NCBI GenBank assembly: GCA_947167105.1
Contig: CAMVGU010000013.1
Span: forward strand, 1 to 64,000
Source of the DNA: an uncultured Selenomonas sp.
GTDB taxonomy: Bacteria > Bacillota > Negativicutes > Selenomonadales > Selenomonadaceae
DNA length: 64,000 bases
Direction: 5' to 3'
Part shown: positions 1-64,000 of the stretch, piece by piece
Numbering within the stretch: the first letter of the stretch is position 1
Layout of the letters: every line of letters starts with the position of its first letter
Translations under genes and position numbers: made by a program
The notes under the pieces: generated by a model
Databases searched by the model: none
Told to the model about the DNA's origin: nothing
The model's input: only the letters and a program-made list of their open reading frames with translations

Positions 1-81
1 GCAGTTGACGGACCGCAACAATATCTTACCATGGGAGGGCTTTTATGTCCTTTGAGTACTCATACCTGTAAGGTAATTGAA

Positions 82-104
82 CCCCCAGTCTAACTGAGGG
101 TTTT
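82..104 (+). terminator. Putative terminator left of the integrase
   Basis: An imperfect hairpin, CCCCCAGT pairing with ACTGAGGG across a 3-base loop with one mismatch, is followed by TTTT. It would end a plus-strand transcript entering from outside the window. I recognise no gene in bases 1-81. Confidence 0.4.
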
Positions 105-110
105 CCAAAA

Positions 111-141
111 CAAAAAGCCCCACCGGCAAACCGGCAGGGGG
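111..141 (-). terminator. Rho-independent terminator, minus strand
   Basis: On the minus strand a GC-rich stem (CCCCTGCCGG pairing with GCCGGTGGGG, TTT-type loop) runs into TTTTTG. No minus-strand gene lies directly upstream of it now, because the integrase is on the plus strand, so it may be a leftover from before integration or a guard against read-through. Confidence 0.55.
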
Positions 142-165
142 AATAAAGTAAAATGGCGATAACAA

Positions 166-189
166 TTGACAGGCATATTATACTATGCC
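166..189 (+). promoter_or_regulatory. Palindromic operator-like site before the integrase
   Basis: A perfect inverted repeat, GGCATA (172-177) and TATGCC (184-189), is separated by 6 bases. It contains a TATACT -10-like hexamer (179-184) and directly follows a TTGACA (166-171), but those two hexamers are only 7 bases apart and so are not one promoter. It ends 21 bases before the chosen integrase start. A repressor or excisionase site is an inference. Confidence 0.35.
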
Positions 190-210
190 AGACAAGGAAT
201 TATCAACATC

Positions 211-1293
211 ATGCCAGTATACAAAAAAATCAGCAAGACAGGAAAAGTCACCTGGTACGCCATTTTTTACTACAAGGACTGGAACGGCACAAAAAAGCAG
301 AAGAAGAAAGAGGGATTTGCCACCCGGCGGGATGCCCTGGCCTATGAGCGGGACTTCTTGGAACGGCGGGCGGCTGCACCGTCCATGACCTTTGCGGCCC
401 TGGTAGATATATACCTGGCGGACTGCAAGCACAGGAACCGCCCTACGACGTACGCACCCAAGGCCCTGATGGTCAATAAGCACATTCTGCCCTACTTCAA
501 GGACAGGCCCATAAATGAGATCACCCCGGCCATGGTCAGGAACTGGCAAAACACCCTGCTGGCCCGCGACGAATACGCAAGCGCATACCTTCGCACCATA
601 CATGCCACATTGGCCGCCATCTTCAACTTCGCCCAGAAGTATCACAGGCTGCCAACGAATCCGGCGACCATGGCAGGCCCCATGGGGAAGCTCAAGCCCA
701 GGGCTATATCCTTCTGGACCCTGGCACAGTTCAAGCAGTTCCAGCAGGCTGCCCATGGCCACGAACCATACTACACACTCTTTACCCTGCTTTTTTATAC
801 CGGGCTCAGAATCGGGGAAGCGCTGGCCCTCACTCCCCCGGATATCGACCGGGCGGCATGTACCCTGTCCGTGACCAAGACATACAAGCGACTGGACAAA
901 CAGGATGTTATCCAGCCGCCCAAGACAGAGAAAAGCAGCAGGGTTATCGCCCTGCCGCCCTTCCTTGTGGATATACTCATGGCCTACATGGATAAGCTGC
1001 CGGGGCTAAAGCCCACACACAGGCTATTTGAGGGCGTGACCGTGTGGAGCGTTGCCAGGGCACTCAAGAAGTACAGCGGCGACCTCCCCCGGATCCGCGT
1101 TCACGACCTGCGACACTCTCATGCATCCTTGCTTATAGAGCAGGGCTTTTCTCCCCTGGCTATCCGTGACAGATTAGGGCATGAGGATATACAAACCACC
1201 CTGAACACATACAGCCATCTGTACCCCCACAAGCAAGAAGAAATTTCCGCCCGCCTGCAAGCGCTGGCCGCTGATGAACAACATGGAGAATGA
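211..1293 (+). CDS. Phage-type tyrosine recombinase / integrase
   Basis: Site-specific recombinase that cuts and rejoins DNA at att sites. I chose the ATG giving MPVYKKISKTG, since the first ~35 residues form the AP2-like arm-binding domain typical of phage/ICE integrases; a TTG 15 codons upstream is in frame but has no better support. Residues ~55-150 form the SAM-like core-binding domain. The catalytic domain shows TGLRIGEAL (first Arg), HDLRHSHAS (His-x-x-Arg) and LGHEDIQTTLNTYSHL (His and nucleophilic Tyr), so it appears active. It is about 360 residues, normal for the family. It is the only mobile-element gene at this edge; the rest of any element would lie left of base 1. Confidence 0.93.
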   Translation: MPVYKKISKTGKVTWYAIFYYKDWNGTKKQKKKEGFATRRDALAYERDFLERRAAAPSMTFAALVDIYLADCKHRNRPTTYAPKALMVNKHILPYFKDRPINEITPAMVRNWQNTLLARDEYASAYLRTIHATLAAIFNFAQKYHRLPTNPATMAGPMGKLKPRAISFWTLAQFKQFQQAAHGHEPYYTLFTLLFYTGLRIGEALALTPPDIDRAACTLSVTKTYKRLDKQDVIQPPKTEKSSRVIALPPFLVDILMAYMDKLPGLKPTHRLFEGVTVWSVARALKKYSGDLPRIRVHDLRHSHASLLIEQGFSPLAIRDRLGHEDIQTTLNTYSHLYPHKQEEISARLQALAADEQHGE

Positions 1294-1297
1294 CCAC

Positions 1298-1326
1298 AAA
1301 GGGGAATCACCCCTTTATTTTTTTGC
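1298..1326 (+). terminator. Integrase terminator
   Basis: AAAGGGG (1298-1304) pairs with CCCCTTT (1310-1316), followed by a T-rich run. It starts four bases after the integrase stop codon. Confidence 0.8.
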
Positions 1327-1371
1327 ACCTTCGCCAATATTTTATTACGTTTTCATTACGTTTTGCACATG

Positions 1372-1408
1372 CAAAAAGCCCGTCACCCCTACAGGCAACG
1401 GGCTTCCC
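1372..1408 (-). terminator. Terminator of the rplJ-rplL transcript
   Basis: On the minus strand AAGCCCGT and ACGGGCTT form a stem followed by TTTTGC, just past the rplL stop. A terminator here separates rplL from anything to the left, so rpoB is not directly co-transcribed as it is in many bacteria. Confidence 0.8.
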
Positions 1409-1421
1409 GCGAAAGTCGCTA

Positions 1422-1799
1422 TTACTTCAGCTCTACAGTAGCGCCAGCCTCTTCAAGCTTAGCCTTGAGAGCCTCAGCGTCAGCCTTGGCAATATTCTCC
1501 TTGACAGCAGCCGGAGCACCGTCAACAAGAGCCTTAGCTTCCTTCAGGCCCAGGCCCGTAGCTTCACGCACAGCCTTGATGACGTTGATCTTCTTGTCGC
1601 CAGCAGAAGCGAGCATAACGGTAAACTCGCTCTTCTCCTCGCCAGCAGCAGCGCCGCCGGCAGCGGCACCGCCGGCAGCAGCAACAGCCACCGGAGCAGC
1701 AGCGCTGACACCGAACTTCTCCTCCATGGCCTTGACGAGCTCGCTGAGCTCGAGGACGGTCATGCTTTCAATTGCTTCCATGATTTCTTCTTTAGTCAT
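1422..1799 (-). CDS. rplL: 50S ribosomal protein L7/L12
   Basis: Stalk protein of the large ribosomal subunit that recruits translation GTPases. At 125 residues it has the usual length. The N-terminal dimerisation domain ([21 protein letters not shown]) is followed by a long Ala/Gly hinge (about residues 35-55) and the conserved globular domain containing [20 protein letters not shown]. It sits 66 bases after rplJ and ends the ribosomal cluster before a terminator. Confidence 0.98.
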
Positions 1800-1865
1800 T
1801 ATAAATACCTCTTTCTTTTTTTAATATAGTCTTGCTCTATAAAGGAATACGTCAGCCAGTTCCGC

Positions 1866-2411
1866 TTACGCAGACTGCTTCTCCTTTTGCTCACGCACAG
1901 CGTTGACCGCGTATACGACGGAGCGAAGGATAGAGGACATGACACCCACCGTATTGGCGATAGGGGCATTCATGCTGCCCAGCAGCTTTGCGATAAGTTC
2001 TTCGCGGCTCGGCAGGGATGCCAGCGCACGAACTTCCTTCGCGTCAATGACCTTGCCCTCGACGACACCGACCTTGACGGTCAGCACTTCCGTCTTTTCC
2101 AGCTTGTTCTTCTTGATGAAGTCGCAGATGACCTTGGCCGGAGCTACAGCATCTTCAGCGGAGAAGGCAAAGGCCGTTGTACCCTCCAAATGCTCATCAA
2201 GCCCCTCAAGGCCAGCGGCATCAGCGGCACGGCGCAGCATCGTGTTCTTCACAACGTGGTAAGTCACGCCGGCTGCACGCAGTTCACGACGAAGCTCCGT
2301 GTCCTGGGCAACGGTCAGGCCTTTGTAGCCGGTCAGGACTGCACCCTTGGCAGTCGTCAGCTGCTCCTGCAGTTCTGCTACGATCTTGGCCTTTGTTTCT
2401 TTTGCACCCAT
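1866..2411 (-). CDS. rplJ: 50S ribosomal protein L10
   Basis: Base of the L7/L12 stalk and, with L12, the autogenous repressor of its own operon through the leader RNA. I start at the ATG giving MGAKETKAKI, preceded by AGGAGGTGCAAATA, rather than the long upstream extension, which translates the leader and has no family similarity. The protein is 181 residues, with the KNTMLRRA helix near residue 60 and a charged C-terminal tail that binds L12 dimers. Confidence 0.97.
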   Translation of the reverse strand: MGAKETKAKIVAELQEQLTTAKGAVLTGYKGLTVAQDTELRRELRAAGVTYHVVKNTMLRRAADAAGLEGLDEHLEGTTAFAFSAEDAVAPAKVICDFIKKNKLEKTEVLTVKVGVVEGKVIDAKEVRALASLPSREELIAKLLGSMNAPIANTVGVMSSILRSVVYAVNAVREQKEKQSA

Positions 2412-2439
2412 TATTTGCACCTCCTGTCTGTTATAAATT

Positions 2440-2575
2440 TTAAAGCACGTAGAAAAACCTCCGGCTGCACAAGCCGGAGGTTGCATTTTCAAAGTCATGC
2501 ACTCCGGCCTCGGCAGGCGACAAAACGTCGTTAGATGATTGCTCAAACCTGCTGTCTACAGCCATCGTAATTAAG
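2440..2575 (-). ncRNA. Ribosomal protein L10 leader with attenuator
   Basis: The roughly 195-base gap between rplA and rplJ carries the L10-leader signature on the minus strand: GTAGACAGCAGG (around 2550-2560) and later CCTGCCGAGG, as in the Bacillus leader. Just before rplJ lies a strong hairpin (CCTCCGGC pairing with GCCGGAGG, about 2453-2480) followed by TTTTTC, an intrinsic attenuator. Binding of the L10-L12 complex is expected to favour termination; that regulation is known for the family and inferred here. Confidence 0.85.
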
Positions 2576-2605
2576 TTGAGGCAAACGCCTCTGCTGAAAT
2601 GCAGC

Positions 2606-3286
2606 TCAGAGCTGCACCGGCACGCCCGGACCCATGGTGGCGCTCACGGTAACGGAGCGCATATACTGGCCTTTGGCTGCCGCCGGCTTAACGCGGTTCA
2701 GCGTATCAATCAGGGCCTGGAAGTTCTGCTGAAGCTTCTCAGCATCGAAGGACGCCTTGCCAATGGGGCAATGGATGTTGCCCGCCTTGTCAGTGCGGTA
2801 TTCGACTTTACCTGCTTTAATCTCGGAAATTGCCTTCGCGAGATCCATGGTGACCGTACCAAGCTTCGGGTTCGGCATCAGGCCGCGAGGACCGAGGACT
2901 TTACCAAGGCGGCCAACCGTGCCCATCATATCCGGAGTTGCGACAGCTACATCAAAGTCGAGCCAGCCGCCCTGGATCTTCTGCACGATTTCGTCAGAGC
3001 CGACAAAATCAGCACCGGCATCTTCTGCCTCCTTGACCTTCTCGCCCTTGGCAAAGACAAGGACGCGCTTGGATTTGCCCGTGCCATGCGGCAGGACCAT
3101 TGCGCCGCGGACCTGCTGGTCAGCGTACTTCGGGTCTACACCCAGACGGACATGCAGCTCAATGGTTTCATCAAATTTAGCTGTAGCCGTCTTCTTGACG
3201 AGCTCCATAGCCTCAGCAGGGGTATAGAGCTTGCCTTCCTCCAGGAGCTTTTCAGCCTCCTGGTACTTCTTGCCATGTTTTGCCAT
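2606..3286 (-). CDS. rplA: 50S ribosomal protein L1
   Basis: Binds 23S rRNA at the L1 stalk and represses its own operon. The 226-residue protein is normal length and shows the L1 signature around [15 protein letters not shown] and the N-terminal [11 protein letters not shown]. An AGGAG sits 6 bases before the ATG. It follows rplK by 59 bases. Confidence 0.98.
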
Positions 3287-3345
3287 GTCAATTCTCCTTT
3301 AGTGGTAATAACGGTAACATCCTCCCACCGGGCAAATCGCGACTA

Positions 3346-3771
3346 TCAGTCAGTAATCACGATGCCCATGCTGCGGGCCGTGCCCTCAATCATGCGGGTA
3401 GCTGCCTCAACATCAGCAGCGTTGAGGTCTTTCATCTTGAGCTCTGCGATCTCCTGCGCCTTGGCACGGGGAAGCTTCGCTACCTTGTTCTTGTTCGGCT
3501 CACCGGAAGCCTTATCAATGCCGGCCGCCTTCTTCAGCAGCACAGCCGCCGGCGGAGTCTTCGTGATGAAAGTAAAGGATCTATCCTCGAAGACCGTAAT
3601 CTCAACCGGGATAATCATGCCGGCCTGGCTCTTGGTCCTCTCATTGAATTCCTTGCAGAAGCCCATGATGTTGACGCCTGCCTGGCCGAGGGCCGGGCCT
3701 ACCGGGGGAGCCGGATTGGCCTTGCCAGCAACAACCTGAAGCTTGACAATCTTGGATACTTTCTTTGCCAT
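3346..3771 (-). CDS. rplK: 50S ribosomal protein L11
   Basis: Forms the GTPase-associated centre with 23S rRNA and is needed for RelA activation in other bacteria. I start at the ATG giving [13 protein letters not shown], with AAGGAGG about 11 bases upstream; a GTG four codons earlier overlaps that ribosome-binding site. At 141 residues it has the family length, with the N-terminal [22 protein letters not shown] block that binds thiostrepton-type drugs. Confidence 0.98.
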
Positions 3772-3813
3772 CTTGACATACACCTCCTTGAAGTTTTATT
3801 TAAACAGACCAAC

Positions 3814-4374
3814 TCAGATCTCCTCGACCTGGGAATAGTCCAAATCAATCGGAGTATCATCGACCAATACCTTAAGGCGCGCTTTTTCCTCGTCAATCTC
3901 GGAAATCTTGCCCGTGTAGTTTTCGAAGACGCCCGATTTGATGCGGATTACATCCCCGACCTGAACATGCAGCTCGGGAGCCTTGGCTGCCTCCAACGGT
4001 TTCAGTATGCGGGCTGCCTCGGCTTCAGTAAGCGGAATAGGATGTTTTTCGGAGCCCACAAAACCAGTGACACCAGTCGTATTGCGCACAACATACCAGG
4101 AGCGCTCATCGACAATCATATCAACCAGCACATAGCCCGGAAACACCTTGCGCGGCACAATTTTCTTCTGTCCGTCGTCCCTGATCTCGACCTCATCCTC
4201 CACCGGCACTACCACATTGAAGATCATTTTCTCCATGCCTGCCGTATGGATAAGGCGCTCAAGATTGGCCTTGACCTTATTCTCGTAACCCGAATAGGTA
4301 TGAATCACATACCAAGCCCGGCCAGGATTATCCTGCCGGAGGTCCAGCTCGTCCTTATCTGCCATCTTCTTCAC
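3814..4374 (-). CDS. nusG: Transcription termination/antitermination factor NusG
   Basis: Couples RNA polymerase to Rho or ribosomes. 186 residues with the NGN domain (WYVIHTYSGYENKVKANLE) and a C-terminal KOW domain (GDVIRIKSGVFENYTGKI). The start is GTG with AAGG about 6 bases upstream, only 3 bases after the secE stop, indicating translational coupling. An ATG three codons later is the alternative. Confidence 0.98.
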   Translation of the reverse strand: MKKMADKDELDLRQDNPGRAWYVIHTYSGYENKVKANLERLIHTAGMEKMIFNVVVPVEDEVEIRDDGQKKIVPRKVFPGYVLVDMIVDERSWYVVRNTTGVTGFVGSEKHPIPLTEAEAARILKPLEAAKAPELHVQVGDVIRIKSGVFENYTGKISEIDEEKARLKVLVDDTPIDLDYSQVEEI

Positions 4375-4377
4375 CGT

Positions 4378-4551
4378 TTACCTTAAAATGATGTGGAACA
4401 GTCTCGCAAAGATCGTATCACAGATCCAGATCAGCGCGCAGACGACCGCGACGGCAACGCCGACAACGCCCGTATAAGTGACCAGTTCCTTCTTGGTGGA
4501 CCAGGACACCTTCTTCAGCTCGGCTATGACCTCGTCTAAGAATTTCTTCAC
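4378..4551 (-). CDS. secE: Preprotein translocase subunit SecE
   Basis: Small membrane subunit that clamps SecY in the translocon. The 57-residue product begins (GTG) with KKFLDEVIAELKKVSWSTKKE, the conserved amphipathic helix with the KKVSWS motif, followed by one transmembrane segment of about 20 residues (TYTGVVGVAVAVVCALIW). It lies between rpmG and nusG, the standard order. The start is GTG because no upstream in-frame start exists after the rpmG stop; a GAGG sits somewhat far (13 bases) upstream. Confidence 0.95.
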   Translation of the reverse strand: MKKFLDEVIAELKKVSWSTKKELVTYTGVVGVAVAVVCALIWICDTIFARLFHIILR

Positions 4552-4583
4552 TCGCTTTTCACATCCTCGCCTGTCCCAGTGCC

Positions 4584-4733
4584 TTACTTCGTTTCCTTAT
4601 GTACCGTGTGCTTCTTGCAGAACTTACAGTACTTATTGAATTCCAGGCGATCCGGGTTGTTTTTCTTGTTCTTGTTGGTACGGTAATTGCGGTTATGGCA
4701 CTCCGTGCACTCCAACGTGATATTGTTGCGCAT
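4584..4733 (-). CDS. rpmG: 50S ribosomal protein L33
   Basis: 49-residue large-subunit protein beginning [17 protein letters not shown] and ending [10 protein letters not shown]. It has the two CxxC zinc-binding pairs (CTEC near residue 9 and CKFC near residue 37), so it is the zinc-containing paralogue type. First gene of the rpmG-secE-nusG-rplKA transcript. Confidence 0.97.
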
Positions 4734-4800
4734 CTCTCACACCCCTTGCGTCACAGTAATACTAATACGCTTCGGCATTAGCCCTAAGCGTCACTAATAT

Positions 4801-4829
4801 AATTTAGCACAGAAGAAAAGACCTGTCAA
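4801..4829 (-). promoter_or_regulatory. Sigma-A promoter of rpmG-secE-nusG-rplKA
   Basis: On the minus strand TTGACA (4824-4829) is followed after exactly 17 bases by TAAATT (4801-4806), about 70 bases before rpmG and after the tRNA terminator. Confidence 0.75.
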
Positions 4830-4888
4830 CAGCAAAACCTTGACAGCATCTGCATTTTTCTGCATCTCCCCCGCTGCTGCGGCAGGCA

Positions 4889-4915
4889 TAAATAAAAGTC
4901 CCTTTGCAGGGACTT
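4889..4915 (-). terminator. Terminator of the tRNA cluster
   Basis: AGTCCCT pairs with AGGGACT around a short loop and is followed by TTTTATTT on the minus strand, directly after tRNA-Met. Confidence 0.8.
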
Positions 4916-4926
4916 CAATAAGCAAA

Positions 4927-5003
4927 TGGTGGCGGCACAGAGACTTGAACTCCGGACACTGCGGGTATGAACCGCATGCTCTAGCCAGCTGAGCTATGCC
5001 GCC
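4927..5003 (-). tRNA. tRNA-Met (CAT), elongator type
   Basis: Cloverleaf beginning GGCGGCATAGCTCAG with anticodon loop TTCATAC and encoded CCA end. A G1 paired at the acceptor end and close likeness to Firmicute elongator tRNA-Met argue against initiator or lysidine-modified Ile. Confidence 0.93.
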
Positions 5004-5009
5004 ATTATA

Positions 5010-5085
5010 TGGAGCTGATGACCAGGATTGAACTGGTGACCTTATCCTTACCAAGGATACGCTCTGCCGACTGAGCTACATCAGC
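5010..5085 (-). tRNA. tRNA-Thr (GGT)
   Basis: Begins GCTGATGTAGCTCAG; the anticodon loop TTGGTAA gives anticodon GGT; CCA is encoded. Confidence 0.95.
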
Positions 5086-5096
5086 ATGATAGGCTT

Positions 5097-5172
<76 letters not shown>

Positions 5173-5209
5173 GTATCATATCGCTATATAATGGAAATAA
5201 AACTCTATT

Positions 5210-5285
<76 letters not shown>

Positions 5286-5338
5286 GTATCATATCGCAGC
5301 AACTTGGCTGATGCCGTGTCACTGGCTGACAAGAAATG

Positions 5339-5367
5339 ATTATAGGCTATCATGGCCTATATGTCAA
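5339..5367 (-). promoter_or_regulatory. Consensus promoter of the tRNA cluster
   Basis: TTGACA (5362-5367), a 17-base spacer and TATAAT (5339-5344) on the minus strand: a perfect sigma-A promoter about 53 bases before the first tRNA-fMet. Confidence 0.9.
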
Positions 5368-5384
5368 TACCTTTTTTGAAAAAA

Positions 5385-5420
5385 ATTTAAAAAGAGGCCA
5401 ACCCGCCGGGTATGGCCTCC
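5385..5420 (-). terminator. Terminator after phosphofructokinase
   Basis: GAGGCCA (pairing at 5394-5400 and 5413-5419) followed by TTTTTAAATTTTTTT on the minus strand. Confidence 0.85.
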
Positions 5421-5433
5421 GAATATTCATGCC

Positions 5434-6705
5434 TTATTCAGCGTTAAGGGTCGGCTCCTCATCGAAAAGATAAGCATAGCGCTCCTTAAACTCTTCCTGT
5501 GTCATGTGGTAAGCATTAGCCAGGCCCGGATCTTCCAGGTCCCCTGCCTCCAGGCGCATCATAAGTCCACGGGCAATCTGGTAATGCACGGATTCGATAT
5601 TCACCTTGCGGACGGCAGTCTTGCCGGTCTCCGGGTCCTTAATATCCTCGAAGTACATGGGCACGGACTTGTTGTCCTGGATGGTGATGAGGGCTCCGCT
5701 GCCGCCTTCCTTCAGGAACCTGACCGCAGAGAAACCAAGCTGGCGCGCATAGTCTATATCATAGGCAATGGGCGCGGTGCAGCGCAGCTCGTAGCCGATT
5801 TCCTTATCTATGATGGAGAGCTTAATGCCAAGCTTCTTGACCTCAGCCAGAACAGCCTGCTTGATGATTTCACCGAAGTCCAGCTCACTGTAACGGATAT
5901 GGCCATGCTCATCCTTCACTACCTGGCCCAGCTTGTCGAAGTCCTCCGGCGCGATCTTCTCGATAACGCCCTCAGCGATGACCGCGACACCGTAGTTCTT
6001 GCCGGTCAGATAGCGCTTCACCATGGAGCCGGTCAGGATATCCACCACCTGCTGGAGAGGAATCTTCTCCTGGGGGAATTCCTCCGGTATGATGGTGATG
6101 GCAGCACCGGCGCTGCGCCCCATGCCCAGGGCAAGATGCCCGGCTGTGCGCCCCATGGCAATGGTGAAATACCAGCGGTTATTGGAAGTGCGTGCGTCTT
6201 CCATCAAGTTCTCAATCTCAGTCGTGCCGAAAGCACGGGCCGTCTCGAAGCCGAAGGTCGGTATACCGTCCGGCAAGGGCAGGTCATTGTCAATGGTCTT
6301 CGGCACATGCACCACATTAATGGTGCGGCCGGCACGGCGGGCATAGTCGGACACAGCCGCCGAGCTGTAAGCCGTATCATCGCCGCCAATGGTAACAAGA
6401 TGGGTGACACCCAACTCGGTCAGGGTCTCAACCACCGTGCGCAGGTCGCTTTCCTTCTTGGTGGGGTTGAAACGGGACATTTTCAGGATGCAACCACCCG
6501 TCAAATGTATGCGGCTGATATTTTTCGGCTCCAGCCGCACATAGTTCTTCTCACCGCGGGCAAGGCGGGAAAAGCCGTCGTAGATGCCCAGCACGTCCCA
6601 GCCCTGGCGATGCGCCTCGTTGACGACACCTGAGATAACGCTGTTGATGCCGGGTGCCGGGCCGCCGCCGCAGACAATAGCAATAACATTTTTGATACCG
6701 ATCAT
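5434..6705 (-). CDS. 6-phosphofructokinase, PPi-dependent type
   Basis: Phosphorylates fructose 6-phosphate in glycolysis. The 423-residue protein begins MIGIKNVIAIVCGGG (RBS GGGGG 8 bases upstream). Two diagnostic sites point to pyrophosphate rather than ATP as donor: GGDD at residues 107-110 (ATP enzymes have GGDG) and PKTIDND at 135-141 (ATP enzymes have PGTIDND). The MGRTAGHLALGMG substrate block is present. A single-gene transcript with its own terminator. Donor preference is inferred from these residues; the reaction class is certain. Confidence 0.93.
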   Translation of the reverse strand: MIGIKNVIAIVCGGGPAPGINSVISGVVNEAHRQGWDVLGIYDGFSRLARGEKNYVRLEPKNISRIHLTGGCILKMSRFNPTKKESDLRTVVETLTELGVTHLVTIGGDDTAYSSAAVSDYARRAGRTINVVHVPKTIDNDLPLPDGIPTFGFETARAFGTTEIENLMEDARTSNNRWYFTIAMGRTAGHLALGMGRSAGAAITIIPEEFPQEKIPLQQVVDILTGSMVKRYLTGKNYGVAVIAEGVIEKIAPEDFDKLGQVVKDEHGHIRYSELDFGEIIKQAVLAEVKKLGIKLSIIDKEIGYELRCTAPIAYDIDYARQLGFSAVRFLKEGGSGALITIQDNKSVPMYFEDIKDPETGKTAVRKVNIESVHYQIARGLMMRLEAGDLEDPGLANAYHMTQEEFKERYAYLFDEEPTLNAE

Positions 6706-6856
6706 GGAAAAGTCCCCCTTTGAAGCATGAGCCGCAACTATTGCAAATATGGTAGTACAGCTCGGATACATACATAGCTTGAAATGCTAAATCACAATTT
6801 GTTTAATTCGGCTCCTTCCTGAAATCTCCTGCCTTGCTGTAAAAATTTCCTGCAAA

Positions 6857-8953
6857 TCATTTTTTCATCTTGAAATGGCTGACCGTCTCCCTGAGGTCTG
6901 CGGCAACATCCGACTGCTGCTGGCTGATAGCGCTGACTTCCTGCACGGAATCAGAAACGCTGTCAACCGCACCCGTGATCTGCACGGACAGATCAGCAGT
7001 ATCCTGCGCGGAATTGGCAATCTGCATCATCGCTTTGCTGACCTGCTCCATCGTGTAGTTGACCTTGTTGCTGGTCTCCGCTATCTTCTGCGAAACCTCC
7101 CGGAAGACCTCCGCATCATCGCCATACTGCTCGGCTACTTTCACAAACTCCCCGTACTGGGGGCCCACCGTCTCGTTCAGGAAGCCCAGGATGCTCTTTG
7201 CATCATGGGACAGCTTGGCAAAAGCATCCTGCACTGCCCTGATGGTCGCCTGTATCTCCTCCACCGTTTCGGCGGTCTGCTTGGCCAGCTTTCCGATTTC
7301 CATAGCCACCACGGCAAAGCCTCGTCCTGAGTCTCCCGCCCGGGCCGCTTCAATGGAAGCATTCAGGGACAAGAGGTTAATCTGCTCCGCAATGCCGGAG
7401 ATAGCCGTTGCCATGGTGCCGATTTCCTCTACCGTCCTGGCCTGCTCAATGGACTCTTCCAGCTTGTGGCTGAACTCCTTAGCCAACTGCTCCGCCGAAT
7501 GGCTCGCCGCATTGGATTCGGCCTGCACTTTCTTGGCCCGCACCTGTATATCCTCCGCCTGGCGCAATCCGTGGGCGGCTTCTTTCGAGAGCACATTGAC
7601 CGCTGCGCTGACATCCTCCACCGAGGCATTGACCTCCTCAGTGGCAGAACTGGCATTCATCATTGCATCATTAATGGAGCGCATCTTATCCTGAATAGAC
7701 TGGAAGCCCTGGGTCAGCGTATCTGCAGATGCGCCCAAAGTCTGGCTGGATTCGGACATGGCATGGGCATGACCTGCGATTCCCTTCAGCACATCCCTGG
7801 TCTGCTGGAACATCTTGTTCATGGCAGCCCCCAGGAGGCCGATCTCGTCCTTCGCCTTCGGTACAGCCACATCGCGGGTATAGTCGCCCCTGGCCAGATC
7901 CTCAGCGAATTCCTGATCTGTCGCAATACGCATCACATAGCTGGCAATAGTCCTGTAAGCTGCCAGCATCAGGGCAGTCAGCACGATGACGGCAACGATT
8001 ACCAGCTTCCACACCATCCCCCTGGCATCGGCAAACAGCTCCGACTCCGACATGGAAAGCGCCAGCTTCCAGCCTGTATCTGGCATGGTCGCATAAGTCA
8101 GCATGCAGGCAACTCCCCGGTCATCCTCGTAGCTGACCACGCCGCTGTCCTTGGCCAGGACTTCTTTCATGGCCGCTGCCAGGGAAGCGTTCTTTTCCTC
8201 GGTGGCGTAGGTGGTCTCCTTCAGCTTCTCCTCCTCAACGCCTGCCACATAGATACCCTTATCCGAGATCAGGAAAGCATGCCCCGTCTCCCCCGCCTTG
8301 ATACTGGCGACCCGCTCCGATATCTCCGCCAGGGAAATATCGACAGTGGCGACGCCGATGAACCTGGAGCCGCCCCCCTCCTGCTCCGCGTAAATCGGCG
8401 AAGCATAGGACACCATCACGGCCTTGGCCGACGAATCATAATAGGGATCGGTCAGGAAGGTCTGGCCCTCACCGGCTGCCTTGCCGCCCTGGTACCAGTC
8501 CGTAGGGAAGTAAGGCCCGCTTTCCTGGACATAATTGAAATCAATGGAGAGCTTGCCGTTTTCCCGGAAAGTAAAGGGGCAAAAGAGCTCAATCTCCGGC
8601 CTGTAGACGAAAGGCTCGAACCACAAGCCGCCTCCGTTTGCCAGGTTATCACCTTCCAGTTCGTCCACAATATCCTCAGCCATATTGTCCGGAGCCTCAG
8701 TCTTGTAGTCAAACCCCGCATTATAGGCCAGATGGCGGCACGCAATCTGCATCCGCTGCAGCATGGCATGGATCTCCGCGTTGTTCGCCCTCAGGGTCTG
8801 CCCCATGCTCTCCGTAGCCAGCTCAGAAATATTGCTGTAGCTGCTATAAGCGGCTATTCCCGTGATGACAATCAGGCCAATCAGGATAGCAGGCAATAAA
8901 ACCAGGCACATCTTTACCTTGATACTGCGATAACCAGCCGGCAGATTCGACAT
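6857..8953 (-). CDS. Methyl-accepting chemotaxis protein with dCache sensor
   Basis: Transmembrane chemoreceptor feeding CheA/CheW. I start at [11 protein letters not shown], with GGAG 8 bases upstream. TM1 ([20 protein letters not shown]) is followed by an extracytoplasmic double-Cache domain with the [11 protein letters not shown] and [16 protein letters not shown] motifs (about residues 35-310), TM2 near 320-340, a HAMP segment, then the helical signalling domain with the hairpin tip [17 protein letters not shown]. Cache sensors of this kind bind small ligands such as amino acids; no ligand can be assigned. A cheR homologue lies 48 kb away. Confidence 0.95.
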
Positions 8954-9089
8954 GATAATCACTCCTTGCAAAAACTCCCAGATTCCCTGTACGCATTCCT
9001 TCGCACTTTCACATTTCTTTCAGCGGGTAAACTTCGCCAAAAAAACAGCAAACTCCTGCCTGCCGCAAAGATTTTGGAAACAGACCTGC

Positions 9090-9256
9090 CTAGGGCGTGT
9101 TGATTAAATGAGCTTAGTCCAGATTTGTGGGGATTGGCTGTCCATGCAAGGCGACAAACCGCAGGCATAGTGGTGCTATGCTGAGGATTTGTCAACGCAG
9201 CAGGGGCAGTCAAGACCCATGAAGATGGGCTGAGTGAATTAATCAACACGCCCTAG
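9090..9256. repeat. MITE-like element, 167 bp with perfect 18-bp terminal inverted repeats
   Basis: Left end CTAGGGCGTGTTGATTAA (9090-9107) is matched by its exact reverse complement at 9239-9256. No coding capacity. Inside are ATGCAAGG (from 9144), a hairpin GGCATAG/CTATGC, and ACGCAGCA (9195-9202). Just right of it, bases 9255-9266 repeat the end again, making a longer palindrome at 9245-9266. The stop codon of the neighbouring radical SAM gene lies inside the right terminal repeat. Confidence 0.85.
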
Positions 9257-10173
9257 GGCGTGTTGAAAAAATCCCTGCTCTTGACGCCGCTCCCGTCAAA
9301 GCAGGGCACATATTCCTCGCTGGCCGCCCGCCGCTCCTGGACATAGACCCGCGTAAGCCCCAGGGCCAGTGCATGCTCCACCACTGACTGATACTCAAAT
9401 GTGGTGAGCCGCCGCCCCAGGGGCGGATGCTCAAGAGCCTTATACATCGGTGTATACTGGCTCATCAAACTTATCTGCACTGTATCACCGAATTCCCTGG
9501 CCAGCCAGTCCAGCGCCTCTATGCTTTCATGCCTGTGCCCCGGCAGTACCAGATGCCGTACCAGGACGCCCCGCCGCAAACGGCCATCCTCTGCAAAGTC
9601 CACCGGCCCCACCTGCCTGACCATGGCACGGATAGCTGCCTGTGCCGCCTGGGGATAGTCCGGCGCGGCAGAGTATTCCGCCGCGCTTCTCTCCCACATG
9701 TATTTAAGATCCGGCAGGTAGATATCCACATAGCCGGCCAGCGCCCTGATGGTTTCCACTGTCTCATAGCCGCTGGAATTATAAACCACCGGCAGGCTAA
9801 AGCCCCGTTCCCTGGCCATCTGCAGCCCGTGGATGATACTCGGAACAAAATGTGTGGGCGTCACCAGATCCAGCGTGGCCGCCCCCCGCTCCTGCTGCTC
9901 GCAGAAAATCCCGGCCAGCCGCTCGTCCGTCACTTCCTCCCCCCGACCCCCGTGGCTGATGACATGGTTCTGGCAATAGCAGCAGCGCAGGCTGCAATGG
10001 GAGAAGAACACCGTGCCTGCTCCCCGCGCCCCCACCAGGCCCGGCTCCTCCCAAGGGTGCAGGCTCACCAGAGCTACCCTGGCCTGCGCCCCCGCCCCGC
10101 AAAAGCCCCTGCCATGGATGCGGTCTGCGCCGCAGTGCCTGGGGCAAAGCTCACATTTATTCAGGCTGAGCAA
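9253..10173 (-). CDS. Radical SAM protein, PflX/AmmeMemoRadiSam-like
   Basis: Putative glycyl-radical-activating-type iron-sulfur enzyme of unknown substrate (COG1313-like). The 306-residue product carries the radical SAM cluster as Cys60-x3-Cys64-x2-Cys67 in HCSLRCCYCQNH, and an N-terminal Cys set (C7, C10, C14, C25) in CELCPRHCGADR that may hold another metal or cluster. The downstream block PVVYNSSGYETVETI is typical of this group. The start is TTG with a GGTGGTGG upstream, so the start is uncertain. The last residues and the stop codon are supplied by the inverted repeat of an inserted element, so the natural C-terminus may have been changed slightly. Confidence 0.88.
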   Translation of the reverse strand: MLSLNKCELCPRHCGADRIHGRGFCGAGAQARVALVSLHPWEEPGLVGARGAGTVFFSHCSLRCCYCQNHVISHGGRGEEVTDERLAGIFCEQQERGAATLDLVTPTHFVPSIIHGLQMARERGFSLPVVYNSSGYETVETIRALAGYVDIYLPDLKYMWERSAAEYSAAPDYPQAAQAAIRAMVRQVGPVDFAEDGRLRRGVLVRHLVLPGHRHESIEALDWLAREFGDTVQISLMSQYTPMYKALEHPPLGRRLTTFEYQSVVEHALALGLTRVYVQERRAASEEYVPCFDGSGVKSRDFFNTP

Positions 10174-10319
10174 ATAACCACCACCATATAAGCAAGCCGG
10201 TCAAAAAAAAACAGGCTCCCGGTTTGATAAATCTCACTTCAGAATCTAGGCAAAAAAGTGCAAACATGCTATACTAATCATATAGGACGTAAGGATTTGG
10301 AATTAAGGAGGGATCCACT

Positions 10320-10613
10320 ATGGTGTCGGCTGGTCTTGACTCTTCGCAAATTTTTGCAGTGGGGCAGAGTTCTGTCCGCAAGCATACGGATGCAACGTCC
10401 CAGAGACTGAATGTATCCCAATTTGGCAACGAAACCCGTTTCGGTACGAGCGAGTTCCAAAAGGCAAATAAAGAGGCTCAGGCTTATTCTGCAGAGTTCA
10501 GCAGGGAAACCATGCAGAAGTACACTGCTGAAGTCCAGGAGTTTGATCAGAGGATGGTATCGCTGCTTGACCCTATCAACACCACCTTCCAGCAGAAGAA
10601 CCCCGGAGCCTGA
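10320..10613 (+). CDS. Small protein of unknown function, 97 residues
   Basis: I do not recognise this gene. It is well supported as real: AAGGAGGG 7 bases before the ATG, a TATACT -10 element at 10270-10275 just upstream, and a strong terminator after it. The product is hydrophilic, rich in Gln, Ser and Thr (SSQIFAVGQSSVRKHTDA, EFQKANKEAQAYSAEF), has no Cys, no signal peptide and no membrane segment, and is predicted mostly helical. It stands alone on the plus strand between two minus-strand genes. Confidence 0.75.
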   Translation: MVSAGLDSSQIFAVGQSSVRKHTDATSQRLNVSQFGNETRFGTSEFQKANKEAQAYSAEFSRETMQKYTAEVQEFDQRMVSLLDPINTTFQQKNPGA

Positions 10614-10635
10614 AATACCCACGGCAAGCATATGC

Positions 10636-10682
10636 AAAGAGCGGTATAGGCACGAACAAACGTGCCCTGCCGCTCTTTTTTC
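10636..10682 (+). terminator. Terminator of the 97-residue gene
   Basis: AAAGAGCGG pairs with CCGCTCTTT, enclosing a second stem (GGCACG/CGTGCC), and runs into TTTTTT. The A-rich left side means it may also act on the minus strand. Confidence 0.85.
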
Positions 10683-10725
10683 ATGCACTGTTACAGTACA
10701 CGCGCATATCCTCTGTTACAAGCTC

Positions 10726-11658
10726 CTACTCTTCTTCGCCCTGCCCGAGCACCTTCTTGTAGAGATAGCCCTCGCGCACGCCCATATAGCTGACATGGAT
10801 CATCTTCGACTTGAAATACTTGATTACTGTCTGCAGAATAATCATGCCCGGCAGCACCGTGCGGATACGATCCGGCACCACACGCAGCAAGAGATCCATC
10901 TTCTCCGTGGAGATATGATCCGCCCCTTCCGGTGTCTCCAGCTTCTTCAGGATTTTCTTGATATTCGGCGCATTGATTACATGATTATCTGGCTGCAACC
11001 CGAACATATCGTTGTTCAGCTTGCAGGAAGCGCGGATAGTGCCGCCCACACCGCAGATACCGTCAATTTTCTTGTAGCGCCCGGCGAAGAAATCCTCATC
11101 CGAGGCCATGGCTGCTAGGACAGCCTGCTCAATGCTCTGGCGTTCCTTCTTGGTGGGCAGCAGATTCTTTACATACTGATCGTACATGGACAGGGAGCCC
11201 ACAGGCATCGAGAACGCCTTGACTATTTTCTGCTCCTTGTAGACCACCAGCTCCGTGGAGGCGCCGCCAATATCGACCAAAAGACCAGTGGAGAGCTTCA
11301 TGCCCCGGGTGGCCCCCACAAAGTCCAGCTCCGCTTCCGTCTCACCTGAAATGACCTCTATCTGCAGTCCGCTGGCCCGCATGATCTGATCCACCGCTTC
11401 TTCGCTGTTCTCCACATTGCGTAGCGCTGCCGTGGCAAAGGCATGCCCCTCAACATCGAGAATTTTCAGAAGCCCATGGAAATCGCTCAGCACCGCACTG
11501 GCCCTGTCGATGCCTTCCTCCGTCATGCGCTTCTTGTGTATGAAGGACGCAAGCCCCGTGGAGTCCTTTTTGCTCATCAGCAGCACAGGCGTATCCCCAT
11601 CCATACGGTAGATGTTCAAGCGGATGGTATTGGAGCCTATATCAATGATACCAAACAT
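10726..11658 (-). CDS. Ppx/GppA family phosphatase
   Basis: Exopolyphosphatase or guanosine pentaphosphate phosphohydrolase of the ASKHA fold. Start MFGIIDIGSNTIRLNIY (RBS GGGG 9 bases upstream). The phosphate loops are visible: DIGSNTIRL near residue 5, GLLVDIGGASTELV near residue 140 and GVGGTIRA near 210. At 310 residues it is the short two-domain form without the C-terminal HD extension, as in many Firmicutes. Whether polyphosphate or pppGpp is the substrate cannot be read from the sequence. Confidence 0.92.
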   Translation of the reverse strand: MFGIIDIGSNTIRLNIYRMDGDTPVLLMSKKDSTGLASFIHKKRMTEEGIDRASAVLSDFHGLLKILDVEGHAFATAALRNVENSEEAVDQIMRASGLQIEVISGETEAELDFVGATRGMKLSTGLLVDIGGASTELVVYKEQKIVKAFSMPVGSLSMYDQYVKNLLPTKKERQSIEQAVLAAMASDEDFFAGRYKKIDGICGVGGTIRASCKLNNDMFGLQPDNHVINAPNIKKILKKLETPEGADHISTEKMDLLLRVVPDRIRTVLPGMIILQTVIKYFKSKMIHVSYMGVREGYLYKKVLGQGEEE

Positions 11659-11716
11659 AGATTTATACCCCTTTCTTACAAAACCCAACTACCTGCTTTC
11701 TCCTTGCTTTCTTCGA

Positions 11717-11744
11717 CAAAAAAAGGCGGAATCCTTTTCCGCCC
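11717..11744 (-). terminator. Terminator after dus
   Basis: GGCGGAA pairs with TTCCGCC and is followed by seven T on the minus strand. Confidence 0.9.
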
Positions 11745-11775
11745 ACCTTGTATATAAAAAATTAAAATTAATATC

Positions 11776-12750
11776 TCACTCCAGCATGTATTGGTTTATG
11801 ATGTCAACGAAATCCTGCCGCTCCGTCGCCTTATTAAAGCGCTCCCGCAGAACGGCACCATACTTCAGCCCCCGCGTATACCAGGTGGCATGCTTGCGCA
11901 TCTCCCTGGGGCCGATATAATCCCCCTTATACTGCAAAAGCAGATCCAGATGGCGCAGGAGCACCCGTGCGCGCTCGGCAAGGGTCGGCGGTGGCAGCTC
12001 CTCCCCTGTGGCCAGGAAATGGGTCAGGCGCCGAAAAATCCAGGGATTGCCCTGGGCCCCCCGCCCGATCATTACGCCGTCTGCCCCCGTCACCTCCAGA
12101 ATACGCCGCAGGTCGGAGCAGGAGCGGACATCGCCGTTGGCAATAACCGGAATGGAAACAGAGCGCTTCACCTCCGCGATTGCCTCCCAATCCGCCTGCC
12201 CCGCGTAAAACTGCGCCCTGGTGCGCCCGTGCACGGCAATGGCATCGACACCCGCCGCCTCCGCCCTTTTTGCCAGCTCCACCGCATTGATGTGCTCACT
12301 GTTCCAGCCCAGCCGCATTTTCACGGTAAAGGGCATCCGCACAGCCTTGCGTACCGCCTCCATAATGGCCGAAGCACGCTCTGGCTCCTGCATCAGCGCC
12401 GAGCCTTCGCCGTTCTTCACCACCTTCGGCGCCGGACAGCCCATATTGAAGTCCAGGATATCCGCTGTGCCTAAATCCTCGACAAAGGCTGCCGCCTCCG
12501 CCGCCATTTCCGGCTTCGCCGCGAAAATCTGGATGGCCAGGGGTCTCTCCCCCGGCTCCGAGCGCAGCATGGTGAGGGTCTTCTCATTGCGGAAATGTAT
12601 GCCCTGGCTGCTCACCATCTCCCCATAGCAGAGGGGGCAGCCCAGCTCATGGGCAATCACGCGGTAAGCCGTGTCCGTGACTCCCGCCATGGGCGCAAGA
12701 AACACGGGGCAGTCAAAATGAAACCGCCCGATATCCATGCCCTTATTCAT
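11776..12750 (-). CDS. dusB: tRNA-dihydrouridine synthase, DusB type
   Basis: FMN enzyme reducing uridines in the tRNA D-loop. 324 residues with [14 protein letters not shown] at the N-terminus, the catalytic Cys in [20 protein letters not shown] and the FMN-phosphate motif [16 protein letters not shown]. Overlaps the stop of coaX by 8 bases, so birA-coaX-dus form one transcript ending at the terminator just downstream. Assignment to DusB rather than another Dus subclass follows the general Firmicute pattern. Confidence 0.95.
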
Positions 12751-13567
12751 CTTCCTCGCCCCTGCGCCCCGGCTCCCCTCTGTTCAAAAGCTCATGGGTC
12801 TTGTCAGCATTGCGCTCATAGAGCGCCTGCAGCCCCGTCAGTGTCAGGAAATGATCCACATGGTTGATGGTCGCAGACTCCTTTGTAATCATGCGGGCAA
12901 GGCCGCCAGTCGCCACCACTTCCATATCCCGTCCCATTTCCTTCTTGATGCGGCGCACAATCTCATCTATCTGCCCCACATAGCCATAAATAATACCTGC
13001 CTGCATGCCCTGGATGGTATTGCGGCAAATCACATGCTTCGGCGGAACCAGCTCTATCCGCGGCAGCTGTGCCGCACTCTGGAAAAGGGCATCCGCACTG
13101 GTGCCGATGCCCGGCGCAATGACGCCGCCCAGGAAATCCCCATTTTCATCCACCACATCAAAAGTCGTCGCCGTGCCGATATCAATGACAATCAAAGGGC
13201 CGCCATACTGCTCATAGGCACCTACCACATTCACGATACGGTCTGCGCCGATGGAACGCGGATTCTCATAGTTCAGGCGTATGCCGGTCTTGATGCCGGG
13301 GCCCACCACCAACGGGCGGATATGGAAATAGCGCTCGCACATCTTCACCATCGGCACCACCAGGGGCGGCACCACCGAAGAAATAATGATGGCCTTGATA
13401 TCCGTCATGCTGATGCCCTGATAACGGAACAGGTCATTCATCAGCATGCCGTACTCATCCCCCGTCTTCTGACGGTCTGTCGAAATGCGCCAATGCTTCA
13501 GCAGCCGCTTGCCCTCATATGTGCCCATTACGATGTTGCTGTTGCCTATATCGAATACAAGTAACAA
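12743..13567 (-). CDS. coaX: Type III pantothenate kinase
   Basis: First step of coenzyme A synthesis (pantothenate to 4'-phosphopantothenate). 274 residues; [15 protein letters not shown] carries the DxGN phosphate loop, with [17 protein letters not shown] and [12 protein letters not shown] completing the ASKHA active site. The TTG start has GGAGG 7 bases upstream. Sits between birA and dusB, a common Firmicute arrangement. Confidence 0.97.
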
Positions 13568-13593
13568 AGGATTTCCTCCGTCCTACATTCCCG

Positions 13594-14571
13594 TCAACTC
13601 TGCGCCCGGATGGACACATCCCCCGCCAACACCCGCCGGAGGCCATCTTCCGTATCTACCAGCAGGGCACCGTCCTCATCAATATCCACCGCGCGGCCCA
13701 GGTACTTTTCTCCGTTCTTCACACCTATGACCTGCACTTCCTGTCCCAGTGTCACCGAATAGCGCCGCCAGGCTTCAAAAACCGGCCCGAAACCTTCCTG
13801 CACAACATCCAGATAGAGGCGCTCCATTTCCCGAAGCACCGACTGCAGGAAAGGCACCCGCGCCAGGGGCTCGCCTTTCATCTCCATCAGGGAAGCAGCC
13901 GTATCCCTGATTTCCTCCGGGAAATCCTCCCTGGCGATATTCACATTGATGCCGGTGCCAATAACTACATACTTGATGCCGTCCATCTCGGCGCTCATTT
14001 CCGTCAGTATGCCCACCAGCTTCCTATTGCGGTAAAGCAGGTCATTCGGCCATTTGATGGCCGGCTCCAGCCCTGCCTCCGCCATGGCCTTTGCTACCGC
14101 CACCGCCGCCAGCAGCGTGCATTTCGGCGCTTCCTGGGGCAGAAAAGGAGGACGCAGGATAACAGAGAACCAGATGCCCTTGCCGGCAGGCGAAAAGAAA
14201 TGACGCGACAAGCGCCCCTTGCCCCCCGTCTGCTCCTCCGCGACCACGACCGTGCCCTCCGCAGCACCGGCCGCCGCCAGTTTCTTGGCCTCATTGTTGG
14301 TAGACTCCAGACACTCATAGCTGAATACTTCTCTCCCCACAAGGCTCGTATTCAGCCCATGCTTAATCTCGCTTGCCAGCAGCCTGTCCGGCGCCAGCCG
14401 CAGCGTATAGCCGCTGCGCGACTGGCTGGCAATGTCATAACCGGCTGCCCTCAGCTCCTGGATATGCTTCCACACGGCAGTCCGCGTCACCCCCAGCCTG
14501 GCAGCTATCTCCTCCCCGGAAATAAAGCCTGAGCCGGCCTCGCGCAGCAAAGATAATATGGCCTCTCGCAA
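13594..14571 (-). CDS. birA: Biotin-protein ligase / biotin repressor
   Basis: Attaches biotin to carboxylases. At 325 residues it is the bifunctional class: an N-terminal winged helix (residues 1-60, GEEIAARLGVTRTAVWKHIQEL) for DNA binding, then the ligase domain with ESTNNEAKKLA, the nucleotide loop GGKGRLSRHF (BirA GRGRxGR-like, here GKGRLSR) and WPNDLLY, and a C-terminal SH3-like domain. The start is TTG with a GGGGGG tract upstream. No bio genes are nearby. Confidence 0.95.
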   Translation of the reverse strand: MREAILSLLREAGSGFISGEEIAARLGVTRTAVWKHIQELRAAGYDIASQSRSGYTLRLAPDRLLASEIKHGLNTSLVGREVFSYECLESTNNEAKKLAAAGAAEGTVVVAEEQTGGKGRLSRHFFSPAGKGIWFSVILRPPFLPQEAPKCTLLAAVAVAKAMAEAGLEPAIKWPNDLLYRNRKLVGILTEMSAEMDGIKYVVIGTGINVNIAREDFPEEIRDTAASLMEMKGEPLARVPFLQSVLREMERLYLDVVQEGFGPVFEAWRRYSVTLGQEVQVIGVKNGEKYLGRAVDIDEDGALLVDTEDGLRRVLAGDVSIRAQS

Positions 14572-14596
14572 ATCACTTCGCCCCCCATTCTGGGAA

Positions 14597-14782
14597 TAGT
14601 GTAAGACCTCGTTCAGATATAGAATAATGAATCGTTCGAGATGTAGTCAGATGCAAGGAAGAGGAAGGAGCCATAGCGACGCGAAGCTAGTCCCCTTGGG
14701 GCGGGCTATGGCGACTGACGATGACGCAGCAGACGGCTGCATATCGGGCGATTCATCTACAGATGAACGAGGGCTTACACTA
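14597..14782. repeat. MITE-like element, 186 bp with 19-bp terminal inverted repeats
   Basis: TAGTGTAAGACCTCGTTCA (14597-14615) is matched with one mismatch by the reverse complement at 14764-14782. Non-coding. It contains the same ordered blocks as the 9.1-kb element: ATGCAAGG at 14651, a CATAG/CTATG stem with a longer loop, and ACGCAGCA at 14724-14731. It fills most of the birA-tag gap. Confidence 0.8.
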
Positions 14783-14879
14783 GTATAGCATAATCTCGCG
14801 CCACTTGCTATATCACAAATCCGGGGAGGATTAGGAGCACCGCAGGGCGAAATACCCAGACAGAAAGGATGTGACGCCT

Positions 14880-15446
14880 ATGAACGAATGCAGTGCCTGG
14901 GCCAAGGGTGATCCTCTGATGCTTGCTTACCATGACAAGCGCTGGTGCCGCCCCTGCCATGATGACCAGGAGCTGTATGCCATGCTCTGCCTGGAAGGAC
15001 AGCAGGCGGGCCTGTCCTGGAGGACTATCATACACAAGGAAGCCGCACTCAGGGAAGCTTTTGCGGGCTTCAGGATCGAAGCCGTTGCTGCCTTTGACTC
15101 AAAAAAGGTGGAGGAGCTGCTGCAAAATCCCCGGATCATCAGGAGCAAGGCTAAAATCAATGCCGCCATCACAAATGCCCGTGCTATCCAGAAGCTTATC
15201 GCCTCAGGAGAATTTGCCAGCTTCGATGCCTATGTCTGGCACTTCACCCAGGGCAAGCAAATCATTCACCGCCTCCAAAAACTTGCGGAGATGCCCGCTC
15301 AAAACGAGCTATCCGAGGCCGTCAGCCGGGACATGAAAAAACGGGGCTTCAGCTTTGTGGGCCCCGTCATCGTCTATTCTTATCTGCAAGGCGTCGGCGT
15401 CATCGACGACCATCTGGAGGGCTGCCCCTGCAAGGCGACCCTGTGA
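14880..15446 (+). CDS. tag: DNA-3-methyladenine glycosylase I
   Basis: Removes 3-methyladenine from alkylated DNA. The product (188 residues from MNECSAWAKGD) has the N-terminal Cys/His zinc ligands with the YHDKRWCRPCHDDQELYAML block, the LSWRTI helix, and the C-terminal VGPVIVYSYLQGVGVIDDHLEGC zinc-snap part. A GTG three codons earlier is in frame but overlaps the GGA of the ribosome site. Converges with ccmF, 5 bases apart, with no obvious terminator between. Confidence 0.96.
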   Translation: MNECSAWAKGDPLMLAYHDKRWCRPCHDDQELYAMLCLEGQQAGLSWRTIIHKEAALREAFAGFRIEAVAAFDSKKVEELLQNPRIIRSKAKINAAITNARAIQKLIASGEFASFDAYVWHFTQGKQIIHRLQKLAEMPAQNELSEAVSRDMKKRGFSFVGPVIVYSYLQGVGVIDDHLEGCPCKATL

Positions 15447-15451
15447 TTTCC

Positions 15452-17542
15452 TTACTTCTTCACAGCCACCAGGCAGCCTGCGCAGACCAGGGCGGCAGAG
15501 AGCCACAGCAGCCAGATCACAGGCTTCACGCTGATACTTGTCTGCACCGGCAGAGCCATCTCCTCCTGCAGGGAGGGCATCAGCTCCAGGCGTGCGGAGC
15601 GCTGGTCGCCTGCTACGGCGGTCAGGCGAATGCGCTCCCTGCCCTCCATGACCTCAATGGGCGCGGAGGTGCCCCCCTCTGAAGTGGCCAGAATGCTGGG
15701 CTTAGCGTGCTCCACCCGCTCGCCGTCCGTTACCGCGATATCCGCCGTTACACGCATCTTGTCCCCCTCCTCCCTGATATCAATGCCATCCAGGCGATAG
15801 AGGAAAAGATTGCCCATGGCAGACTTGCCCTTCTCAAGCCTTATGCCGCTGCGGGCTGCCCGTGTAGGTGTCGGCGCCAGATAGACATCTCCGCCTAAGG
15901 TCTTATCTATGGCAGGCTCCCTGGCTGCATCCTCCCCATTCAAATGGAGTTTCGTCAACGCGGCAACCTCCCGGCCATCCACAGTGTACTTGTAATATTT
16001 GGCAGTGCCATCTCCGGTGAATTCCTGCCCCTGATAGACGATCTCATGGCCGAAGATGTCTTGTGCCTCGCCCACGGCCAGTTCCCGCGAGACCTGCTGG
16101 CTGCCAGAGCCTGCCAGGACCATGGCCAGGAGGCCCAGACCCAGTCCGGCATGGGCAATGGCGCCGCCCAGCCCCAGGCCATGCAGGCGAAAACTGCGAC
16201 AGGATGCCGCAGTTCCCATAGCCGCCGCACCGGCCAGCAGGACAGGCAGCACCTGGCGCACACCGGCAGCCAGAGCTGCGGCCATGCCCAGCACCAGCGC
16301 CAAATAGGGCAGCTTGCCGAGGGCCAGCACCCTGCCGCCGAAATGCCGCTGGCAGGCGCACCCCAGCACCAGCATCATGGTGATGGCCAGCGGCAGCGTC
16401 GTGCGCACATAAAAGTCCGTATCCACTGCGGCAGGCTTGCCAGCCAACTGCGTCAGGAGCGGCATGGACATGCCCAGAAAAACTATGGTGGCAATAAAAA
16501 CGGTAATCAACATCCCCAGCAGCAAGAGAAATTCCCTGCTGCCATAGGCATTGTACAGCTCACCCTGGGGCATTGCTTTCGCCCGCCAGGTCAGCAGCAG
16601 CAAACCGGAAAGCAGCACAAAGGCATTCACCAGCGCAATGGTGAGGCCCACATTCGACTCCGCAAAGGAATGGACGGAAAAATCCCCCAGAATGCCGCTG
16701 CGGGTCAGGAAGGTGCCGTAGAGGACAAAGGCATAGGTGAAAATCGCCGCCAGATCCACCAAAGACTGGGCACTTTCCCTCACCCTTGCCACACGCAGCA
16801 CATGCACCAGCACCGTAGCCAGCAGCCAGGGCACCAGGGATGAATTTTCCACCGGGTCCCAGCCCCAGTAGCCACCCCAGCCCAGCACCTTATAGGCCCA
16901 GTAGCCGCCGATAAAGATGCCGCCGCCCAGGAAGGCCCATGCCAGAAGGGACCACTGACGTGCCTTCTCCAGCCACCCTTTAGCCGGCTCAGGCCGGATG
17001 AGCGCCCCCAGGCTGTAAGCAAAGGGAATCGCCAGCAGCGCATAGCCCAGGAAAATGATGGGCGGATGCACAGCCATCCAAGGGTCTTGCAGCAAGGGGT
17101 TCATGCCAATGCCGTCCGTCACCGTCGCCTCCGTCGGCACGAAGGGGCTCTTGGCCAGCACCAGTACCGTCAGCAAGGCTTCCAAAGCCAGATAGACCGC
17201 AAGACCGGAATTTGACATACGCTGACCGCAGGCAAGGATAGCACCCGCCGCCCCGTGAATGAGGAGCCAAAGCAGGAAGGAGCCTTGCTGGCCTGCCCAG
17301 AAGGCCGATACCTTATAGACCAAGGGCAACTCCCGTGAGGAATAAGAGGCCACATAGGCAAGACCGAAGTTGTCCGCCAGTATCTGCGCCATCAGATAAG
17401 CAGCAGCCACCGCTGCCCCTGCCCCTGCCACGAAATTCAGCCTGCGCCCGGCGCCCACAGCCCCCTGGGAACCTGCCCCATAGCAAAGCGCACCCGCCAG
17501 GGAGCAAAATAAAACTATTGCCAGGGATATAACACCTATCAT
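15452..17542 (-). CDS. ccmF: Cytochrome c heme lyase subunit CcmF
   Basis: Membrane heme lyase that transfers heme from CcmE to apocytochrome c. 696 residues with about 15 membrane helices. The WWD-type heme-handling segment reads GYWAYKVLGWGGYWGWDPVENSSLVPWL (positions about 205-235), and conserved flanking His are present (AVHPPIIFLGYA). Last gene of ccmABCEF; 30 bases after ccmE. Confidence 0.96.
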   Translation of the reverse strand: MIGVISLAIVLFCSLAGALCYGAGSQGAVGAGRRLNFVAGAGAAVAAAYLMAQILADNFGLAYVASYSSRELPLVYKVSAFWAGQQGSFLLWLLIHGAAGAILACGQRMSNSGLAVYLALEALLTVLVLAKSPFVPTEATVTDGIGMNPLLQDPWMAVHPPIIFLGYALLAIPFAYSLGALIRPEPAKGWLEKARQWSLLAWAFLGGGIFIGGYWAYKVLGWGGYWGWDPVENSSLVPWLLATVLVHVLRVARVRESAQSLVDLAAIFTYAFVLYGTFLTRSGILGDFSVHSFAESNVGLTIALVNAFVLLSGLLLLTWRAKAMPQGELYNAYGSREFLLLLGMLITVFIATIVFLGMSMPLLTQLAGKPAAVDTDFYVRTTLPLAITMMLVLGCACQRHFGGRVLALGKLPYLALVLGMAAALAAGVRQVLPVLLAGAAAMGTAASCRSFRLHGLGLGGAIAHAGLGLGLLAMVLAGSGSQQVSRELAVGEAQDIFGHEIVYQGQEFTGDGTAKYYKYTVDGREVAALTKLHLNGEDAAREPAIDKTLGGDVYLAPTPTRAARSGIRLEKGKSAMGNLFLYRLDGIDIREEGDKMRVTADIAVTDGERVEHAKPSILATSEGGTSAPIEVMEGRERIRLTAVAGDQRSARLELMPSLQEEMALPVQTSISVKPVIWLLWLSAALVCAGCLVAVKK

Positions 17543-17572
17543 TGCTACGACTCCTTTGGAAAAGATAACCCG

Positions 17573-17944
17573 TTATTTCGGTCTCTGCTGCTCATACTTG
17601 GACGGACATTTAATCAAAAGCTTATTCGCCACGAATTCGCTGCCCTGGCACTGCCCTATGGCCACTATATGATAAGCTTCATCGAATTGGTCAGGCTTCG
17701 TGCCCAAATAACGCACCGGCAGCGTTTCGCCGGTCTCCTCATCCTGCAAAGTGAAAAGAAAGTTCTCCCCCTCCTGATGGGGCGCAGGGGCAGCCTTGTC
17801 CAGCAGGCCCTTCACCTGGACAGAACCCTTTGCCGCCTTTGCCTCGGAAATGCCCACATAGGGCGTTACCGCATCTGCAAAGCTCCAGGCTGCATAGCCC
17901 CCAAAAGCTAAAACCAGCACCAGCAGAAGTATCTTTTTATTCAT
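17573..17944 (-). CDS. ccmE: Heme chaperone CcmE, Cys-type variant
   Basis: Carries heme covalently between CcmC and CcmF at the outer face of the membrane. 123 residues: signal anchor (KKILLLVLVLAFGGYAAW), then the OB-fold domain. The classical heme-binding histidine motif HxxxY is replaced by C113-PSK-Y117, the CxxxY form known from archaea and Desulfovibrio. Overlaps ccmC by 8 bases. No ccmD, ccmG, ccmH or ccmI is seen beside it, which fits the reduced 'System I' described for Cys-type CcmE. Confidence 0.93.
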   Translation of the reverse strand: MNKKILLLVLVLAFGGYAAWSFADAVTPYVGISEAKAAKGSVQVKGLLDKAAPAPHQEGENFLFTLQDEETGETLPVRYLGTKPDQFDEAYHIVAIGQCQGSEFVANKLLIKCPSKYEQQRPK

Positions 17945-18599
17945 GTCGCTTCCCTCCCGCAGGCAATTCCTTCACGCCCCTGTACAGGAAATACAGATAA
18001 ATGCAGGTCGCATCCAGAAGCGCCGCCAAAAGCGTTGCCAGCATCACCGGCTCCATATCAATATGCCCTGCTGCGTTCAGCACTGGCTGGGGATGCAGGG
18101 AAAAATACAAACGTGGCACAATAAAGACCAGGAAGGGCACCGTCAGGAAAGAAAACAGCGCATAGACGGCGCATACCCTCGCCCTCCGTGCCCTGTCCGC
18201 CCCGGAAAGTGCCGAGCGCAAGGTCAGGTAAGCACCGTAGATCAAGAGCAGCACAAAGATGGTAGTCTGCCTGGGGTCCCAATTCCAGTAAGCCCCCCAG
18301 GTCAGCTTCGAGAACAGGGCTCCTGAAAGGGTCGCCAGCAGGACAAAGATGAAGCCCAGGCGGATAGACGCGGCTGACAGCCTATCTAGCAGCAGCTCCT
18401 GCTTACTCAGATAGCGCACTCCGTAGTAAGCGCTCATCAGGAAGGCCAGCACCGCCACCCAGGCCACCGGGATATGGAAAAAGGCCAGCCGCACATAATA
18501 GCCCAGCCCCTCGGCAGGCGGCACAAGGCAAAAGACAGCAAACAGCACGCCTATGGTCAGCAGCACAATGGCTGCGCGTAAAAGCATCAAAGAGGTCAC
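17937..18599 (-). CDS. ccmC: Heme exporter/handling protein CcmC
   Basis: Loads heme onto CcmE. 220 residues, six predicted membrane helices, and the tryptophan-rich signature in SKLTWGAYWNWDPRQTTIFVLLL. Overlaps ccmB by 4 bases and ccmE by 8, so translation is coupled along the operon. Confidence 0.96.
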   Translation of the reverse strand: MTSLMLLRAAIVLLTIGVLFAVFCLVPPAEGLGYYVRLAFFHIPVAWVAVLAFLMSAYYGVRYLSKQELLLDRLSAASIRLGFIFVLLATLSGALFSKLTWGAYWNWDPRQTTIFVLLLIYGAYLTLRSALSGADRARRARVCAVYALFSFLTVPFLVFIVPRLYFSLHPQPVLNAAGHIDMEPVMLATLLAALLDATCIYLYFLYRGVKELPAGGKRHE

Positions 18600-19267
18600 T
18601 CCTCATACCAAAGGTAATCAAACAGGACAGAGGCCCCCACGGCGAGAATCCCATCATACAGAACCAGCCCCCCCAGATAGGCCAGAGACGCTTCTCCTGC
18701 GCCGAAAGCTGCTGCTGTCAGGCTGATGGCCGGCAGGAAGACCGGCAGGATCACCGGCAAAAGCAGCACCGCAAACAGGCCGCTGTTGGCCGCTGCTCCC
18801 ACCGTCAGGGCCGCGATCAACGTCCCCGCCGCCGCCACTCCGGCAAGGCCCAGCACACAGGCCATAGCCAGCAGCAAGGGAGATGCCACCGTCATATCCA
18901 GAAAAACAAGAAAGAGGGGCACCGTAAAAACACCCAATGCCAGCAGCAGCACAAAGGTGTAGAGCATCTTGCCCAGCAGCACAGCCTGCGCCCCGCCATA
19001 GACCCGCAAAGCCAGCAAAGTGCCGGAGGTATCCTCCTCCGCAAAGACCCGGTCTGCCCCTGCCACGGAGGCGAAGAACAGAATTACCCAGAGCAGCGCC
19101 GCTGCCAACGGTGCCGCAAGCCGTGCCCCGGACAGGGCCAGGCTCACGCAGGCCAGTGTCGTCAGGGCGAACATAAACATGGCGGCCCAGGCAGCCCGAA
19201 AGCGCAAGGCAGAGACCGCTTCCTTCCTAAAGACCAGCTTCACTCCTGCCCAGGTCGATGCATGCAT
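18596..19267 (-). CDS. ccmB: Heme ABC exporter permease CcmB
   Basis: Membrane partner of CcmA; the CcmAB ATPase releases holo-CcmE from CcmC. I start at MHASTWAGVKLVF (GGAGG 9 bases upstream, itself inside the end of ccmA), giving 223 residues; a longer reading frame adds 21 unlikely residues. Six membrane helices and the early ADRVFAEEDTSGTLLALRVYG loop typical of CcmB. Confidence 0.94.
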   Translation of the reverse strand: MHASTWAGVKLVFRKEAVSALRFRAAWAAMFMFALTTLACVSLALSGARLAAPLAAALLWVILFFASVAGADRVFAEEDTSGTLLALRVYGGAQAVLLGKMLYTFVLLLALGVFTVPLFLVFLDMTVASPLLLAMACVLGLAGVAAAGTLIAALTVGAAANSGLFAVLLLPVILPVFLPAISLTAAAFGAGEASLAYLGGLVLYDGILAVGASVLFDYLWYEE

Positions 19268-19865
19268 TCGCTGCCGCCTCCTCCCGCTCATCATTTGTCG
19301 CCCAAAGCACAAGCCCGCCGCGTTCCGCATGCTTCCGTGCTTCGCCCATCACCAGGGCGCGCCCGGACGCATCCAGATTCGCCCCCGGCTCGTCCAATAG
19401 CCAGCCTTGCGCCTCGGAAGCCAGCAACACAGCCAATTTCAGGCGCTGGCGCTGTCCCGTGGAAAGGGAGCCAGCCAGCACACCCCGGAGCCGTGCTTCC
19501 TGGAGCCCTACCCTGGACAAAAGCTCGCTGTAACAGGCAGGGCTAAGTTCCTGCCCCCGCAGCCCCAGCAAAAATGACATATTTTCCCAGGCCGTCAGGC
19601 ACGGATAGAAGCGCAGTTCCGGCGTCACCAGGGCCAGACGTTCACGGTAATCTGCCTTGACTAAAGGCCGCTCTCCCTCAGTCACCGTTACCTTGCCCTC
19701 CACAGGCGCAGCCAGCCGGGCGCAGATGCGCAGCAAGGTGGACTTGCCGCTGCCGTTCGGCCCTGTGACCGCTGTAATGGTGCCGGGCCTGAATTGTGCG
19801 GTGATATGGCGAAAGAGCCACCGCTCCCCATAAGCCTGGCCCACATCCTGCAATGCAATTTCCAT
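19227..19865 (-). CDS. ccmA: Heme ABC exporter ATPase CcmA
   Basis: ATPase of the CcmAB complex. 212 residues with Walker A GPNGSGKST (near 36-44), ABC signature as LSTGQRQRL (T in place of the usual second S/G), and Walker B WLLDEPGANLD. RBS GAGGAG directly upstream. First gene of the cluster; the ccmB start lies within its end. Confidence 0.95.
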   Translation of the reverse strand: MEIALQDVGQAYGERWLFRHITAQFRPGTITAVTGPNGSGKSTLLRICARLAAPVEGKVTVTEGERPLVKADYRERLALVTPELRFYPCLTAWENMSFLLGLRGQELSPACYSELLSRVGLQEARLRGVLAGSLSTGQRQRLKLAVLLASEAQGWLLDEPGANLDASGRALVMGEARKHAERGGLVLWATNDEREEAAANACIDLGRSEAGL

Positions 19866-19930
19866 ATGCTCCTCTTATAAGGCCATTGTTCCAGATTTGC
19901 CGTAGGCAAATCCTCCTCTCGGCCTTTCAA

Positions 19931-20005
19931 CGAGGCGGGAGATATGCTCCCGCCTGCTAAAATGTACACCCCCACTTACAGAAGTGGGGGACATCTTCTG
20001 CCTCG
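19931..20005. repeat. Nested hairpin structure between ccmA and the Crp/Fnr gene
   Basis: Three nested or adjacent stems: outer CGAGGC (19931-19936) with GCCTCG (20000-20005); inner GGCGGGAG/CTCCCGCC (19934-19954); and CCCCCACTT/AAGTGGGGG (19969-19990). It has no T-tract on either strand, so it is not an ordinary terminator. The second stem flanked by TGTACA-like bases resembles the subterminal hairpins of IS200/IS605 elements, which is only a suggestion. Confidence 0.5.
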
Positions 20006-20016
20006 TTATAGCTTGT

Positions 20017-20685
20017 CTATATCTTATCCTTTTTAAGCTGCATCCAGTCGGTGCCGCACCGCAGCAGCCCGCCCTCCACCATCAGGGAAATCTCACGGGT
20101 CAGGGCACTGCGGTTGCATTCCAGCTCCTTCGCCAGCTGCACCCGCCCCGGCACCTGTACCTTAGCCGTGCCCTGCTGCCTTTCCTGCTGCAGCAGGTAG
20201 ACAATCAAGCGCTCCCGCAGGTTTTTCTGGGACAGAAGCTCGATTTTCTCCAGCATCATGATATTCTTGTTGACCAGGGCCTCCATAATGTTGCGCATCA
20301 CCAGGCCATGGATACGTCCCAGCCTTGTGCCCACCGTCAGCAGGGCACGATAGGGTATCCAGAGAATCAGCACCGGGCTCAGGGCCTTCACCCCGGAATT
20401 GCAGCCAATGCTGGGCAGCACAGCAGAATTCGTGCCCAGCATCGCCCCCCGGCTAAGAGCGTGCCCCACGACCTCATTGCCGCTGCGATCCTCGGTGAAA
20501 ACCTGCAGCCGTCCCTCTATGACTACGCCAATCTGTGTATTTTCCCTGTAGATCTGCAAGGGACGTTCCCCCTTGCCATAGCTTTTCAAGGCAGCTCCGG
20601 TCACCTGCAAAAAATGCTCAATCTCCTCCATGCGGAGATCATGGAACAAGGGCAATTCCTGAAGGTTCAAATCATCTACCTGCAT
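20017..20685 (-). CDS. Crp/Fnr family transcriptional regulator
   Basis: 222-residue regulator: cyclic-nucleotide-binding-like beta roll (residues ~10-125, GVVIEGRLQVF, ALSRGAMLGTNS) and C-terminal helix-turn-helix (VQLAKELECNRSALTREISLMVEGGLL). Start MQVDDLNLQEL with GGAGAG upstream. Fnr-type cysteines at the N-terminus are absent, so it is not an oxygen-sensing Fnr. The final region is close to the CooA/YeiL-like group in general form. Target genes unknown; the adjacent ccm cluster is a candidate. Confidence 0.88.
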   Translation of the reverse strand: MQVDDLNLQELPLFHDLRMEEIEHFLQVTGAALKSYGKGERPLQIYRENTQIGVVIEGRLQVFTEDRSGNEVVGHALSRGAMLGTNSAVLPSIGCNSGVKALSPVLILWIPYRALLTVGTRLGRIHGLVMRNIMEALVNKNIMMLEKIELLSQKNLRERLIVYLLQQERQQGTAKVQVPGRVQLAKELECNRSALTREISLMVEGGLLRCGTDWMQLKKDKI

Positions 20686-20820
20686 CCGGCAATTCTCTCC
20701 TTTCCTCGTTGCCATATGCAGAATTATAACATTTATTCTAACTTTCAGGTGTTGCTTTTGCAACATAAAATTATGATTCCCTGCCTGCAGGCTGTATGTT
20801 TCCGCAAAAAACTCATAACC

Positions 20821-22272
20821 TCAAACATCTGACACAGGAATCCGCAGGATAATGCTGGTGCCCTTGCCCAGCTCACTTTCCATCCTGATCTCTATGCCAT
20901 GCTGCCCCGCAATCCAGCGGGCAATCGCAAGGCCCAGGCCGGTACCGCCTGCCCCTGTCCCGCCCTTCGTGCGCGATGCATCCACACGGTAAAAGCGCTC
21001 AAAGACCTTCTCCCTGTCCTCCTCGGCTATGCCGATGCCATCGTCTGACAGAGTGACCTGCATGGACTTGCCCTCATCTGTGCGCACAGAGCTGACCGTG
21101 ATATGGCCGCCCTCCGGCGTATATTTCGCACTGTTCTCCAGGAAGATGCGCAGCATCTGGCGCAGCATCACCTCATCGCCATAGACCACGCCCTGCTCAT
21201 TCTCCAGCAGCTGCACCTCGTGAACCTTTGTCACAAGCTGCATCTTGCGCATCACATCGGCCAGCAGCTCGCTCAGTTCCAGATTCTCCTTGCTGAGCAC
21301 CTGCCTGTTCTGGTCGGCACGGGCCAAAAACAGCAATTTTTCGATAAGCTGCTGCATATTCTCCGCCTCGGAGCGGATGGAGGAAATACCCTCGTCCAGC
21401 ACGCTCCTGTCATCCCGTCCCCAGCGGGCCAGCATGTCCGAATAGCCCAGGATAACCGTGACCGGAGTACGCAGCTCGTGGGAGGCATCGGACACGAAGC
21501 GCCGCTGCTGCTCAAAGCCTGCCTGCAGGCGATCCAGCATATGATTGAAAGTCTGGGCCAGCTCCCAGAGCTCATCCCGGGCTCCCGGCACCCCCAGGCG
21601 GCGGCCCAGGGCCTCCACCTCAATCTGGCGCGCCGTCTGGGTCATGGCGCTGATGGGACGGAGGATGCGGCGACTGACAAAGAAGCCAGCCAGCAGTGCA
21701 ATCGCGCAGCCGGTCAGGGTCGTGATGAACAGGAAATTCTGCAAGGTCGCCAAAAAATGCTTCTCTGCCGTGATAGTCCTGAGGAAATGCAACTGATAAA
21801 TCTCGTTCTCATAGGAAACCGTCATCCTGGCATGATAGATGGCAAAATTGTGGAATTCCGACACGCGCATTTCCTTGTTTGCCCAGAAGGGCGGATCCTG
21901 CACTTCATGGGACTCTATCTCCTTCAGGGTCGGATAATGCTCCTCCGACTGATAGATGAGCTGGCCGGTGATGTCCGTAATGCGCAGCACCACCCCCGGC
22001 AGCAGCGGGCTCCTGCGCCAGAATTCCGGGTCCCGGAAATCCCACCGCTCCATGCGCTCCAGCACATGATGCATACTCAGCTCTATTTCCACCTCTGCCT
22101 GGTGGTAAAAGGAGAAATAAACCCCCAGCCCCGTAACCACGCTGGACAGCACCAGCACAACGGACAGGATGGCACCGTACAACAGGGTAATCTTGGTGGA
22201 TATGCGCAGCTTCTTTAAGTTTCTCAGCCTGTAGCGCAGCAAGCGGAAATAAGCCTTACTCCCTGATGACAT
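20821..22272 (-). CDS. Sensor histidine kinase
   Basis: Membrane kinase of an OmpR-class two-component pair. 483 residues: TM1 (ITLLYGAILSVVLVLSSVV), an extracytoplasmic sensor of about 130 residues, TM2 (FLFITTLTGCAIALLAGFF), HAMP, HisKA with SDASHELRTPVTVILGY (phospho-His near residue 268) and HATPase_c with the N box, DDGIGIAEEDREKVFERF and GGTGLGLAIARWIAGQHG. Overlaps the response regulator by 17 bases. Signal unknown. Confidence 0.95.
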   Translation of the reverse strand: MSSGSKAYFRLLRYRLRNLKKLRISTKITLLYGAILSVVLVLSSVVTGLGVYFSFYHQAEVEIELSMHHVLERMERWDFRDPEFWRRSPLLPGVVLRITDITGQLIYQSEEHYPTLKEIESHEVQDPPFWANKEMRVSEFHNFAIYHARMTVSYENEIYQLHFLRTITAEKHFLATLQNFLFITTLTGCAIALLAGFFVSRRILRPISAMTQTARQIEVEALGRRLGVPGARDELWELAQTFNHMLDRLQAGFEQQRRFVSDASHELRTPVTVILGYSDMLARWGRDDRSVLDEGISSIRSEAENMQQLIEKLLFLARADQNRQVLSKENLELSELLADVMRKMQLVTKVHEVQLLENEQGVVYGDEVMLRQMLRIFLENSAKYTPEGGHITVSSVRTDEGKSMQVTLSDDGIGIAEEDREKVFERFYRVDASRTKGGTGAGGTGLGLAIARWIAGQHGIEIRMESELGKGTSIILRIPVSDV

Positions 22273-22972
22273 AGCCTACACCGCGAACTGTATGGATGTA
22301 CTTCTTTTTGAAAACATCGTCTATCTTGGAACGCAGGTAGCGGATATAGACATCCACCACATTCGTATCCCCCGCGTAGTCATAGCCCCATACTTCCTGC
22401 AATATCTGGTCGCGGGTCAGCACCAGCCGCTTGTTGGCCAGCAGGTAGGCCAGCAGGTCATATTCCCGGCGCGTCAGCTGCACCTCCTGGCCTGCCACCT
22501 TCACCTCGTAAGTCTTCGGGTACATGACCAGATCCATGATAAAGAGCTTGTCATCCTCCCCCGGCTGCGCCTCCCGGGCCGTGTGCTTGCGCAGGGCATT
22601 GCGGATACGCGCCATAAGTTCCTGGATGGCAAAGGGCTTGGTTATATAGTCATCCGCTCCTATATCCAGGCCGTTCACCCTGTCCTCGATTTCATCACGG
22701 GCCGTCAGCATAATGATGGGCACATCCGAGAACTCACGCACCCCCCGGCAAACATCCATGCCGTCCAGGCCGGGCAGCATCAAATCCAGCAGTATCAGGT
22801 CGAACTTCTCCGTGCGGATGCGCTCCAGGGCCTGCTTGCCGTCTATCTCCCGTGCAGTTTCATAGCCCTCGTGCTGCAGCTCGATCTCCAGGAAGCGTCC
22901 GATGCGCTGCTCATCTTCCACAATAAAAATCTTTAGTTTGCGCGTGGGATTAGCCCCTTTAGCTTCTTCCAT
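22256..22972 (-). CDS. OmpR-family response regulator
   Basis: 238 residues from MEEAKGANPT (GGAGG upstream). Receiver domain with phospho-acceptor Asp63 in LILLDLMLPGLDG, the acidic pair VEDE at 18-21 and Lys in ITKPFAIQELMAR; C-terminal winged helix with LTRREYDLLAYLLANKRLVLTR and RYLRSKID. Partner of the overlapping histidine kinase; the kinase reading frame starts within this gene's end. Confidence 0.96.
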   Translation of the reverse strand: MEEAKGANPTRKLKIFIVEDEQRIGRFLEIELQHEGYETAREIDGKQALERIRTEKFDLILLDLMLPGLDGMDVCRGVREFSDVPIIMLTARDEIEDRVNGLDIGADDYITKPFAIQELMARIRNALRKHTAREAQPGEDDKLFIMDLVMYPKTYEVKVAGQEVQLTRREYDLLAYLLANKRLVLTRDQILQEVWGYDYAGDTNVVDVYIRYLRSKIDDVFKKKYIHTVRGVGYVIRE

Positions 22973-23065
22973 CTTCCTCCACCTCCGAAAGTCCTTTTGC
23001 ATACACATTACTATATAACGGAGCGGGCAGAAAAAAAAGTTCTGCCCGCCATTTCTAATGAAGAT

Positions 23066-23959
23066 TTAATTACTCCCTCTGTCGCCCAGGAACAGTTCCC
23101 GGAAAAGGCGCACCAGATGCTCCCCCGATGTGGAAAGGCTCCTGTTCCTGAGCCAGGCCACAACCGTATGGGTGCTCATCTCCGGCTCTACCAATTTCTT
23201 GTAAATCAGATTGCCATCCGTAAGCAAGGTCTTGGAAGACACAGGCAGGATGGCCATGCCCATGCCCATCTTCGCCAGCAGCAAATCCTGCACAATGCTG
23301 TCACTCACGCAGATAATCTGCGGCTCAAAGCCCAGCTTGCGACAATTAGCGATAAACCCTGACTGCCAGCGCAGGGGAACCAGGAGCGGCTGTTCCTCCA
23401 GATCCGCCAAACGCACCTCATGTGCGTCCTCGCCAATTTCCTGCTCCTTGTTCATAATCACCACCAGGGGCTCATTGGGCAGCACAATGGACTCATAAGC
23501 CTGATTGTCCACCTGGGTGCGGGTAATGCCTATCTCTATCACGCGGTTGTCCAGCAGCTCCAGGATGCGCGCCCCCTCTGCCTCCCAAATCTGGAATGTA
23601 ACCTGCGGATAGCGGCGATGAAACTCCGTCAACAGCTCCGGCACCAGCATCGCCCCCGAGGTCGTGATGGTGCCCAGCCGTACAGAACCTGCCATGCCGG
23701 AGCCTATTTCCGTGATTTCCCGGACAGTGCCGTCCACCATCCCCAGAATATGCTCCACCCGCGCATACATTACCCTTCCTGCCTCCGTCAGGCGAATGCG
23801 GCGGCTGCCCCGCTCAAAGAGCTGCACGCCCAGCCCCGCCTCCAGGCGTTTCATCTGGCGCGAAAGTGCCGGCTGGGCAATATCCAGCCGCTGTGCCGCA
23901 TGGCTGATATTGCCTTCCTCCACAATGGCATAGAACGCCCGCATATCCTTGATTTCCAT
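23066..23959 (-). CDS. LysR-type transcriptional regulator
   Basis: 297 residues from MEIKDMRAFYAIV (GGAGG 11 bases upstream). N-terminal helix-turn-helix (NISHAAQRLDIAQPALSRQMKRLEAGLGVQLFER) and a periplasmic-binding-like effector domain resembling the CbbR/CynR/GltC subgroup. Divergently placed to dhaL across a 289-base gap. Effector and targets cannot be assigned. Confidence 0.93.
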   Translation of the reverse strand: MEIKDMRAFYAIVEEGNISHAAQRLDIAQPALSRQMKRLEAGLGVQLFERGSRRIRLTEAGRVMYARVEHILGMVDGTVREITEIGSGMAGSVRLGTITTSGAMLVPELLTEFHRRYPQVTFQIWEAEGARILELLDNRVIEIGITRTQVDNQAYESIVLPNEPLVVIMNKEQEIGEDAHEVRLADLEEQPLLVPLRWQSGFIANCRKLGFEPQIICVSDSIVQDLLLAKMGMGMAILPVSSKTLLTDGNLIYKKLVEPEMSTHTVVAWLRNRSLSTSGEHLVRLFRELFLGDRGSN

Positions 23960-24138
23960 ATTGCATTGCGCCTCCATTTATGCTTTTTGTTGATAGTTAT
24001 TATAACTTTTCTGTTTGGAATTAGCAATAAAAAAGCTGATTTTTGCATAAAAATAGCAGGCACTGTCTGTAATTTTGTAAACTCAGCACATTTCTGTCAA
24101 TGGAATGATTTCGCCTTGCGAAATCTTGAATCCCTATA

Positions 24139-24165
24139 GGGACTAGCTTTCGCGTCGCAATAGCG
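24139..24165. repeat. Fragment of the 14.6-kb dispersed element
   Basis: GGGACTAGCTTTCGCGTCGC (24139-24158) is the reverse complement, with one extra T, of the loop segment of the 186-bp element (about 14671-14695), and the match continues loosely into AATAGCG. It lies in the LysR-dhaL gap, next to a small hairpin GATTTCGC/GCGAAATC. Confidence 0.55.
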
Positions 24166-24248
24166 TTATAATATACTGGTGTATTCGTATAATCAGGCAG
24201 AAATGACATCCAAATCCATATGTAGCCTTGTCAATGAAGGAGTTTTTT

Positions 24249-24872
24249 ATGACCAGAATCAAGGACGCACTCGATGCAGTAGCCGCCGCTGTCATAGCCC
24301 AGAAAGATTACCTCTGCGGACTCGATGCCAAGACCGGTGACGGCGACCATGGCCTCAACATGGCCCGCGGCTTCCAGGCTGTTTGTGAAGAAGTGGACAA
24401 CATGCCGGACACGACCCGGCCCGGGCCTGTACTGGAGCTTATAGGCCGGACCCTGATAGCTAATGTGGGCGGTGCTGCCGGGCCTCTCTACGGCACAGGC
24501 TTCCTCAAGGCTGCCCAGGCCTGCGACGAGGACACCAGGCTGAATATCACCAGCTTTGAGAAACTGCTGGGGGCGGCCATCGAGGGCATCAAGGCCCGGG
24601 GCCGTTCAGACAAAGGCGACAAGACCATGCTTGACACGCTGATCCCCATATATAACTGTTTCCTGCCGGAAAATGCCGAGGGCAAGAACCTGTTCGATGT
24701 GCTGGAGGAAGCTTCCCATGCGGCCAAGGCCGGTGTGGACTACACCAAGACCATCCCTGCCCGTAAGGGGCGTGCCCAGCTTGTGGGCGAGCGCAGCATC
24801 GGCTATGAAGACCCGGGCGCTGTCAGCTCCATGATCATGTACCGCGCCCTGTACACATTCCTGAAGAAGTGA
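24249..24872 (+). CDS. DhaL-like dihydroxyacetone kinase ADP-binding subunit
   Basis: 208 residues from MTRIKDALDAV (AAGGAG 6 bases upstream). The Mg/ADP site motif is visible in KTGDGDHGLNMARGF, with GGAAGPLYGTGF and DKGDKTMLDTLIP downstream, as in DhaL of the PEP-dependent kinase. No dhaK or dhaM is adjacent, so either those lie elsewhere or this is a stand-alone DhaL with another substrate. It is followed 20 bases later by gltX. Confidence 0.87.
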   Translation: MTRIKDALDAVAAAVIAQKDYLCGLDAKTGDGDHGLNMARGFQAVCEEVDNMPDTTRPGPVLELIGRTLIANVGGAAGPLYGTGFLKAAQACDEDTRLNITSFEKLLGAAIEGIKARGRSDKGDKTMLDTLIPIYNCFLPENAEGKNLFDVLEEASHAAKAGVDYTKTIPARKGRAQLVGERSIGYEDPGAVSSMIMYRALYTFLKK

Positions 24873-24892
24873 GAAAATAGGAGGAAATAACT

Positions 24893-26356
24893 TTGGCTGA
24901 TAAAAAGGTTCGCACCCGTTTCGCGCCGAGTCCTACCGGCTTCATGCACATCGGCAACCTGCGCACCGCGCTCTACGCCTATCTATTTGCCAAGGCAGAG
25001 CACGGCGACTTCATCCTGCGTATCGAAGACACCGACCGCGCCCGCTATGTGGAGGGCGCGGTGGATTTCATCAAGCGCACCCTCTCTGCCGCCGGCATCG
25101 TGCCGGACGAGGGGCCGGATGATATCGGCGGTGACTGCGGCCCCTATGTGCAAAGCGAGCGCATGGAGATCTACAAGGAGTACGCAGTAAAGCTGGTGGA
25201 GCTGGGCCATGCCTACTACTGCTTCTGCGACCCAGGCGAGACCCACACGAGCGGCGATTTCGGCGGCTACGACCGCCACTGCCGTGACCTGCCCCAGGAG
25301 GAAATAGATGCCCATCTAAAAAACGGCGACCCCTACGTCATCCGCCAAAAAATGCCCCTTGACGGCGAAACCACCTATTTCGATGTGCTGCACGGCAACA
25401 TCACCATCCCGAACTCCGAGCTGGAGGATCAGGTGCTCCTGAAACGGGATGGCATGCCGACTTACAATTTCGCCAATGTCATCGACGACCACCTGATGGG
25501 CGTTACCCATATCATCCGGGGTGCGGAGTTCATCACCTCCACCCCCAAGCACGTACTGCTCTACAAAGGCTACGGCTGGGAGCTGCCAACCTTCATCCAT
25601 CTGGCTCCGGTCATGGGCAAGAACGAGGATGGCTCCGTATCCAAGCTCTCGAAGCGCCACGGCTCCACCTCCTTTGAAGACCTGGTCAACGAGGGCTACT
25701 TGCCCGAGGCCATCGTGAACTACGTTGCACTGCTCGGCTGGAGCCCCAAGACCACGAATCAGGAAATCTTCTCCATGGCGGAACTTATCGCGGCCTTCTC
25801 CCTGGAGGGCCTGTCCAAGTCCCCGGCAGTCTTTGACTACGACAAGCTGAACTGGGTCAGCGGGGAATACTACAAGGCCATGGGCGACGAGGAATTTGCC
25901 GGCCGTGCCCGTAAATTCGCAGGGGAGCTGCCGGACTATCTGGAAGCCCACTGGGCAAAGCTCTGCTCCCTCCTGCGCACCCGCATCTCCCATCTCAGCG
26001 AGATTCCCAGGGAGATAGCTTTCCTGAAGGAGCAGCCCGCTTTCGATGCCGCACTTTACACCAATAAGCGCAACAAAGTCACCCCGGAGAAGGCTCTGGA
26101 ACTGCTTCCTGAGATGATTGAGCTCCTTGAGCAGGTCACAGAGGCCGACTGGAACAACGATGCCCTCTACGCCAGGCTGAACGCCTACATCGAGGAGAAG
26201 GGCCTGAAGAAGGGACTGCCCATGTGGATTCTGCGCATCGGCGTTGCCGGCCAGTCTGTTACCCCAGGGGGCGCTACGGAACTGCTGGAAATCCTTGGCC
26301 GGGAAAATTCCCTGGCCAGATTGAAAAAAAGTCTTGCAAACCTGCAGGCTTTGTAA
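24893..26356 (+). CDS. gltX: Glutamyl-tRNA synthetase
   Basis: Charges tRNA-Glu. 487 residues, TTG start with AGGAGG 8 bases upstream. Class I signatures: HIGH-like FMHIGNLRTALYAY near the N-terminus and KMSKS-like SKLSKRHGSTSFEDL in the middle; C-terminal anticodon-binding helices. It is followed 48 bases later by two tRNA-Glu genes, its own substrate. Confidence 0.97.
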   Translation: MADKKVRTRFAPSPTGFMHIGNLRTALYAYLFAKAEHGDFILRIEDTDRARYVEGAVDFIKRTLSAAGIVPDEGPDDIGGDCGPYVQSERMEIYKEYAVKLVELGHAYYCFCDPGETHTSGDFGGYDRHCRDLPQEEIDAHLKNGDPYVIRQKMPLDGETTYFDVLHGNITIPNSELEDQVLLKRDGMPTYNFANVIDDHLMGVTHIIRGAEFITSTPKHVLLYKGYGWELPTFIHLAPVMGKNEDGSVSKLSKRHGSTSFEDLVNEGYLPEAIVNYVALLGWSPKTTNQEIFSMAELIAAFSLEGLSKSPAVFDYDKLNWVSGEYYKAMGDEEFAGRARKFAGELPDYLEAHWAKLCSLLRTRISHLSEIPREIAFLKEQPAFDAALYTNKRNKVTPEKALELLPEMIELLEQVTEADWNNDALYARLNAYIEEKGLKKGLPMWILRIGVAGQSVTPGGATELLEILGRENSLARLKKSLANLQAL

Positions 26357-26404
26357 TATAATATTTTTTGTCACCGAACCAATCGGATGATGAACTGAAT
26401 AGCT

Positions 26405-26479
26405 GGCGCCTTCGTCAAGTGGTTAAGACACCGCCCTCTCACGGCGGGTTCAAGGGTTCGAATCCCTTAGGCGTCACCA
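26405..26479 (+). tRNA. tRNA-Glu (CTC), copy 1
   Basis: GGCGCCTTCGTCAAGTGG start, anticodon loop CTCTCAC giving CTC, encoded CCA. Confidence 0.95.
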
Positions 26480-26483
26480 AATT

Positions 26484-26558
26484 GGCGCCTTCGTCAAGTG
26501 GTTAAGACACCGCCCTCTCACGGCGGGTTCAAGGGTTCGAATCCCTTAGGCGTCACCA
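26484..26558 (+). tRNA. tRNA-Glu (CTC), copy 2
   Basis: Identical in sequence to copy 1, four bases downstream: a recent tandem duplication or one kept identical by gene conversion. Confidence 0.95.
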
Positions 26559-26567
26559 TTGAATATC

Positions 26568-26592
26568 AAAGCCCCTGCGGGGGCTTTTTTTG
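26568..26592 (+). terminator. Terminator of the gltX/tRNA-Glu transcript
   Basis: AAAGCCCC pairs with GGGGCTTT and is followed by seven T. Confidence 0.9.
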
Positions 26593-26627
26593 TGCCTTAT
26601 TTTACCTGGCAATATAAAGGCGCACAA

Positions 26628-26666
26628 TAAAAGGCATCGCACAGGAACTATCTCCTACGCGATGCC
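26628..26666 (-). terminator. Terminator of the 76-residue gene
   Basis: GGCATCGC pairs with GCGATGCC around an 18-base loop, then TTTTATTG on the minus strand. Confidence 0.75.
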
Positions 26667-26691
26667 TAGCGATTTGGCATTATTATCCCCA

Positions 26692-26922
26692 TCAAGCTAC
26701 GCTCTCAGCCACGCTCTCATTTGCATGGTTATCGAGCCAGCTGGCTACTACCTCACGCTCAGTCAGCTTTTGGCTGGGCTGAACAAGGTCGACCATGTCG
26801 TGATTGATAGCGTAAGTTTGGAATCCGCTATACCCCAGCAACTTAGCTGCCTTCGTGAACTGCTTTACACGTACAGGAATATAAACGTCCTCCATCCATT
26901 GAGAATAAATCTGTACTTTCAT
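26692..26922 (-). CDS. Small protein of unknown function, 76 residues
   Basis: Not recognised. Begins MKVQIYSQWMEDVYIPVRV with AGGAGAG 7 bases upstream, and has its own terminator and a distant promoter. A short beta-rich start is followed by helical segments (FTKAAKLLGYSGFQTYAIN, LTEREVVASWLDNHANES); no membrane segment or Cys. Its size and shape would fit a ribbon-helix-helix-like or antitoxin-like regulator, but no partner gene is adjacent, so this is a guess. Confidence 0.65.
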   Translation of the reverse strand: MKVQIYSQWMEDVYIPVRVKQFTKAAKLLGYSGFQTYAINHDMVDLVQPSQKLTEREVVASWLDNHANESVAESVA

Positions 26923-27164
26923 GATAATCTCTCCTTGCTACTGTATGATTGCTGTTCAGCATTTGATGATGTGCCATCCACGACACCGCTGCATCAACCA
27001 CCATAAGCTATATCTTGCCTTGCTTATGTTTGTTCACAAGTATTATCGTAGAAATCATGAAAAAACTTAAGCGTGCCTGAAAAAAATAATAATGCCCTAT
27101 GTCTTGAGACTTCAGACCCCAGTACATATCAATACTGCAAATCCCCGCCTCAGTTTCTAATGGG

Positions 27165-27194
27165 ATTATAATACAAGAGCCTGCCATGCGTCAA
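27165..27194 (-). promoter_or_regulatory. Strong promoter about 240 bases before the 76-residue gene
   Basis: TTGACG (27189-27194), an 18-base spacer and TATAAT (27165-27170) on the minus strand. The AT-rich stretch 26923-27266 holds nothing else I can identify, so the transcript would have an unusually long leader of about 235 bases. Confidence 0.6.
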
Positions 27195-27266
27195 GCTGAT
27201 GTAAAAAAAAATTAGCTTTTCATAAATAAAAAGTATCGGTGCTGTTTTATTGCATTAGTCAACTTA

Positions 27267-28211
27267 TCACAGCTCTATTTCCTCTGCCTTCTTAAGTGTC
27301 GCCCTGGCCTCGGCCATGATGCCTTCGATAATCTCCGCCACCGGCTCAATTTTCTTCAGGGGCAGCAAGGTCTGTCCCGCCTGCACCATGCCGTTCTCCA
27401 CGTCGCCATCCACTGCCGCCAGCTTGTTCGTGCCCGTAGCCTTCTCCAGCAGTTCCTCCTTGGTGGCTCCGTGGGAATATTCCAGGGCCACAAATTCCTC
27501 GCTGAATTTATTTTTCACGCCCCGCACCGCGCCGCCGATGGTCTGGCCGGTGACGATGGTATCCGTGTCGATGGCCTCAATCAGCTTTTGCTTGACCTTC
27601 GGATGCACTGGACATTCCTCGGCCACCAGGAAGCGGGTGCCCATCTGGACGCCGCTGGCCCCCATCAGCAGGGCTGCCGCCAGGCCGCGTCCGTCTGCAA
27701 AGCCCCCTGCCATCACTACGGGGATATTGACCTCCGGCAGCACCTGCTCCATCAATGCCATGGTAGTCAGCACACCGATATGGCCTCCCGCTTCCATGCC
27801 TTCCACCACCATGGCGTCCGCGCCTTTCTGCTCCACGCGCCTGGCCAGCTTGACATTGGGCACCACGGGGATAACCTTGACCCCTGCTGCATGGAATTTC
27901 TCGAAATAAGGCACGGGATTGCCCGCTCCCAAGGTGACAAAGGCGGGGCGCTCCGCACATATGACGTCCACGATTTCTTCCTTGTTGGGAGCCATCAGCA
28001 TTACATTGACACCGAAAGGCTTATCCGTCAGCGTGCGGCAGCGGCGGATTTCCTCCCTGGTATACTCCGTGGTGCGGCCGCCGGTGGAAATGATGCCCGC
28101 CCCGCCCGCATTGGAGACTGCCGAAGCAAGCGTTGCGTCCGATATCCAGGCCATGCCCCCCTGCAGAATAGGATATTTGATGCCCAGAAGCCCTGTCAAT
28201 TTATTTGCCAT
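27267..28211 (-). CDS. FabK-type enoyl-ACP reductase II / nitronate monooxygenase family
   Basis: FMN-dependent flavoprotein of the FabK/NMO family; FabK reduces enoyl-ACP in the last step of fatty-acid elongation. 314 residues, MANKLTGLLGIKYPILQGGMAW start with GGGGG upstream. Visible motifs: FGVNVMLM, VEGMEAGGHIGV (phosphate/active-site loop), PVVMAGGFADGRGLAAALLMGASGVQMGTRF. Length and the C-terminal region fit FabK well. It lies apart from the fab operon, which carries a second, longer family member at 61.5 kb. Confidence 0.85.
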   Translation of the reverse strand: MANKLTGLLGIKYPILQGGMAWISDATLASAVSNAGGAGIISTGGRTTEYTREEIRRCRTLTDKPFGVNVMLMAPNKEEIVDVICAERPAFVTLGAGNPVPYFEKFHAAGVKVIPVVPNVKLARRVEQKGADAMVVEGMEAGGHIGVLTTMALMEQVLPEVNIPVVMAGGFADGRGLAAALLMGASGVQMGTRFLVAEECPVHPKVKQKLIEAIDTDTIVTGQTIGGAVRGVKNKFSEEFVALEYSHGATKEELLEKATGTNKLAAVDGDVENGMVQAGQTLLPLKKIEPVAEIIEGIMAEARATLKKAEEIEL

Positions 28212-28301
28212 TGCATATTCCCCCTCACATATTTATCCGTCAGTTCCTGCACCAATTTTAGCACAATGAGGCTCAAGGGGCAACGCAAGCCCCTCAGAGA
28301 T

Positions 28302-31300
28302 TCACGCCTCCTCCGTGCCAAAGACGAACCTGGCCGTGCTGCCGCCGCCAGGTTCCTTGCTGACTTCCAGGCGGGCTGGGATCAGACTTTTCAGCTCCTC
28401 TACATGGGAGATAATACCTACCAGACGGCCTGTGCCGGACAAATCCAGCAGGACTTTCATCACCTCATCCAGGGTATCAACATCCAAGGTGCCAAAGCCC
28501 TCGTCTATAAACATAGTATCCAGATGGATGCCCCCTGCCTGTGCCTGAATGACATCGGCCAGGCCCAGGGCCAGGGCCAGGGAGGCCTGGAAGGATTCGC
28601 CGCCGGAAAGGGTGGCAATGGGACGGGGCTTGCCTGCATAGGCATCAAGGACTGCTATATCCAGCCCCCCCTGGGCATTGCCCTTCCTATCGCCAAAAAC
28701 CAGCTCATAGCGGCCCTGAGTCATGCGGCGCAGGCGGAGATTGGCGGCCTGCATGACTTCCTCCAGCAGATAGCGCAGCACATAGGTCTGGAAGCTTACA
28801 TGGCTCCCCACCTTGCCCAGGGCACAGTCTGCCAGCCCAGAGGCCAGGATGGCCCGCCTGTCCAGTTCCTTGGACTCCTCCTGCAGACGTGAATACTCCT
28901 GCCACCTGTCTTCAAACAGTTGCAGCCTGGCCTTATTTTCGGCCCCTGCAGCAAGTGCCTCCTGATAGGCCTTCTCTGCCTTGCCCGCCGACTCCTCAAG
29001 CCTTGCCATATCCGGACACGCCTGTCCTTCTACGGCTTGCTGCGCCCTTACCAGGCGCTCCCTGGCTGCATGCAGTTCCTTGCCATGCTCTGCCAGCAAA
29101 TCCTCCTGCTGCTTCAGGTAGGCAGGCTTGGCCCAATCCCCCTGCCTGGCTGCCAGATATTCGCCGCGCTCCTTGAAACCTGCCTGCTCCAGACGGGCCT
29201 CAAAAGCTTCCTGCTGCTCCTGCAGCCCGGACTGATATTTTTTCAGCAGCTCATGGGCATTTTTCCAGTCGGTCTGAGCCTCGGTATATTTCACACTCAA
29301 TTCCTGATATCTGTCCCTGGCTGTATCGTGAGCATCTGTCCGGCGCTTAAGCTGCTGTTCCTGCCGGGATATTTCCCCTGCCAAAAGCTCAGGCTCCCCC
29401 AGCCCCTCCGGCAGGAGCCTGCGCTTCGCCTCCGCCCCGGCCCCGGCTGCCACCGCCGCACTTTGGGCCTGGCTAAGCTCCCCAGCCAGTTTTTCCTGAC
29501 TGGCAGCGAGAGCCTTTTCCTGCTGTTTCAGCTTTTCCAGCTGCAAGGCCAGCTTATCCGCTTTAACCTGCATGAGCTTGGCATGCTGCCAATCCTCCTC
29601 GGCCTTTAAAAGCTCACTTTTAAGCTCCTGCAGGGGGCGCATCTCTGCCTCCGCCGCCAGTCCCTGCAAACTGGATTTTAATCCGGCCAATTTTTCCTTG
29701 GCTTTTTGCCAATCACTTCTCGCCTTCTCACGCCTATCTTCCAGCTGCTGCCAGACTTTTTCCTGCTTCTTGATGGCTGCGGCTGTCACAGTCCTGACGG
29801 CTTTGGCCAGCAGGGGATGGTGCAGGGAGCCGCAGACGGGGCAGGGCTGGCCCTCAGCCAGTCCTTCCGCCAGGGCCGCCGCCCTGGTCATCTGCTCCAG
29901 TTCCCGCAGTTCCTGCAAATCTTTTTCCCCTTGCTTATATTCCTCCTCTGCCTGCTCTGCCGCCTGACGCAGCTTTTCCTCCTGGCGCTCTGCTTCCGTA
30001 ACTGCGGCTGCTGCCTGGGACAGCTTCTCAGCCTTGCCTATAGCAGCTTGCAGATTTTCCGTGCGGCTCCTGGCCGCTTCTGCCTGGGCACCTTCCCGCA
30101 CAGCCTTCTCATGCTGCTCTGTGTCCTTTTCCATGCTCACCCGCACAGACTGCAACTGCTCTTTGAGAGCTTGCTGCTCTTTTTCTTTTTGCCCGGCCTC
30201 TGCCGACAGGCTCGCAGCCCTTTTCTCCAGCGCCTGCAGCTCAGCTGCCACACCGGAGAGGTCTTTCAGCTTCGCTAATGCCTCCCCGGCCTGTTTAAGC
30301 TCAGGCTCTCCCTGCTGTTCCCGCTGCCAGGTCTTTTCTGCCTGCTCCTTTTGCTGCTTGATTTTCGTGCCCTGCTGCGTCAGGCGGTCAAGCTGCTGCT
30401 GCTGTGCCTCTGTTTCCGCCTCCGTCCTCTTTAGCTGCGCGTCCAGATCCTGTAGCTGGAGGGCGCGTTGCGCCCGCTCCAGTTGCAGGGCCACCTCCTT
30501 ATCCCCCTCGGCCTGCTTGCGGGCTTTCTCCGCCGCTGCCTCTGCCTGCTCCCTTTCCTGGAATTTGGCAAAAATGATGCTCCCCGCTTCCTTGGCCTGC
30601 CGGGCAGCTTCACTTTGCCCTTTCAATGTGCCAAGACCTGTCTCCAGCTCTGCAACCTTTTTTCTTTGGGCAGCCAGCAAGCTTTCAAATTCTGCCGCCG
30701 AAGCCGCCTGCATAGCCAGCAGAAGCTTCTGCTGCTCCCTGCTGTTTTGCTCCACCGCTGCAGCCGCATCCCTGCTTTTTTGCCTGAGCTTTTCCTCTAC
30801 CTTCTGGTAAAGCCCTGTCCTGAAAATAACCTGCATCAGCTCCTTGCGTCCCGCCGTGTTGGACATCAGGAATTTCTGGAATTGCCCCTGGGGCAGCAGA
30901 ACCACCTGACGGAACTGGTCGTAATTAAAGCCCAGCAGGCTACTGATCTTGGCAGAGACCTCTGTCTCATCCCTCCACTCCCTTAAAGTTGCTTCCCCTG
31001 TCAGAAGCTCCAGGCTGACTTCCGGCTTCTGCTCGGTCAGATCACCGCTCTTGCCCCGCCGTTTTGCCTTTCTGAGATAAGGCGGCACACGCCTGATATG
31101 ATAGATTTCACCATCCAGGGAAAACTCGAATTCCACATAGGAATCAACCTCCGGCGGCACCGCATTATTTCGCATCATCCTGGCATCTCTGCCTTCCATG
31201 GCTCCCTTGCCGTACAGGGCATAGCAGATGGCATCAAAGATGCTGGTCTTGCCTGCCCCGGTGGCCCCGTGTACCAGCAGGCAATCATTGTCGTTTAGCT

Positions 31301-31370
31301 GGGAGAAATCCAGATTGATTTCCTTCTCATAGGGGCCCACAGCACAAAGCTTCAAAGACAGCGGCCTCAT
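28302..31370 (-). CDS. sbcC: Exonuclease SbcC (Rad50-like ATPase)
   Basis: ATPase of the SbcCD complex, which cleaves DNA hairpins and blocked ends. 1022 residues from MRPLSLKLCAVGPY, the ATG overlapping the sbcD stop (TGATG); an ATG two codons earlier is possible. Walker A in VHGATGAGKTSIFDAI, two very long Gln/Glu/Lys coiled coils, the zinc hook CPVC (EGQPCPVCGSLHHPLL) in the centre, and the ABC signature LSGGESFQASLALALGLAD with Walker B MFIDEGFG at the end. Confidence 0.97.
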   Translation of the reverse strand: MRPLSLKLCAVGPYEKEINLDFSQLNDNDCLLVHGATGAGKTSIFDAICYALYGKGAMEGRDARMMRNNAVPPEVDSYVEFEFSLDGEIYHIRRVPPYLRKAKRRGKSGDLTEQKPEVSLELLTGEATLREWRDETEVSAKISSLLGFNYDQFRQVVLLPQGQFQKFLMSNTAGRKELMQVIFRTGLYQKVEEKLRQKSRDAAAAVEQNSREQQKLLLAMQAASAAEFESLLAAQRKKVAELETGLGTLKGQSEAARQAKEAGSIIFAKFQEREQAEAAAEKARKQAEGDKEVALQLERAQRALQLQDLDAQLKRTEAETEAQQQQLDRLTQQGTKIKQQKEQAEKTWQREQQGEPELKQAGEALAKLKDLSGVAAELQALEKRAASLSAEAGQKEKEQQALKEQLQSVRVSMEKDTEQHEKAVREGAQAEAARSRTENLQAAIGKAEKLSQAAAAVTEAERQEEKLRQAAEQAEEEYKQGEKDLQELRELEQMTRAAALAEGLAEGQPCPVCGSLHHPLLAKAVRTVTAAAIKKQEKVWQQLEDRREKARSDWQKAKEKLAGLKSSLQGLAAEAEMRPLQELKSELLKAEEDWQHAKLMQVKADKLALQLEKLKQQEKALAASQEKLAGELSQAQSAAVAAGAGAEAKRRLLPEGLGEPELLAGEISRQEQQLKRRTDAHDTARDRYQELSVKYTEAQTDWKNAHELLKKYQSGLQEQQEAFEARLEQAGFKERGEYLAARQGDWAKPAYLKQQEDLLAEHGKELHAARERLVRAQQAVEGQACPDMARLEESAGKAEKAYQEALAAGAENKARLQLFEDRWQEYSRLQEESKELDRRAILASGLADCALGKVGSHVSFQTYVLRYLLEEVMQAANLRLRRMTQGRYELVFGDRKGNAQGGLDIAVLDAYAGKPRPIATLSGGESFQASLALALGLADVIQAQAGGIHLDTMFIDEGFGTLDVDTLDEVMKVLLDLSGTGRLVGIISHVEELKSLIPARLEVSKEPGGGSTARFVFGTEEA

Positions 31371-32521
31371 CAGCATTCCCTCTCTTCCTGCAGCACGTCA
31401 CTGATACATTCCCGCACAATGTCCTTTTGCTCCTCGCTCATCTCCTCAGCGTAGGCTTCCCTGTAAAAATCTGCGAAAAGCTCCAGCTCATCCTTGTGCA
31501 AAATTTCCTGCCTGGAGGAAACATCTGCCTCCCCGCCGCCAGCAAGCGGGGCCTGCCTGATGCTCAGCGCATGGGGGAATACGTCCTGCAGCCGGGCCAT
31601 GGCATTCGGCACCATGCCGATGTCAGTCAACTCAATTTCCAGATAGTCATCACTGGCAGGATATTTTTCCCGATTGCCCAGGATTTCAGCAAAGGCTCCT
31701 TTCAGCCTGCGCATGTCCCGAGGCGGCGTCAGCTCCACGAAACTATGGGTGACTCTCCCCAGAGCATCCAGCTCCACAATCTCAGCCCCCTTTTTCTGGC
31801 CTTCCTCCCCAAAGGAATATTTCATCAGGGAGCCGCTGTATATGATAGTTTCCGCCCCTGCCTTCTGGGGCCCGTGCAAATGCCCCAGGGCAGCGTAGCT
31901 GAAAGGCTTGAATATTCCGGGCGAAACATTGGCCGAGCCCCCCACGGACAGGGGACGCTCCGAATCCCCTGCCTGTCCCCCTGCCAGGAAAGCGTGAGCC
32001 ACAGCCACCGAGCGCGCGCCCTTGGGTATGGAGCGGCAGATATCCTCTGCCAGCATCCGGCTTGCGCTGTCAAAGCTCAAAGTTTCCTCAAGCCCAAACA
32101 GGCGCCTCACCTGCAGCGACTCTGCATAGGGCAGCAGCGCAAAATACACCGGGCCATGCTTATCCTCCAGCACCACAGGCTGATTCCCACGGGAGGCAGC
32201 CCCCCGCACATAAATACCTGCCTTGGGTAGCAGCCTGCTGCCAAAGCCCAGCCTGAGGGCGCTGTCGTGATTGCCTGCAATATAGAGCACCGGCACCCCC
32301 AGCTCCTGCAATCTGCTCAGAACCTCATCAAACAGCGCCACAGCCTCCACCGGCGGTACGCCCCGGTCATATATATCCCCTGCAATGATTACGGCCTCCG
32401 CTTTTTCCTCCCTGACCAGGGGAAGAAATTCATTTTTCAGCAGTTTCTCCTGGTCGCCTGTCAGCACCGCATTATGGAAGCTCCGCCCCAGGTGCCAGTC
32501 TGCCGTGTGAATAAAGCGCAT
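31370..32521 (-). CDS. sbcD: Exonuclease SbcD (Mre11-like nuclease)
   Basis: Nuclease subunit of SbcCD. 383 residues from MRFIHTADWHLGRSFHN (GGAGG 7 bases upstream). Metallophosphoesterase motifs: HTADWHLG, AGDIYDRG, YIAGNHD and ALGHLHGPQ. Directly coupled to sbcC. Upstream of it, 62 bases away, ends the autotransporter gene. Confidence 0.97.
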   Translation of the reverse strand: MRFIHTADWHLGRSFHNAVLTGDQEKLLKNEFLPLVREEKAEAVIIAGDIYDRGVPPVEAVALFDEVLSRLQELGVPVLYIAGNHDSALRLGFGSRLLPKAGIYVRGAASRGNQPVVLEDKHGPVYFALLPYAESLQVRRLFGLEETLSFDSASRMLAEDICRSIPKGARSVAVAHAFLAGGQAGDSERPLSVGGSANVSPGIFKPFSYAALGHLHGPQKAGAETIIYSGSLMKYSFGEEGQKKGAEIVELDALGRVTHSFVELTPPRDMRRLKGAFAEILGNREKYPASDDYLEIELTDIGMVPNAMARLQDVFPHALSIRQAPLAGGGEADVSSRQEILHKDELELFADFYREAYAEEMSEEQKDIVRECISDVLQEEREC

Positions 32522-32583
32522 TGTATTTCCTCCAAACATATACAGTGTCCCGCAGGTACATCACAGCAACAGGTTGCACGCTC

Positions 32584-35097
32584 CTAAAATTTCCACATCA
32601 CCCCCAGATTGCCCCCAATTCCCCGCTGATTTCCGCAGAATGCAGTAACACCAAGGTTCAGCGTGAAATTGCTGTTTTTCGGCTGATGCAGCCAGCCGAT
32701 TTCAATGATGCCTCGATTGCCCTTGAGGCTTGGAGTGGCTGTGCTGTAGCCTGCTACGGCAGTCCTGGCATCGCCATCAAATTCACGCTCGTAGTAAGCG
32801 CCAAGGTAGCCTTTGCTCTCCTCGTGGAAGGTATGAATCAGCCTGGCGCCAAGCCTGAGCCGATGGCTGCTGACAGCGGAAAAGCGATAGTTCTCGCCTG
32901 TGCTCAAACGGGCAGTATCGCCTCCCGTGCGGCTGTAAAAGTATCTGAGGGAAACATCCAGTTCATTGTCTCCCTTCAACCTGAGAGCCTTGCCCACTCC
33001 CAGATGGGCTCCCAGGTAGTTGCTGCCGGTGTCATAGCCAACGGCAGTTCCCTCATAGCCCGTAAAATCCCGTGAATTGTAATCCGCCTTGGTTCTGCCG
33101 GCACGGAGGCTGCCCTCATAATACATTCCCCCGCTGTCCTTCCGGCGGACAAAGATTGCTGCACCGGCGTAATCGCTGTCCCCTTCGCCGTGCATGTGCC
33201 CGTAATAGCTGTCATAGCTACTTTTCCCGTATTCTCCGGCCAGACCATAAAGCAATTTGCTGCCGCCATGTTCGATCTCCCTGGCTACACCCAGTATGGC
33301 ACCGAATCCGCGACTATCCACATGAGAGCCGGTCTGATAACGATACTTGCCGCCCTGCATAGCGAAGAACGGTGCCCACTCTCCCTTCTCTGCATTTTCC
33401 TCTGACCCGGAGGCTTTCTCTGCCTGCAGCAGACCTTCTGCTGCCAGCAGGTCTGCGCCCCTGTTCAAAAAAGCCGACTGAGCAGCACGGGTCTCCACCA
33501 GTGATTTCGTCTCACTGCTGAGCTTTGCCTCTCCCAGGACTGCCTGCAAACTATGAGCATCCTTTGCAAGGGTGTAGTCATAATTGAAGGAGACACCTTG
33601 CTTAAGCGTTCCTCCGGTCTGGCTGCCATGGCCGAGCGCTCCCTGGGAGGAAATGAGATTGATTGTCTGCCCATTGGCAAGTGAGGCATCCCCCGCTGCG
33701 GACAAATTCAGTTTTGTACGTGTCAGATCCGTCCCCTCTGTGCCGGTCAGTGTCAGCATATTGCTGCCCGACTGGTAGGATGAAGGCAGATGGAAGGTCA
33801 GATTCTCGAAATTGTAGATATTAGCGGCGCTAATCCCTGCTGAGGCGAGATATAGCTCATTGCCCGTTAAGAGGTCGCCGCTGTTGGTGAGATTATAGGC
33901 AAAGCCATCGCTATCACTGCCTGTCAGATACACGCCGCCGCAGACCTCCTTCAGCCTGGCCGGTACATAAATGGCAATCCTGTTGCCGGTGGCATTGCCT
34001 GTCGAGCTCCTGGTCACGCCGCCGTGCAGGTACACATCGCCGTTCCCCGAGCCGCCCCTGATGATTACATTATTGCCCAGGGCATTGCCACCGGCAGAAA
34101 AGCCGCCGATTATGGTCATCTTGCTGGATATGCTGCCTCCGGTGACATTCACCGTGTTATAATTGGCATTTCCGGTGCGGGAGTACCCTCCGTAAGCCAG
34201 GCCTTCGCCATTGGTAGAGATGGAGCCGCCGCTGATATTGACCGTATTGTAAAGGGCATTTCCCGAAAGGGCATAGCCGCCATAGAATTCAGCATCCCCC
34301 TGCTCATACTCAGCGAACTGGTTTTCGTGGATACTTCCCCCCGAAGGCATGGAAGCCACCGCGCCCCCCGTCAGGTTTACGGTATTATAGCGGGCATCTC
34401 CGCTATCGGCCTTGCCGCCCCAGATAAAGGCCCTGTAGCCGCCGATTGTACCGCCGTTGACATTGACTGTATTGCTGTCGGTGTTGCCCGTGCTGTAGGC
34501 GCGTCCCCCGAAGATGTAAATGCCCTTTTCAAATTCGCCGCCATTTATCGTGACAGTATTGCGGGCAGAATCGGCGCCGCCATTGCCAACACCGGGAGAA
34601 ATGTAAGTGTATCCCTGAAAATCTCCGCCGTTTACCGTAACGGAATTATCCGAGGCTGCATAGCCCTTCCCCGTGGCATGAGCAGCATAAATTCCGGCTG
34701 CCTGCCAAGTGCCGGATTCGTTGATGAAACTGCCGTTATTGATGACGATGCTATTGCCTATAGAACTGCCGCTCTCATTCGATCTTCCACTGTAAAAATA
34801 GTTGGCGTATTTGTTGGAGCTGAACTCAGCATCCCCGCCCACCGTGTAAGTGCCACCATTCACTGTCAAGGTGTTGTTGGAGGTCGTTCCGTTCTTTGTA
34901 TAGGCTGCATAGAAATACTGATGACCGCCATAAAAACTGTAGTTTTTATCCAAAACCAGCTTCACACCGGAGATATTACCCGTATTGTCGCCATCTCCAA
35001 AACCGTAATGAATCTGATCCTCCGCATTAGCAATCCCGGAAGCTGACAGCCAGCATGATACAGCCGCAGTCAACAAGGCCAATCCTTTTTTCTTCAT
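32584..35097 (-). CDS. Type V autotransporter with repeat passenger
   Basis: Outer-membrane autotransporter. Start MKKKGLALLTAAVS (GGAGTC upstream) gives 837 residues with a cleavable signal peptide ending near ASGIANAED. The passenger (about 30-560) is built of repeated beta-helix turns of about 25-40 residues with the theme NTVNVNGGTI...GGxxxSGNA; eight or more copies are visible. The last ~250 residues form the autotransporter beta barrel, ending MWKF with the terminal aromatic residue used for BAM recognition. It proves a diderm envelope. Function of the passenger (adhesion or protection) is not readable. It flanks the left side of the defence island. Confidence 0.93.
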   Translation of the reverse strand: MKKKGLALLTAAVSCWLSASGIANAEDQIHYGFGDGDNTGNISGVKLVLDKNYSFYGGHQYFYAAYTKNGTTSNNTLTVNGGTYTVGGDAEFSSNKYANYFYSGRSNESGSSIGNSIVINNGSFINESGTWQAAGIYAAHATGKGYAASDNSVTVNGGDFQGYTYISPGVGNGGADSARNTVTINGGEFEKGIYIFGGRAYSTGNTDSNTVNVNGGTIGGYRAFIWGGKADSGDARYNTVNLTGGAVASMPSGGSIHENQFAEYEQGDAEFYGGYALSGNALYNTVNISGGSISTNGEGLAYGGYSRTGNANYNTVNVTGGSISSKMTIIGGFSAGGNALGNNVIIRGGSGNGDVYLHGGVTRSSTGNATGNRIAIYVPARLKEVCGGVYLTGSDSDGFAYNLTNSGDLLTGNELYLASAGISAANIYNFENLTFHLPSSYQSGSNMLTLTGTEGTDLTRTKLNLSAAGDASLANGQTINLISSQGALGHGSQTGGTLKQGVSFNYDYTLAKDAHSLQAVLGEAKLSSETKSLVETRAAQSAFLNRGADLLAAEGLLQAEKASGSEENAEKGEWAPFFAMQGGKYRYQTGSHVDSRGFGAILGVAREIEHGGSKLLYGLAGEYGKSSYDSYYGHMHGEGDSDYAGAAIFVRRKDSGGMYYEGSLRAGRTKADYNSRDFTGYEGTAVGYDTGSNYLGAHLGVGKALRLKGDNELDVSLRYFYSRTGGDTARLSTGENYRFSAVSSHRLRLGARLIHTFHEESKGYLGAYYEREFDGDARTAVAGYSTATPSLKGNRGIIEIGWLHQPKNSNFTLNLGVTAFCGNQRGIGGNLGVMWKF

Positions 35098-35159
35098 TGA
35101 AATTTGACTCCTTTCGTCCTTGGACACAGTGTTATAACCATCGTACAAAAACTATACAG

Positions 35160-35372
35160 TTAATTATTGAATCCCCTCAAATAGGTTGCTAAATCATTCA
35201 GTAATTTTCCAGTTTTAGTCTCCTGTGTAGTATTTTTTGGCGTAAATCCACCTAAGCCTTTGAAATACTTACAATCATACGTGACTCCATCTTTTATGAA
35301 TGACCCTTTGCTCATAATGGACTTAACCAACATTGCACCGGACTGATCTTCTACCATAAATTGAAAATGCAT
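35160..35372 (-). pseudogene. Truncated N-terminal fragment of an ATPase-partner (TOPRIM-like) protein
   Basis: 70 residues from MHFQFMVEDQSGAML (GAGGGAG 5 bases upstream); a TTG six codons earlier overlaps the end of the ATPase gene by 8 bases. From memory, the pattern FxVEDQSG...YKGxGxxPKN...LLxxLxxyLRGy resembles the beginning of ~220-residue proteins encoded after AAA ATPases of the OLD/AAA_15 kind, whose later part carries a CDLDD acidic motif. Here the frame stops right after LRGFNN and no continuation is visible in the 62 bases before the autotransporter, so two thirds appear lost. It could instead be a genuine short protein. Confidence 0.5.
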
Positions 35373-35382
35373 GGCAACTCCC

Positions 35383-36606
35383 TCATCCAAAATATTCGCT
35401 ATACCAAAGGTCTCCCATATTGACCCCCTCTGCTACCAGGTCATTAACATGATCATAAGTACTAGCCTGTCGAAGCTCGGAGAAACCATCTGAATTTTTT
35501 TCTAAAACCCATACTTGATCAGGTGCAAGTGCATTGACAAAAAAAGGGCTATGTGTTGTTACAAATAATTGTTTAGTATATCCTGTGCCAACATTTTTTT
35601 TCATTTCTATAGCAAGATTTGCTAAATATTTATGATACAGTCCATTTTCCGGTTCCTCAACAAATATCAACTGCCGAGGATTTCTTTCGTGAAGCAACAG
35701 ATAATAAGCAAATAGCTTTAATGTTCCATCGGACATTCGCGGGGAGAAAAACGGCTTCTCAAAACCGGTCTGGTAAAATTTTAGCACCATTTGTCCATTT
35801 TCCAGCTTGAAGGGTTCAATTTTTTTTATATTTGGGATTTTCGATTGTATTTCAGATAGAATCTTTTTGAATTCATGCGGACTCTCACGGATCATATATT
35901 GAGCAACATTATTCAAATTGCTGCCAGTGCGATTTAGATGGGGCGATGGTGCGGCTGTTTGCAATTGTCTCGCTGCATCGGGCGTAAAATAACAAAGATA
36001 CCAGCTTTTTAAAAAAGCTAAGAATTTCTCTATACGGGAATACTGTTTCATGACCCCTAATGTGGCAATACCCAGCGTTCTGGTTTCTGATAATTCAATG
36101 GGTATCTGCTGGCCTTCGCTATGACCATCATCTTCCTGTCCGCCATCGGTTCCTTCGTAAGCATAGCCTTTGCCCTCGTTTAAATAAAGAAAGGAACGTG
36201 GACGACCGTATTTGTTCCCCTGTGCCCTCTGGCGTAATCTTTCTTCTTTAACATATGGTCTGTCATTCTTGTCTTTACTGATAGTGAGTTCATAAGTTAT
36301 AGGTCGGGAATTGTTGCTTTCCTTGTAGTATATTTCAAAGTGAATTGGCCCTGTATGATTCTGTGAAACTAATTGATCATAACCTCCACGATTTTTGGCA
36401 TCACAAGCACTTTCTACATCCCCATACAAGCAATCAGATATAAAACCAAAGGCATCAGCTATCGTACTTTTCCCATTGCCACTGGGGCCGATAATAGCCA
36501 CCATATTTCCAAGTTCTTTGCTGTCCTGCTCTCTGAACAATTTGCCCATTTTTATATCCTTCAGGGAACCATAGTTTTGAATTGCAATCCCTAAAATTTT
36601 ACCCAT
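35383..36606 (-). CDS. AAA_15/AAA_21-type ATPase (OLD-like, ABC ATPase fold)
   Basis: 407 residues from MGKILGIAIQNYGSLKDIKMG (GGAG 8 bases upstream). Walker A GPSGNGKST at 40-48, a long middle insertion, RMSDGTLKLFAYYLL (signature-like), Walker B LIFVEEPENGLYHKYLA near 313-328 and the His switch THSPFFVNAL near 351. This is the arrangement of stand-alone SMC-like ATPases found in anti-phage systems, usually working with a nuclease partner. Its partner gene downstream is truncated. Base composition is clearly more AT-rich than its neighbours, a sign of separate transfer. It follows the helicase by 31 bases. Confidence 0.85.
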   Translation of the reverse strand: MGKILGIAIQNYGSLKDIKMGKLFREQDSKELGNMVAIIGPSGNGKSTIADAFGFISDCLYGDVESACDAKNRGGYDQLVSQNHTGPIHFEIYYKESNNSRPITYELTISKDKNDRPYVKEERLRQRAQGNKYGRPRSFLYLNEGKGYAYEGTDGGQEDDGHSEGQQIPIELSETRTLGIATLGVMKQYSRIEKFLAFLKSWYLCYFTPDAARQLQTAAPSPHLNRTGSNLNNVAQYMIRESPHEFKKILSEIQSKIPNIKKIEPFKLENGQMVLKFYQTGFEKPFFSPRMSDGTLKLFAYYLLLHERNPRQLIFVEEPENGLYHKYLANLAIEMKKNVGTGYTKQLFVTTHSPFFVNALAPDQVWVLEKNSDGFSELRQASTYDHVNDLVAEGVNMGDLWYSEYFG

Positions 36607-36637
36607 TGTAAAATCTCCTTTAATATGAAAAGGCATA

Positions 36638-39460
36638 CTAACGATAGCTTCTACCCCGTCCTCTTAATAGCTGCGCCTGCGCTTCCTTCTTAGAAAGAAC
36701 CGTCTTGCAAAGGGACCAGTCACGGGTCTCTCTGGGAATATTATCGTACTTGACCACAAAGGGATTCTGCTGCATGACAAAGTCTATACGCTCCCTGGCC
36801 CTCTCTTCGTTGCCTTCCAAAATGTCAATCCATATATCTGAAAGAGTATCCGGTACCTGCCCAAACAAGTCATGCACGGCCTGCAAGCGCTCTGACAAGG
36901 CTTTATGGACTTTGTCTTCTATGGAGTCCTGATAGCGCAGGTTATAGACCTGCACCTCAGCGCTTACCTGCCCGATACGCTGAATGCGGCCTTTGCGCTG
37001 CTCCAAGCGGGTAGGATTCCAGGGCAGATCCAGATTTATCAGCGTGGAGAGTGTCTGCAAGTTCAAGCCTTCGCTGGCTGCATCTGTGCCCACCAGTATA
37101 CGTACACGCCGTTCACGCACCAGCTCTTTTAGCCTATCCTTCGTCTCCGGCTTGAAGCCTCCCTCAACATATACTCCCGACCTGTCACCACCGGCATAGA
37201 GCCCAATGATTTCATTAGGTATGACTTTAGCCAAATTCTCAGCCACAAATCTGGCGCTGTCATAATACTGGGAGAAAATAATGCAGCCTTGCTCCAGCCA
37301 GGGCCTGTCCTGGGCACTCACACCTTGCCGCAAAAGCTCCAGTGTTTTTTCAAATTTCGGATCTTCATCCTGGCAACTGCCCAGATGCTTTACCAGCAGG
37401 CGCAGGGCTTCCACTTCTTCAGTTGTAAGCGCCTTGACCGTGCTTTCTGCCTCCTCATCTGCTTCTTCCATTTCCATCTCAGCATCGAACTCATCTGCCA
37501 GAATGGCACGCCCTTCCTCTGTCCAGGCCAAAAGTTTTCGGGCAGTGGCTTCCCCTGCCGCTATGGTGCTGCCGATGCGTTTCAGCAACATAGTGGCAAG
37601 AAAGCCCCCGGCTTTGACCCGCCGGGACAGCATTTGGCAAAATGCCTCAGCCTGCCTATAGGCGTTCGCATAAGGCCCCATCAGAGGCAGGGCCTCCTTG
37701 TCATAGATTTTCACGGCTATACGGGGCAAATAGGGCCTCCCTGTTTCTGGATCAATGTGTTCCTCCAAGGTCTTGCGGGTGCGCCTGATGATATGCCTGA
37801 TATAAGGGTTCTCCGTATGCAGGAAATCATCCTCCATATAGAGATTCTCTGCCCGGTCGATTATCATCTGCCGCTGCTGCGTGAGCCAGCCATAGTCTTC
37901 CTTGGCAAGCACTTTTTGTTCGTCTGGAAGTCCCAGCCGCTGCCTGAAAATCATAAGATTTCGCGCTGCGTTTGTATCCAGAGTATAGGGCAGGGGCAGG
38001 GGGTTACGCATAATATCCCACATTTCAATGGGTTTTCTGGGTGGATGCCTGTCACCGCAGATGATGTCCAGCATGGTTTGCGGTGCCTTGCGCCAACAAC
38101 TCTGCTGATTGCCCAGTATGCCGTGAGCGCGGGACAGTTCAGCCGGGCTGAGGGCCGCGAGCAGGTCATATGCTTCTATGGTATGAGTCTGCACGGGCGT
38201 AGCCGTAGCCAAAAGTAGACTGTGGGTTCTCAGGGAAATTTGCTGAATGAAATCCAGCAGGAAATTTCTGTCCGCCTTGTGCTTGTCAGCGTCCTTGTCA
38301 GCATTCCTTCTGCGGGCGCGGTGTGCCTCGTCCAACACCACGCATTCATATTCCCTGGACAGCAAAAGGTCTCTTGCCTCTGTGCGCCGCGTCACCAATC
38401 CCTGGGACACCAGCCCTACCCGGCGAGGGCAGTTCAGGATGGATTTCGTGCCCTCAGCCTGATAAAAGAAGCCCTGCTCATCCTGCCAGCCATTTCCCAG
38501 CCAGATGGCGCTTGGCAGCTTAAGCAGGGAGAAAATTTCCTCCTGCCACTGGGAGAGCAGGGTCTTGGGCACAATGATGAGTACCGGCTTATCACCGTAA
38601 AGAGCCATAAGCTGGGCGGAAAGAGCCAGTTGCACTGTCTTTCCCAGTCCCACCTGATCGGCCAGCAGGAATCTGGCCCCCTCCGGAGTCAGATGAGCAC
38701 GGAAAGCCAGTTCAACAAAATATTTTTGATGTGCCCAAAGCCCTCGCTCCTGGCGAAAGACAGGCTCCTCCACTGCCACCTGCTCCGGCTTGGGTTCCTT
38801 CTCCTGCCGCCACTTGGAGAGGGGCAACACCTGTCTGCCGGAAATACGCTCTGCATCCTTTACCACAAAATCTGCCAGAGGCACAGCATATTCACTGTGC
38901 CAGAAAAAGTCAAACTCCGCCTGCATCCAGTCTGCAAGATTCGGGTCATCATCTTCCCAAACCAGCTCATAATTCAGGTCAAAGGCGCTTTTAGTCTCAT
39001 TGATGCTGCCCACAAAAGAGCTTCTCCTGCCATTGGCATAGGTGATGATGCCTCCTTTGCCGTGCATCAGCCCGTAAACTTCATCCGGCAGCACCCTGAT
39101 TTCCAGCTTGCTTCTGCCCTCTGCATCCTTCATCATCAGCCTGACGAAGCGGGCCAGACGCTCTTTTCCGGCAGGCTCCGTGTATTTATCCTCGGGGCAG
39201 GCAGCACACCATTCCTGCTGCATTGCCCGGCCAGATGACAGTGAATCTGCCAGTTTCGCCGCCCTGACATCCTCCGGCTGCAAATGGGAATTGCAGATCA
39301 CCCGCACCGTACCCGAGACATTTTCCAATGCCTCCCCTGCAATCTCCACAATGGCAGAAGTAAAGTACCCTGCCAGCCTGTCATAGGATTTTGCCCCTGC
39401 CAGGCGCTCTGACAAAAAATCTATCCCCAGTCCCCGCCGTGATGAATATGGATGTACCAT
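36638..39460 (-). CDS. PLD-nuclease/SNF2-type helicase of the defence cassette
   Basis: 940 residues from MVHPYSSRRGLG (GGAG 9 bases upstream); two earlier ATGs lack a ribosome site. N-terminal phospholipase-D-like domain: LMHGKGGIITYANGRRSSFVGSIN (about 131-154) gives the HxK...N pattern. Superfamily 2 helicase core: GLGKT at 271-275, VVLDEAH at 374-380, LLLATATPVQTH, and a C-terminal helicase half with ILVGTDAASEGLNLQTL and QRKGRIQRIGQ. Predicted to move on DNA and, through the PLD part, cut or bind it. Starts 4 bases after the methylase stop. Confidence 0.92.
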   Translation of the reverse strand: MVHPYSSRRGLGIDFLSERLAGAKSYDRLAGYFTSAIVEIAGEALENVSGTVRVICNSHLQPEDVRAAKLADSLSSGRAMQQEWCAACPEDKYTEPAGKERLARFVRLMMKDAEGRSKLEIRVLPDEVYGLMHGKGGIITYANGRRSSFVGSINETKSAFDLNYELVWEDDDPNLADWMQAEFDFFWHSEYAVPLADFVVKDAERISGRQVLPLSKWRQEKEPKPEQVAVEEPVFRQERGLWAHQKYFVELAFRAHLTPEGARFLLADQVGLGKTVQLALSAQLMALYGDKPVLIIVPKTLLSQWQEEIFSLLKLPSAIWLGNGWQDEQGFFYQAEGTKSILNCPRRVGLVSQGLVTRRTEARDLLLSREYECVVLDEAHRARRRNADKDADKHKADRNFLLDFIQQISLRTHSLLLATATPVQTHTIEAYDLLAALSPAELSRAHGILGNQQSCWRKAPQTMLDIICGDRHPPRKPIEMWDIMRNPLPLPYTLDTNAARNLMIFRQRLGLPDEQKVLAKEDYGWLTQQRQMIIDRAENLYMEDDFLHTENPYIRHIIRRTRKTLEEHIDPETGRPYLPRIAVKIYDKEALPLMGPYANAYRQAEAFCQMLSRRVKAGGFLATMLLKRIGSTIAAGEATARKLLAWTEEGRAILADEFDAEMEMEEADEEAESTVKALTTEEVEALRLLVKHLGSCQDEDPKFEKTLELLRQGVSAQDRPWLEQGCIIFSQYYDSARFVAENLAKVIPNEIIGLYAGGDRSGVYVEGGFKPETKDRLKELVRERRVRILVGTDAASEGLNLQTLSTLINLDLPWNPTRLEQRKGRIQRIGQVSAEVQVYNLRYQDSIEDKVHKALSERLQAVHDLFGQVPDTLSDIWIDILEGNEERARERIDFVMQQNPFVVKYDNIPRETRDWSLCKTVLSKKEAQAQLLRGRGRSYR

Positions 39461-39464
39461 CTGC

Positions 39465-42362
39465 TCACACTCCATCATGGGCCACCAGGGCCAGCAGCAT
39501 TTCCGCCATCTCGGCCGACTGGCTCCAATGTGCCTTCATATTGCCAATATCCTTGACTTCCATAAGAAAGCCAAGCAGAAGCTTCACCATCTCTCGCTGC
39601 TCCCAATAACTCGTAAGTTCCGTCCTGAGATAGGCAAGTGCGTTCTGGGGGTTCATATCGGCCTTTACACCTGCATAAATAGCCACAAAAATCGTTCGCA
39701 GCAAGGAGTGGGCAAAATCCGGCACATCATTTAAGGCCCTCTCTGCCATTTCCACAGGAGTCTTGAGCCTGGCAGTATTTGCCCGCTCGCTGGCCAGCAG
39801 TTGGCTGTAGCCGGCGATGCCAAAGCCTCTGGCATATTCCTGATAGGTGGCTATCTTATAGTCCCCGAGCTTTTCGCTTTCCAATCCCTTCAGATAGAAT
39901 TTCTCCGCCGGACTGAGGCTGCGCCATCTCTGCCTGTCGAAGCCGTGAGGTATGATGCAGCCATAGGCAATGTCCTTGGCCTTTTCAATCACCCGGACAA
40001 TCTGGCTGCCCTTGGGGCTGGTGATGGCTTTTTCCAGCTCGTAGTCCAAATCCAGCTCATCAATGGCTGCGTAAGAGGTAAGGACTTTCAAAGAAGCGGC
40101 ATAGGCGGCCAGCACATAATCCGGGTCGGAGAAATTAGGCTCCTCCGCATTATCCAGCCGTTCCATACTGGCAATCTGATTCTCCACTTCCTCCTGGATC
40201 TCCTCATAGACTTCATTCAGGAAAGCCTCATCCGTGCCTGTACGCCTCCGCAGCACCAGGAGCACAGTGCCTTTCACATAGTTGCCGGACTTCAGCCCGC
40301 TGGCATCTGTCTCAGTGACGATATTCCAGGCGGCAGTGACGGAAAGCCCTGCCTGCCAGAGAATCAGGGCCAGCTGTGCCCAGACCGCGGGACTGGAATG
40401 GGTAAACATGACAATCTGCATACCGTCTTCCGGCATATGGTTGGCAAGATTCGTGTAGATATCCACCATCGTCCGGGCAAAGCTGTCATCCCCCCGCACC
40501 GCCAGTACACGTTTGCTGTCCGTGTAGCCCTCGGGAAAAATGGCGGGCAACAGCTTTTTATCCCAGGCCAGAAAGTATTCGGAAAGCTCATGGTAATTTA
40601 CTGCATCCGCATAAGGGGGGTCGGTAATCCAGAAGCGAGCCGAATGGTGTACCTGGCGGGCATCGCAGAGGGAAACACTTGCATTAGTACGAATCGGATT
40701 TACATACTCCCCCATACCAAACCATAATGTTGCTAAACTTTCCGACGTTCTGCTCCCCCAGTTGAACATAGTATTTAACGCCTGATTGTAATAGGTCTGC
40801 GCCAATACATCACGAGCTGAAATCCAACGACACAATTTAGAATTAAAATCCACGCAACGATTCAGCCCCAAAATCCCCGCTGCCTTAGCCGCCTGATTTC
40901 CCTCCCCTTGCACCTGCTCCGCCAGCAGGGCCAGCACCAGTAGTTGCCTGGGAGTAAAGAGCTGATGCCAGTAACGCCAGCCTCGTTCTCTTATGATTTG
41001 GTCTGTGTTGTACCCTGATTCAATGCCCATACCGGGCACCAGCCCCTCGACCTGCCACTTGGCAAAATGCGCCGCCACATAATTATGCACCGCCGCTTCA
41101 TTGCCTAAGTCCCTGGCATCCGGGGCCGTGTAATAACGCACTCTGTGCTTCTCGTCAATCTGCTTTTCATAACGGATAGCATAGAGCCTGTCCTGATAGA
41201 GATCCTCCGGGCGCGGCTCCCACTCATCCTGCTCCCACTGGCGCAAGCCGTAAATGACAGCGCCATCCTCCCCTGTGCGGTCACGGCGCAGGGCGGTTAT
41301 GGGAGTACTGCGATGGCAATGGGGGCAGATGAGCTCACTGTTTTTCACCGTGCCCGCCTCTGCTGCGTCTTTCAGCCCTGCTGTGTCCGTTTCCACAATA
41401 TCAATGTGGAATTCTCTCCCCTCCGGCCTTTCCCGCAGCACTGCCCTGACCTGCCCTGCCCTTGCTCCCACAACCAGAGAGGGCAGCAGGGGCACCTTCC
41501 AACCACATTCCGGACAGGTGGCTTCCACGCAGTAGAGGTAGGACAGGGCCTGGGCGCCATTTGCCCCCCGCTCTATGCCAAGTGCCTCTATCTGCCTTTT
41601 TACATTGTCATAGGCCCTCTGCTGAAACTTTCGCACCTGCTGCCGTGTGGCTTCATCCGCTCCCGCCAGGTGGATATCCGCCCAGGTGAGCAGCCCTGCA
41701 ATGGGATTCAGGTCGCTGGCCACCACCTCACAGCCCAACCGTGCCGCTTCAAAGGGAATGGAGCCACCCCCGGCAAAGCAGTCTCCCACCGAAAGCCTTT
41801 CCCCGTAACGCTTTTTTGACATTTCCTCTATGAATTCCTGCAGGCTCCGGGCCTTAGTGCCGCAATGGCCGTTGATCTTCTCCCAGGTTTTTTCACCTAA
41901 GTTTTCCATTTCCTCGGAACGCAGGGCACCGGCGATTTTCTCATCGTAGTTCAAAGTCTCCCAAGCCAGCCGCTCCAGCTCCTCACGCTCCCTGGGAGGC
42001 ATTTCCCTGGGCCAGCGGCTTCCCCACGCCTTATATTCCGCTTCATGGGCCTGATAGAATTCCGGTTGTTTCTCCGCCAGTATTTCCAGCACGGCTCTGC
42101 AGGAGAGGGGCTTGCGACGCTGCCACAAGCTTTCACTATCCATGCCCATCAGCCGCAGGAAAGTCTCCATATCCCCCTGCTTGTCCGAAGTAGCCGGCAG
42201 CAGGCAGCCCAAAATAGCCCCCCGCACCAAAGTCAAGGGCTTCCTGCCCCACCACTTCCCCAACCCCGTGATGGTCTGCCCCTGGGAGGACTTGCGCTCC
42301 TTATAGCATTCCTTGGATAGCTTGCTCACCGGGAATTGCTCTTCGATAAATGATTTGCTCAC
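39465..42362 (-). CDS. DUF1156 adenine-specific DNA methyltransferase (COG1743)
   Basis: 965 residues from a GTG (VSKSFIEEQFPV; GGGAGG 9 bases upstream); a longer frame adds 41 residues unlike the family. The DUF1156 start block FPVSKLSKECYKERKS and TGLGKWWGRKPL precede the SAM site DCFAGGGSIPFEAARLG (194-210) and the N6-adenine catalytic motif DPPY near 580 (ITDPPYADAVNYHELSE). Two zinc ribbons, CPECGW near 282 and CPHCHR near 345, sit between. The family includes, as I recall, PglXI of type 3 BREX. It should mark host DNA. No pglZ or brx genes are present. Lies 16 bases after the antitoxin gene. Confidence 0.93.
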   Translation of the reverse strand: MSKSFIEEQFPVSKLSKECYKERKSSQGQTITGLGKWWGRKPLTLVRGAILGCLLPATSDKQGDMETFLRLMGMDSESLWQRRKPLSCRAVLEILAEKQPEFYQAHEAEYKAWGSRWPREMPPREREELERLAWETLNYDEKIAGALRSEEMENLGEKTWEKINGHCGTKARSLQEFIEEMSKKRYGERLSVGDCFAGGGSIPFEAARLGCEVVASDLNPIAGLLTWADIHLAGADEATRQQVRKFQQRAYDNVKRQIEALGIERGANGAQALSYLYCVEATCPECGWKVPLLPSLVVGARAGQVRAVLRERPEGREFHIDIVETDTAGLKDAAEAGTVKNSELICPHCHRSTPITALRRDRTGEDGAVIYGLRQWEQDEWEPRPEDLYQDRLYAIRYEKQIDEKHRVRYYTAPDARDLGNEAAVHNYVAAHFAKWQVEGLVPGMGIESGYNTDQIIRERGWRYWHQLFTPRQLLVLALLAEQVQGEGNQAAKAAGILGLNRCVDFNSKLCRWISARDVLAQTYYNQALNTMFNWGSRTSESLATLWFGMGEYVNPIRTNASVSLCDARQVHHSARFWITDPPYADAVNYHELSEYFLAWDKKLLPAIFPEGYTDSKRVLAVRGDDSFARTMVDIYTNLANHMPEDGMQIVMFTHSSPAVWAQLALILWQAGLSVTAAWNIVTETDASGLKSGNYVKGTVLLVLRRRTGTDEAFLNEVYEEIQEEVENQIASMERLDNAEEPNFSDPDYVLAAYAASLKVLTSYAAIDELDLDYELEKAITSPKGSQIVRVIEKAKDIAYGCIIPHGFDRQRWRSLSPAEKFYLKGLESEKLGDYKIATYQEYARGFGIAGYSQLLASERANTARLKTPVEMAERALNDVPDFAHSLLRTIFVAIYAGVKADMNPQNALAYLRTELTSYWEQREMVKLLLGFLMEVKDIGNMKAHWSQSAEMAEMLLALVAHDGV

Positions 42363-42378
42363 TTGGCACTGCCTCCCT

Positions 42379-42669
42379 TTAAGTACCGACTTTTTTGGGA
42401 GTAAAGGATATATTGAGCACCATCCCCATACCATCGGCAAGCCTTTGCAGCAACCTGATGGAGGGATTTCTGGAGCCGTTTTCAATGCGGCTTATTTCCG
42501 TCTGGGCAATGCCTGTTCGCTCAGCCAGTTCCTTCTGAGTAAGGTTATTGGAAGTTCTGGCATCAATGATGGCACGAATAATATTGAATTCCGGCTGCAT
42601 TTCCTCGTATGCCTTGGCAAATTCAGGGTCACGCATACACTCACCCTTAAACTGTTGCAGACTTTTCAT
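42379..42669 (-). CDS. XRE-family antitoxin (HigA-like)
   Basis: 96 residues from MKSLQQFKGECM; a GTG three codons earlier is the alternative start. Helix-turn-helix LTQKELAERTGIAQTEISRIENG (about residues 44-66), flanked N-terminally by a segment matching HigA partners of Gp49-type toxins. Its start overlaps the toxin gene by 23 bases. Expected to bind the toxin and repress the pair's promoter. Confidence 0.88.
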   Translation of the reverse strand: MKSLQQFKGECMRDPEFAKAYEEMQPEFNIIRAIIDARTSNNLTQKELAERTGIAQTEISRIENGSRNPSIRLLQRLADGMGMVLNISFTPKKVGT

Positions 42670-43021
42670 TTTCCTCACGCTTTCTACGAATATAGTCCTC
42701 TCGGCGACTTTTAGCTATTCTGATTTCTTCCAGCGGTGTTTTTTGTGTCTTTTTGATAAAGCAATTGGTGATGATGATCTTTCCTTCAATGCAAAAGAAA
42801 AATAATGCTCGTGTCAGATTGTTACCAAGTTTACAACGCAGTTCAAATATACCATCAACCAAATGCTTGGTATACGGTTCACGCAGGGACGTTCCCTTAT
42901 CCTCTAACACTTCCATCAGGCTGACCAGCTTGGCTCGCATTTTACTGTCTAACCCTAAAAGAAAATCCTCAACCGGTGTTTTCCCGTCAGCAGTTTCGTA
43001 AAATTCAACTTCAAAATTCAT
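42647..43021 (-). CDS. Type II toxin, HigB/Gp49-like (RelE fold)
   Basis: 124 residues from MNFEVEFYETADGKTPV (GAGG 9 bases upstream). Hallmarks of the phage Gp49/DUF891 group: EDFLLGLDSKMRAKL, GIFELRCKLGNNLTRALFFF and KKTQKTPLEEI. Such toxins cleave mRNA at the ribosome. The toxin-before-antitoxin order is typical of HigBA. The module interrupts the defence cassette between DUF3780 and the methylase. Confidence 0.9.
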   Translation of the reverse strand: MNFEVEFYETADGKTPVEDFLLGLDSKMRAKLVSLMEVLEDKGTSLREPYTKHLVDGIFELRCKLGNNLTRALFFFCIEGKIIITNCFIKKTQKTPLEEIRIAKSRREDYIRRKREENEKSATV

Positions 43022-43089
43022 TTACATCTACCTCAACAATATTATATGAAATATATCTCATATTGTCAAAAGTAATCGTCAGTTGATTC

Positions 43090-43345
43090 CTACAATATAA
43101 AACATCCCAGCCTTCCCCTCTACTCCCACCACCGCTTCGCGGTCCCCCGCCCCCAATGGGGGCGGACTTTTGCAGCGCTGCGCAGAAGACAACGGTAATC
43201 CCGCGCCCAGGGATGGGCGCTGCCGCCCTCGTTCTCCAAGGAAGGGAACAAGGGCGGCGGTTTTCTTTGGTTAATTTCTTTGTCCACACAAAGAAAGTAA
43301 CACCACGAGCCATGCCCGCTAGCGAAAAAAGCCCTCCTCAAGGGA
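43090..43345. repeat. Non-coding dispersed structured repeat
   Basis: A series of palindromes in the 335-base gap before the toxin: ACCGCTTCGCGGT; GCCCCCAATGGGGGC; CCGCCCTCGTTC (43222-43233) with its near complement ending at 43260; and TTTCTTTGT (43275-43283) with ACAAAGAAA (43288-43296). Base usage differs sharply from the genes, and the minus-strand reading (VTFFVWTKKLTKENRR) matches a repeat often mis-annotated as a gene. I consider it an inserted element, not coding. Confidence 0.6.
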
Positions 43346-43356
43346 AGGCTTTTTCT

Positions 43357-43911
43357 TTAACGAGTATAAGTCGTTTCTGTGAGTTCCAGCCCCACAGCCT
43401 GGGGCTCGTCCACAGGATTTTCACAGAGAATATAGCGCAGAGCCATGCGCCAGCCCTTTCTGTCCCCCAGTTTCCCGGAGGCAGCATTGGTCATGGTATA
43501 GAGCCACCAGCGTTCCTCCGGCAGGAACCCCTGCCAGTTACGGATAGCTCTGGGGATACCGGCGGATTCATTGTATTCGATGCCCCACAGCAGCACCAGA
43601 AGCTCCTTGCCAAGCTGCCGCTCCAGGGCAGTCCCCCCCGTGGCAAATTTGCCCACGGGCTTTTTGGCTTCCTTCAAGCGGCGATTGAACTCTGCCGTCA
43701 CATCTTTCTGCACCGCCTCCCATTTGCGGCGGGGGACCCTCAGCTTCAATATGTCTCCGGCCTCCAAGGGTTGCTCGGTGTCCGGTGCCTCGGCCCAGCC
43801 AAAGCGTTCATAGACCTCCACAGGCTCCTTACGGTCTTTGGGCTTCACTATATAGAAATGGTTGCTCGTTTCCACGGGATTATATCCAAAGCCGGCGTAG
43901 CCCTTTTTCAT
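43357..43911 (-). CDS. DUF3780 protein of the defence cassette
   Basis: 184 residues, MKKGYAGFGYNPVETSNHFYIV at the start. The family has no known activity; it occurs with DUF499 ATPases and DUF1156 methylases. Visible features are an aromatic, Trp-rich centre (LVLLWGIEYNESAGIPRAIRNWQGFLPEERWWLYTMTNAASG) and no Cys pairs or membrane segments. Overlaps the DUF499 gene by 4 bases (ATGA), so the two are co-translated and probably interact. Confidence 0.88.
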   Translation of the reverse strand: MKKGYAGFGYNPVETSNHFYIVKPKDRKEPVEVYERFGWAEAPDTEQPLEAGDILKLRVPRRKWEAVQKDVTAEFNRRLKEAKKPVGKFATGGTALERQLGKELLVLLWGIEYNESAGIPRAIRNWQGFLPEERWWLYTMTNAASGKLGDRKGWRMALRYILCENPVDEPQAVGLELTETTYTR

Positions 43912-46900
43912 TGCTCGATATCTCCTTCGTGTCCCAGCTTCGATAAGTCAAATTTCCTGCGGGCAGCCCATTCCTTAAACTTGGCACCGCTCTTAAAAAG
44001 TAAGCGCTTGTACTCCAGGGTCACTTCTGATTCCAGATTTTGCCTGCGGAAGCTGCGCTCGCGCACGAAATCAATAATCTCCTGCATATTCTTGGGAGCA
44101 TATACTGCATTAGTTGTCAAATCAACGTAGCTGCGCCCGTTGCTTTTATCACTGATAACCGCAGTGACATCCTGCAAAGATACCTCTCCCAGCGCTGCTA
44201 GTTCCTCCAGCTCCTTGTAGACAGCAGAAGTGTCAGAAAGATTCTTCTTTGACCTATAGACAAAGGTTAAGGCTCTCTCTTCATCAATTTCATGCGCTGC
44301 TGATCGTCCCCCATGTTCTATGGAAATAGACTTGTTGTCTATTATCTCCCCATTATACAGGGCCACCACCCGCACATAGCGGCAGTCCTCGGGCACATGG
44401 ATATCCTGGCCGTCATAGAGGCTGCCGTTTTCCCTTGGCTCACTGCCGTCTGTTGTGTAATACACATCATAGTGCTCATTGACAGAAAGGGTCACCACCC
44501 TGCCCTCCGGAGTGAGCCTGTCCCCATACTTGATGGGTGCATGGCAGATATGCTCCACCACAGGGCCTGCCTCTCGCCTGCCCGTGGGGTCAATGCAGAG
44601 GAAGCGCAGGCATGGCTCCCTGCTGGTCATTATATTCCCCTGCACCTCATGGGAGGCCGTGGTGGGGTCAGCACCTATGTCATAGTAGACTGTGCCCCCC
44701 ACACCATGCACCCGCAGGGTAAAGACTTGCGTCTCACAGTCATAACTCACATCCTCCACCTGCACTTCTGTAGGCTCTAGCTGGAAAGGACCTTTCTGCA
44801 AGTACCCCCCTGTCTCCCGCCATACATCCTTCTTCAACGCATCCTGCCTGAGTGCCTCCATCTGGTCAGGATGATACCATTCCCAAGAAGGCATGGTGGC
44901 AGCACGATCAAGAATCTGCGACCACTGCATTTCCTTCTGGGTAAAGAGGCGCTGCTCGCACTTCCGCACCAGGGTGGAGAGAAAAGCATCCTCCCTGGAA
45001 AAATCGCTGTACTTGTGGTTTTCCTTCAGGCAGTTTATGATTTGCTCCTCGCCGTCAAAGTGATTATCCTTGAATTCCAGCTTGAAATCGGCACTGCGGA
45101 TTCTGTAATTTTCATTGCGACCTATAGGATAATACAGAGTAACAAAAGTCTCGCGAATGGTAGAAAAAAGGTTCTGTATTGCCTTGTCCAGATGAGCCTC
45201 CGCCTCTATATACTGCTGGTCGCGCTCAGAGAGATGCTCTGCCTTCATTTTTTCCACAATGCTCTGAATAGCCTTCAGGCGCTTGCTGTTTTCATAGAGT
45301 TTCTCCATCATATCCCGTTCCCCTGACAGGAACATCACGCGGTTCTTGTATGAAGTCTCCTCGTAAAAAGCCTGCAAATCAGGATGCAGTTCCCTGCCGG
45401 GGTGGGGTTCAAAAATCACCAGACTGATATCCTCCCGGCTAAGAGCTATTTCATCCACCGCAGGGAATACAAAGACCTTCTGATAGCAGCTTTTCAGGCC
45501 TGGCTTGAAATTTTCGGCAAGGATTTTCCTTAATTCTTTGCGGGCATTTTCCGGGGTGTAGGACTGCATCAAAGTATTCATCTCAGCTACCATATTTTTG
45601 GTATCCTGATAGTAGATAAGGCCCCGGTTATCCGTCTTGATATACCAGCAGTCGCTTTTGAGCCTGCCTATGACTTCCTGGACGATGTTGAAATCAACCC
45701 CAGGCTCCGCCGCAAAGCCGCAAGCATCATTTTCCGTCAGTCCCAGTGTACCCTGCATGGCAGTAGAGAGGGAGGAAAACAGGAGCATGCGGGCCATGCG
45801 TCCTGCGTAATCCTTGCCATCACCGCGCTCCGCGTCCACAGCCTCTGCCACCGAGCGCCCCTGTTGGGCAATATCATGGCTGACGGCATTCTCCAGTGAC
45901 GGCTTGATGCTCCTGACCATGGAGAAAAGGCGTTCCTGATTCAAGTCAATGTCATAAACATGAATCAGGCTTTTCTGCTCTGCCATACCGCTCTCGTAGA
46001 ACCGACGCACAATCTGACGCATCAGCTTCAAAAGTCCCCTGGTTTGCCGGACACTGGTATTTTCCTTAAAACGGGCATAAAGCTCCTTCAAACCGGGATG
46101 AAAGGGATAGGAATCCGTCACTCCCTGATAAACAGCCGCCTCGGAATAGTTGGTGATGCCCAGCTTGCGAGCCTTGCCCACCGCCTCCTTATAGGCAATG
46201 GCAATCTCATTCTTATCCTGAGCATAATTATTTGAAATAGGCTCGTTTTCAAATAAGCGCACCCGCATGATGTCGTATACTTCATCGGAATTGTGCTTGA
46301 CCGGCTGCACATCCCTGGCCTGTCGCTCCACTTCGGATTTCAGATCATCCAACTGAGAGAATGCCTGCTGCACCATCTGACTGCCCACTTCGTAGGCTGC
46401 ATCCAGATCAGACAGCACCACGCAAACCTGGGAGAGTTCCTTCCTGCCCAAGGCACTGAACAGATTGGAAAGTGCTCTGGTGGTTACCACTGCCAAATCC
46501 GCATTGCCGATTTTTTCCGTACGGGCATAGTCCAGATAGGGGGGCAACTCATCCAAAAGCAGCAGGACTTTCTGCCCCTTTAAGAGGTTCACCCAGGCAT
46601 TTTCCCCCGGTGCTTTCATCTGCTTGTTATATTCCCTGAACAGCTCCCCCTGCCCCAACTGCTCGGAAATACTGCCCCAAATGCCATACTCGTAGTTCTC
46701 CCGACCGGAAATTGTCACCACCTTGATTTCCCCTAAATCCACATATTCCCGGTTCAGCATGCTCTTCCTGAGTTCTGCATGCTGTGCCAAAAGTCCTGTG
46801 GCTATCATGCAATGGGTCTTGCCGCCTCCCATGGCCTGGGTAAGCTTCACCAGCCCCGTATCTGATTTGCCGGCAAACCTTGCAAACACGATATCCAGAA

Positions 46901-47054
46901 GCATCCTCATGCCTTGAGTCATGTAGTTTTCCCTAAAAAAAGCTTCTGCATCCACCTTTCCCTCAGCAAAATCTGTCAAGTTCAGTACATCCTCCTGCGC
47001 TGTATCTGCAAATACAGATTCACGCGGTTTCAGCATCATGGCTAGTGGCTTCAT
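43908..47054 (-). CDS. DUF499 AAA+ ATPase of the defence cassette
   Basis: 1048 residues, GGAG 8 bases before MKPLAMMLKPRES. Walker A LTQAMGGGKTHCMI (71-84), Walker B KVLLLLDELPPYLDYA (about 162-177), then a long helical region. Unusual: near 770-830 and 835-905 are two beta-domain segments, VYYDIGADPTTAS and VYYTTDGSEPRENGSLYDG, the second being the CHB_HEX_C-like YTTDGSxP motif. DUF499 proteins are predicted cassette ATPases, comparable in role to BrxC/PglY. First gene of the cassette, 48 bases after addA with no terminator between. Confidence 0.92.
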   Translation of the reverse strand: MKPLAMMLKPRESVFADTAQEDVLNLTDFAEGKVDAEAFFRENYMTQGMRMLLDIVFARFAGKSDTGLVKLTQAMGGGKTHCMIATGLLAQHAELRKSMLNREYVDLGEIKVVTISGRENYEYGIWGSISEQLGQGELFREYNKQMKAPGENAWVNLLKGQKVLLLLDELPPYLDYARTEKIGNADLAVVTTRALSNLFSALGRKELSQVCVVLSDLDAAYEVGSQMVQQAFSQLDDLKSEVERQARDVQPVKHNSDEVYDIMRVRLFENEPISNNYAQDKNEIAIAYKEAVGKARKLGITNYSEAAVYQGVTDSYPFHPGLKELYARFKENTSVRQTRGLLKLMRQIVRRFYESGMAEQKSLIHVYDIDLNQERLFSMVRSIKPSLENAVSHDIAQQGRSVAEAVDAERGDGKDYAGRMARMLLFSSLSTAMQGTLGLTENDACGFAAEPGVDFNIVQEVIGRLKSDCWYIKTDNRGLIYYQDTKNMVAEMNTLMQSYTPENARKELRKILAENFKPGLKSCYQKVFVFPAVDEIALSREDISLVIFEPHPGRELHPDLQAFYEETSYKNRVMFLSGERDMMEKLYENSKRLKAIQSIVEKMKAEHLSERDQQYIEAEAHLDKAIQNLFSTIRETFVTLYYPIGRNENYRIRSADFKLEFKDNHFDGEEQIINCLKENHKYSDFSREDAFLSTLVRKCEQRLFTQKEMQWSQILDRAATMPSWEWYHPDQMEALRQDALKKDVWRETGGYLQKGPFQLEPTEVQVEDVSYDCETQVFTLRVHGVGGTVYYDIGADPTTASHEVQGNIMTSREPCLRFLCIDPTGRREAGPVVEHICHAPIKYGDRLTPEGRVVTLSVNEHYDVYYTTDGSEPRENGSLYDGQDIHVPEDCRYVRVVALYNGEIIDNKSISIEHGGRSAAHEIDEERALTFVYRSKKNLSDTSAVYKELEELAALGEVSLQDVTAVISDKSNGRSYVDLTTNAVYAPKNMQEIIDFVRERSFRRQNLESEVTLEYKRLLFKSGAKFKEWAARRKFDLSKLGHEGDIEQ

Positions 47055-47102
47055 TATGAAGACTCCTTTATTTACAAATTCATTTCCGGCAATGACATAA
47101 CC

Positions 47103-50100
47103 TTATGTCATCGCCACCGCTTTGCCGCTGCGCAAGAGGTAGAGATAGCATTCATCCAGCGGTCGCTGCCAGATGGCACTAATGGCTTCGCTGTAGAGCA
47201 TGATCTGCACACGATAGCGCTCCCTGGCATGTTCTGGGTTGGGGTCGCGGTCTGTCTTATAGTCCAGCAGCACCAGATGGCCCTCCCTGTCCTCGAATAC
47301 CACATCAACAATGCCCTGCACAAAGACCGTGGCGGCCTCATCCTGCACCTGACTGTAAAAGCGCCTGGCCGGCAGCAGGCGGCTGAAAGGCAGTTCCCTG
47401 TAGACACGGCGGGCTTCCCTCAGCCTTTGGCCCAGAGGAGATTGCAGGAAAGCTGCGATACGTCCCACATCTACATATGGAGCCTGGCTATCCTGCAGTA
47501 GCCCCCGCTCCTGCATATTCTTCAGTTGCCGCTTCACAGCAGCCAGGCTGGGCTGACAGGAAAAATCCAGATGCTGCATTACTAAGTGCAGCAGGGTGCC
47601 ACGCTCTGTTGCGGTCAACCCCTGGGGCCCTTCTGCCTGCTCCTGCAGGAAGCGGGGGCGTCGCCAGGCCGCTGTCTCCTCCTGGGGCAGTCCCGGCTCT
47701 AAGAGTTGCGGTTCCTCCGGCACCAGCCCGTCCAATGCCTCGGCTGCCGTGAACATCTGCTTGATTTCCGTGACGGAGAGCTTCGCCGGAACCTGGGCAA
47801 GGCCCCGCTCCTCATAGTGCCAGCCCAGCACCTCCTGCACCTCTCCCGCCCTGTCAGTACCGGGGAGAGGCTGCATCTTCTGCACTGCCAGCAAAATGGG
47901 GTCATCGGCTGCGCTGCGCAGTTCCTGCACCGCCACGGCGGAGCCTGGCACAAGCTGAACGGCCAGCTCAGCCCCTATCTCCAGCTCCAGCCCCCAATCC
48001 AGGTATTTCTCCGGCAGCTGCGCCAGCTCGCGCAGGCAGCGACCGCCAGTATGCCTTGCTGCCGCAGGCGCCAGCCAATCCAGGAATGTATTGGCACCGG
48101 CCAGGCTTTCCACCCTGAGCTGCGGCGCGCTTTCCCCCACCTGGGCGCACCATTTCTGTGCCTGCACAGCAGCTTTCTCCCTGTCCCCGCTGACGCTGCC
48201 CACCAAAATGAGCTTCTCCCTGGCCCTGGTCATGGCAACATAGAGCACACGCAATTCCTCGGCCTTGGCCTCTGCAATCAGCCGTCGGGAAACGAGCTGC
48301 CAGGGCAAGGTCTGATAGCGCTGCCTGCCCGCCGCACTGCGGGAAACCAGTTGCGGCCCGATGCCCAGCTCCTGATGCAGCAGGAAGGTGCCCCTGGCAT
48401 CGGTCAGGTTGAATTTCTTGCCCAGGTCAGCCATAATGACCACCGGGAATTCCAGTCCCTTGCTCTTATGCACGCTCATGATGCGCACAACATTCTCGCT
48501 GGCCCCCAGAGTACGGGCCACGGAAAGATCTGTCTCCCGCTTCTTCAATTCTTCGATAAAACGCAAGAAGCGGAACAGCCCCCGGTAATTCGTCTGCTCG
48601 TATTCTGCTGCCCGATCTGCCAGCATGCGCAGATTCGCTTGCCGAAGGAGCCCTCCCCGCAGGCTGCCCACATAATCGTAGTAGCCTGTATCGCGGTAAA
48701 GTTTCCAGATGAGCTCCGGCACGCTGTGGCTGACTGCAAAAGAGCGCCACTCTGCCAGCTTCTGCTGGAACCCGGCAGCCTTGTGCCTGAGCCCCGGCGC
48801 AAGCTGCGAGTCCAGTTCCTGGGCACTGAGCAAGGCTGTGTAGAGATCTTCCTTTTCCGCCACCAGGCGCAAGGTGCCCAGCTCCGTCATGGTAAAGCCC
48901 CCCAGGGGCGAGGCCAGCACCGCTGCCAGGGGGATATCCTGGCGGGCATTGTCCACCACCGCCAAGAGATCCAGCACCAGCCTGACCTCATGTGCCTCGA
49001 AATAGCCGCCGCTGACATCCGCATAGGCGGGGATGCTGCTGCGCCGCAGGACTTCCAGCAGGATATCCGCCTTGCCCGTAACTGCACGCAGCAGCACCGC
49101 AATATCCCGGAAGGCAATGGGTCTGTATTCCCCCCCCACAAACACCATATACCCTGCCTCAATAAGAGCTGCAATACGCCCGGCGATATGCTGGGCTTCC
49201 AGTTCAAAGCCTTTCAGTTCCCCGGCAGCGCTCTCTGCGTCCTCCCCTGTTTCTGCGGCACTATTTTCTCCGGACAGGATGATATCCAGTTCCACAGGGC
49301 CTGCCAGGGTTCGTGTGCCCGCAGGCGGCTCCGGGTAAGCCGCGCCGGGATAGAGCTTGCTCTGGTCATCATAGTCGATTTCCATGGGCTCCTTGCGCAT
49401 AAGCTGATCAAAAAAGAAATTGACCGGCGAGAGCACCTCCGCCCGACTGCGGAAATTCTGCCTCATGGTAATCAACTGATTCTCATCCCCCCGCCCCGGC
49501 TCCAGGGGAAAGGATTCATACTGCCTCTGGAACAAATGTGGATTCGCCAAACGGAAACGGTAGATGCTCTGCTTGACATCACCGACGACGAAGCGGCTGC
49601 GAGGCGGCGCAACCAGCGCGAGGATGGCCTCCTGCACGCTGTTCGTATCCTGGTACTCGTCCACCATGACTTCCTTGAATTTATGCTGCAGCTCCAATGC
49701 CACCTCGCTGGGCTGATAGCTGTCCTGCTTCAAGCCTGCGGAATCAGCCCCATCAGGTGTGCGCCTCAATATCTGCAACGCATAGTGCTCCAGATCGTCG
49801 AAGTCCAGCACACGCCGCTCCTGCTTGGCTGCGCGGAAAGCCTGGCAAAAATCCAGCGTCAGCTGCGTATAGCGGCGCACCGTAGGCGCGCACTCTGCCA
49901 GCTCCCCCAAAAGTTCTTCCTCACCCAACTGAAAATATCGCTCCTGCAAATTCTTGACCTTCTCCTTGACAGCATCCCGTCGCTGTTCAAAGCCTGTGCG
50001 CAGGGCAGGATATTTTTCCTTCAAGGGCTTGAACTTGTTACCCCGCAGGGCAGGCACCCGGAAGGCCCCACAAGCCTGACGCAGCGTTTCCCAATCCCTG

Positions 50101-50981
50101 CCTGCCAGCAGGAACGGGTCCAGGGATTCATGGAGGCCCGCCGCCACTTCCAGGTAAGGTGCCAGGCAATTTTCCAGCTCGGCACGGTAAAAAACATCCC
50201 CGGCCTCCTGGTAAGCACCTGCAATCAGCCATGTGTCCAGGGCTTCTGCCTCCCGTGCCAGTCCGCTGCGGGCCTGCTCCAACTGCTGCCAGAGTTCCCG
50301 CCCCCAGGAAGTTTCCCACAGCCCTGCCTCCCCCCGGAAATTGCTTGCCTGCCGCAGCAGCCAGGCTTCCGGCTCCGGCTGGCTCCGGCTGAATTCATAG
50401 AGCTGCAGCACAGCCCCGCAGACAGCCTCGTCTCCCTTGTCATTGCCATAATCATCCACAAAGGCCAGGAAATCCAGCCAGTCAGCCCTGGCCGCATTAT
50501 ATTCATCCTCATCGGCAAAATTTTCCCGCTCCGGCTCCCGATAATGCTCCTCCAGTAAATCCTCCAGTACATCACGCTTCAGAAGCGCCATTTCCTGCTC
50601 ACCGGCCAGGCGGAACTGGGGATCTGCATCCACCAGCTCGATATGCTGGCGAATGAGGCGCTGGCAGAATACATGGAAGGTGCTGATATGTGCGCCCGTG
50701 AGCAGCACCAGTTGACGATCCAGGCGGCGCGCCTTGCCAGCCTCCCCTGCCTCCGCCAGCTCCCTGCGCAGTTCCTTCTCAATGCGCTCGCGCATCTCCA
50801 TTGCCGCCGCATTCGTAAAGGTCACCACCAGCAGCTCGTCCACATTGCATTCCCCGGCCAGCAGGCGCTGCACTATGCGATCCACCAGCACCCGGGTCTT
50901 GCCGGAACCGGCTGCGGCAGCCACAAGTATATTATGTCCCCGTGCCGAGATGGCTTTTTTTTGGTCCTCTGTGTATTCCAC
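47103..50981 (-). CDS. addA: ATP-dependent helicase/nuclease AddA
   Basis: Helicase-nuclease subunit of AddAB, the RecBCD counterpart that resects double-strand ends and degrades phage DNA. 1292 residues from GTG (MEYTEDQKKAISARG; GAGG in front lies within a 19-base repeat). UvrD-type motifs: VAAAAGSGKTRVLV, MVDEYQDTN, SVHKSKGLEFPVV, VAMTRAREKLIL; C-terminal RecB-type nuclease with VQGIVDVVFEDREGHLVLLDYKTDRD. An ATPase gene separates it from addB. Confidence 0.97.
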   Translation of the reverse strand: MEYTEDQKKAISARGHNILVAAAAGSGKTRVLVDRIVQRLLAGECNVDELLVVTFTNAAAMEMRERIEKELRRELAEAGEAGKARRLDRQLVLLTGAHISTFHVFCQRLIRQHIELVDADPQFRLAGEQEMALLKRDVLEDLLEEHYREPERENFADEDEYNAARADWLDFLAFVDDYGNDKGDEAVCGAVLQLYEFSRSQPEPEAWLLRQASNFRGEAGLWETSWGRELWQQLEQARSGLAREAEALDTWLIAGAYQEAGDVFYRAELENCLAPYLEVAAGLHESLDPFLLAGRDWETLRQACGAFRVPALRGNKFKPLKEKYPALRTGFEQRRDAVKEKVKNLQERYFQLGEEELLGELAECAPTVRRYTQLTLDFCQAFRAAKQERRVLDFDDLEHYALQILRRTPDGADSAGLKQDSYQPSEVALELQHKFKEVMVDEYQDTNSVQEAILALVAPPRSRFVVGDVKQSIYRFRLANPHLFQRQYESFPLEPGRGDENQLITMRQNFRSRAEVLSPVNFFFDQLMRKEPMEIDYDDQSKLYPGAAYPEPPAGTRTLAGPVELDIILSGENSAAETGEDAESAAGELKGFELEAQHIAGRIAALIEAGYMVFVGGEYRPIAFRDIAVLLRAVTGKADILLEVLRRSSIPAYADVSGGYFEAHEVRLVLDLLAVVDNARQDIPLAAVLASPLGGFTMTELGTLRLVAEKEDLYTALLSAQELDSQLAPGLRHKAAGFQQKLAEWRSFAVSHSVPELIWKLYRDTGYYDYVGSLRGGLLRQANLRMLADRAAEYEQTNYRGLFRFLRFIEELKKRETDLSVARTLGASENVVRIMSVHKSKGLEFPVVIMADLGKKFNLTDARGTFLLHQELGIGPQLVSRSAAGRQRYQTLPWQLVSRRLIAEAKAEELRVLYVAMTRAREKLILVGSVSGDREKAAVQAQKWCAQVGESAPQLRVESLAGANTFLDWLAPAAARHTGGRCLRELAQLPEKYLDWGLELEIGAELAVQLVPGSAVAVQELRSAADDPILLAVQKMQPLPGTDRAGEVQEVLGWHYEERGLAQVPAKLSVTEIKQMFTAAEALDGLVPEEPQLLEPGLPQEETAAWRRPRFLQEQAEGPQGLTATERGTLLHLVMQHLDFSCQPSLAAVKRQLKNMQERGLLQDSQAPYVDVGRIAAFLQSPLGQRLREARRVYRELPFSRLLPARRFYSQVQDEAATVFVQGIVDVVFEDREGHLVLLDYKTDRDPNPEHARERYRVQIMLYSEAISAIWQRPLDECYLYLLRSGKAVAMT

Positions 50982-50999
50982 GCTGCCTCAGCCTTTCTT
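50981..50999. repeat. 19-bp direct repeat, left copy (addA start)
   Basis: CGCTGCCTCAGCCTTTCTT is identical to 52452-52470. On the minus strand it encodes the end of AddB (..KKG stop) followed by the addA ribosome site. With a few mismatches the likeness extends to about 28 bases or more on the far side. Marks the junction duplicated when the DUF4143 gene entered. Confidence 0.85.
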
Positions 51000-51032
51000 T
51001 TCCTTGACACTACTCTACCTTCCTGCTCCACA

Positions 51033-52289
51033 TTACCAATCCAGGCTATCCTGATTATGCAGGAAATCAAACAGGCCTATCGTCAGAATGCCATACTCGC
51101 TATGAAAAGGTTTGATAACATCCTTCACTATGATGATTTTCTTAAAAGCATCTTTGGCAGCCAAAAGCGAAGCCTGCTCCTGCCTGACTTTTTCCTCATC
51201 CGGCAGGCTATAAGCGGATTGGATATAATAGCGTTTGCTGCCCAGGTTAGCCACAAAGTCAATTTCCAAATGTTTGGTTAGTTTGCTGCCCGAGACTTTA
51301 TCTATATACCTTTGCCTGACGCTTCCCACATCCACATTGTAGCCGCGCATCCGCAACTCATTGTAAAGTATGTTCTCCATCAGGTGGGGCTCCTCAATCT
51401 GTCGAAAATCCAGCCTGGCATTTCGCAGCCCCACATCTTCAAAATAGTATTTCAGAGGGCTGCCTATATACTTGCGCCCCTTGACATCATACCGATTGGC
51501 CGCAGCAATGATAAATGCTTCTTTCAGATAGCCAATATACTTGTTTATCGTGTTGTCACTGATAGATGAGTGCAATCTGCTCTTGAATGTTGCTTCTATC
51601 TTGGCCGGATTGGTCAGGGAACCAACAGAAGATGCCAGGACATTCAGCAAATCTTCCAGCTCTTGAGGCTTCTCTATCGAATTTCGCTCCACTATATCCT
51701 TCAGGTAAGTCTCACGAACCAGATTGATAAGGTATTTAGACTTCTGTTCGTCCGTCTTCATGGCAACAGTCAGAGGCAGGCCACCATACGTCATGTATTC
51801 TGCCCAGCCATGATAGTCATCCCCGTCATATACCTCCATAAATTCACCAAAGGACAGGGGGAATATGTGAACCTCATCCCCCCGGCCACGGAACTCTGTC
51901 AGTACATCAGTTGACAAGAACTTTGAATTGCTGCCGGTTGCGTACACGTCAAGATTCGTCTCACGCAAAAGGGAATTCAGCACTTCTTCAAAATCCCTGA
52001 GCATCTGAACTTCATCAAGCAGGATGTAATAGCTGCCATCGTCTTTGATATTGGCTGTCAAATACTCCATCAGCACCTCGGGCTCCCTGTAACGCCGGTT
52101 TTGCAGGCGATCAAACTCCATAACAATGATATGATCATCCTGAATCCCTGAATCCCGCAGATATTGACGAAATATGTTCAGCAGCAGAAAAGACTTGCCG
52201 CTTCGCCTTATACCCGTTACTACCTTTATCAAGCCATTGTGCATACGGTCTATGAGCCTTTGCAGATACTGGTTTCTGTGTATGTACAT
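51033..52289 (-). CDS. AAA_14 / DUF4143 ATPase
   Basis: 418 residues, MYIHRNQYLQRLIDRM start with AGGGGG upstream. N-terminal AAA_14 domain: Walker A TGIRRSGKSFLLLNI, Walker B YYILLDEVQML, sensor VYATGSNSKFLS; C-terminal DUF4143 domain with ENILYNELRMRGYNVDVG and HLEIDFVAN (a nuclease-like ExxxD...K pattern). Widespread in Bacteria and Archaea, often single accessory genes of unknown role. It is wedged between addB and addA, AT-richer than both, and carries its own upstream palindromes. Confidence 0.92.
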   Translation of the reverse strand: MYIHRNQYLQRLIDRMHNGLIKVVTGIRRSGKSFLLLNIFRQYLRDSGIQDDHIIVMEFDRLQNRRYREPEVLMEYLTANIKDDGSYYILLDEVQMLRDFEEVLNSLLRETNLDVYATGSNSKFLSTDVLTEFRGRGDEVHIFPLSFGEFMEVYDGDDYHGWAEYMTYGGLPLTVAMKTDEQKSKYLINLVRETYLKDIVERNSIEKPQELEDLLNVLASSVGSLTNPAKIEATFKSRLHSSISDNTINKYIGYLKEAFIIAAANRYDVKGRKYIGSPLKYYFEDVGLRNARLDFRQIEEPHLMENILYNELRMRGYNVDVGSVRQRYIDKVSGSKLTKHLEIDFVANLGSKRYYIQSAYSLPDEEKVRQEQASLLAAKDAFKKIIIVKDVIKPFHSEYGILTIGLFDFLHNQDSLDW

Positions 52290-52301
52290 AAATGCCCCCT
52301 T

Positions 52302-52337
52302 GTAAAGAAAAGCTGTCCTTGGACATGTTTTCTTTAC
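52302..52337. promoter_or_regulatory. 36-bp palindromic operator-like site, proximal
   Basis: Arms GTAAAGAAAA (52302-52311) and TTTTCTTTAC (52328-52337) are perfect complements; the core TGTCCTTGGACA is itself palindromic. Only two positions on each side do not pair. It begins 12 bases before the ATPase start codon. Confidence 0.7.
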
Positions 52338-52374
52338 TATTGTAACATAAAAGTTCCTTGCAAAAGCAATAATT

Positions 52375-52410
52375 GTAAAATAAAGCTGTCCTTGGACGTG
52401 TTCTTTTTAC
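52375..52410. promoter_or_regulatory. 36-bp palindromic operator-like site, distal
   Basis: Same length and core (GCTGTCCTTGGAC) as the proximal site, arms GTAAAATAAA and TTCTTTTTAC. Start-to-start distance is 73 bases, close to seven helical turns. A minus-strand -10-like TACAAT lies between the two. Confidence 0.65.
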
Positions 52411-52451
52411 AAGGTTCGCTTCTGGATACGACCTGAAGGGTGAGCTGGGAC

Positions 52452-52470
52452 CGCTGCCTCAGCCTTTCTT
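52452..52470. repeat. 19-bp direct repeat, right copy (addB end)
   Basis: Identical to 50981-50999; here it overlaps the true 3' end and stop codon of addB (52459-52461). Confidence 0.85.
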
Positions 52471-55400
52471 CTGCTTGATTGCACTTATCAAATCTTCCCT
52501 GCCCGTACAGGCCGCCATTTGCTCCTCTATTTCCAGTTCCCCGGCTGCCTCCAGGTCGTTGTAGCTGTATCCCGGCAACTGCGGGTCAAAGCCGCAGACA
52601 TCGGCGTACAGGCAATAGGCGCAGGGGCCTGGCTTGCCCTGCTGCCGCGCGGGATGCGCTGCAATCTCCCCTGCCAGGATGCGGCTGCCAGTATCCTGCA
52701 GGATAAAGCCCACGTAGTCCAGCAGCAGCTCGAACTCCTCCGGCTCCTTCACGCTGTCCTTCGGCACAAAGCTTACGCTTTCCTCCCCCGTCTGCTTATC
52801 CGTCTGCAGTTTGGCCTTCGGCATGACGAACCTGCCTTCTGCTCCCCGTTCCAGGGCTCTGATGATTTCCGGGTCGGCAACGACCCAGCCCGGCAGGCGC
52901 AGTTCCTTTTCAACTTTCCCGGCCAGCTCCTCCTCAGTGAGCCGTGAGCCTGCCTTGATGAGAGGATTCTTTAAAAAGGCATAGAGCATGCCCGCAGGCA
53001 GCCTGGCCTCGCCCTGCTGCTTTAAGAGCTCCCTGGCGACCAGCATATAGGCCAGCAGTTGCAGCCTGAGACCGTGGTAGACCTCGAAGATATTTACCGC
53101 CGCCTGACCTGTCTTGTAATCCACCACCAGATAGTAGGGGGCATCTGTCTGCACATCAATACGGTCAATCTGCCCCTTAAAGGACAGTGAAAAACCACCT
53201 TTCAGCGGCAGGGGCTTCAAGTGTACGGCATCCCCCCTGGCGCCGAAGTGCTCCTCGAAGAAGGCTGGGCGGAAACGGGACAGTTCCGCCCAGGCCGTCA
53301 GATGCTCAATGGCACGCAGGGCCGTCATCTGCAGGCGCTCCCGCAAGTGGCGGTAGCCGCCCCGGCTGAGCAGAATCTCACTTTGCAACCGGGGCGAAAT
53401 CTTTTCAATCAGTCCGGCACATATTTCCCTGCGCTTATCCTCCGGCACCGCTGCCCACTCATTACCGTAATCGGTCTTCACCATCTGCCCGTATTCCCGC
53501 AGCACTTCATGCAGCAGCTGGCCTAAGTCCGGCGAGCGGAAATGGTACTCCCGCCGCTCCCGCAGTTTCAGCCCGTGGGAGGCAAAATGGGCAAAGGGGC
53601 AGTTGCGGAACTGCTCAAACTGGGTGACGCTGCCTCTGAGCATGCGTCCCTGCAGGAACAGCCTCCTGGCCAGCTCCGGCGGCAGTTTTTCACTGCCTGC
53701 CTTCGCAAACAGGCCGGAAAGGGACAGCTTCAAAGCATCCCGCAGGCTTTCCTCCCCCAGGGCCCAGTTATACACATTCTGCCAAAAAGGCTGCATCCTG
53801 CCTTCTTCCTTCTGTCCCCGCAGGGCATTCACCAGGCCGGACAGAGCCGGCAAAGGTGCCGCGAGGACGAGATTATCCTTGCGCGTCAATGTCTCCAGCG
53901 GTATGGACAAGGGTTCCGCCTGGGGAAAAATGGAGCGCAGGCGGCTGACAAGGGCTGCCGGCTGCAAAGCCGCCCCTGCACTGTCTGCCAGTGCCCAGGA
54001 GACCCACAGGTACTCACTGGCCTCGTTGAAGCCCCGGTAGAGCAGGAACCTTTCACCGAAGGATCTGTCCTGCCCGCCCCTGGAAATCTCATAACCGCTG
54101 CCGTCACCCAACTTTGCCAGAGTCTCTGCGATATGCATCCTGTCCGCATCCGTCAGCAGGCCCTGCTCATGCACATGGCGGGGCATGCTGCCGGCATTGG
54201 CGCCCAGGATGTAGAGGCCCCGCATACCCGCCAGGCTGTTCTGGTCAAAGGGCGCAATGGTCACGTAATCCAGGCCAGGCGGTATCAGGGATACCTGCAG
54301 GGCATCAAGCCCTGTAGCCAGCACCTCGCTGTAATCCCTCAGGCTCATCTCCTCCCCGCCGCTGATCTCCACCAACTGGTCAAAGAGAGCCATGCAACTG
54401 GCCCAGATTTGCCTGTGTTCCGCTGCATCTGCCAGGCGCCCCTCCCGCTCTGCCGTCTCCTCCAGTTCCGCCAGGCGCTCAGGCACCCCCAGGCCCACCA
54501 GGTAATCATACAGGGCCTCTGTCAGGCCGCGTACCGTCTTTGCCTGCCTCACCGCTTCATCGAGCCTTGCCAGGGGCTCCGCCGCCTGGCGCCGCAGGCC
54601 GTCGATTTCCCTCAGACGCTCTTCCTGGGCCTCGTCCCTCTGCTCATCTGCAGCCAGGGAGTAGCGCCTGTGCCAGCGCCAGGGCTCCTTCTGAGTCCAG
54701 CGGCTGCGCCCCCGGATGCCGAATTCCAGCACATAGTTCTCCAGCTTGTCCACATCCTCGCGCACACAGGGAAAGAATCCCGTACGCAGTGCGCGCAACA
54801 TGGTTTCGTAGCGCCAGCCTCGTCCCCTGTCCTGCACTGCTTCCAGTGACGAGCGCAGAAGCTCCGCCAGGGGATGGTGGATGCTGGGCCGCTTGCCGTC
54901 ATAGAAATAGGGTATGCCGTAATCCTGAAAGACCAGGCGCAAAAGGCCCCCGTATGCCTCATCATCACGCACGAGCACGCCCATCTCCTGCCAGCGCCAG
55001 CCGGAACGGGCCAGGCGCAGGATGTCGGAGGCCACGCACTCCACCTCCAGACGCCGATTCGCGGCCTCTGTCAGCCGCAGTCCTGCCTCTCCGCCCCATG
55101 GCACAGGCGGCTTATAGGAAAAAAGCTGCTCCTCCAGGGCAGCAAGGGAGGGCTGGCCTGCGGTGCGCCGATTCTGCTCCAGGAGCTGCACGGCAGCCTC
55201 TCCCCGCCCCCCCAGCTTGTGCCACAACTGCTCCAAAGCGATTTTAGTTCTCAGGGAACGGTTGAACAGGCCGGCCTCCTCTGTATTCTCCGGCAGTTGC
55301 AGATTGACACCGTTGCCTGTACGCTCTCCTGCCAGGGGCAGGACGATATGCACAGCCGTTGCACTCTTAAGCAACGCCCCCAGGACCCTGAGCTCCTGGG

Positions 55401-56037
55401 GGTTGAAGAAGATGAAGCCATCCACCCAGATCTCGGCCCCCTGCAGGAATTCTGCCTCCGGTATGCGCCGGGCCAAAAGCTCCATCATATCCTCGGAGTC
55501 ATTCACCCGGCCTGCCATCTCCCCCTGGAAATCCTCGGCTAAAAGGGCCAGTTCCGAGAGCTTGCCGGACAGACGCCCCTTGCCCAGGGACTTAGCCGCG
55601 CAGCGCAGGATCTCCGGTGTCAGCCGGTAGCTTTTCGTCTCCTTGATGATATCTGCCAGGCTTTCGGTAAAGCCTCTCTGCCGGGCCGCACGAGCAAAAA
55701 CTGTCAGCTCCCCCGCCCTGGCACGGCGGTTCAGTATCTTGCGCAACAGCAGCTGCCGTCCCACCTCGCTGATGCGCGGTAGCCCCTCGCCTCCTGTCTC
55801 CAGCAGCACCTGCCGGGCAAAGCGGCGAAAACCGAAGACGTAAGCGCGCATAAAGCCGCCCCCCGGCGCTGCAGCAGCCAGTTCCCTTTCTGCCTTGTAT
55901 GTCTCATGCTCAGGCAAAAGCAGCACCAGGGCCTTGCCTGCCGGTGCTTCCCCCAGTCGGGTGCAGATGGCTTCGCGGCAGGCCATGCTCTTGCCCGTCC
56001 CTGCCCGCCCGACAATGAAATTCAGTGCAGCTGTCAT
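52459..56037 (-). CDS. addB: ATP-dependent helicase/nuclease AddB
   Basis: Second subunit of AddAB; recognises Chi and carries a second RecB-family nuclease. 1192 residues from MTAALNFIVGRAG (GGGGGG 8 bases upstream). Walker A GRAGTGKSMACRE at the N-terminus, nuclease core YYLVVDYKTGQAAVN near 1000, and the iron-sulfur cysteines in GKPGPCAYCLYADVCGFD near the C-terminus, with the partner Cys in EQFRNCPFAHFASHG near 800. First gene of the long minus-strand series. Confidence 0.97.
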   Translation of the reverse strand: MTAALNFIVGRAGTGKSMACREAICTRLGEAPAGKALVLLLPEHETYKAERELAAAAPGGGFMRAYVFGFRRFARQVLLETGGEGLPRISEVGRQLLLRKILNRRARAGELTVFARAARQRGFTESLADIIKETKSYRLTPEILRCAAKSLGKGRLSGKLSELALLAEDFQGEMAGRVNDSEDMMELLARRIPEAEFLQGAEIWVDGFIFFNPQELRVLGALLKSATAVHIVLPLAGERTGNGVNLQLPENTEEAGLFNRSLRTKIALEQLWHKLGGRGEAAVQLLEQNRRTAGQPSLAALEEQLFSYKPPVPWGGEAGLRLTEAANRRLEVECVASDILRLARSGWRWQEMGVLVRDDEAYGGLLRLVFQDYGIPYFYDGKRPSIHHPLAELLRSSLEAVQDRGRGWRYETMLRALRTGFFPCVREDVDKLENYVLEFGIRGRSRWTQKEPWRWHRRYSLAADEQRDEAQEERLREIDGLRRQAAEPLARLDEAVRQAKTVRGLTEALYDYLVGLGVPERLAELEETAEREGRLADAAEHRQIWASCMALFDQLVEISGGEEMSLRDYSEVLATGLDALQVSLIPPGLDYVTIAPFDQNSLAGMRGLYILGANAGSMPRHVHEQGLLTDADRMHIAETLAKLGDGSGYEISRGGQDRSFGERFLLYRGFNEASEYLWVSWALADSAGAALQPAALVSRLRSIFPQAEPLSIPLETLTRKDNLVLAAPLPALSGLVNALRGQKEEGRMQPFWQNVYNWALGEESLRDALKLSLSGLFAKAGSEKLPPELARRLFLQGRMLRGSVTQFEQFRNCPFAHFASHGLKLRERREYHFRSPDLGQLLHEVLREYGQMVKTDYGNEWAAVPEDKRREICAGLIEKISPRLQSEILLSRGGYRHLRERLQMTALRAIEHLTAWAELSRFRPAFFEEHFGARGDAVHLKPLPLKGGFSLSFKGQIDRIDVQTDAPYYLVVDYKTGQAAVNIFEVYHGLRLQLLAYMLVARELLKQQGEARLPAGMLYAFLKNPLIKAGSRLTEEELAGKVEKELRLPGWVVADPEIIRALERGAEGRFVMPKAKLQTDKQTGEESVSFVPKDSVKEPEEFELLLDYVGFILQDTGSRILAGEIAAHPARQQGKPGPCAYCLYADVCGFDPQLPGYSYNDLEAAGELEIEEQMAACTGREDLISAIKQKKG

Positions 56038-56052
56038 TTCCCGGCCCCCCGA

Positions 56053-56088
56053 TAAAAAAGAACTGCTGCACACATGTATGTGCAGCAG
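56053..56088 (-). terminator. Terminator between the PaaK-like gene and addB
   Basis: CTGCTGCACA pairs with TGTGCAGCAG, followed by TTCTTTTTT on the minus strand. It separates addB from the upstream gene, so addB needs its own promoter in the short gap. Confidence 0.85.
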
Positions 56089-56116
56089 CCCCACAAATCA
56101 ACATTTTAACATTTTC

Positions 56117-57091
56117 TCAAAAGCTAAAGGGTGTCGTCACCCGTCTCAGCGTACGCCCGCACTCGCAGGTTTCCTCCACCATGCTGACCGCCTGCCCCGT
56201 CCGGTAGCGGATCAGCGGCATGGCCTCGGCCTGCAAGGTCGTAACCACCAGCTCGCCCATCTGGTTCGGCTCTGTCACCGGCACATCACTGTTGAAGTTG
56301 ATGATTTCCGGATAATAGAAGTCCTCCTGGATATGCTGCCCAGCATGAGCCTCACACTGGAACAGCACTCCGGCCGTGCCCAGCTCTGCCGCTGCGTAGA
56401 AGTTATAGACCGTCGCACGGGTGCGATCCTGGATATGGCGCTGCATCGGGTTCTGGATGCCGTTGGGATTCATGCAGATGACCCTGTCCAGCGGATAATC
56501 AATAATGTTCTTGCCCGTTGCCTGGAGCTGAATGACCAGCTGCATGATAAGCTGCGGCGTGGTCACGATCGTGTCCATGCTCACCAGCTCCATCAGGCGG
56601 AGCCACTGCCTGTAATCAGAACCCATGGGCACCACCGTGGCCCCGATGTTTTCCAGGGCGTACTGCACATCCAGCACGCGGCTGTCCGCCAGATCGCCCT
56701 GTACAGCCACCACAGATGTTTTGTTGATGCCCGTTGCCACCAGGCAGCGAGCCATCATCTCCGTATTTTTCGCGATATCACCCTGGGTATAGAGCTTCGT
56801 CAGCTCTCCTGCGATCTGCTGCATATGGTTGAAGCGCAGGATGCCGGAAATGGGCAGGGTCAGGATGTCCAGCGAATCCACCTGATGGAGCTGCGGAGAC
56901 AGCAGAAAGGGGAATTTCCGCAAGTCTTCCAGCTCCTGCAGATCATCTGCCTTGACCTTGGCCTGCTCAAAGGACTGCTGGTAGAAGAAGCTCTTTTCCT
57001 CCGCCCAGCGCAACTGCTGCTTCAAAAGCTCCAGCTGCTTCTCCCGCATGGTGCCCTTATCCATTTGTTCTACCTTCTGATTGGCGTACAT
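56117..57091 (-). CDS. Degenerate PaaK-like (phenylacetate-CoA ligase family) protein
   Basis: 324 residues. PaaK-like order of segments is recognisable: RKFPFLLSPQLHQVD, VVPMGSDYRQWLRLMELVSMDTIVTTP, YNFYAAAELGTAGVLFQCEAHAG, and the end GELVVTTLQAEAMPLIRYRTGQ. But the Ser/Thr/Gly-rich ATP loop (SSGTTGKP in true ligases) is replaced by ILTLPISGILRFNH, and the C-terminal lid domain is missing, the protein stopping after CECGRTLRRV. Probably not a working ligase. Lies 46 bases after cheR. Confidence 0.75.
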   Translation of the reverse strand: MYANQKVEQMDKGTMREKQLELLKQQLRWAEEKSFFYQQSFEQAKVKADDLQELEDLRKFPFLLSPQLHQVDSLDILTLPISGILRFNHMQQIAGELTKLYTQGDIAKNTEMMARCLVATGINKTSVVAVQGDLADSRVLDVQYALENIGATVVPMGSDYRQWLRLMELVSMDTIVTTPQLIMQLVIQLQATGKNIIDYPLDRVICMNPNGIQNPMQRHIQDRTRATVYNFYAAAELGTAGVLFQCEAHAGQHIQEDFYYPEIINFNSDVPVTEPNQMGELVVTTLQAEAMPLIRYRTGQAVSMVEETCECGRTLRRVTTPFSF

Positions 57092-57137
57092 CGCAAAACA
57101 CCTGCTTAGACTAGATTCATATCCGTGCGGCCATTCC

Positions 57138-57926
57138 TCAGGTCAGCGGCTTCTGATAGAAGAAAGGCTGGAAGCTCGTGTAACCAAGCTTGCGGAAGTT
57201 CAGTATAGCCTCGGTTGCGCCAACAAAGAGTATGCCACCCGGCTTCAGCGCCTTGAAGAAGTTCGCATACAGCTGATCCTTCGCCTCCTCCGTGAAATAA
57301 ATAACCACGTTGCGGCAAAGAATCAGGTCGAACCCTTCCTCAAATTTATCCTTCAGGAGGTTGTGGCGCTTGAATTCAATGCAGTTCTTGATTTCCTGCT
57401 TAACTGCGTACTTATCGCCATCCACCTTATCGAAATACTTGGCAAGGCGCTCCTTCTGCATGGCCTTGATTTCGCCCTCTACATACACGCCGCGCTTCGC
57501 CTTGGCCAGGATTTCTATATCCAGGTCACTGGCCAGGATGCGATGGCGCACATTCGGCGTCATCTCCTTCATGATGATGGCCAAAGAGTACGGCTCAGCG
57601 CCGATGGAGCAACCGGCACTCCAGATGTTCAGGCGCGGGGAGCGCTTCAGCAGGTCGGGAATGACATCTGTCTCCAGCTTGCCGAACTTCTCCGGCGTCC
57701 GAAAGAATTCCGACACGTTGATGGTCAGATATTCTATGAAGGCCGCGAAATCGTCCTTGTTCTTGGCTGCATTGTCAAAATACTCGCAGAACGAATCCAT
57801 ACCGGCACGGGTAATCAAATTGCCGATGCGCCGTTTCATTTGCGGCTCTTTGTAAAGATCGAGATCTATTTCCGTCTTGGCCTTCAGTTTCTGCTTGAAA
57901 CCAGCCCAGTCTTTGTCGTCCATCAT
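57138..57926 (-). CDS. cheR: Chemotaxis protein methyltransferase CheR
   Basis: Methylates glutamates of chemoreceptors using SAM. 262 residues from MMDDKDWAGF (AGGAGG 10 bases upstream). N-terminal helical domain, then NVSEFFRTPEKFGKLETDV, the SAM loop IWSAGCSIGAEPYSLAI, the Asp in ILASDLDIEILAKAKRGVY, and LILCRNVVIYFTEE. No other che genes are adjacent; the receptor at 6.9 kb could be a substrate. Confidence 0.95.
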   Translation of the reverse strand: MMDDKDWAGFKQKLKAKTEIDLDLYKEPQMKRRIGNLITRAGMDSFCEYFDNAAKNKDDFAAFIEYLTINVSEFFRTPEKFGKLETDVIPDLLKRSPRLNIWSAGCSIGAEPYSLAIIMKEMTPNVRHRILASDLDIEILAKAKRGVYVEGEIKAMQKERLAKYFDKVDGDKYAVKQEIKNCIEFKRHNLLKDKFEEGFDLILCRNVVIYFTEEAKDQLYANFFKALKPGGILFVGATEAILNFRKLGYTSFQPFFYQKPLT

Positions 57927-58023
57927 AGCGGTATTACCTCCTGTTGTCAAATACTCTATCTCTTAGCTATATTCCCCCCCCGCCGCGAAAATTCCTTCTT
58001 TCTCAAAAAAATTTCAATAAATA

Positions 58024-58074
58024 AAAAAGAAAAAGAAGATGCCCTGTCCGGCCTGCAGGGCCGGACAGGGCATC
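58024..58074 (-). terminator. Terminator of hsp20
   Basis: A 15-base perfect stem (GATGCCCTGTCCGGC with its complement) followed by TTCTTTTTC on the minus strand. Confidence 0.9.
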
Positions 58075-58092
58075 CCAAAAGCATGCGCACAT

Positions 58093-58539
58093 TCAGCTGA
58101 TATCGAAGACCTTGCTGTTCTTCACATCCAGCAGCTTGGGCATCACGATATGCAGCACTCCATTATCATAAGCAACGCTGACAGCGGACTCGTCAATCTC
58201 ATCCACCTTGAAGGAGCGCTCGAACTCACCGCTCCGGCGCTCATGGCAGATATACCTCACATCATCAGGCTCCAGCTCCTCACGCTCGGCCTTGATGCGC
58301 AGGTAGCCTCCCTCATCGTATGATACCGTGATCTGCTCCTTGCGGAAACCCGGCAGCTCGGCAAACAGCTCGTAGCTGGAAGCCGTATCGATCACATCAA
58401 CACGGAAAGAGGACAGGGCACCGCTCATGCGTCCGATGGGATTGCCGGGCTGGTCTGCAGCGAATTCCAGAAAACGCTCCACCAGTTCCTGCCCCTTGTC
58501 CATGCGCTCGCGCAGATTGAATGGTACTGTACGGAACAT
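58093..58539 (-). CDS. Small heat-shock protein, Hsp20 family
   Basis: ATP-independent holdase for unfolding proteins. 148 residues from MFRTVPFNLRERM (GGAGG 7 bases upstream; an ATG two codons earlier is too close to it). The alpha-crystallin domain covers about residues 50-145 with YELFAELPGFRKEQITVSYDEGGYLRI, GEFERSF and the conserved NGVLHIVMPK. Single-gene unit with its own promoter and terminator. Confidence 0.95.
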   Translation of the reverse strand: MFRTVPFNLRERMDKGQELVERFLEFAADQPGNPIGRMSGALSSFRVDVIDTASSYELFAELPGFRKEQITVSYDEGGYLRIKAEREELEPDDVRYICHERRSGEFERSFKVDEIDESAVSVAYDNGVLHIVMPKLLDVKNSKVFDIS

Positions 58540-58599
58540 ACTCATCCCTCCATAATGAATCAGGCTGCTAAATCCTACGATTATCTTGCTTATGGAATT

Positions 58600-58628
58600 A
58601 TTATAGTGTAAAATTACGAAGATTTCAA
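58600..58628 (-). promoter_or_regulatory. Sigma-A promoter of hsp20
   Basis: TTGAAA (58623-58628), 17 bases, TATAAT (58600-58605) on the minus strand. No CIRCE or CtsR-like repeat is evident next to it. Confidence 0.8.
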
Positions 58629-58646
58629 GCAAATGCCCCGGGGCTG

Positions 58647-59456
58647 TCAGCCCAGCTCTATCACATCGAGATCATCAGGCACGAAAACCGGGCCATGGTA
58701 ATACTTGCCTGCCTCAGCGGAGTAATCACCCTTGCGCGTTGCAATATGCTTGTCCTCCGTATGGTAGAGCACCAGATGTTTGATCCTGAGCTCCTTGGCC
58801 AGCTCACTGGCCTCCTTGACCGTGGAATGATTCTTCTCATAGGGCTTAAAGACCTCACGGTCATCGTAGCGGCAGAAAGCCTCCGCCAGCAGCCAGTCCG
58901 CCCCCTCGGCATACTGCCTGTCATGCTCGTTATACGGCTCATCTCCCAGGCAGCAGAAATTCATGCCATCCGGGAACATGAGCTGATAGCCGTACTGCTT
59001 GGCCTTGGTGGAGAGAATGTCGAAGGCCGTCAGGGCAGCAAAGGGCAGCTCCACCCTTTCGCCGTCCTGCAGTTCATGCACCAGGATATCCTGGCCGACA
59101 CGGGCGAAGTCCTTCTTTTTCAGGGTCATCTCCGTCATGGTAAGCAGCATATGCTTCACCACATCGTGGCAGTAAATATGAAATTGCCCTTCATACTTGC
59201 CCTTGTTTATCAGATCCGCGACCTTGCGTATCACCCAGATAACCCCCAGCACATGGTCGGTATGACCGTGGGTGACGAACATGTGGTGGCAGTCCTGCCA
59301 CTTAAAGGGAGTCTGCTCCAACTGCCGCAGGATGCCGTTGCCGCCCCCTGCATCCGTCAGGAACAGGCTGCCGTCCTCCGCCTCCAGATAAAAGCAGGTA
59401 TTGAAGCACTTGGTCGCCATGGCAAATCCCGTGCCCAGAACATACATTTTCCGCAT
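58647..59456 (-). CDS. MBL-fold (ribonuclease Z-like) metal-dependent hydrolase
   Basis: 269 residues from MRKMYVLGTGFAM (AAGGAGGAAGG just upstream). Metal-binding motif THGHTDHVLG, preceded by FLTDAGGGNGIL, and later LLAEAFCRYDD and KHLVLYHTED, as in beta-lactamase-fold hydrolases of the RNase Z/ElaC-like group. Substrate unknown. Follows rnc by 22 bases, so may be the last gene of the fab-rnc transcript. Confidence 0.85.
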   Translation of the reverse strand: MRKMYVLGTGFAMATKCFNTCFYLEAEDGSLFLTDAGGGNGILRQLEQTPFKWQDCHHMFVTHGHTDHVLGVIWVIRKVADLINKGKYEGQFHIYCHDVVKHMLLTMTEMTLKKKDFARVGQDILVHELQDGERVELPFAALTAFDILSTKAKQYGYQLMFPDGMNFCCLGDEPYNEHDRQYAEGADWLLAEAFCRYDDREVFKPYEKNHSTVKEASELAKELRIKHLVLYHTEDKHIATRKGDYSAEAGKYYHGPVFVPDDLDVIELG

Positions 59457-59478
59457 ATTCCTTCCTCCTTCGGCTTCC

Positions 59479-60198
59479 TCATTTCTTGCCCCAACGTGCC
59501 AGGGCCATCTTCGCGGCCTGCTGCTCCGCAGCCTTTTTGCTGCGGCCGGAGCCTTCACCCAGGATCTTGCCGTCCACCAGCACGCGGCTCGTAAAGGTAC
59601 GCGCATGAGGAGGGCCGCTCTCCCCCGCTTCCTCGTAGGTAATTACCTTATCCGGGTCACGGTGCACCAGTTCCTGGAAAGTGGTCTTATAGTCGGTCAT
59701 AATCTCCCCGACCTGGGCAGCCTCAGCGAATTGCTCCGCAAGCTGGCGCAGGACATAATCCTGGGCCACTTCCCAGCCCTGGTCTTCGTAGATGGCGCCA
59801 ATGACGGCCTCGAAAGCATCCTCCAGATTGGTCTGGCGCGCCCGTCCGCCTCCCAGTTCCTCGCCGTGGCCCAGCAGCAAATGCTCACCGAAATTCAGTC
59901 CCCTGGCCAGCCCTGCCAGGGTCTCCGAGCGCACGATGCTGGCCCGTATCTTGGTCAGCTCCCCCTCGGGCAATTTGGGAAAGTGCCTATAAAGATAGGT
60001 GCTGGAGGCAAGCTCCAGCACCGCATCACCTAAGAATTCCAGTCGCTCATTATGGGCTGTTTCCCGCTTGGCCTCATTGGCAAAGGAAGTATGGGTCAGC
60101 GCCTGATCCAGAAGCCGAAGATCACGGAACTCCACCCCCAGCTTCCGGGAGAGGGCGATAAGTTCCGCCCTGCGCTTCCCGGAAAGAGAGTGCTCCAT
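59479..60198 (-). CDS. rnc: Ribonuclease III
   Basis: Processes rRNA and double-stranded RNA. 239 residues from MEHSLSGKRRAEL, whose ATG is 1 base beyond the fabF stop. The catalytic signature NERLEFLGDAVLELASS and the second acidic site EDAFEAVIGAIYED are intact; C-terminal double-stranded RNA-binding domain ends GSGRSKKAAEQQAAKMAL. The fabF-rnc order is common in Firmicutes. Confidence 0.97.
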   Translation of the reverse strand: MEHSLSGKRRAELIALSRKLGVEFRDLRLLDQALTHTSFANEAKRETAHNERLEFLGDAVLELASSTYLYRHFPKLPEGELTKIRASIVRSETLAGLARGLNFGEHLLLGHGEELGGGRARQTNLEDAFEAVIGAIYEDQGWEVAQDYVLRQLAEQFAEAAQVGEIMTDYKTTFQELVHRDPDKVITYEEAGESGPPHARTFTSRVLVDGKILGEGSGRSKKAAEQQAAKMALARWGKK

Positions 60199-60199
60199 T

Positions 60200-61444
60200 T
60201 TACTGCTCATACTTCTTAAGCAGCAAGCAGGCATTGTGACCGCCGAAGCCGAAGGAATTGGACATGGCCGCCCGTACTTTCTTGGACCTGGCCTTGTTCG
60301 GCACATAGTCCAGATCCAGTCCCTCATCCGGTGTCTCATAGTTGATGGTGGGCGGCAGCATATCATTCTCCACAGCCAGGGCCGTAGCGATGCACTCCAC
60401 GCCACCGGCGGCGCCCAGGAGATGCCCCGTCATGGACTTGATGGAGGAAACGGAAACGTCCTTGGCAGCCTCGCCCCAGACAGACTTGATGGCCTCGCTC
60501 TCGCCCTCATCGTTCATATGGGTGGAAGTGCCGTGGGAATTCACATAATCCACCTCGCTGGCCTGCATGCCCGCGTCATCCAGGGCAAGCTGCATGCACT
60601 TGGACTGATAGGCCCCGTGGGGAGCCGGGCTCGTGATATGGTAGGCATCGGAGTTTGCGCCATAGCCCACTACCTCGGCATAGATGTGGGCACCACGAGC
60701 CAGGGCATGCTCAAGGCTTTCCAGCACCACAATGCCTGCGCCCTCGCCCATCACAAAGCCGCTGCGGTTCTTATCGAAGGGACGGGAGGCGTGCTCCGGG
60801 TCATCATTGTGATCCGTGCAGAGAGCCTTCATGGCGCAGAAACCGGCAACAGCAGCGCCGGAGATGGATGCCTCGGTGCCACCTGCCAGCATGGCATCCG
60901 CCTCGCCCCGCTGGATAATGCGGAAGGCATCACCGATGCAGTTCGTGCCTGTGGCGCAGGCCGTAACCACACACTCAGAGGGGCCATGCAGGCCAAACTC
61001 GATGGCAACGTGTCCGGTAGCCATATTCGCTATCATCATGGGGATGAAGAAGGGGCTGATACGGGACGGCCCCTTGGAGAAGAGCTTCTCATACTGGGTG
61101 TGCATCGTCTCGATGCCCCCGATACCGGCACCGATGTATGTACCAATGCGATCGCGATTCTCTTTTTCAAAATCCAGGCCCGCATCCTGCACGGCCAGCT
61201 TGGATGCCGCTACAGCGAACTGGGCATAGCGATCCATGCGCTTGGACTCTTTCTTATCAATGTAGTCGTTCGGCTCAAAATCCTTGACTTCCCCCGCAAT
61301 CTGGGAAGGATAGTCCGTCGCGTCGAAGCGGGTGATCCTGGCAATGCCGTTCTTGCCCGCCAGCAGGCCCTGCCAGAATGCTTCCTTGCCGATGCCGATA
61401 GGAGTAACGGCTCCCAGACCTGTAATAACTACACGATTGCTCAA
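60200..61444 (-). CDS. fabF: 3-oxoacyl-ACP synthase II
   Basis: Condensing enzyme of fatty-acid elongation. 414 residues with the Cys-His-His triad: Cys163 in VVTACATGTNCIG, His near 304 in VNSHGTSTHMND, His near 341 in SMTGHLLGAAG. N-terminus MSNRVVITGLGAVTPIG is standard. Confidence 0.98.
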   Translation of the reverse strand: MSNRVVITGLGAVTPIGIGKEAFWQGLLAGKNGIARITRFDATDYPSQIAGEVKDFEPNDYIDKKESKRMDRYAQFAVAASKLAVQDAGLDFEKENRDRIGTYIGAGIGGIETMHTQYEKLFSKGPSRISPFFIPMMIANMATGHVAIEFGLHGPSECVVTACATGTNCIGDAFRIIQRGEADAMLAGGTEASISGAAVAGFCAMKALCTDHNDDPEHASRPFDKNRSGFVMGEGAGIVVLESLEHALARGAHIYAEVVGYGANSDAYHITSPAPHGAYQSKCMQLALDDAGMQASEVDYVNSHGTSTHMNDEGESEAIKSVWGEAAKDVSVSSIKSMTGHLLGAAGGVECIATALAVENDMLPPTINYETPDEGLDLDYVPNKARSKKVRAAMSNSFGFGGHNACLLLKKYEQ

Positions 61445-61534
61445 AAGAAACGACCCCTTTCCTCATTCCAAATGCACTTTCACAACGGAACAAGGCGGCA
61501 GCTGGCTGCCCCCGCCTTGCCAAATCTTTTCTTC

Positions 61535-62548
61535 TCAGGTTGCAGCCGCGACCTCCGCCCTAAGCTGCTCAAAAATATCATGCACAGGCATAATGCGCTC
61601 AATGGTCGGCAGACGCTCGCCGGTAAAGACCAAGCCGGTCTCCACATCACCCTGCTGCGCACGTATCAGAGCGCGGATGATGCAGAAATTATGCTTGCAC
61701 GCCTTCAGGCATTGATCGCAAACCTTGGGCGGCACAGGGCCTTCCATCACGCGGGCCGTAAAGGGCGTGCGCACGGCACGTCCCGGCAGCCCCACCGGGC
61801 TGTGGATAACCACCACGTCCTCAGGCTTGGATTTCAGGTAGTACTCTTTCAGAGCAGGCGCGCCATTCGCCTCCTCGCTGACTGCGAAGCGCGAGCCCAT
61901 CTGGACGCCGTTGGCACCCATCTTTATCAAATCAACGATATCCTGGCCATGCAGGACGCCGCCGGCTGCTATGACCGGAAGCTTCACTGCTGCGCGGATG
62001 TCCGGGATGAGATTGCGGACAGAGGTATCCGTCCCCAGATGCCCACCGGCCTCCTTGCCTTCCACAACAATAGCCGTGGCGCCAAGACGCTCGGAAATCT
62101 TTGCCAATTTAACTGATGAGACAATCGGTACGATCGGCGTACCCGATTCCTTGCCCAGACCAAACATATCACGGGAAAAACCGGCGCCGGCCACAACCAG
62201 GTCTATGCCTTCGCTGATAGCGGTCTTCACGACCTCGGCAAAATCCCTGGCGGCAACCATGATATTGATACCGATTACTCCTTTGGACAGGGCACGGGCG
62301 AGACGGATCTCGTAACGCAGCTCATCATGGGACATGCCGGATGCAGCAATGAGCCCAATGCCGCCCTCGTTGGCTACAGCCGCAGCCAGACGAGCAGTTG
62401 ACAGACGAATCGCCATGCCCCCCTGAACGATTGGAATCTTAGCGATTTTCTTGCCAATTTTCAGCTCTGGAAGCTTCAATGTTACTCCTCCATTCCGTCC
62501 CTCCTTTGAAAAATCCCGTGAATCAGGAACTATCGTACCTAGCTTCAC
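61535..62548 (-). CDS. FabK/nitronate monooxygenase-family flavoprotein of the fab operon
   Basis: 337 residues. FMN-binding TIM barrel with IPIVQGGMAIRLSTARLAAAVANEGGIGL, IGINIMVAARDFAEV, VVEGKEAGGHLGTD, and ADGVQMG-like GANGVQMGSRF. Longer than the family member at 27.3 kb, with an N-terminal extension and a Cys-rich stretch, VCDQCLKACKHNFC (about 275-289), not expected in FabK. Position between acpP and fabF suggests enoyl reduction, but a distinct role is possible. Confidence 0.82.
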   Translation of the reverse strand: MKLGTIVPDSRDFSKEGRNGGVTLKLPELKIGKKIAKIPIVQGGMAIRLSTARLAAAVANEGGIGLIAASGMSHDELRYEIRLARALSKGVIGINIMVAARDFAEVVKTAISEGIDLVVAGAGFSRDMFGLGKESGTPIVPIVSSVKLAKISERLGATAIVVEGKEAGGHLGTDTSVRNLIPDIRAAVKLPVIAAGGVLHGQDIVDLIKMGANGVQMGSRFAVSEEANGAPALKEYYLKSKPEDVVVIHSPVGLPGRAVRTPFTARVMEGPVPPKVCDQCLKACKHNFCIIRALIRAQQGDVETGLVFTGERLPTIERIMPVHDIFEQLRAEVAAAT

Positions 62549-62575
62549 GGGATTTCAAAGGTCAGACGCCCAAAA

Positions 62576-62809
62576 TTATTCCTTGTTCTGATCGATGTAG
62601 GTGACAACATCCTGAACGGTCTTGATCTTCTCAGCAGCCTCATCCGGAATCTCAATGTTGAATTCCTCTTCAAAGGCCATGATCAGCTCAACAATGTCCA
62701 GGGAATCAGCACCCAGGTCATCGATGAAAGTGGACTCGATAGCAACCTCATCGGCCTCAACGCCAAGCTGCTCAACCACAATGTCCCTTACTTTCTCGAA
62801 AGTCGACAT
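62576..62809 (-). CDS. acpP: Acyl carrier protein
   Basis: 77 residues, acidic, with the phosphopantetheine attachment serine (Ser36) in [21 protein letters not shown] upstream. Carries the growing acyl chain for FabD, FabG, FabF and the reductase encoded alongside. Confidence 0.98.
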
Positions 62810-62875
62810 GAAGTAAACACCTCCTTGATACCTTAAGAAGCAGTTATCAGCTTCTGTTTTTACTTTATCATCATA

Positions 62876-63619
62876 TCACATTACCATGCCGCCGTCTACA
62901 TTGACGACCTGGCCGGTGATATAAGACGCATTATCGGAAACCAGGAAGCACACGGCATTTGCCACATCCTCAGGCTGGCCTGCACGACCCAGGGGAACAC
63001 CCGCCAACGTGGCCTCCCGCGCCTTCTCCGTCATCGCCGCTGTCATATCCGTATCTATGAAGCCCGGTGCCACCATGTTCACTGTGATACCCCTGGAAGC
63101 AAGTTCCTTGGCCATGGACTTGGAAAAGCCGATGACGCCTGCCTTGGCTGCCGCATAATTCGACTGCCCCGCGTTGCCCATCAGCCCCACCACGGAAGCC
63201 ATGTTCACGATACGGCCGCTTCTTTGCTTCATCATCAGCTTCGTGACCGCCTTCGTGCACGCATAGACACCGCCGAGGTTCGTTTTCAGCACCGCATGGA
63301 AATCTTCATCCTTCATGCGCGCCAAAAGTCCGTCCCTGGTGATGCCCGCATTGTTGACCAGGATGTCAATACGCCCAAAGCGCCCCACCACAGCCTCCAC
63401 CATGGCGGCAACAGCCTCGCTGCTGGAGACATCTGCCTGGCAGAGCAGGGCCTCGCCGCCGGCAGCTTCAATCTCTGCCTTCACGGCCTCAGCTTTTTCC
63501 GTGCTGCCAGCGTAATTGATGGCGACCTTCGCGCCTTCAGATGCCAGCTTCAGGGCAATCGCCCGGCCAATGCCGCGGGATGCGCCCGTAACCAGCGCTA
63601 CTTTCCCATCTAAAAGCAT
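62876..63619 (-). CDS. fabG: 3-oxoacyl-ACP reductase
   Basis: NADPH-dependent reductase of fatty-acid elongation. 247 residues from MLLDGKVALVTGASRG (GGAGG 9 bases upstream). Rossmann motif TGASRGIGRAIA, NNAG, catalytic Ser in NMASVVGLMGN and YAAAK, and the C-terminal ITGQVVNVDGGMVM. Confidence 0.98.
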   Translation of the reverse strand: MLLDGKVALVTGASRGIGRAIALKLASEGAKVAINYAGSTEKAEAVKAEIEAAGGEALLCQADVSSSEAVAAMVEAVVGRFGRIDILVNNAGITRDGLLARMKDEDFHAVLKTNLGGVYACTKAVTKLMMKQRSGRIVNMASVVGLMGNAGQSNYAAAKAGVIGFSKSMAKELASRGITVNMVAPGFIDTDMTAAMTEKAREATLAGVPLGRAGQPEDVANAVCFLVSDNASYITGQVVNVDGGMVM

Positions 63620-63620
63620 A

Positions 63621-64000
63621 TTAACGAACCTCCTGGAAATAGTCAAGGGTTTTTTGCAGGCTTTCCAGATTTTCAACATTCATGCTGGTAAGAGCCTTGT
63701 CAATGCGGCGATTGAAGCCACAGAGGGTCTTGCCCGGGCCTGCCTCAATGAAGGTATCCGCACCGAATTCCTGCATGGTCTGCACGCAGTCAATCCACTT
63801 CACCGGATGGTCAGCCTGCTTGACCAGATTCTCCTTGATCTCGGCAGCACTGGTCTCCATCTTGCCCGTATAATTCGCCACCACCGGGAAAGCGGCATCA
63901 TGCAGGGTAATCTTATCCAGCTCGGCAGCCAGCTTCACCGCAGCGGGCTGCATCAGCGTGCTGTGGAAAGGAGCGGAAACCGGCAGGATAACGGCCTTCT
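63621..64000 (-). CDS. fabD: Malonyl-CoA:ACP transacylase, C-terminal part
   Basis: The frame runs open to the window edge; the start lies beyond base 64000. Visible residues begin KAVILPVSAPFHSTLM, which contains the catalytic His of FabD, and end with EAGPGKTLCGFNRRID. The stop is 1 base before the fabG start. Only about 125 residues are seen. Confidence 0.95.
   Translation of the reverse strand, partial: KAVILPVSAPFHSTLMQPAAVKLAAELDKITLHDAAFPVVANYTGKMETSAAEIKENLVKQADHPVKWIDCVQTMQEFGADTFIEAGPGKTLCGFNRRIDKALTSMNVENLESLQKTLDYFQEVR

Follow-up and report, generated by a model that had tools for sequence, protein, structure and literature searches.

The analysed stretch of DNA (64,000 nucleotides; hereafter the window) carries a cassette of genes lying entirely on the minus strand. 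Profiles from Pfam, PADLOC and NCBIfam, applied to the open reading frames (ORFs) of the window, show these genes to be present as originally read and agree with the initial family assignments; the antitoxin gene higA is located at 42379-42669, not at ORF 43011-43313. The following features were delineated:

43908-47054, minus strand: DUF499 AAA+ ATPase, 1048 aa
43357-43911, minus strand: DUF3780 protein, 184 aa
43125-43369, minus strand: dispersed repeat, 245 nt, with a 96% copy elsewhere in the genome
43041-43069, minus strand: HigBA promoter TTGACA-17-TATAAT, spacer palindrome as putative HigA operator
42647-43021, minus strand: HigB toxin, Gp49 family, 124 aa
42379-42669, minus strand: HigA antitoxin, HTH_3, start ATG at 42669
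39465-42362, minus strand: DUF1156 DNA methyltransferase, 965 aa, start GTG at 42362
36638-39478, minus strand: PLD-SNF2 helicase, 946 aa
35383-36636, minus strand: accessory AAA_21 ATPase, 417 aa
35160-35372, minus strand: N-terminal stub of a DUF4276 partner, 70 aa

The cassette is real and more than a chance assemblage, since the NCBIfam E-values of the four core proteins range from 1.8e-40 to 0 and the same four-gene order is shared by relatives from many phyla, a recurrence on which the initial annotation had staked its reading. The lower limit given at that stage, 35160, coincides with the end of an eighth ORF, the truncated DUF4276 partner, which had been overlooked.

The core, comprising the DUF499, DUF3780, DUF1156 methyltransferase and PLD/SNF2 helicase genes, is a known anti-phage set: NCBIfam holds an anti-phage model for each gene (NF042961-NF042964), and PADLOC also covers all four. 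The DUF499 protein scores 97.7 bits with Pfam DUF499 (cut-off 23), 583.6 bits with PADLOC DUF499 and 708.8 bits with NF042962, under the cut-off of 1200, and its residues 853-904 give a match of the Fn3_assoc/CHB_HEX_C_1 type. The DUF3780 protein scores 148.5 bits with Pfam PF12635 and 138.7 bits with NF042961, under the cut-off of 200. Its AlphaFold2 model is good (pLDDT 90.0, pTM 0.84); Foldseek returned no match at E <= 0.001 in the PDB or a viral library, VIA-align reached a best Z of 4.9 across 68 residues, and a profile search of PDB sequences yielded nothing credible. Searches with this predicted structure point to neither a function nor a new fold. The methyltransferase scores 1224.3 bits with NF042963 (cut-off 1000; scored on the longer ORF), and its start is very probably the GTG at 42362 rather than the mechanically assigned TTG at 42485, which overlaps higA. 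The helicase scores 1124.1 bits with NF042964 (cut-off 1100) and combines PLDc_2 (residues 25-193), SNF2-rel_dom and Helicase_C domains in Pfam. Alignment with relatives shows that the GDCFAGGG and TDPPY stretches of the methyltransferase and the VGLGKT, DEAH and HGK...GSINE stretches of the helicase are kept. The classical HKD motif contains an aspartate; the window's helicase has threonine at this position, which is variable among relatives.

In a literature search, two of the three domains DUF1156, DUF499 and DUF3780 were found together only in PMC12839542, the main text of which names and models a Type-2 BREX-Related system consisting of DUF499, a standalone DUF3780, an N6-methyltransferase and an HKD-SNF2 helicase in the order seen in the window. 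Both also have an Fn3-like match in DUF499 and an OLD/AAA_21-type ATPase beside the core. In the described system, DUF499 further carries a C-terminal RRM and the helicase lacks a Tudor domain. At the locus, DUF499 and a standalone DUF3780 are recognized by Pfam, with NCBIfam matches below cut-off, and a DUF1156-type methyltransferase and an N-terminal PLD/HKD domain on an SNF2 helicase are present, the latter lacking the classical HKD aspartate. The existing family models and this description led to rejection of the novelty that the initial annotation had implied; they agree with its other proposals, namely a methylase akin to that of Type 3 BREX and a methylation-discriminating anti-phage role. 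Its remark that no detailed account of the mechanism is known also stands, because the mechanism in PMC12839542, as presented in its main text, is inferred as well. The window differs from that system in having HigBA within the core, a separate promoter and a truncated DUF4276 partner; HigB, DarT, a promoter and DUF4276 do not appear in the main text of PMC12839542.

HigBA, noticed but bracketed in the initial annotation, is the least ordinary part of the cassette. HigB scores 87.7 bits with Pfam PF05973 and matches a solved HigB (6af3, E 2.6e-12), HigA scores 59.2 bits with HTH_3 (on ORF 42379-42678), and the arrangement of a Gp49 toxin followed by an HTH antitoxin is that of HigBA (Gp49). 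ORF 43011-43313 drew no match at E <= 0.01 from Pfam, PADLOC or NCBIfam and was rejected as HigA; given this and its overlap with the dispersed repeat, it is probably spurious. According to passages of PMC11980606, Gp49 toxins are ribosome-dependent mRNases, and known HigBA modules resemble that of the window in toxin-antitoxin order, Gp49 toxin, HTH antitoxin and promoter palindrome, whereas in the window a defence methyltransferase starts 16 nt downstream. The same source describes binding of E. coli HigA/HigBA to palindromes in its own promoter, a precedent from a HigB family other than the Gp49 family found here.

The HigBA promoter is a 12/12 sigma-70 match with a palindrome (43063-43044) inside its spacer; two 12/12 promoters occur in the window, this one included, and 300 Markov resamples of 16.2 kb gave none. 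The -35 core TTGAC is kept in 8/8 aligned HigBA copies and the palindrome is clear in seven of them, copy L263 having no clear right half-site, while the -10 box varies among the seven relatives. Copies L257 and L258 are not independent, since the genes adjoining HigBA are common to both. In six of the seven relatives homology starts at 43069 and in the seventh at 43076, its other end falling between 42413 and 42375; within the 4.5-7 kb examined, none has core genes beside HigBA. As a sign of HigA autoregulation, the palindrome is suggestive only.

Upstream of HigBA, the dispersed repeat overlaps the final bases of the DUF3780 gene. Contig C40 of this genome holds a 96% identical copy, and partial copies (94-96% identity) occur in a second genome, G002; a small risk of misassembly arises from the presence of a repeat copy at the junction. 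The repeat carries a terminator-like hairpin (43354-43326, -24.7 kcal/mol, z -3.68), although such a site is weak evidence by itself, because the region has 22 of them against 16.1 +/- 3.8 in shuffled sequences. Given the 12/12 promoter with its palindrome, the terminator-bearing repeat upstream and the 16-nt gap between higA and the methyltransferase gene, a promoter under HigA control probably drives transcription of the methyltransferase and helicase-nuclease genes. Among loci with a toxin-antitoxin module between DUF3780 and the methyltransferase, the window alone shows such apparent promoter capture, because the distance from DUF3780 to the module is <=71 nt in the others that were measured (L043, L052, L099, L142).

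On balance, the locus is best read, with modest confidence, as a Type-2 BREX-Related, restriction-modification-like operon that acquired HigBA together with a promoter controlling the downstream genes. Judging from their families, the DUF499 ATPase and DUF3780 would survey DNA, the DUF1156 enzyme would mark host adenines, and the SNF2-PLD protein would translocate on unmarked DNA and cut it. HigBA would have arrived with its own HigA-controlled promoter behind the terminator-bearing repeat, so that higBA, the methyltransferase, the helicase-nuclease and the last ATPase would form one transcript, with DUF499-DUF3780 transcribed from farther upstream. Were the higBA transcript silenced or lost, HigB would be released; it may serve as a suicide backup and also bind the cell to the locus. 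The core being already catalogued, HigBA inside it with its putative own promoter is the unusual part; if a toxin-antitoxin operator governs the cutting enzyme as well as the methyltransferase, two defence layers that are normally separate would share one switch.

Related loci place this insertion in a wider setting. The nearest locus found, in a Selenomonas metagenome-assembled genome (proteins 72-77% identical), has no HigBA, and its DUF3780 and methyltransferase genes overlap by 4 nt; locus L046 is an empty site relative to the HigBA insertion. In a census of 133 loci with an analyst-chosen insertion threshold of >300 nt, insertions were present in 0/119 loci between DUF499 and DUF3780, in 15/124 between DUF3780 and the methyltransferase (seven of the 15 holding toxin-antitoxin pairs) and in 27/123 between the methyltransferase and the helicase; a 200-nt threshold would add two loci to the first gap (L090, 247 nt; L222, 260 nt).

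HigBA might instead be a mobile passenger in an insertion-tolerant spot, with no defence role, the core working as usual through read-through or, by accident, from the HigBA promoter. This possibility is rather unlikely. It is consistent with HigB relatives in unrelated places in 66 of 200 relative genomes (its own included), with varied insertions in the same gap, such as an IS1 transposase (L136), and with the plain repeat adjoining HigBA. However, the toxin-antitoxin modules listed for the two gaps occupy the coding strand at a short distance from the core gene that follows, and DarTG persists in three loci despite methyltransferases differing by 23-29%.

Toxin-antitoxin modules of other families occupy the DUF3780-methyltransferase gap in other loci, the recurrent-gap modules being HigBA, Phd-VapC, MNT-HepT and DarTG. 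This gap may tentatively be viewed as a recurrent docking site at which the antitoxin is hard-wired to self-methylation, with HigA regulating methyltransferase and nuclease in the window; a phage or deletion silencing the methyltransferase transcript would then release the toxin. This reading is rather improbable. The recurrent gap offers natural replicates for asking whether toxin-antitoxin modules guard restriction-like systems.

The accessory ATPase (Pfam AAA_21, 98.9 bits; PADLOC HEC-01A, 553.3 bits) is shared with AAA_21 + DUF4276 pairs (PADLOC HEC-01A) and with OLD-ABC/TOPRIM modules such as PARIS, whereas its partner, which spans 218-225 aa in the five nearest relatives, is here cut to 70 aa. 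The stub corresponds to residues 1-69 of a 219-aa relative in L209 (64% identity), the source of the DUF4276 name; the remainder was not found in the window, and the intact effector gene of an OLD/AAA_21 + TOPRIM-type pair is missing beside the ATPase. The ATPase thus appears orphaned by the truncation of its partner and, its effector gene being truncated, is probably idle. This loss, the DUF3780 gene end altered by repeat insertion and the terminator between DUF3780 and the methyltransferase would suit a decaying locus whose operon was broken by insertion and whose defence is gone. Decay is nevertheless improbable: none of the four core frames is truncated, and at columns invariant in the other aligned rows the window deviates at 11/165 (methyltransferase), 1/30 (DUF3780) and 11/196 (helicase) positions, mostly conservatively, with a few exceptions, and never in the checked active-site stretches.

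Assignment of the cassette to BREX, DISARM or Hma is extremely improbable: its ATPase, methyltransferase and helicase share ancestry with theirs and give weaker PADLOC matches to the HmaA/B/C, DrmD and BrxH models, whereas no match to PglZ (PF08665) turned up anywhere in the genome (2/14 control genomes match), the genome's one match to the MZB domain (PF09369), which we take to mark DrmB, lies on a different contig (C9), and the cassette's own PADLOC models (730.8, 890.4 and 583.6 bits) outscore the best Hma models by a factor of 3.6 to 8.5 (HmaA 136.8, HmaB 105.2, HmaC 162.6 bits). The absence of PglZ reported initially thus holds genome-wide, and that of DrmB at the locus. The four core genes are presumably also those of Gao_RL, from which the window differs in its HigBA within the core, separate promoter and truncated DUF4276 partner. 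Gao_RL is a DefenseFinder system name, as used in part of PMC12452197. Hma, as outlined in parts of PMC8565338, has a helicase, a methyltransferase and a DUF499-type ATPase in common with the window, which differs in having DUF3780 and a PLD domain.

No integrase or target repeat for the cassette was found in a non-systematic look, and other genes follow addA in the three same-genus genomes with a readable stretch (G001, G003, G005). Among phage records, partial methyltransferase matches alone were detected, in four Sulfolobus virus records.

All minus-strand genes that the initial annotation assigned to the cassette are present in the window, with three family libraries in agreement. The methyltransferase and the PLD/SNF2 helicase exceed the cut-offs of their NCBI anti-phage equivalog models (1224.3 versus 1000 and 1124.1 versus 1100), and the DUF499 and DUF3780 proteins fall under those of their NCBI models (708.8 versus 1200 and 138.7 versus 200). 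In the HKD region of the helicase, the H, the K and the GS-N-E stretch are conserved among relatives; at the position of the aspartate of the classical HKD motif, the window protein has a threonine, and this position is not conserved in relatives.

Type-2 BREX-Related systems, described from 1120 taxa, comprise a DUF499 ATPase, a standalone DUF3780 protein (in 98% of taxa), an HKD-SNF2 helicase and an N6-methyltransferase; in 53%, DUF499 carries FnIII-like domains (PMC12839542). Since every one of these core genes occurs in the window, DUF499 residues 853-904 match Fn3_assoc/CHB_HEX_C_1, and the noted absence of PglZ extends to the whole genome, the core is already known and, as such, ordinary. 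How it senses, marks and cuts is inferred in PMC12839542 as well as here.

The distinctive element is the HigBA module between the DUF3780 and methyltransferase genes. HigB matches Gp49 (87.7 bits) and the solved HigB structure 6af3 (E 2.6e-12); Gp49 toxins are ribosome-dependent mRNases (PMC11980606). The features of the insertion are as follows.

Features of the HigBA insertion
43369-43125, minus strand: dispersed repeat of 245 nt, followed by HigBA; 96% copy on contig C40 of the same genome
42379-42669, minus strand: HigA, HTH_3 match
42362, minus strand: adopted GTG start of the methyltransferase, 16 nt past higA, preceded by a GGGAGG stretch

An empty site is provided by the nearest locus, L046 from a Selenomonas metagenome-assembled genome, in which DUF499, methyltransferase and helicase are 72-74% and DUF3780 77% identical to those of the window. 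There, HigBA is absent, the DUF3780 and methyltransferase genes overlap by 4 nt, and a search for the AAA ATPase yielded no relative. Of 200 genomes, 66, including the source genome, encode a HigB relative. Seven relatives are homologous to the HigBA module at the DNA level. The homologous stretch opens at 43069, where the -35 box begins, in six of them and at 43076 in the seventh, and its other end falls between 42413 and 42375; no core genes lie in the 4.5-7 kb retrieved around these seven. Given these limits, the conserved promoter and the relatives lacking core genes, a free-standing HigBA module has entered the operon, carrying its own regulator and promoter. One part of the repeat, close to its end (GGACCGCGAAGCGGTGGTGGG), occurs 5 times in the genome, with similar pieces in many relatives.

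The predicted HigBA promoter matches the consensus at 12/12 positions with 17-nt spacing. It is one of two such promoters in the 64-kb window, and 300 Markov resamples of 16.2 kb produced none. Among the eight aligned HigBA copies, two of which (L257 and L258) have neighbouring genes in common and do not count as independent, TTGAC is conserved in all and the -10 box varies. The spacer palindrome, a putative HigA operator, can be clearly made out, with small changes, in seven, its right half having diverged in L263. In E. coli, HigA and HigBA of a different HigB family bind palindromes of their own promoter (PMC11980606). Methyltransferase, helicase and ATPase genes lie closely downstream of HigBA and would be transcribed from its promoter. 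Upstream, the repeat contains a stable, terminator-like hairpin with U residues behind it (-24.7 kcal/mol, z -3.68), although such sites are hardly commoner in the region than in shuffles (22 versus 16.1 +/- 3.8). DUF499 starts 48 nt past addA, and the interval contains no clear T-run terminator; transcription of DUF499-DUF3780 may therefore come from the addBA side. The embedded arrangement yields a direct, testable prediction on regulation; HigBA embedded with a conserved promoter in such cassettes was not found in the open-licence literature.

Across the phylum, 20 of 398 genomes carry DUF3780, and among nearer relatives 2 of 60 do, the source genome counted in both. Loci were drawn from DUF3780-bearing genomes, the best 80 of 528 genome-contig relatives, 26 of 39 viral-labelled contigs and 12 plasmid records; removing 4 duplicates and 2 lacking the methyltransferase reduced 139 loci to 133. 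The order DUF499-DUF3780-methyltransferase-helicase is almost invariant among them. An exception, L059, reads methyltransferase, DUF3780, methyltransferase, DUF499, with no helicase seen. The methyltransferase gene at L038:10342-14557 itself seems to be interrupted, its two pieces being separated by 1315 nt. A 241-aa ORF in the DUF3780 position (L145:9255-9980), with a diverged EERWWL...GWRRAL stretch recognized by eye, probably represents a distant DUF3780 that escaped the profile.

Insertions between core genes (>300 nt) are unevenly distributed: none in 119 loci between DUF499 and DUF3780, 15/124 between DUF3780 and methyltransferase, and 27/123 between methyltransferase and helicase (Fisher p versus the first gap 4e-5 and 3e-9, values that are optimistic because the loci are related).

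Insertions between the DUF3780 and methyltransferase genes
Window: HigBA
L043, Deinococcus plasmid: Phd-VapC
L052: MNT-HepT
L099: PIN toxin, preceded by a 70-aa ORF without Pfam match
L142, L147, L150: DarTG
L102:7891-9989, L115:8001-9992: AAA-DUF3696 ATPase plus a protein bearing a YoeB-like domain at its C-terminus
L066: Schlafen AlbA_2 protein
L100: GIY-YIG
L103: proteins of no named family
L117: DUF5131 with ORFs on the opposite strand
L136: IS1 transposase
L110: six ORFs, outside the family scan

Toxin-antitoxin modules, the first five entries, account for 7/15 (L147 and L150 judged by eye). The three DarTG loci, whose methyltransferases are 71-77% identical, form one lineage, giving about five separate acquisitions. 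Because the module follows DUF3780 closely in L043 (71 nt), L052 (5), L099 (24) and L142 (-4), a separate promoter and terminator are seen only in the window. The L102 and L115 insertions resemble the ptuXYZ locus (PMC11980606). In the methyltransferase-helicase gap, the 38 proteins scanned (from 24/27 loci) include six SLFN_AlbA_2, four AAA_21 and two PIN matches (L122, L222), with single matches to AbiEii, VapB, GmrSD, HNH, RloB and Fic, among others. PIN, HEPN, Schlafen, HNH and OLD effectors within or beside such loci are already reported in PMC12839542, whose main text makes no mention of HigB, DarT, a promoter or DUF4276.

At the distal end, the 70-aa stub matches a protein of 218-225 aa that comes next after each of the five closest ATPase relatives whose neighbour could be read (L209-L213); the DUF4276 name was assigned on the L209 protein. 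The window partner retains residues 1-69 only, homology ending at about 35165, just before an autotransporter gene; the ATPase-DUF4276 pair is probably inactive.

Outside the cassette, an AAA_14/DUF4143 gene (51033-52289) lies between addB (52459-56094) and addA (47103-50981), which overlap with nothing between them in four same-genus genomes. SbcD of sbcC/sbcD (28302-32539) is 36-38% identical to counterparts in five same-genus genomes, versus 61-65% for AddA, and this pair is possibly of other origin. The site after addA may attract mobile DNA; in genome G003, addA is followed on the opposite strand by an ORF (L191:6181-7701) that, judged by eye, resembles a serine recombinase.

Follow-up and report, generated by a model that had tools for sequence, protein, structure and literature searches.

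A putative single-gene mobile unit of the AAA_14/DUF4143 ATPase family, flanked by a duplicated junction, between addB and addA of a Selenomonas lineage

The window analysed here, the 64,000 nucleotides at positions 1 to 64,000 of contig CAMVGU010000013.1 from an uncultured Selenomonas sp. (assembly GCA_947167105.1), carries the two subunits of a helicase-nuclease, addB (52459..56094) and addA (47103..50981), with the gene of a 418-residue ATPase (51033..52289) lodged between them; these and all further features of the junction lie on the minus strand. The C-terminal end of addB and the GTG start codon of addA are both intact, and the GC content of the insert is 45%, against 60-61% for addA and addB. 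Beside addA, PADLOC marks a candidate defence cluster at 35383-47054 (a DUF499 ATPase, a DUF1156 methyltransferase, a PLD-helicase and a HEC-01-like ATPase), so that addAB and the inserted ATPase gene lie next to a defence island.

The ATPase gene is enclosed by a direct repeat. A stretch of 27 bp at 50981-51007 recurs at 52452-52478 with 25 of 27 ungapped positions identical (93%), including a 19-bp identical core, and gapped alignment lengthens the two copies to 46 bp (50981-51026) and 51 bp (52452-52502), respectively. The first-pass annotation had described this 19-bp identity on both sides of the gene, with a longer match once mismatches were allowed, and had placed the whole at 50981-52470; these coordinates are off by some 30 bp at most, the copy on the addB side reaching 52502. 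The junction flanks align locally with a score of 25.5, compared with a mean of 13.0 (sd 1.9) and a maximum of 22.5 among 1000 dinucleotide shuffles, and the 27-bp repeat has no third copy in its own genome, where the next best match is a chance-level 17-mer. The addB-proximal copy holds the 3′ end of addB (...SAIKQKKG*), and with it the KQKKG* terminus, plus GAGGCAGCG, whilst the addA-proximal copy comprises a decayed addB end, an intact ribosome site that retains AAAGGCTGAGGCAGC ahead of the start codon, and the first base of the addA GTG. Joining both flanks in silico yields a normal junction with the addA ribosome site. The same annotation rightly observed that the gene start on one side and the gene end on the other were spared, and that the mismatches sit on that side of the addA-proximal copy which corresponds to addB coding sequence. 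That the KQKKG tail could be a remnant of an overlapping addA start was also considered and dropped, the p value ranging from 0.0015 to 0.77 with the relative used.

The nearest named relatives of the window are Selenomonas, and none of the other 39 addB-addA junctions that we compared (29 loci from family genomes and 10 from a collection of named species; about five are second copies of a contig or sequence already in the set, leaving approximately 34 distinct) contains the ATPase; in each of them addB directly abuts or overlaps addA. In five genomes of the same genus, addB overlaps or abuts the addA start with nothing in between, the overlap reading GATGCAATACACTGA. Since the ATPase is missing from every one of these junctions, it has split addB from addA in the lineage of the window and, judged by these sequences, it entered the junction within that lineage. 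The earlier claim that the gene separated addB from addA and left their junction double is borne out in this respect, and its proposed counter-evidence, i.e. relatives with the ATPase in place or empty sites lacking a single junction, did not overturn it when sought. The junctions are free of the ATPase, but the exact pre-insertion sequence is absent among the 39, the same-genus ones overlapping and lacking the KQKKG tail.

Where does the second addB end come from? The first-pass annotation held that it had been carried in with the insert. This proposal is unneeded, as drift in a copy freed from coding already predicts the mismatches: the left copy no longer had to code for addB and retained just the ribosome site of addA, and relaxed selection accounts for the pattern. 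A more general form of the idea is that incoming DNA brought the 3′ end of an upstream gene together with the ATPase and recombined there, leaving the native end downstream. The doubled sequences found across the family are indeed gene 3′ ends and terminators, as this would have it, and at a phage locus described below (L324) the two terminase ends differ synonymously, with changes clustered in the last eight codons; such an origin is possible at other members, as the sequences of L324 illustrate. For the window we consider it unlikely: an addB end with the KQKKG tail occurs in no relative, so that none of those examined offers a possible donor, the mismatches sit in the copy that no longer codes, and no integrase is present.

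The ATPase matches two Pfam families within one protein, AAA_14 (110.4 bits, cut-off 27) and DUF4143 (68.2 bits, cut-off 28.1), and the PADLOC model PDC-S01 over residues 2-413 (E 1.4e-114, 381 bits); it has no NCBIfam match and no sequence match in the PDB. A structure predicted from 42 sequences reached a pLDDT of 93, and its residues 1-297 match the archaeal ATPases PABY2304 (2qen) and SSO1545 (2fna) at Z 17-18 and 18% identity, followed by NLR/STAND and Orc/Cdc6 proteins. These matches point to an AAA+ domain plus a winged helix, a core shared with both archaeal proteins, in a fold comparison that barely covered the C-terminal domain. Across an alignment of 99 relatives, the invariant positions are the Walker A glycine and lysine, D92-E93, E342, D344, F345 and Q357, to which E305 and E311 can be added within rounding. 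We take the last third of the protein to be a PD-(D/E)XK-like domain, partly from the clan in which we place DUF4143 and partly from its E-D-Q pattern. The assignment also draws on the description of PDC-S01 in PMC12988326. The acidic residues E305, E311, E342 and D344 are (near-)invariant as expected of such a domain, but Gln357 stands at the usual position of the catalytic lysine, and cleavage is uncertain on account of this replacement. The protein is also a candidate anti-phage factor.

Upstream of the ATPase gene lie two palindromes with one core in common (GTCCAAGGAC). P2 (GTAAAGAAAACATGTCCAAGGACAGCTTTTCTTTAC, 52302..52337) is found right downstream of a -10-like TACAAT and 13-48 bp before the ATG, and P1 (GTAAAAAGAACACGTCCAAGGACAGCTTTATTTTAC, 52375..52410) lies 73 bp further upstream, start to start. 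The unit that we infer to have been inserted runs from P1 through the promoter, P2 and the ATPase reading frame to just beyond its stop (51027..52451), its 5′ edge falling somewhere between P1 and the addB-proximal copy. In the nearest clade, a clear palindrome pair (score of at least 17) precedes 9 of 11 members, with L040 and L050 weak, and in 7 of the 11 the two palindromes lie 73-76 bp apart. Paired palindromes agree within a locus and differ among loci, scoring 21.9 within against 8.8 between (sd 2.6). Over the whole family set, 60% of members have a strong upstream inverted repeat and 27% an internal repeat, compared with 12-18% and 4-7% of ordinary genes.

Several variations on this arrangement were encountered. 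Three members on viral contigs (L290, L291, L294) and L070 have a further copy of their locus-specific palindrome 1-33 nt past the ATPase stop, and there the palindrome may also mark the unit ends. L126 (G013:C4), as well as L124, has no simple pair and instead an upstream iteron-like array of about 5-6 copies of a motif resembling GTTATAACTGATAAAA, with a period of ~40 bp. At L190 (G034:C3), a probable rRNA operon is followed by two different DUF4143 ATPases in tandem, both of which have a palindrome pair of their own. Lastly, a third occurrence of the window palindrome, a 20-nt exact match to its core and one flank, lies within a polysaccharide-deacetylase-like gene (YMSKDSF; L442, G000:C11:87694-87710), and is probably due to chance.

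Relatives of the ATPase are held by 124 of 189 family genomes, and the closest orthologues occupy unrelated sites. Orthologues at 50-81% identity sit at such positions in other family genomes. Where close pairs have unlike flanks (L124/L126 at 95% DNA identity, L148/L149 at 94%, L116/L127 at 93% and L050/L052 at 91%), their common DNA extends from 87 to 190 nt before the start to between 13 nt before and 16 nt past the stop. The limits of these pairs, all above 90% identity, define the unit as running from the upstream palindromes to the stop codon; older pairs were left out of the count of edges because drift alone would be expected to end homology at the stop codon. In L116/L127 the common stretch also takes in an upstream terminator, and a search with the upstream flank of L116 met sequence dispersed in the genus and no clean empty site. 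The recent pairs L124/L126 and L148/L149 have no flank duplication. Beside a tmRNA-like sequence (identified by eye), L251 (G141:C46) has a terminator and promoter-palindrome of the L050/L052 type without an ATPase reading frame, perhaps a remnant left after loss of the gene.

Two further settings were set aside as evidence for movement. In Prevotella nigrescens (L273/L272), two Eco57I-type methylase genes enclose a DUF4143 ATPase next to an Mpi-type invertase, and a 2630-bp circular record from another strain comprises the ATPase together with a specificity gene; this record resembled an excised circle, but, given the strain with the methylase genes, it is better explained by the action of the invertase. 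On Acinetobacter plasmids (L276, L278, L279, L282, L283), a distant DUF4143 ATPase adjoins BREX-type genes (WYL, DUF1819, DUF1788); such relatives occur on 175 Acinetobacter plasmid records, and this member is mostly fixed next to BREX genes.

How general is the doubling? The two flanks of a locus reach a score of at least 22 in 19 of 106 members, compared with 0.4% of swapped flanks. Among controls, all of them ordinary genes, the count was 0 of 65 at 800-1800 nt and 1 of 157 at all sizes (Fisher p 6e-5 and 1.5e-7, respectively). Once ambiguous cases are dropped, about 9 of 106 remain clean, with p ~0.012 against 0/65, a figure that is approximate since the cases were chosen by eye. The clean cases are L039 (the window), L046, L050, L056, L060, L087, L116 and L120, with L042 just under the cut at 19.5, and in most of them the second copy begins 0-35 nt past the ATPase stop. 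Within a narrow span around the gene, flank repeats occurred in 11 of 150 against 0.17 expected, and in an independent set of viral contigs 10 of 50 reach the score against 1.2% of swapped flanks, some low-complexity cases being among them. Most family members have no detectable flank duplication.

A number of candidates were discarded along the way. L052 has a doubled terminator that also occurs without the gene in G141 and G137, G141 having the promoter without a reading frame, and the repeat of L132 lies within a repeat-rich region. On inspection by eye, L062/L063/L065, L070, L075, L076, L093, L138 and L149 were ambiguous, whether through dispersed promoter-like repeats, through copies of the palindrome or through copies distant from the gene. 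At L322, the second copy of a near-exact ~160 bp repeat stops at the contig end, and an assembly effect is possible.

One could argue that flanks look alike simply because unrelated terminators and short gene ends resemble one another, and several of the repeats do include a terminator hairpin. Yet swapped flanks, shuffles and ordinary genes all fall short of the scores seen, and the repeats at addB and at the phage terminase consist of coding sequence, which makes this explanation very improbable. In the terminase case (L324), the terminase gene has remained whole, and 118 bp from its 3′ end recur immediately past the ATPase stop, starting at the very next base. No such repeat occurs at 78 related terminase loci without the ATPase, some of which have little downstream sequence, nor at two other terminase loci with it; the relatives are too distant to tell which copy is native. 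At L046 a terminator is doubled (91% over 44 bp), and the adjacent segment, probably an rRNA operon, is conserved and partly multi-copy in 14 of 14 genus genomes.

The interval between glpF and glpK (gene names assigned by eye) holds one terminator in the sister genomes G170, G171 and G173, and two, around the ATPase, in G175/G176, i.e. a repeat at the insert and a single copy in the empty sites; either of the two copies could be the native one. In the window, the counterpart is the set of 39 ATPase-free junctions, in none of which the tail sequence is matched. At the same interval, G172 (L245/L246) has a different insert, with the end of a HicB-like antitoxin, flanked by an identical copy of the terminator. 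The duplication is thus not peculiar to the ATPase family, as it stands here beside another type of gene.

This last case fits the view that the ATPase is an ordinary horizontally acquired gene, perhaps a defence gene, placed by generic illegitimate repair, with the duplication a by-product of break repair that any gene may show. The recent copies without duplication, the cluster of DUF499, DUF1156 methylase, PLD-helicase and HEC-01 genes beside addAB, and the Acinetobacter copies next to BREX are all in keeping with it. On the other hand, one minimal unit, from palindromes to stop codon, recurs at many sites, and ordinary genes, the one class used as control, have no such flank repeats. We regard passive acquisition as possible, though rather less than probable.

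We consider it reasonably probable that the insert represents a mobile unit of one gene, belonging to the AAA_14/DUF4143 (COG1373-like, PDC-S01) family. Insertion with duplication is well supported and movement as a minimal unit is likely, whilst it is a hypothesis that the protein itself drives this movement; the presence of relatives at many unrelated sites, some with doubling, suggests spread of the family in the form of a minimal mobile gene. We posit that a unit made up of a promoter with paired palindromes and a single ATPase-nuclease gene, up to the stop codon of the latter, would have entered the addB-addA junction of this lineage. Under target duplication, the junction before insertion would have read ...AAAGGCTGAGGCAGC|GTGGAATACACAG, once; entry would have doubled some 46-51 bp, sparing the addB end as well as the ribosome site and start of addA, and the copy no longer coding for addB would have drifted afterwards. 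The AAA+ and winged-helix part could bind its own palindromes, which are placed around the promoter at a distance of 73-76 bp, or about seven helical turns, and the bound ATPase could repress its own gene by looping. The duplication may stem from repair of a staggered or one-ended break in the target, possibly cut by the PD-(D/E)XK-like domain of the protein, and it is by this break-repair route that the unit would spread. The boldest version, in which DUF4143 ATPases (PDC-S01) are autonomous one-gene mobile elements whose AAA+ nuclease recognises the paired palindromes, cuts close to terminators and the ends of genes, and integrates its gene while duplicating a long and variable stretch of the target, seems doubtful to us, with little more than an outside chance of being right. 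If it were true, it would account for the commonness of a supposed defence gene.

This matters for the standing of PDC-S01, which PMC12988326 describes as the fourth most common prokaryotic defence candidate, an ATPase fused to a PD-(D/E)XK domain, and which according to PMC13356809 outnumbers every other single locus in rumen genomes; in both it is an abundant, unvalidated single-gene candidate. Palindrome pairs, target duplications and single-gene mobility, as seen or proposed for the window family, go unmentioned in the available portions of these accounts (PMC12988326, PMC13356809). The literature on DUF4143 and COG1373, subscription papers and preprints lying outside its scope, offered nothing on mobility, and the novelty of single-gene mobility for PDC-S01 is provisional. 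Should the ATPase genes prove to spread by themselves, each with an operator pair of its own, the abundance of PDC-S01 need not reflect defence, and nature would have provided a very small system for inserting single genes. This can be tested directly through the palindromes, the invariant residues and the target duplications.

How does the unit compare with known mobile elements? We found neither a transposase nor inverted repeats that span the unit, and no circular form for which the ATPase would be responsible. In place of what a DDE insertion sequence would have, the sole gene is the ATPase, and the inverted repeats are local upstream palindromes, none of which spans the unit ends. The likeness to Tn7-like systems lies in the pairing of an AAA+ protein (TnsC) with a nuclease-like fold (the PD-(D/E)XK protein TnsA), as in the window protein, and TnsC chains are among its structural matches (8fcu_Q at Z 12.0; 9g0f_B). 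Unlike Tn7, the window unit is a single gene between repeats, with no separate TnsB-type transposase and no Tn7-type ends. Tn7 duplicates 5 bp of its target, whereas the duplications in this family are variable and span ~27-160 bp. At 1.4 kb, with one gene, an ATPase, and no tyrosine or serine integrase, the unit also departs from integrase-driven elements such as the gene-restoring islands of tRNA type; it has no common attachment core, and its target differs at each locus. What it does share with these islands is the outcome at the target, an intact upstream 3′ end with a second copy past the insert.
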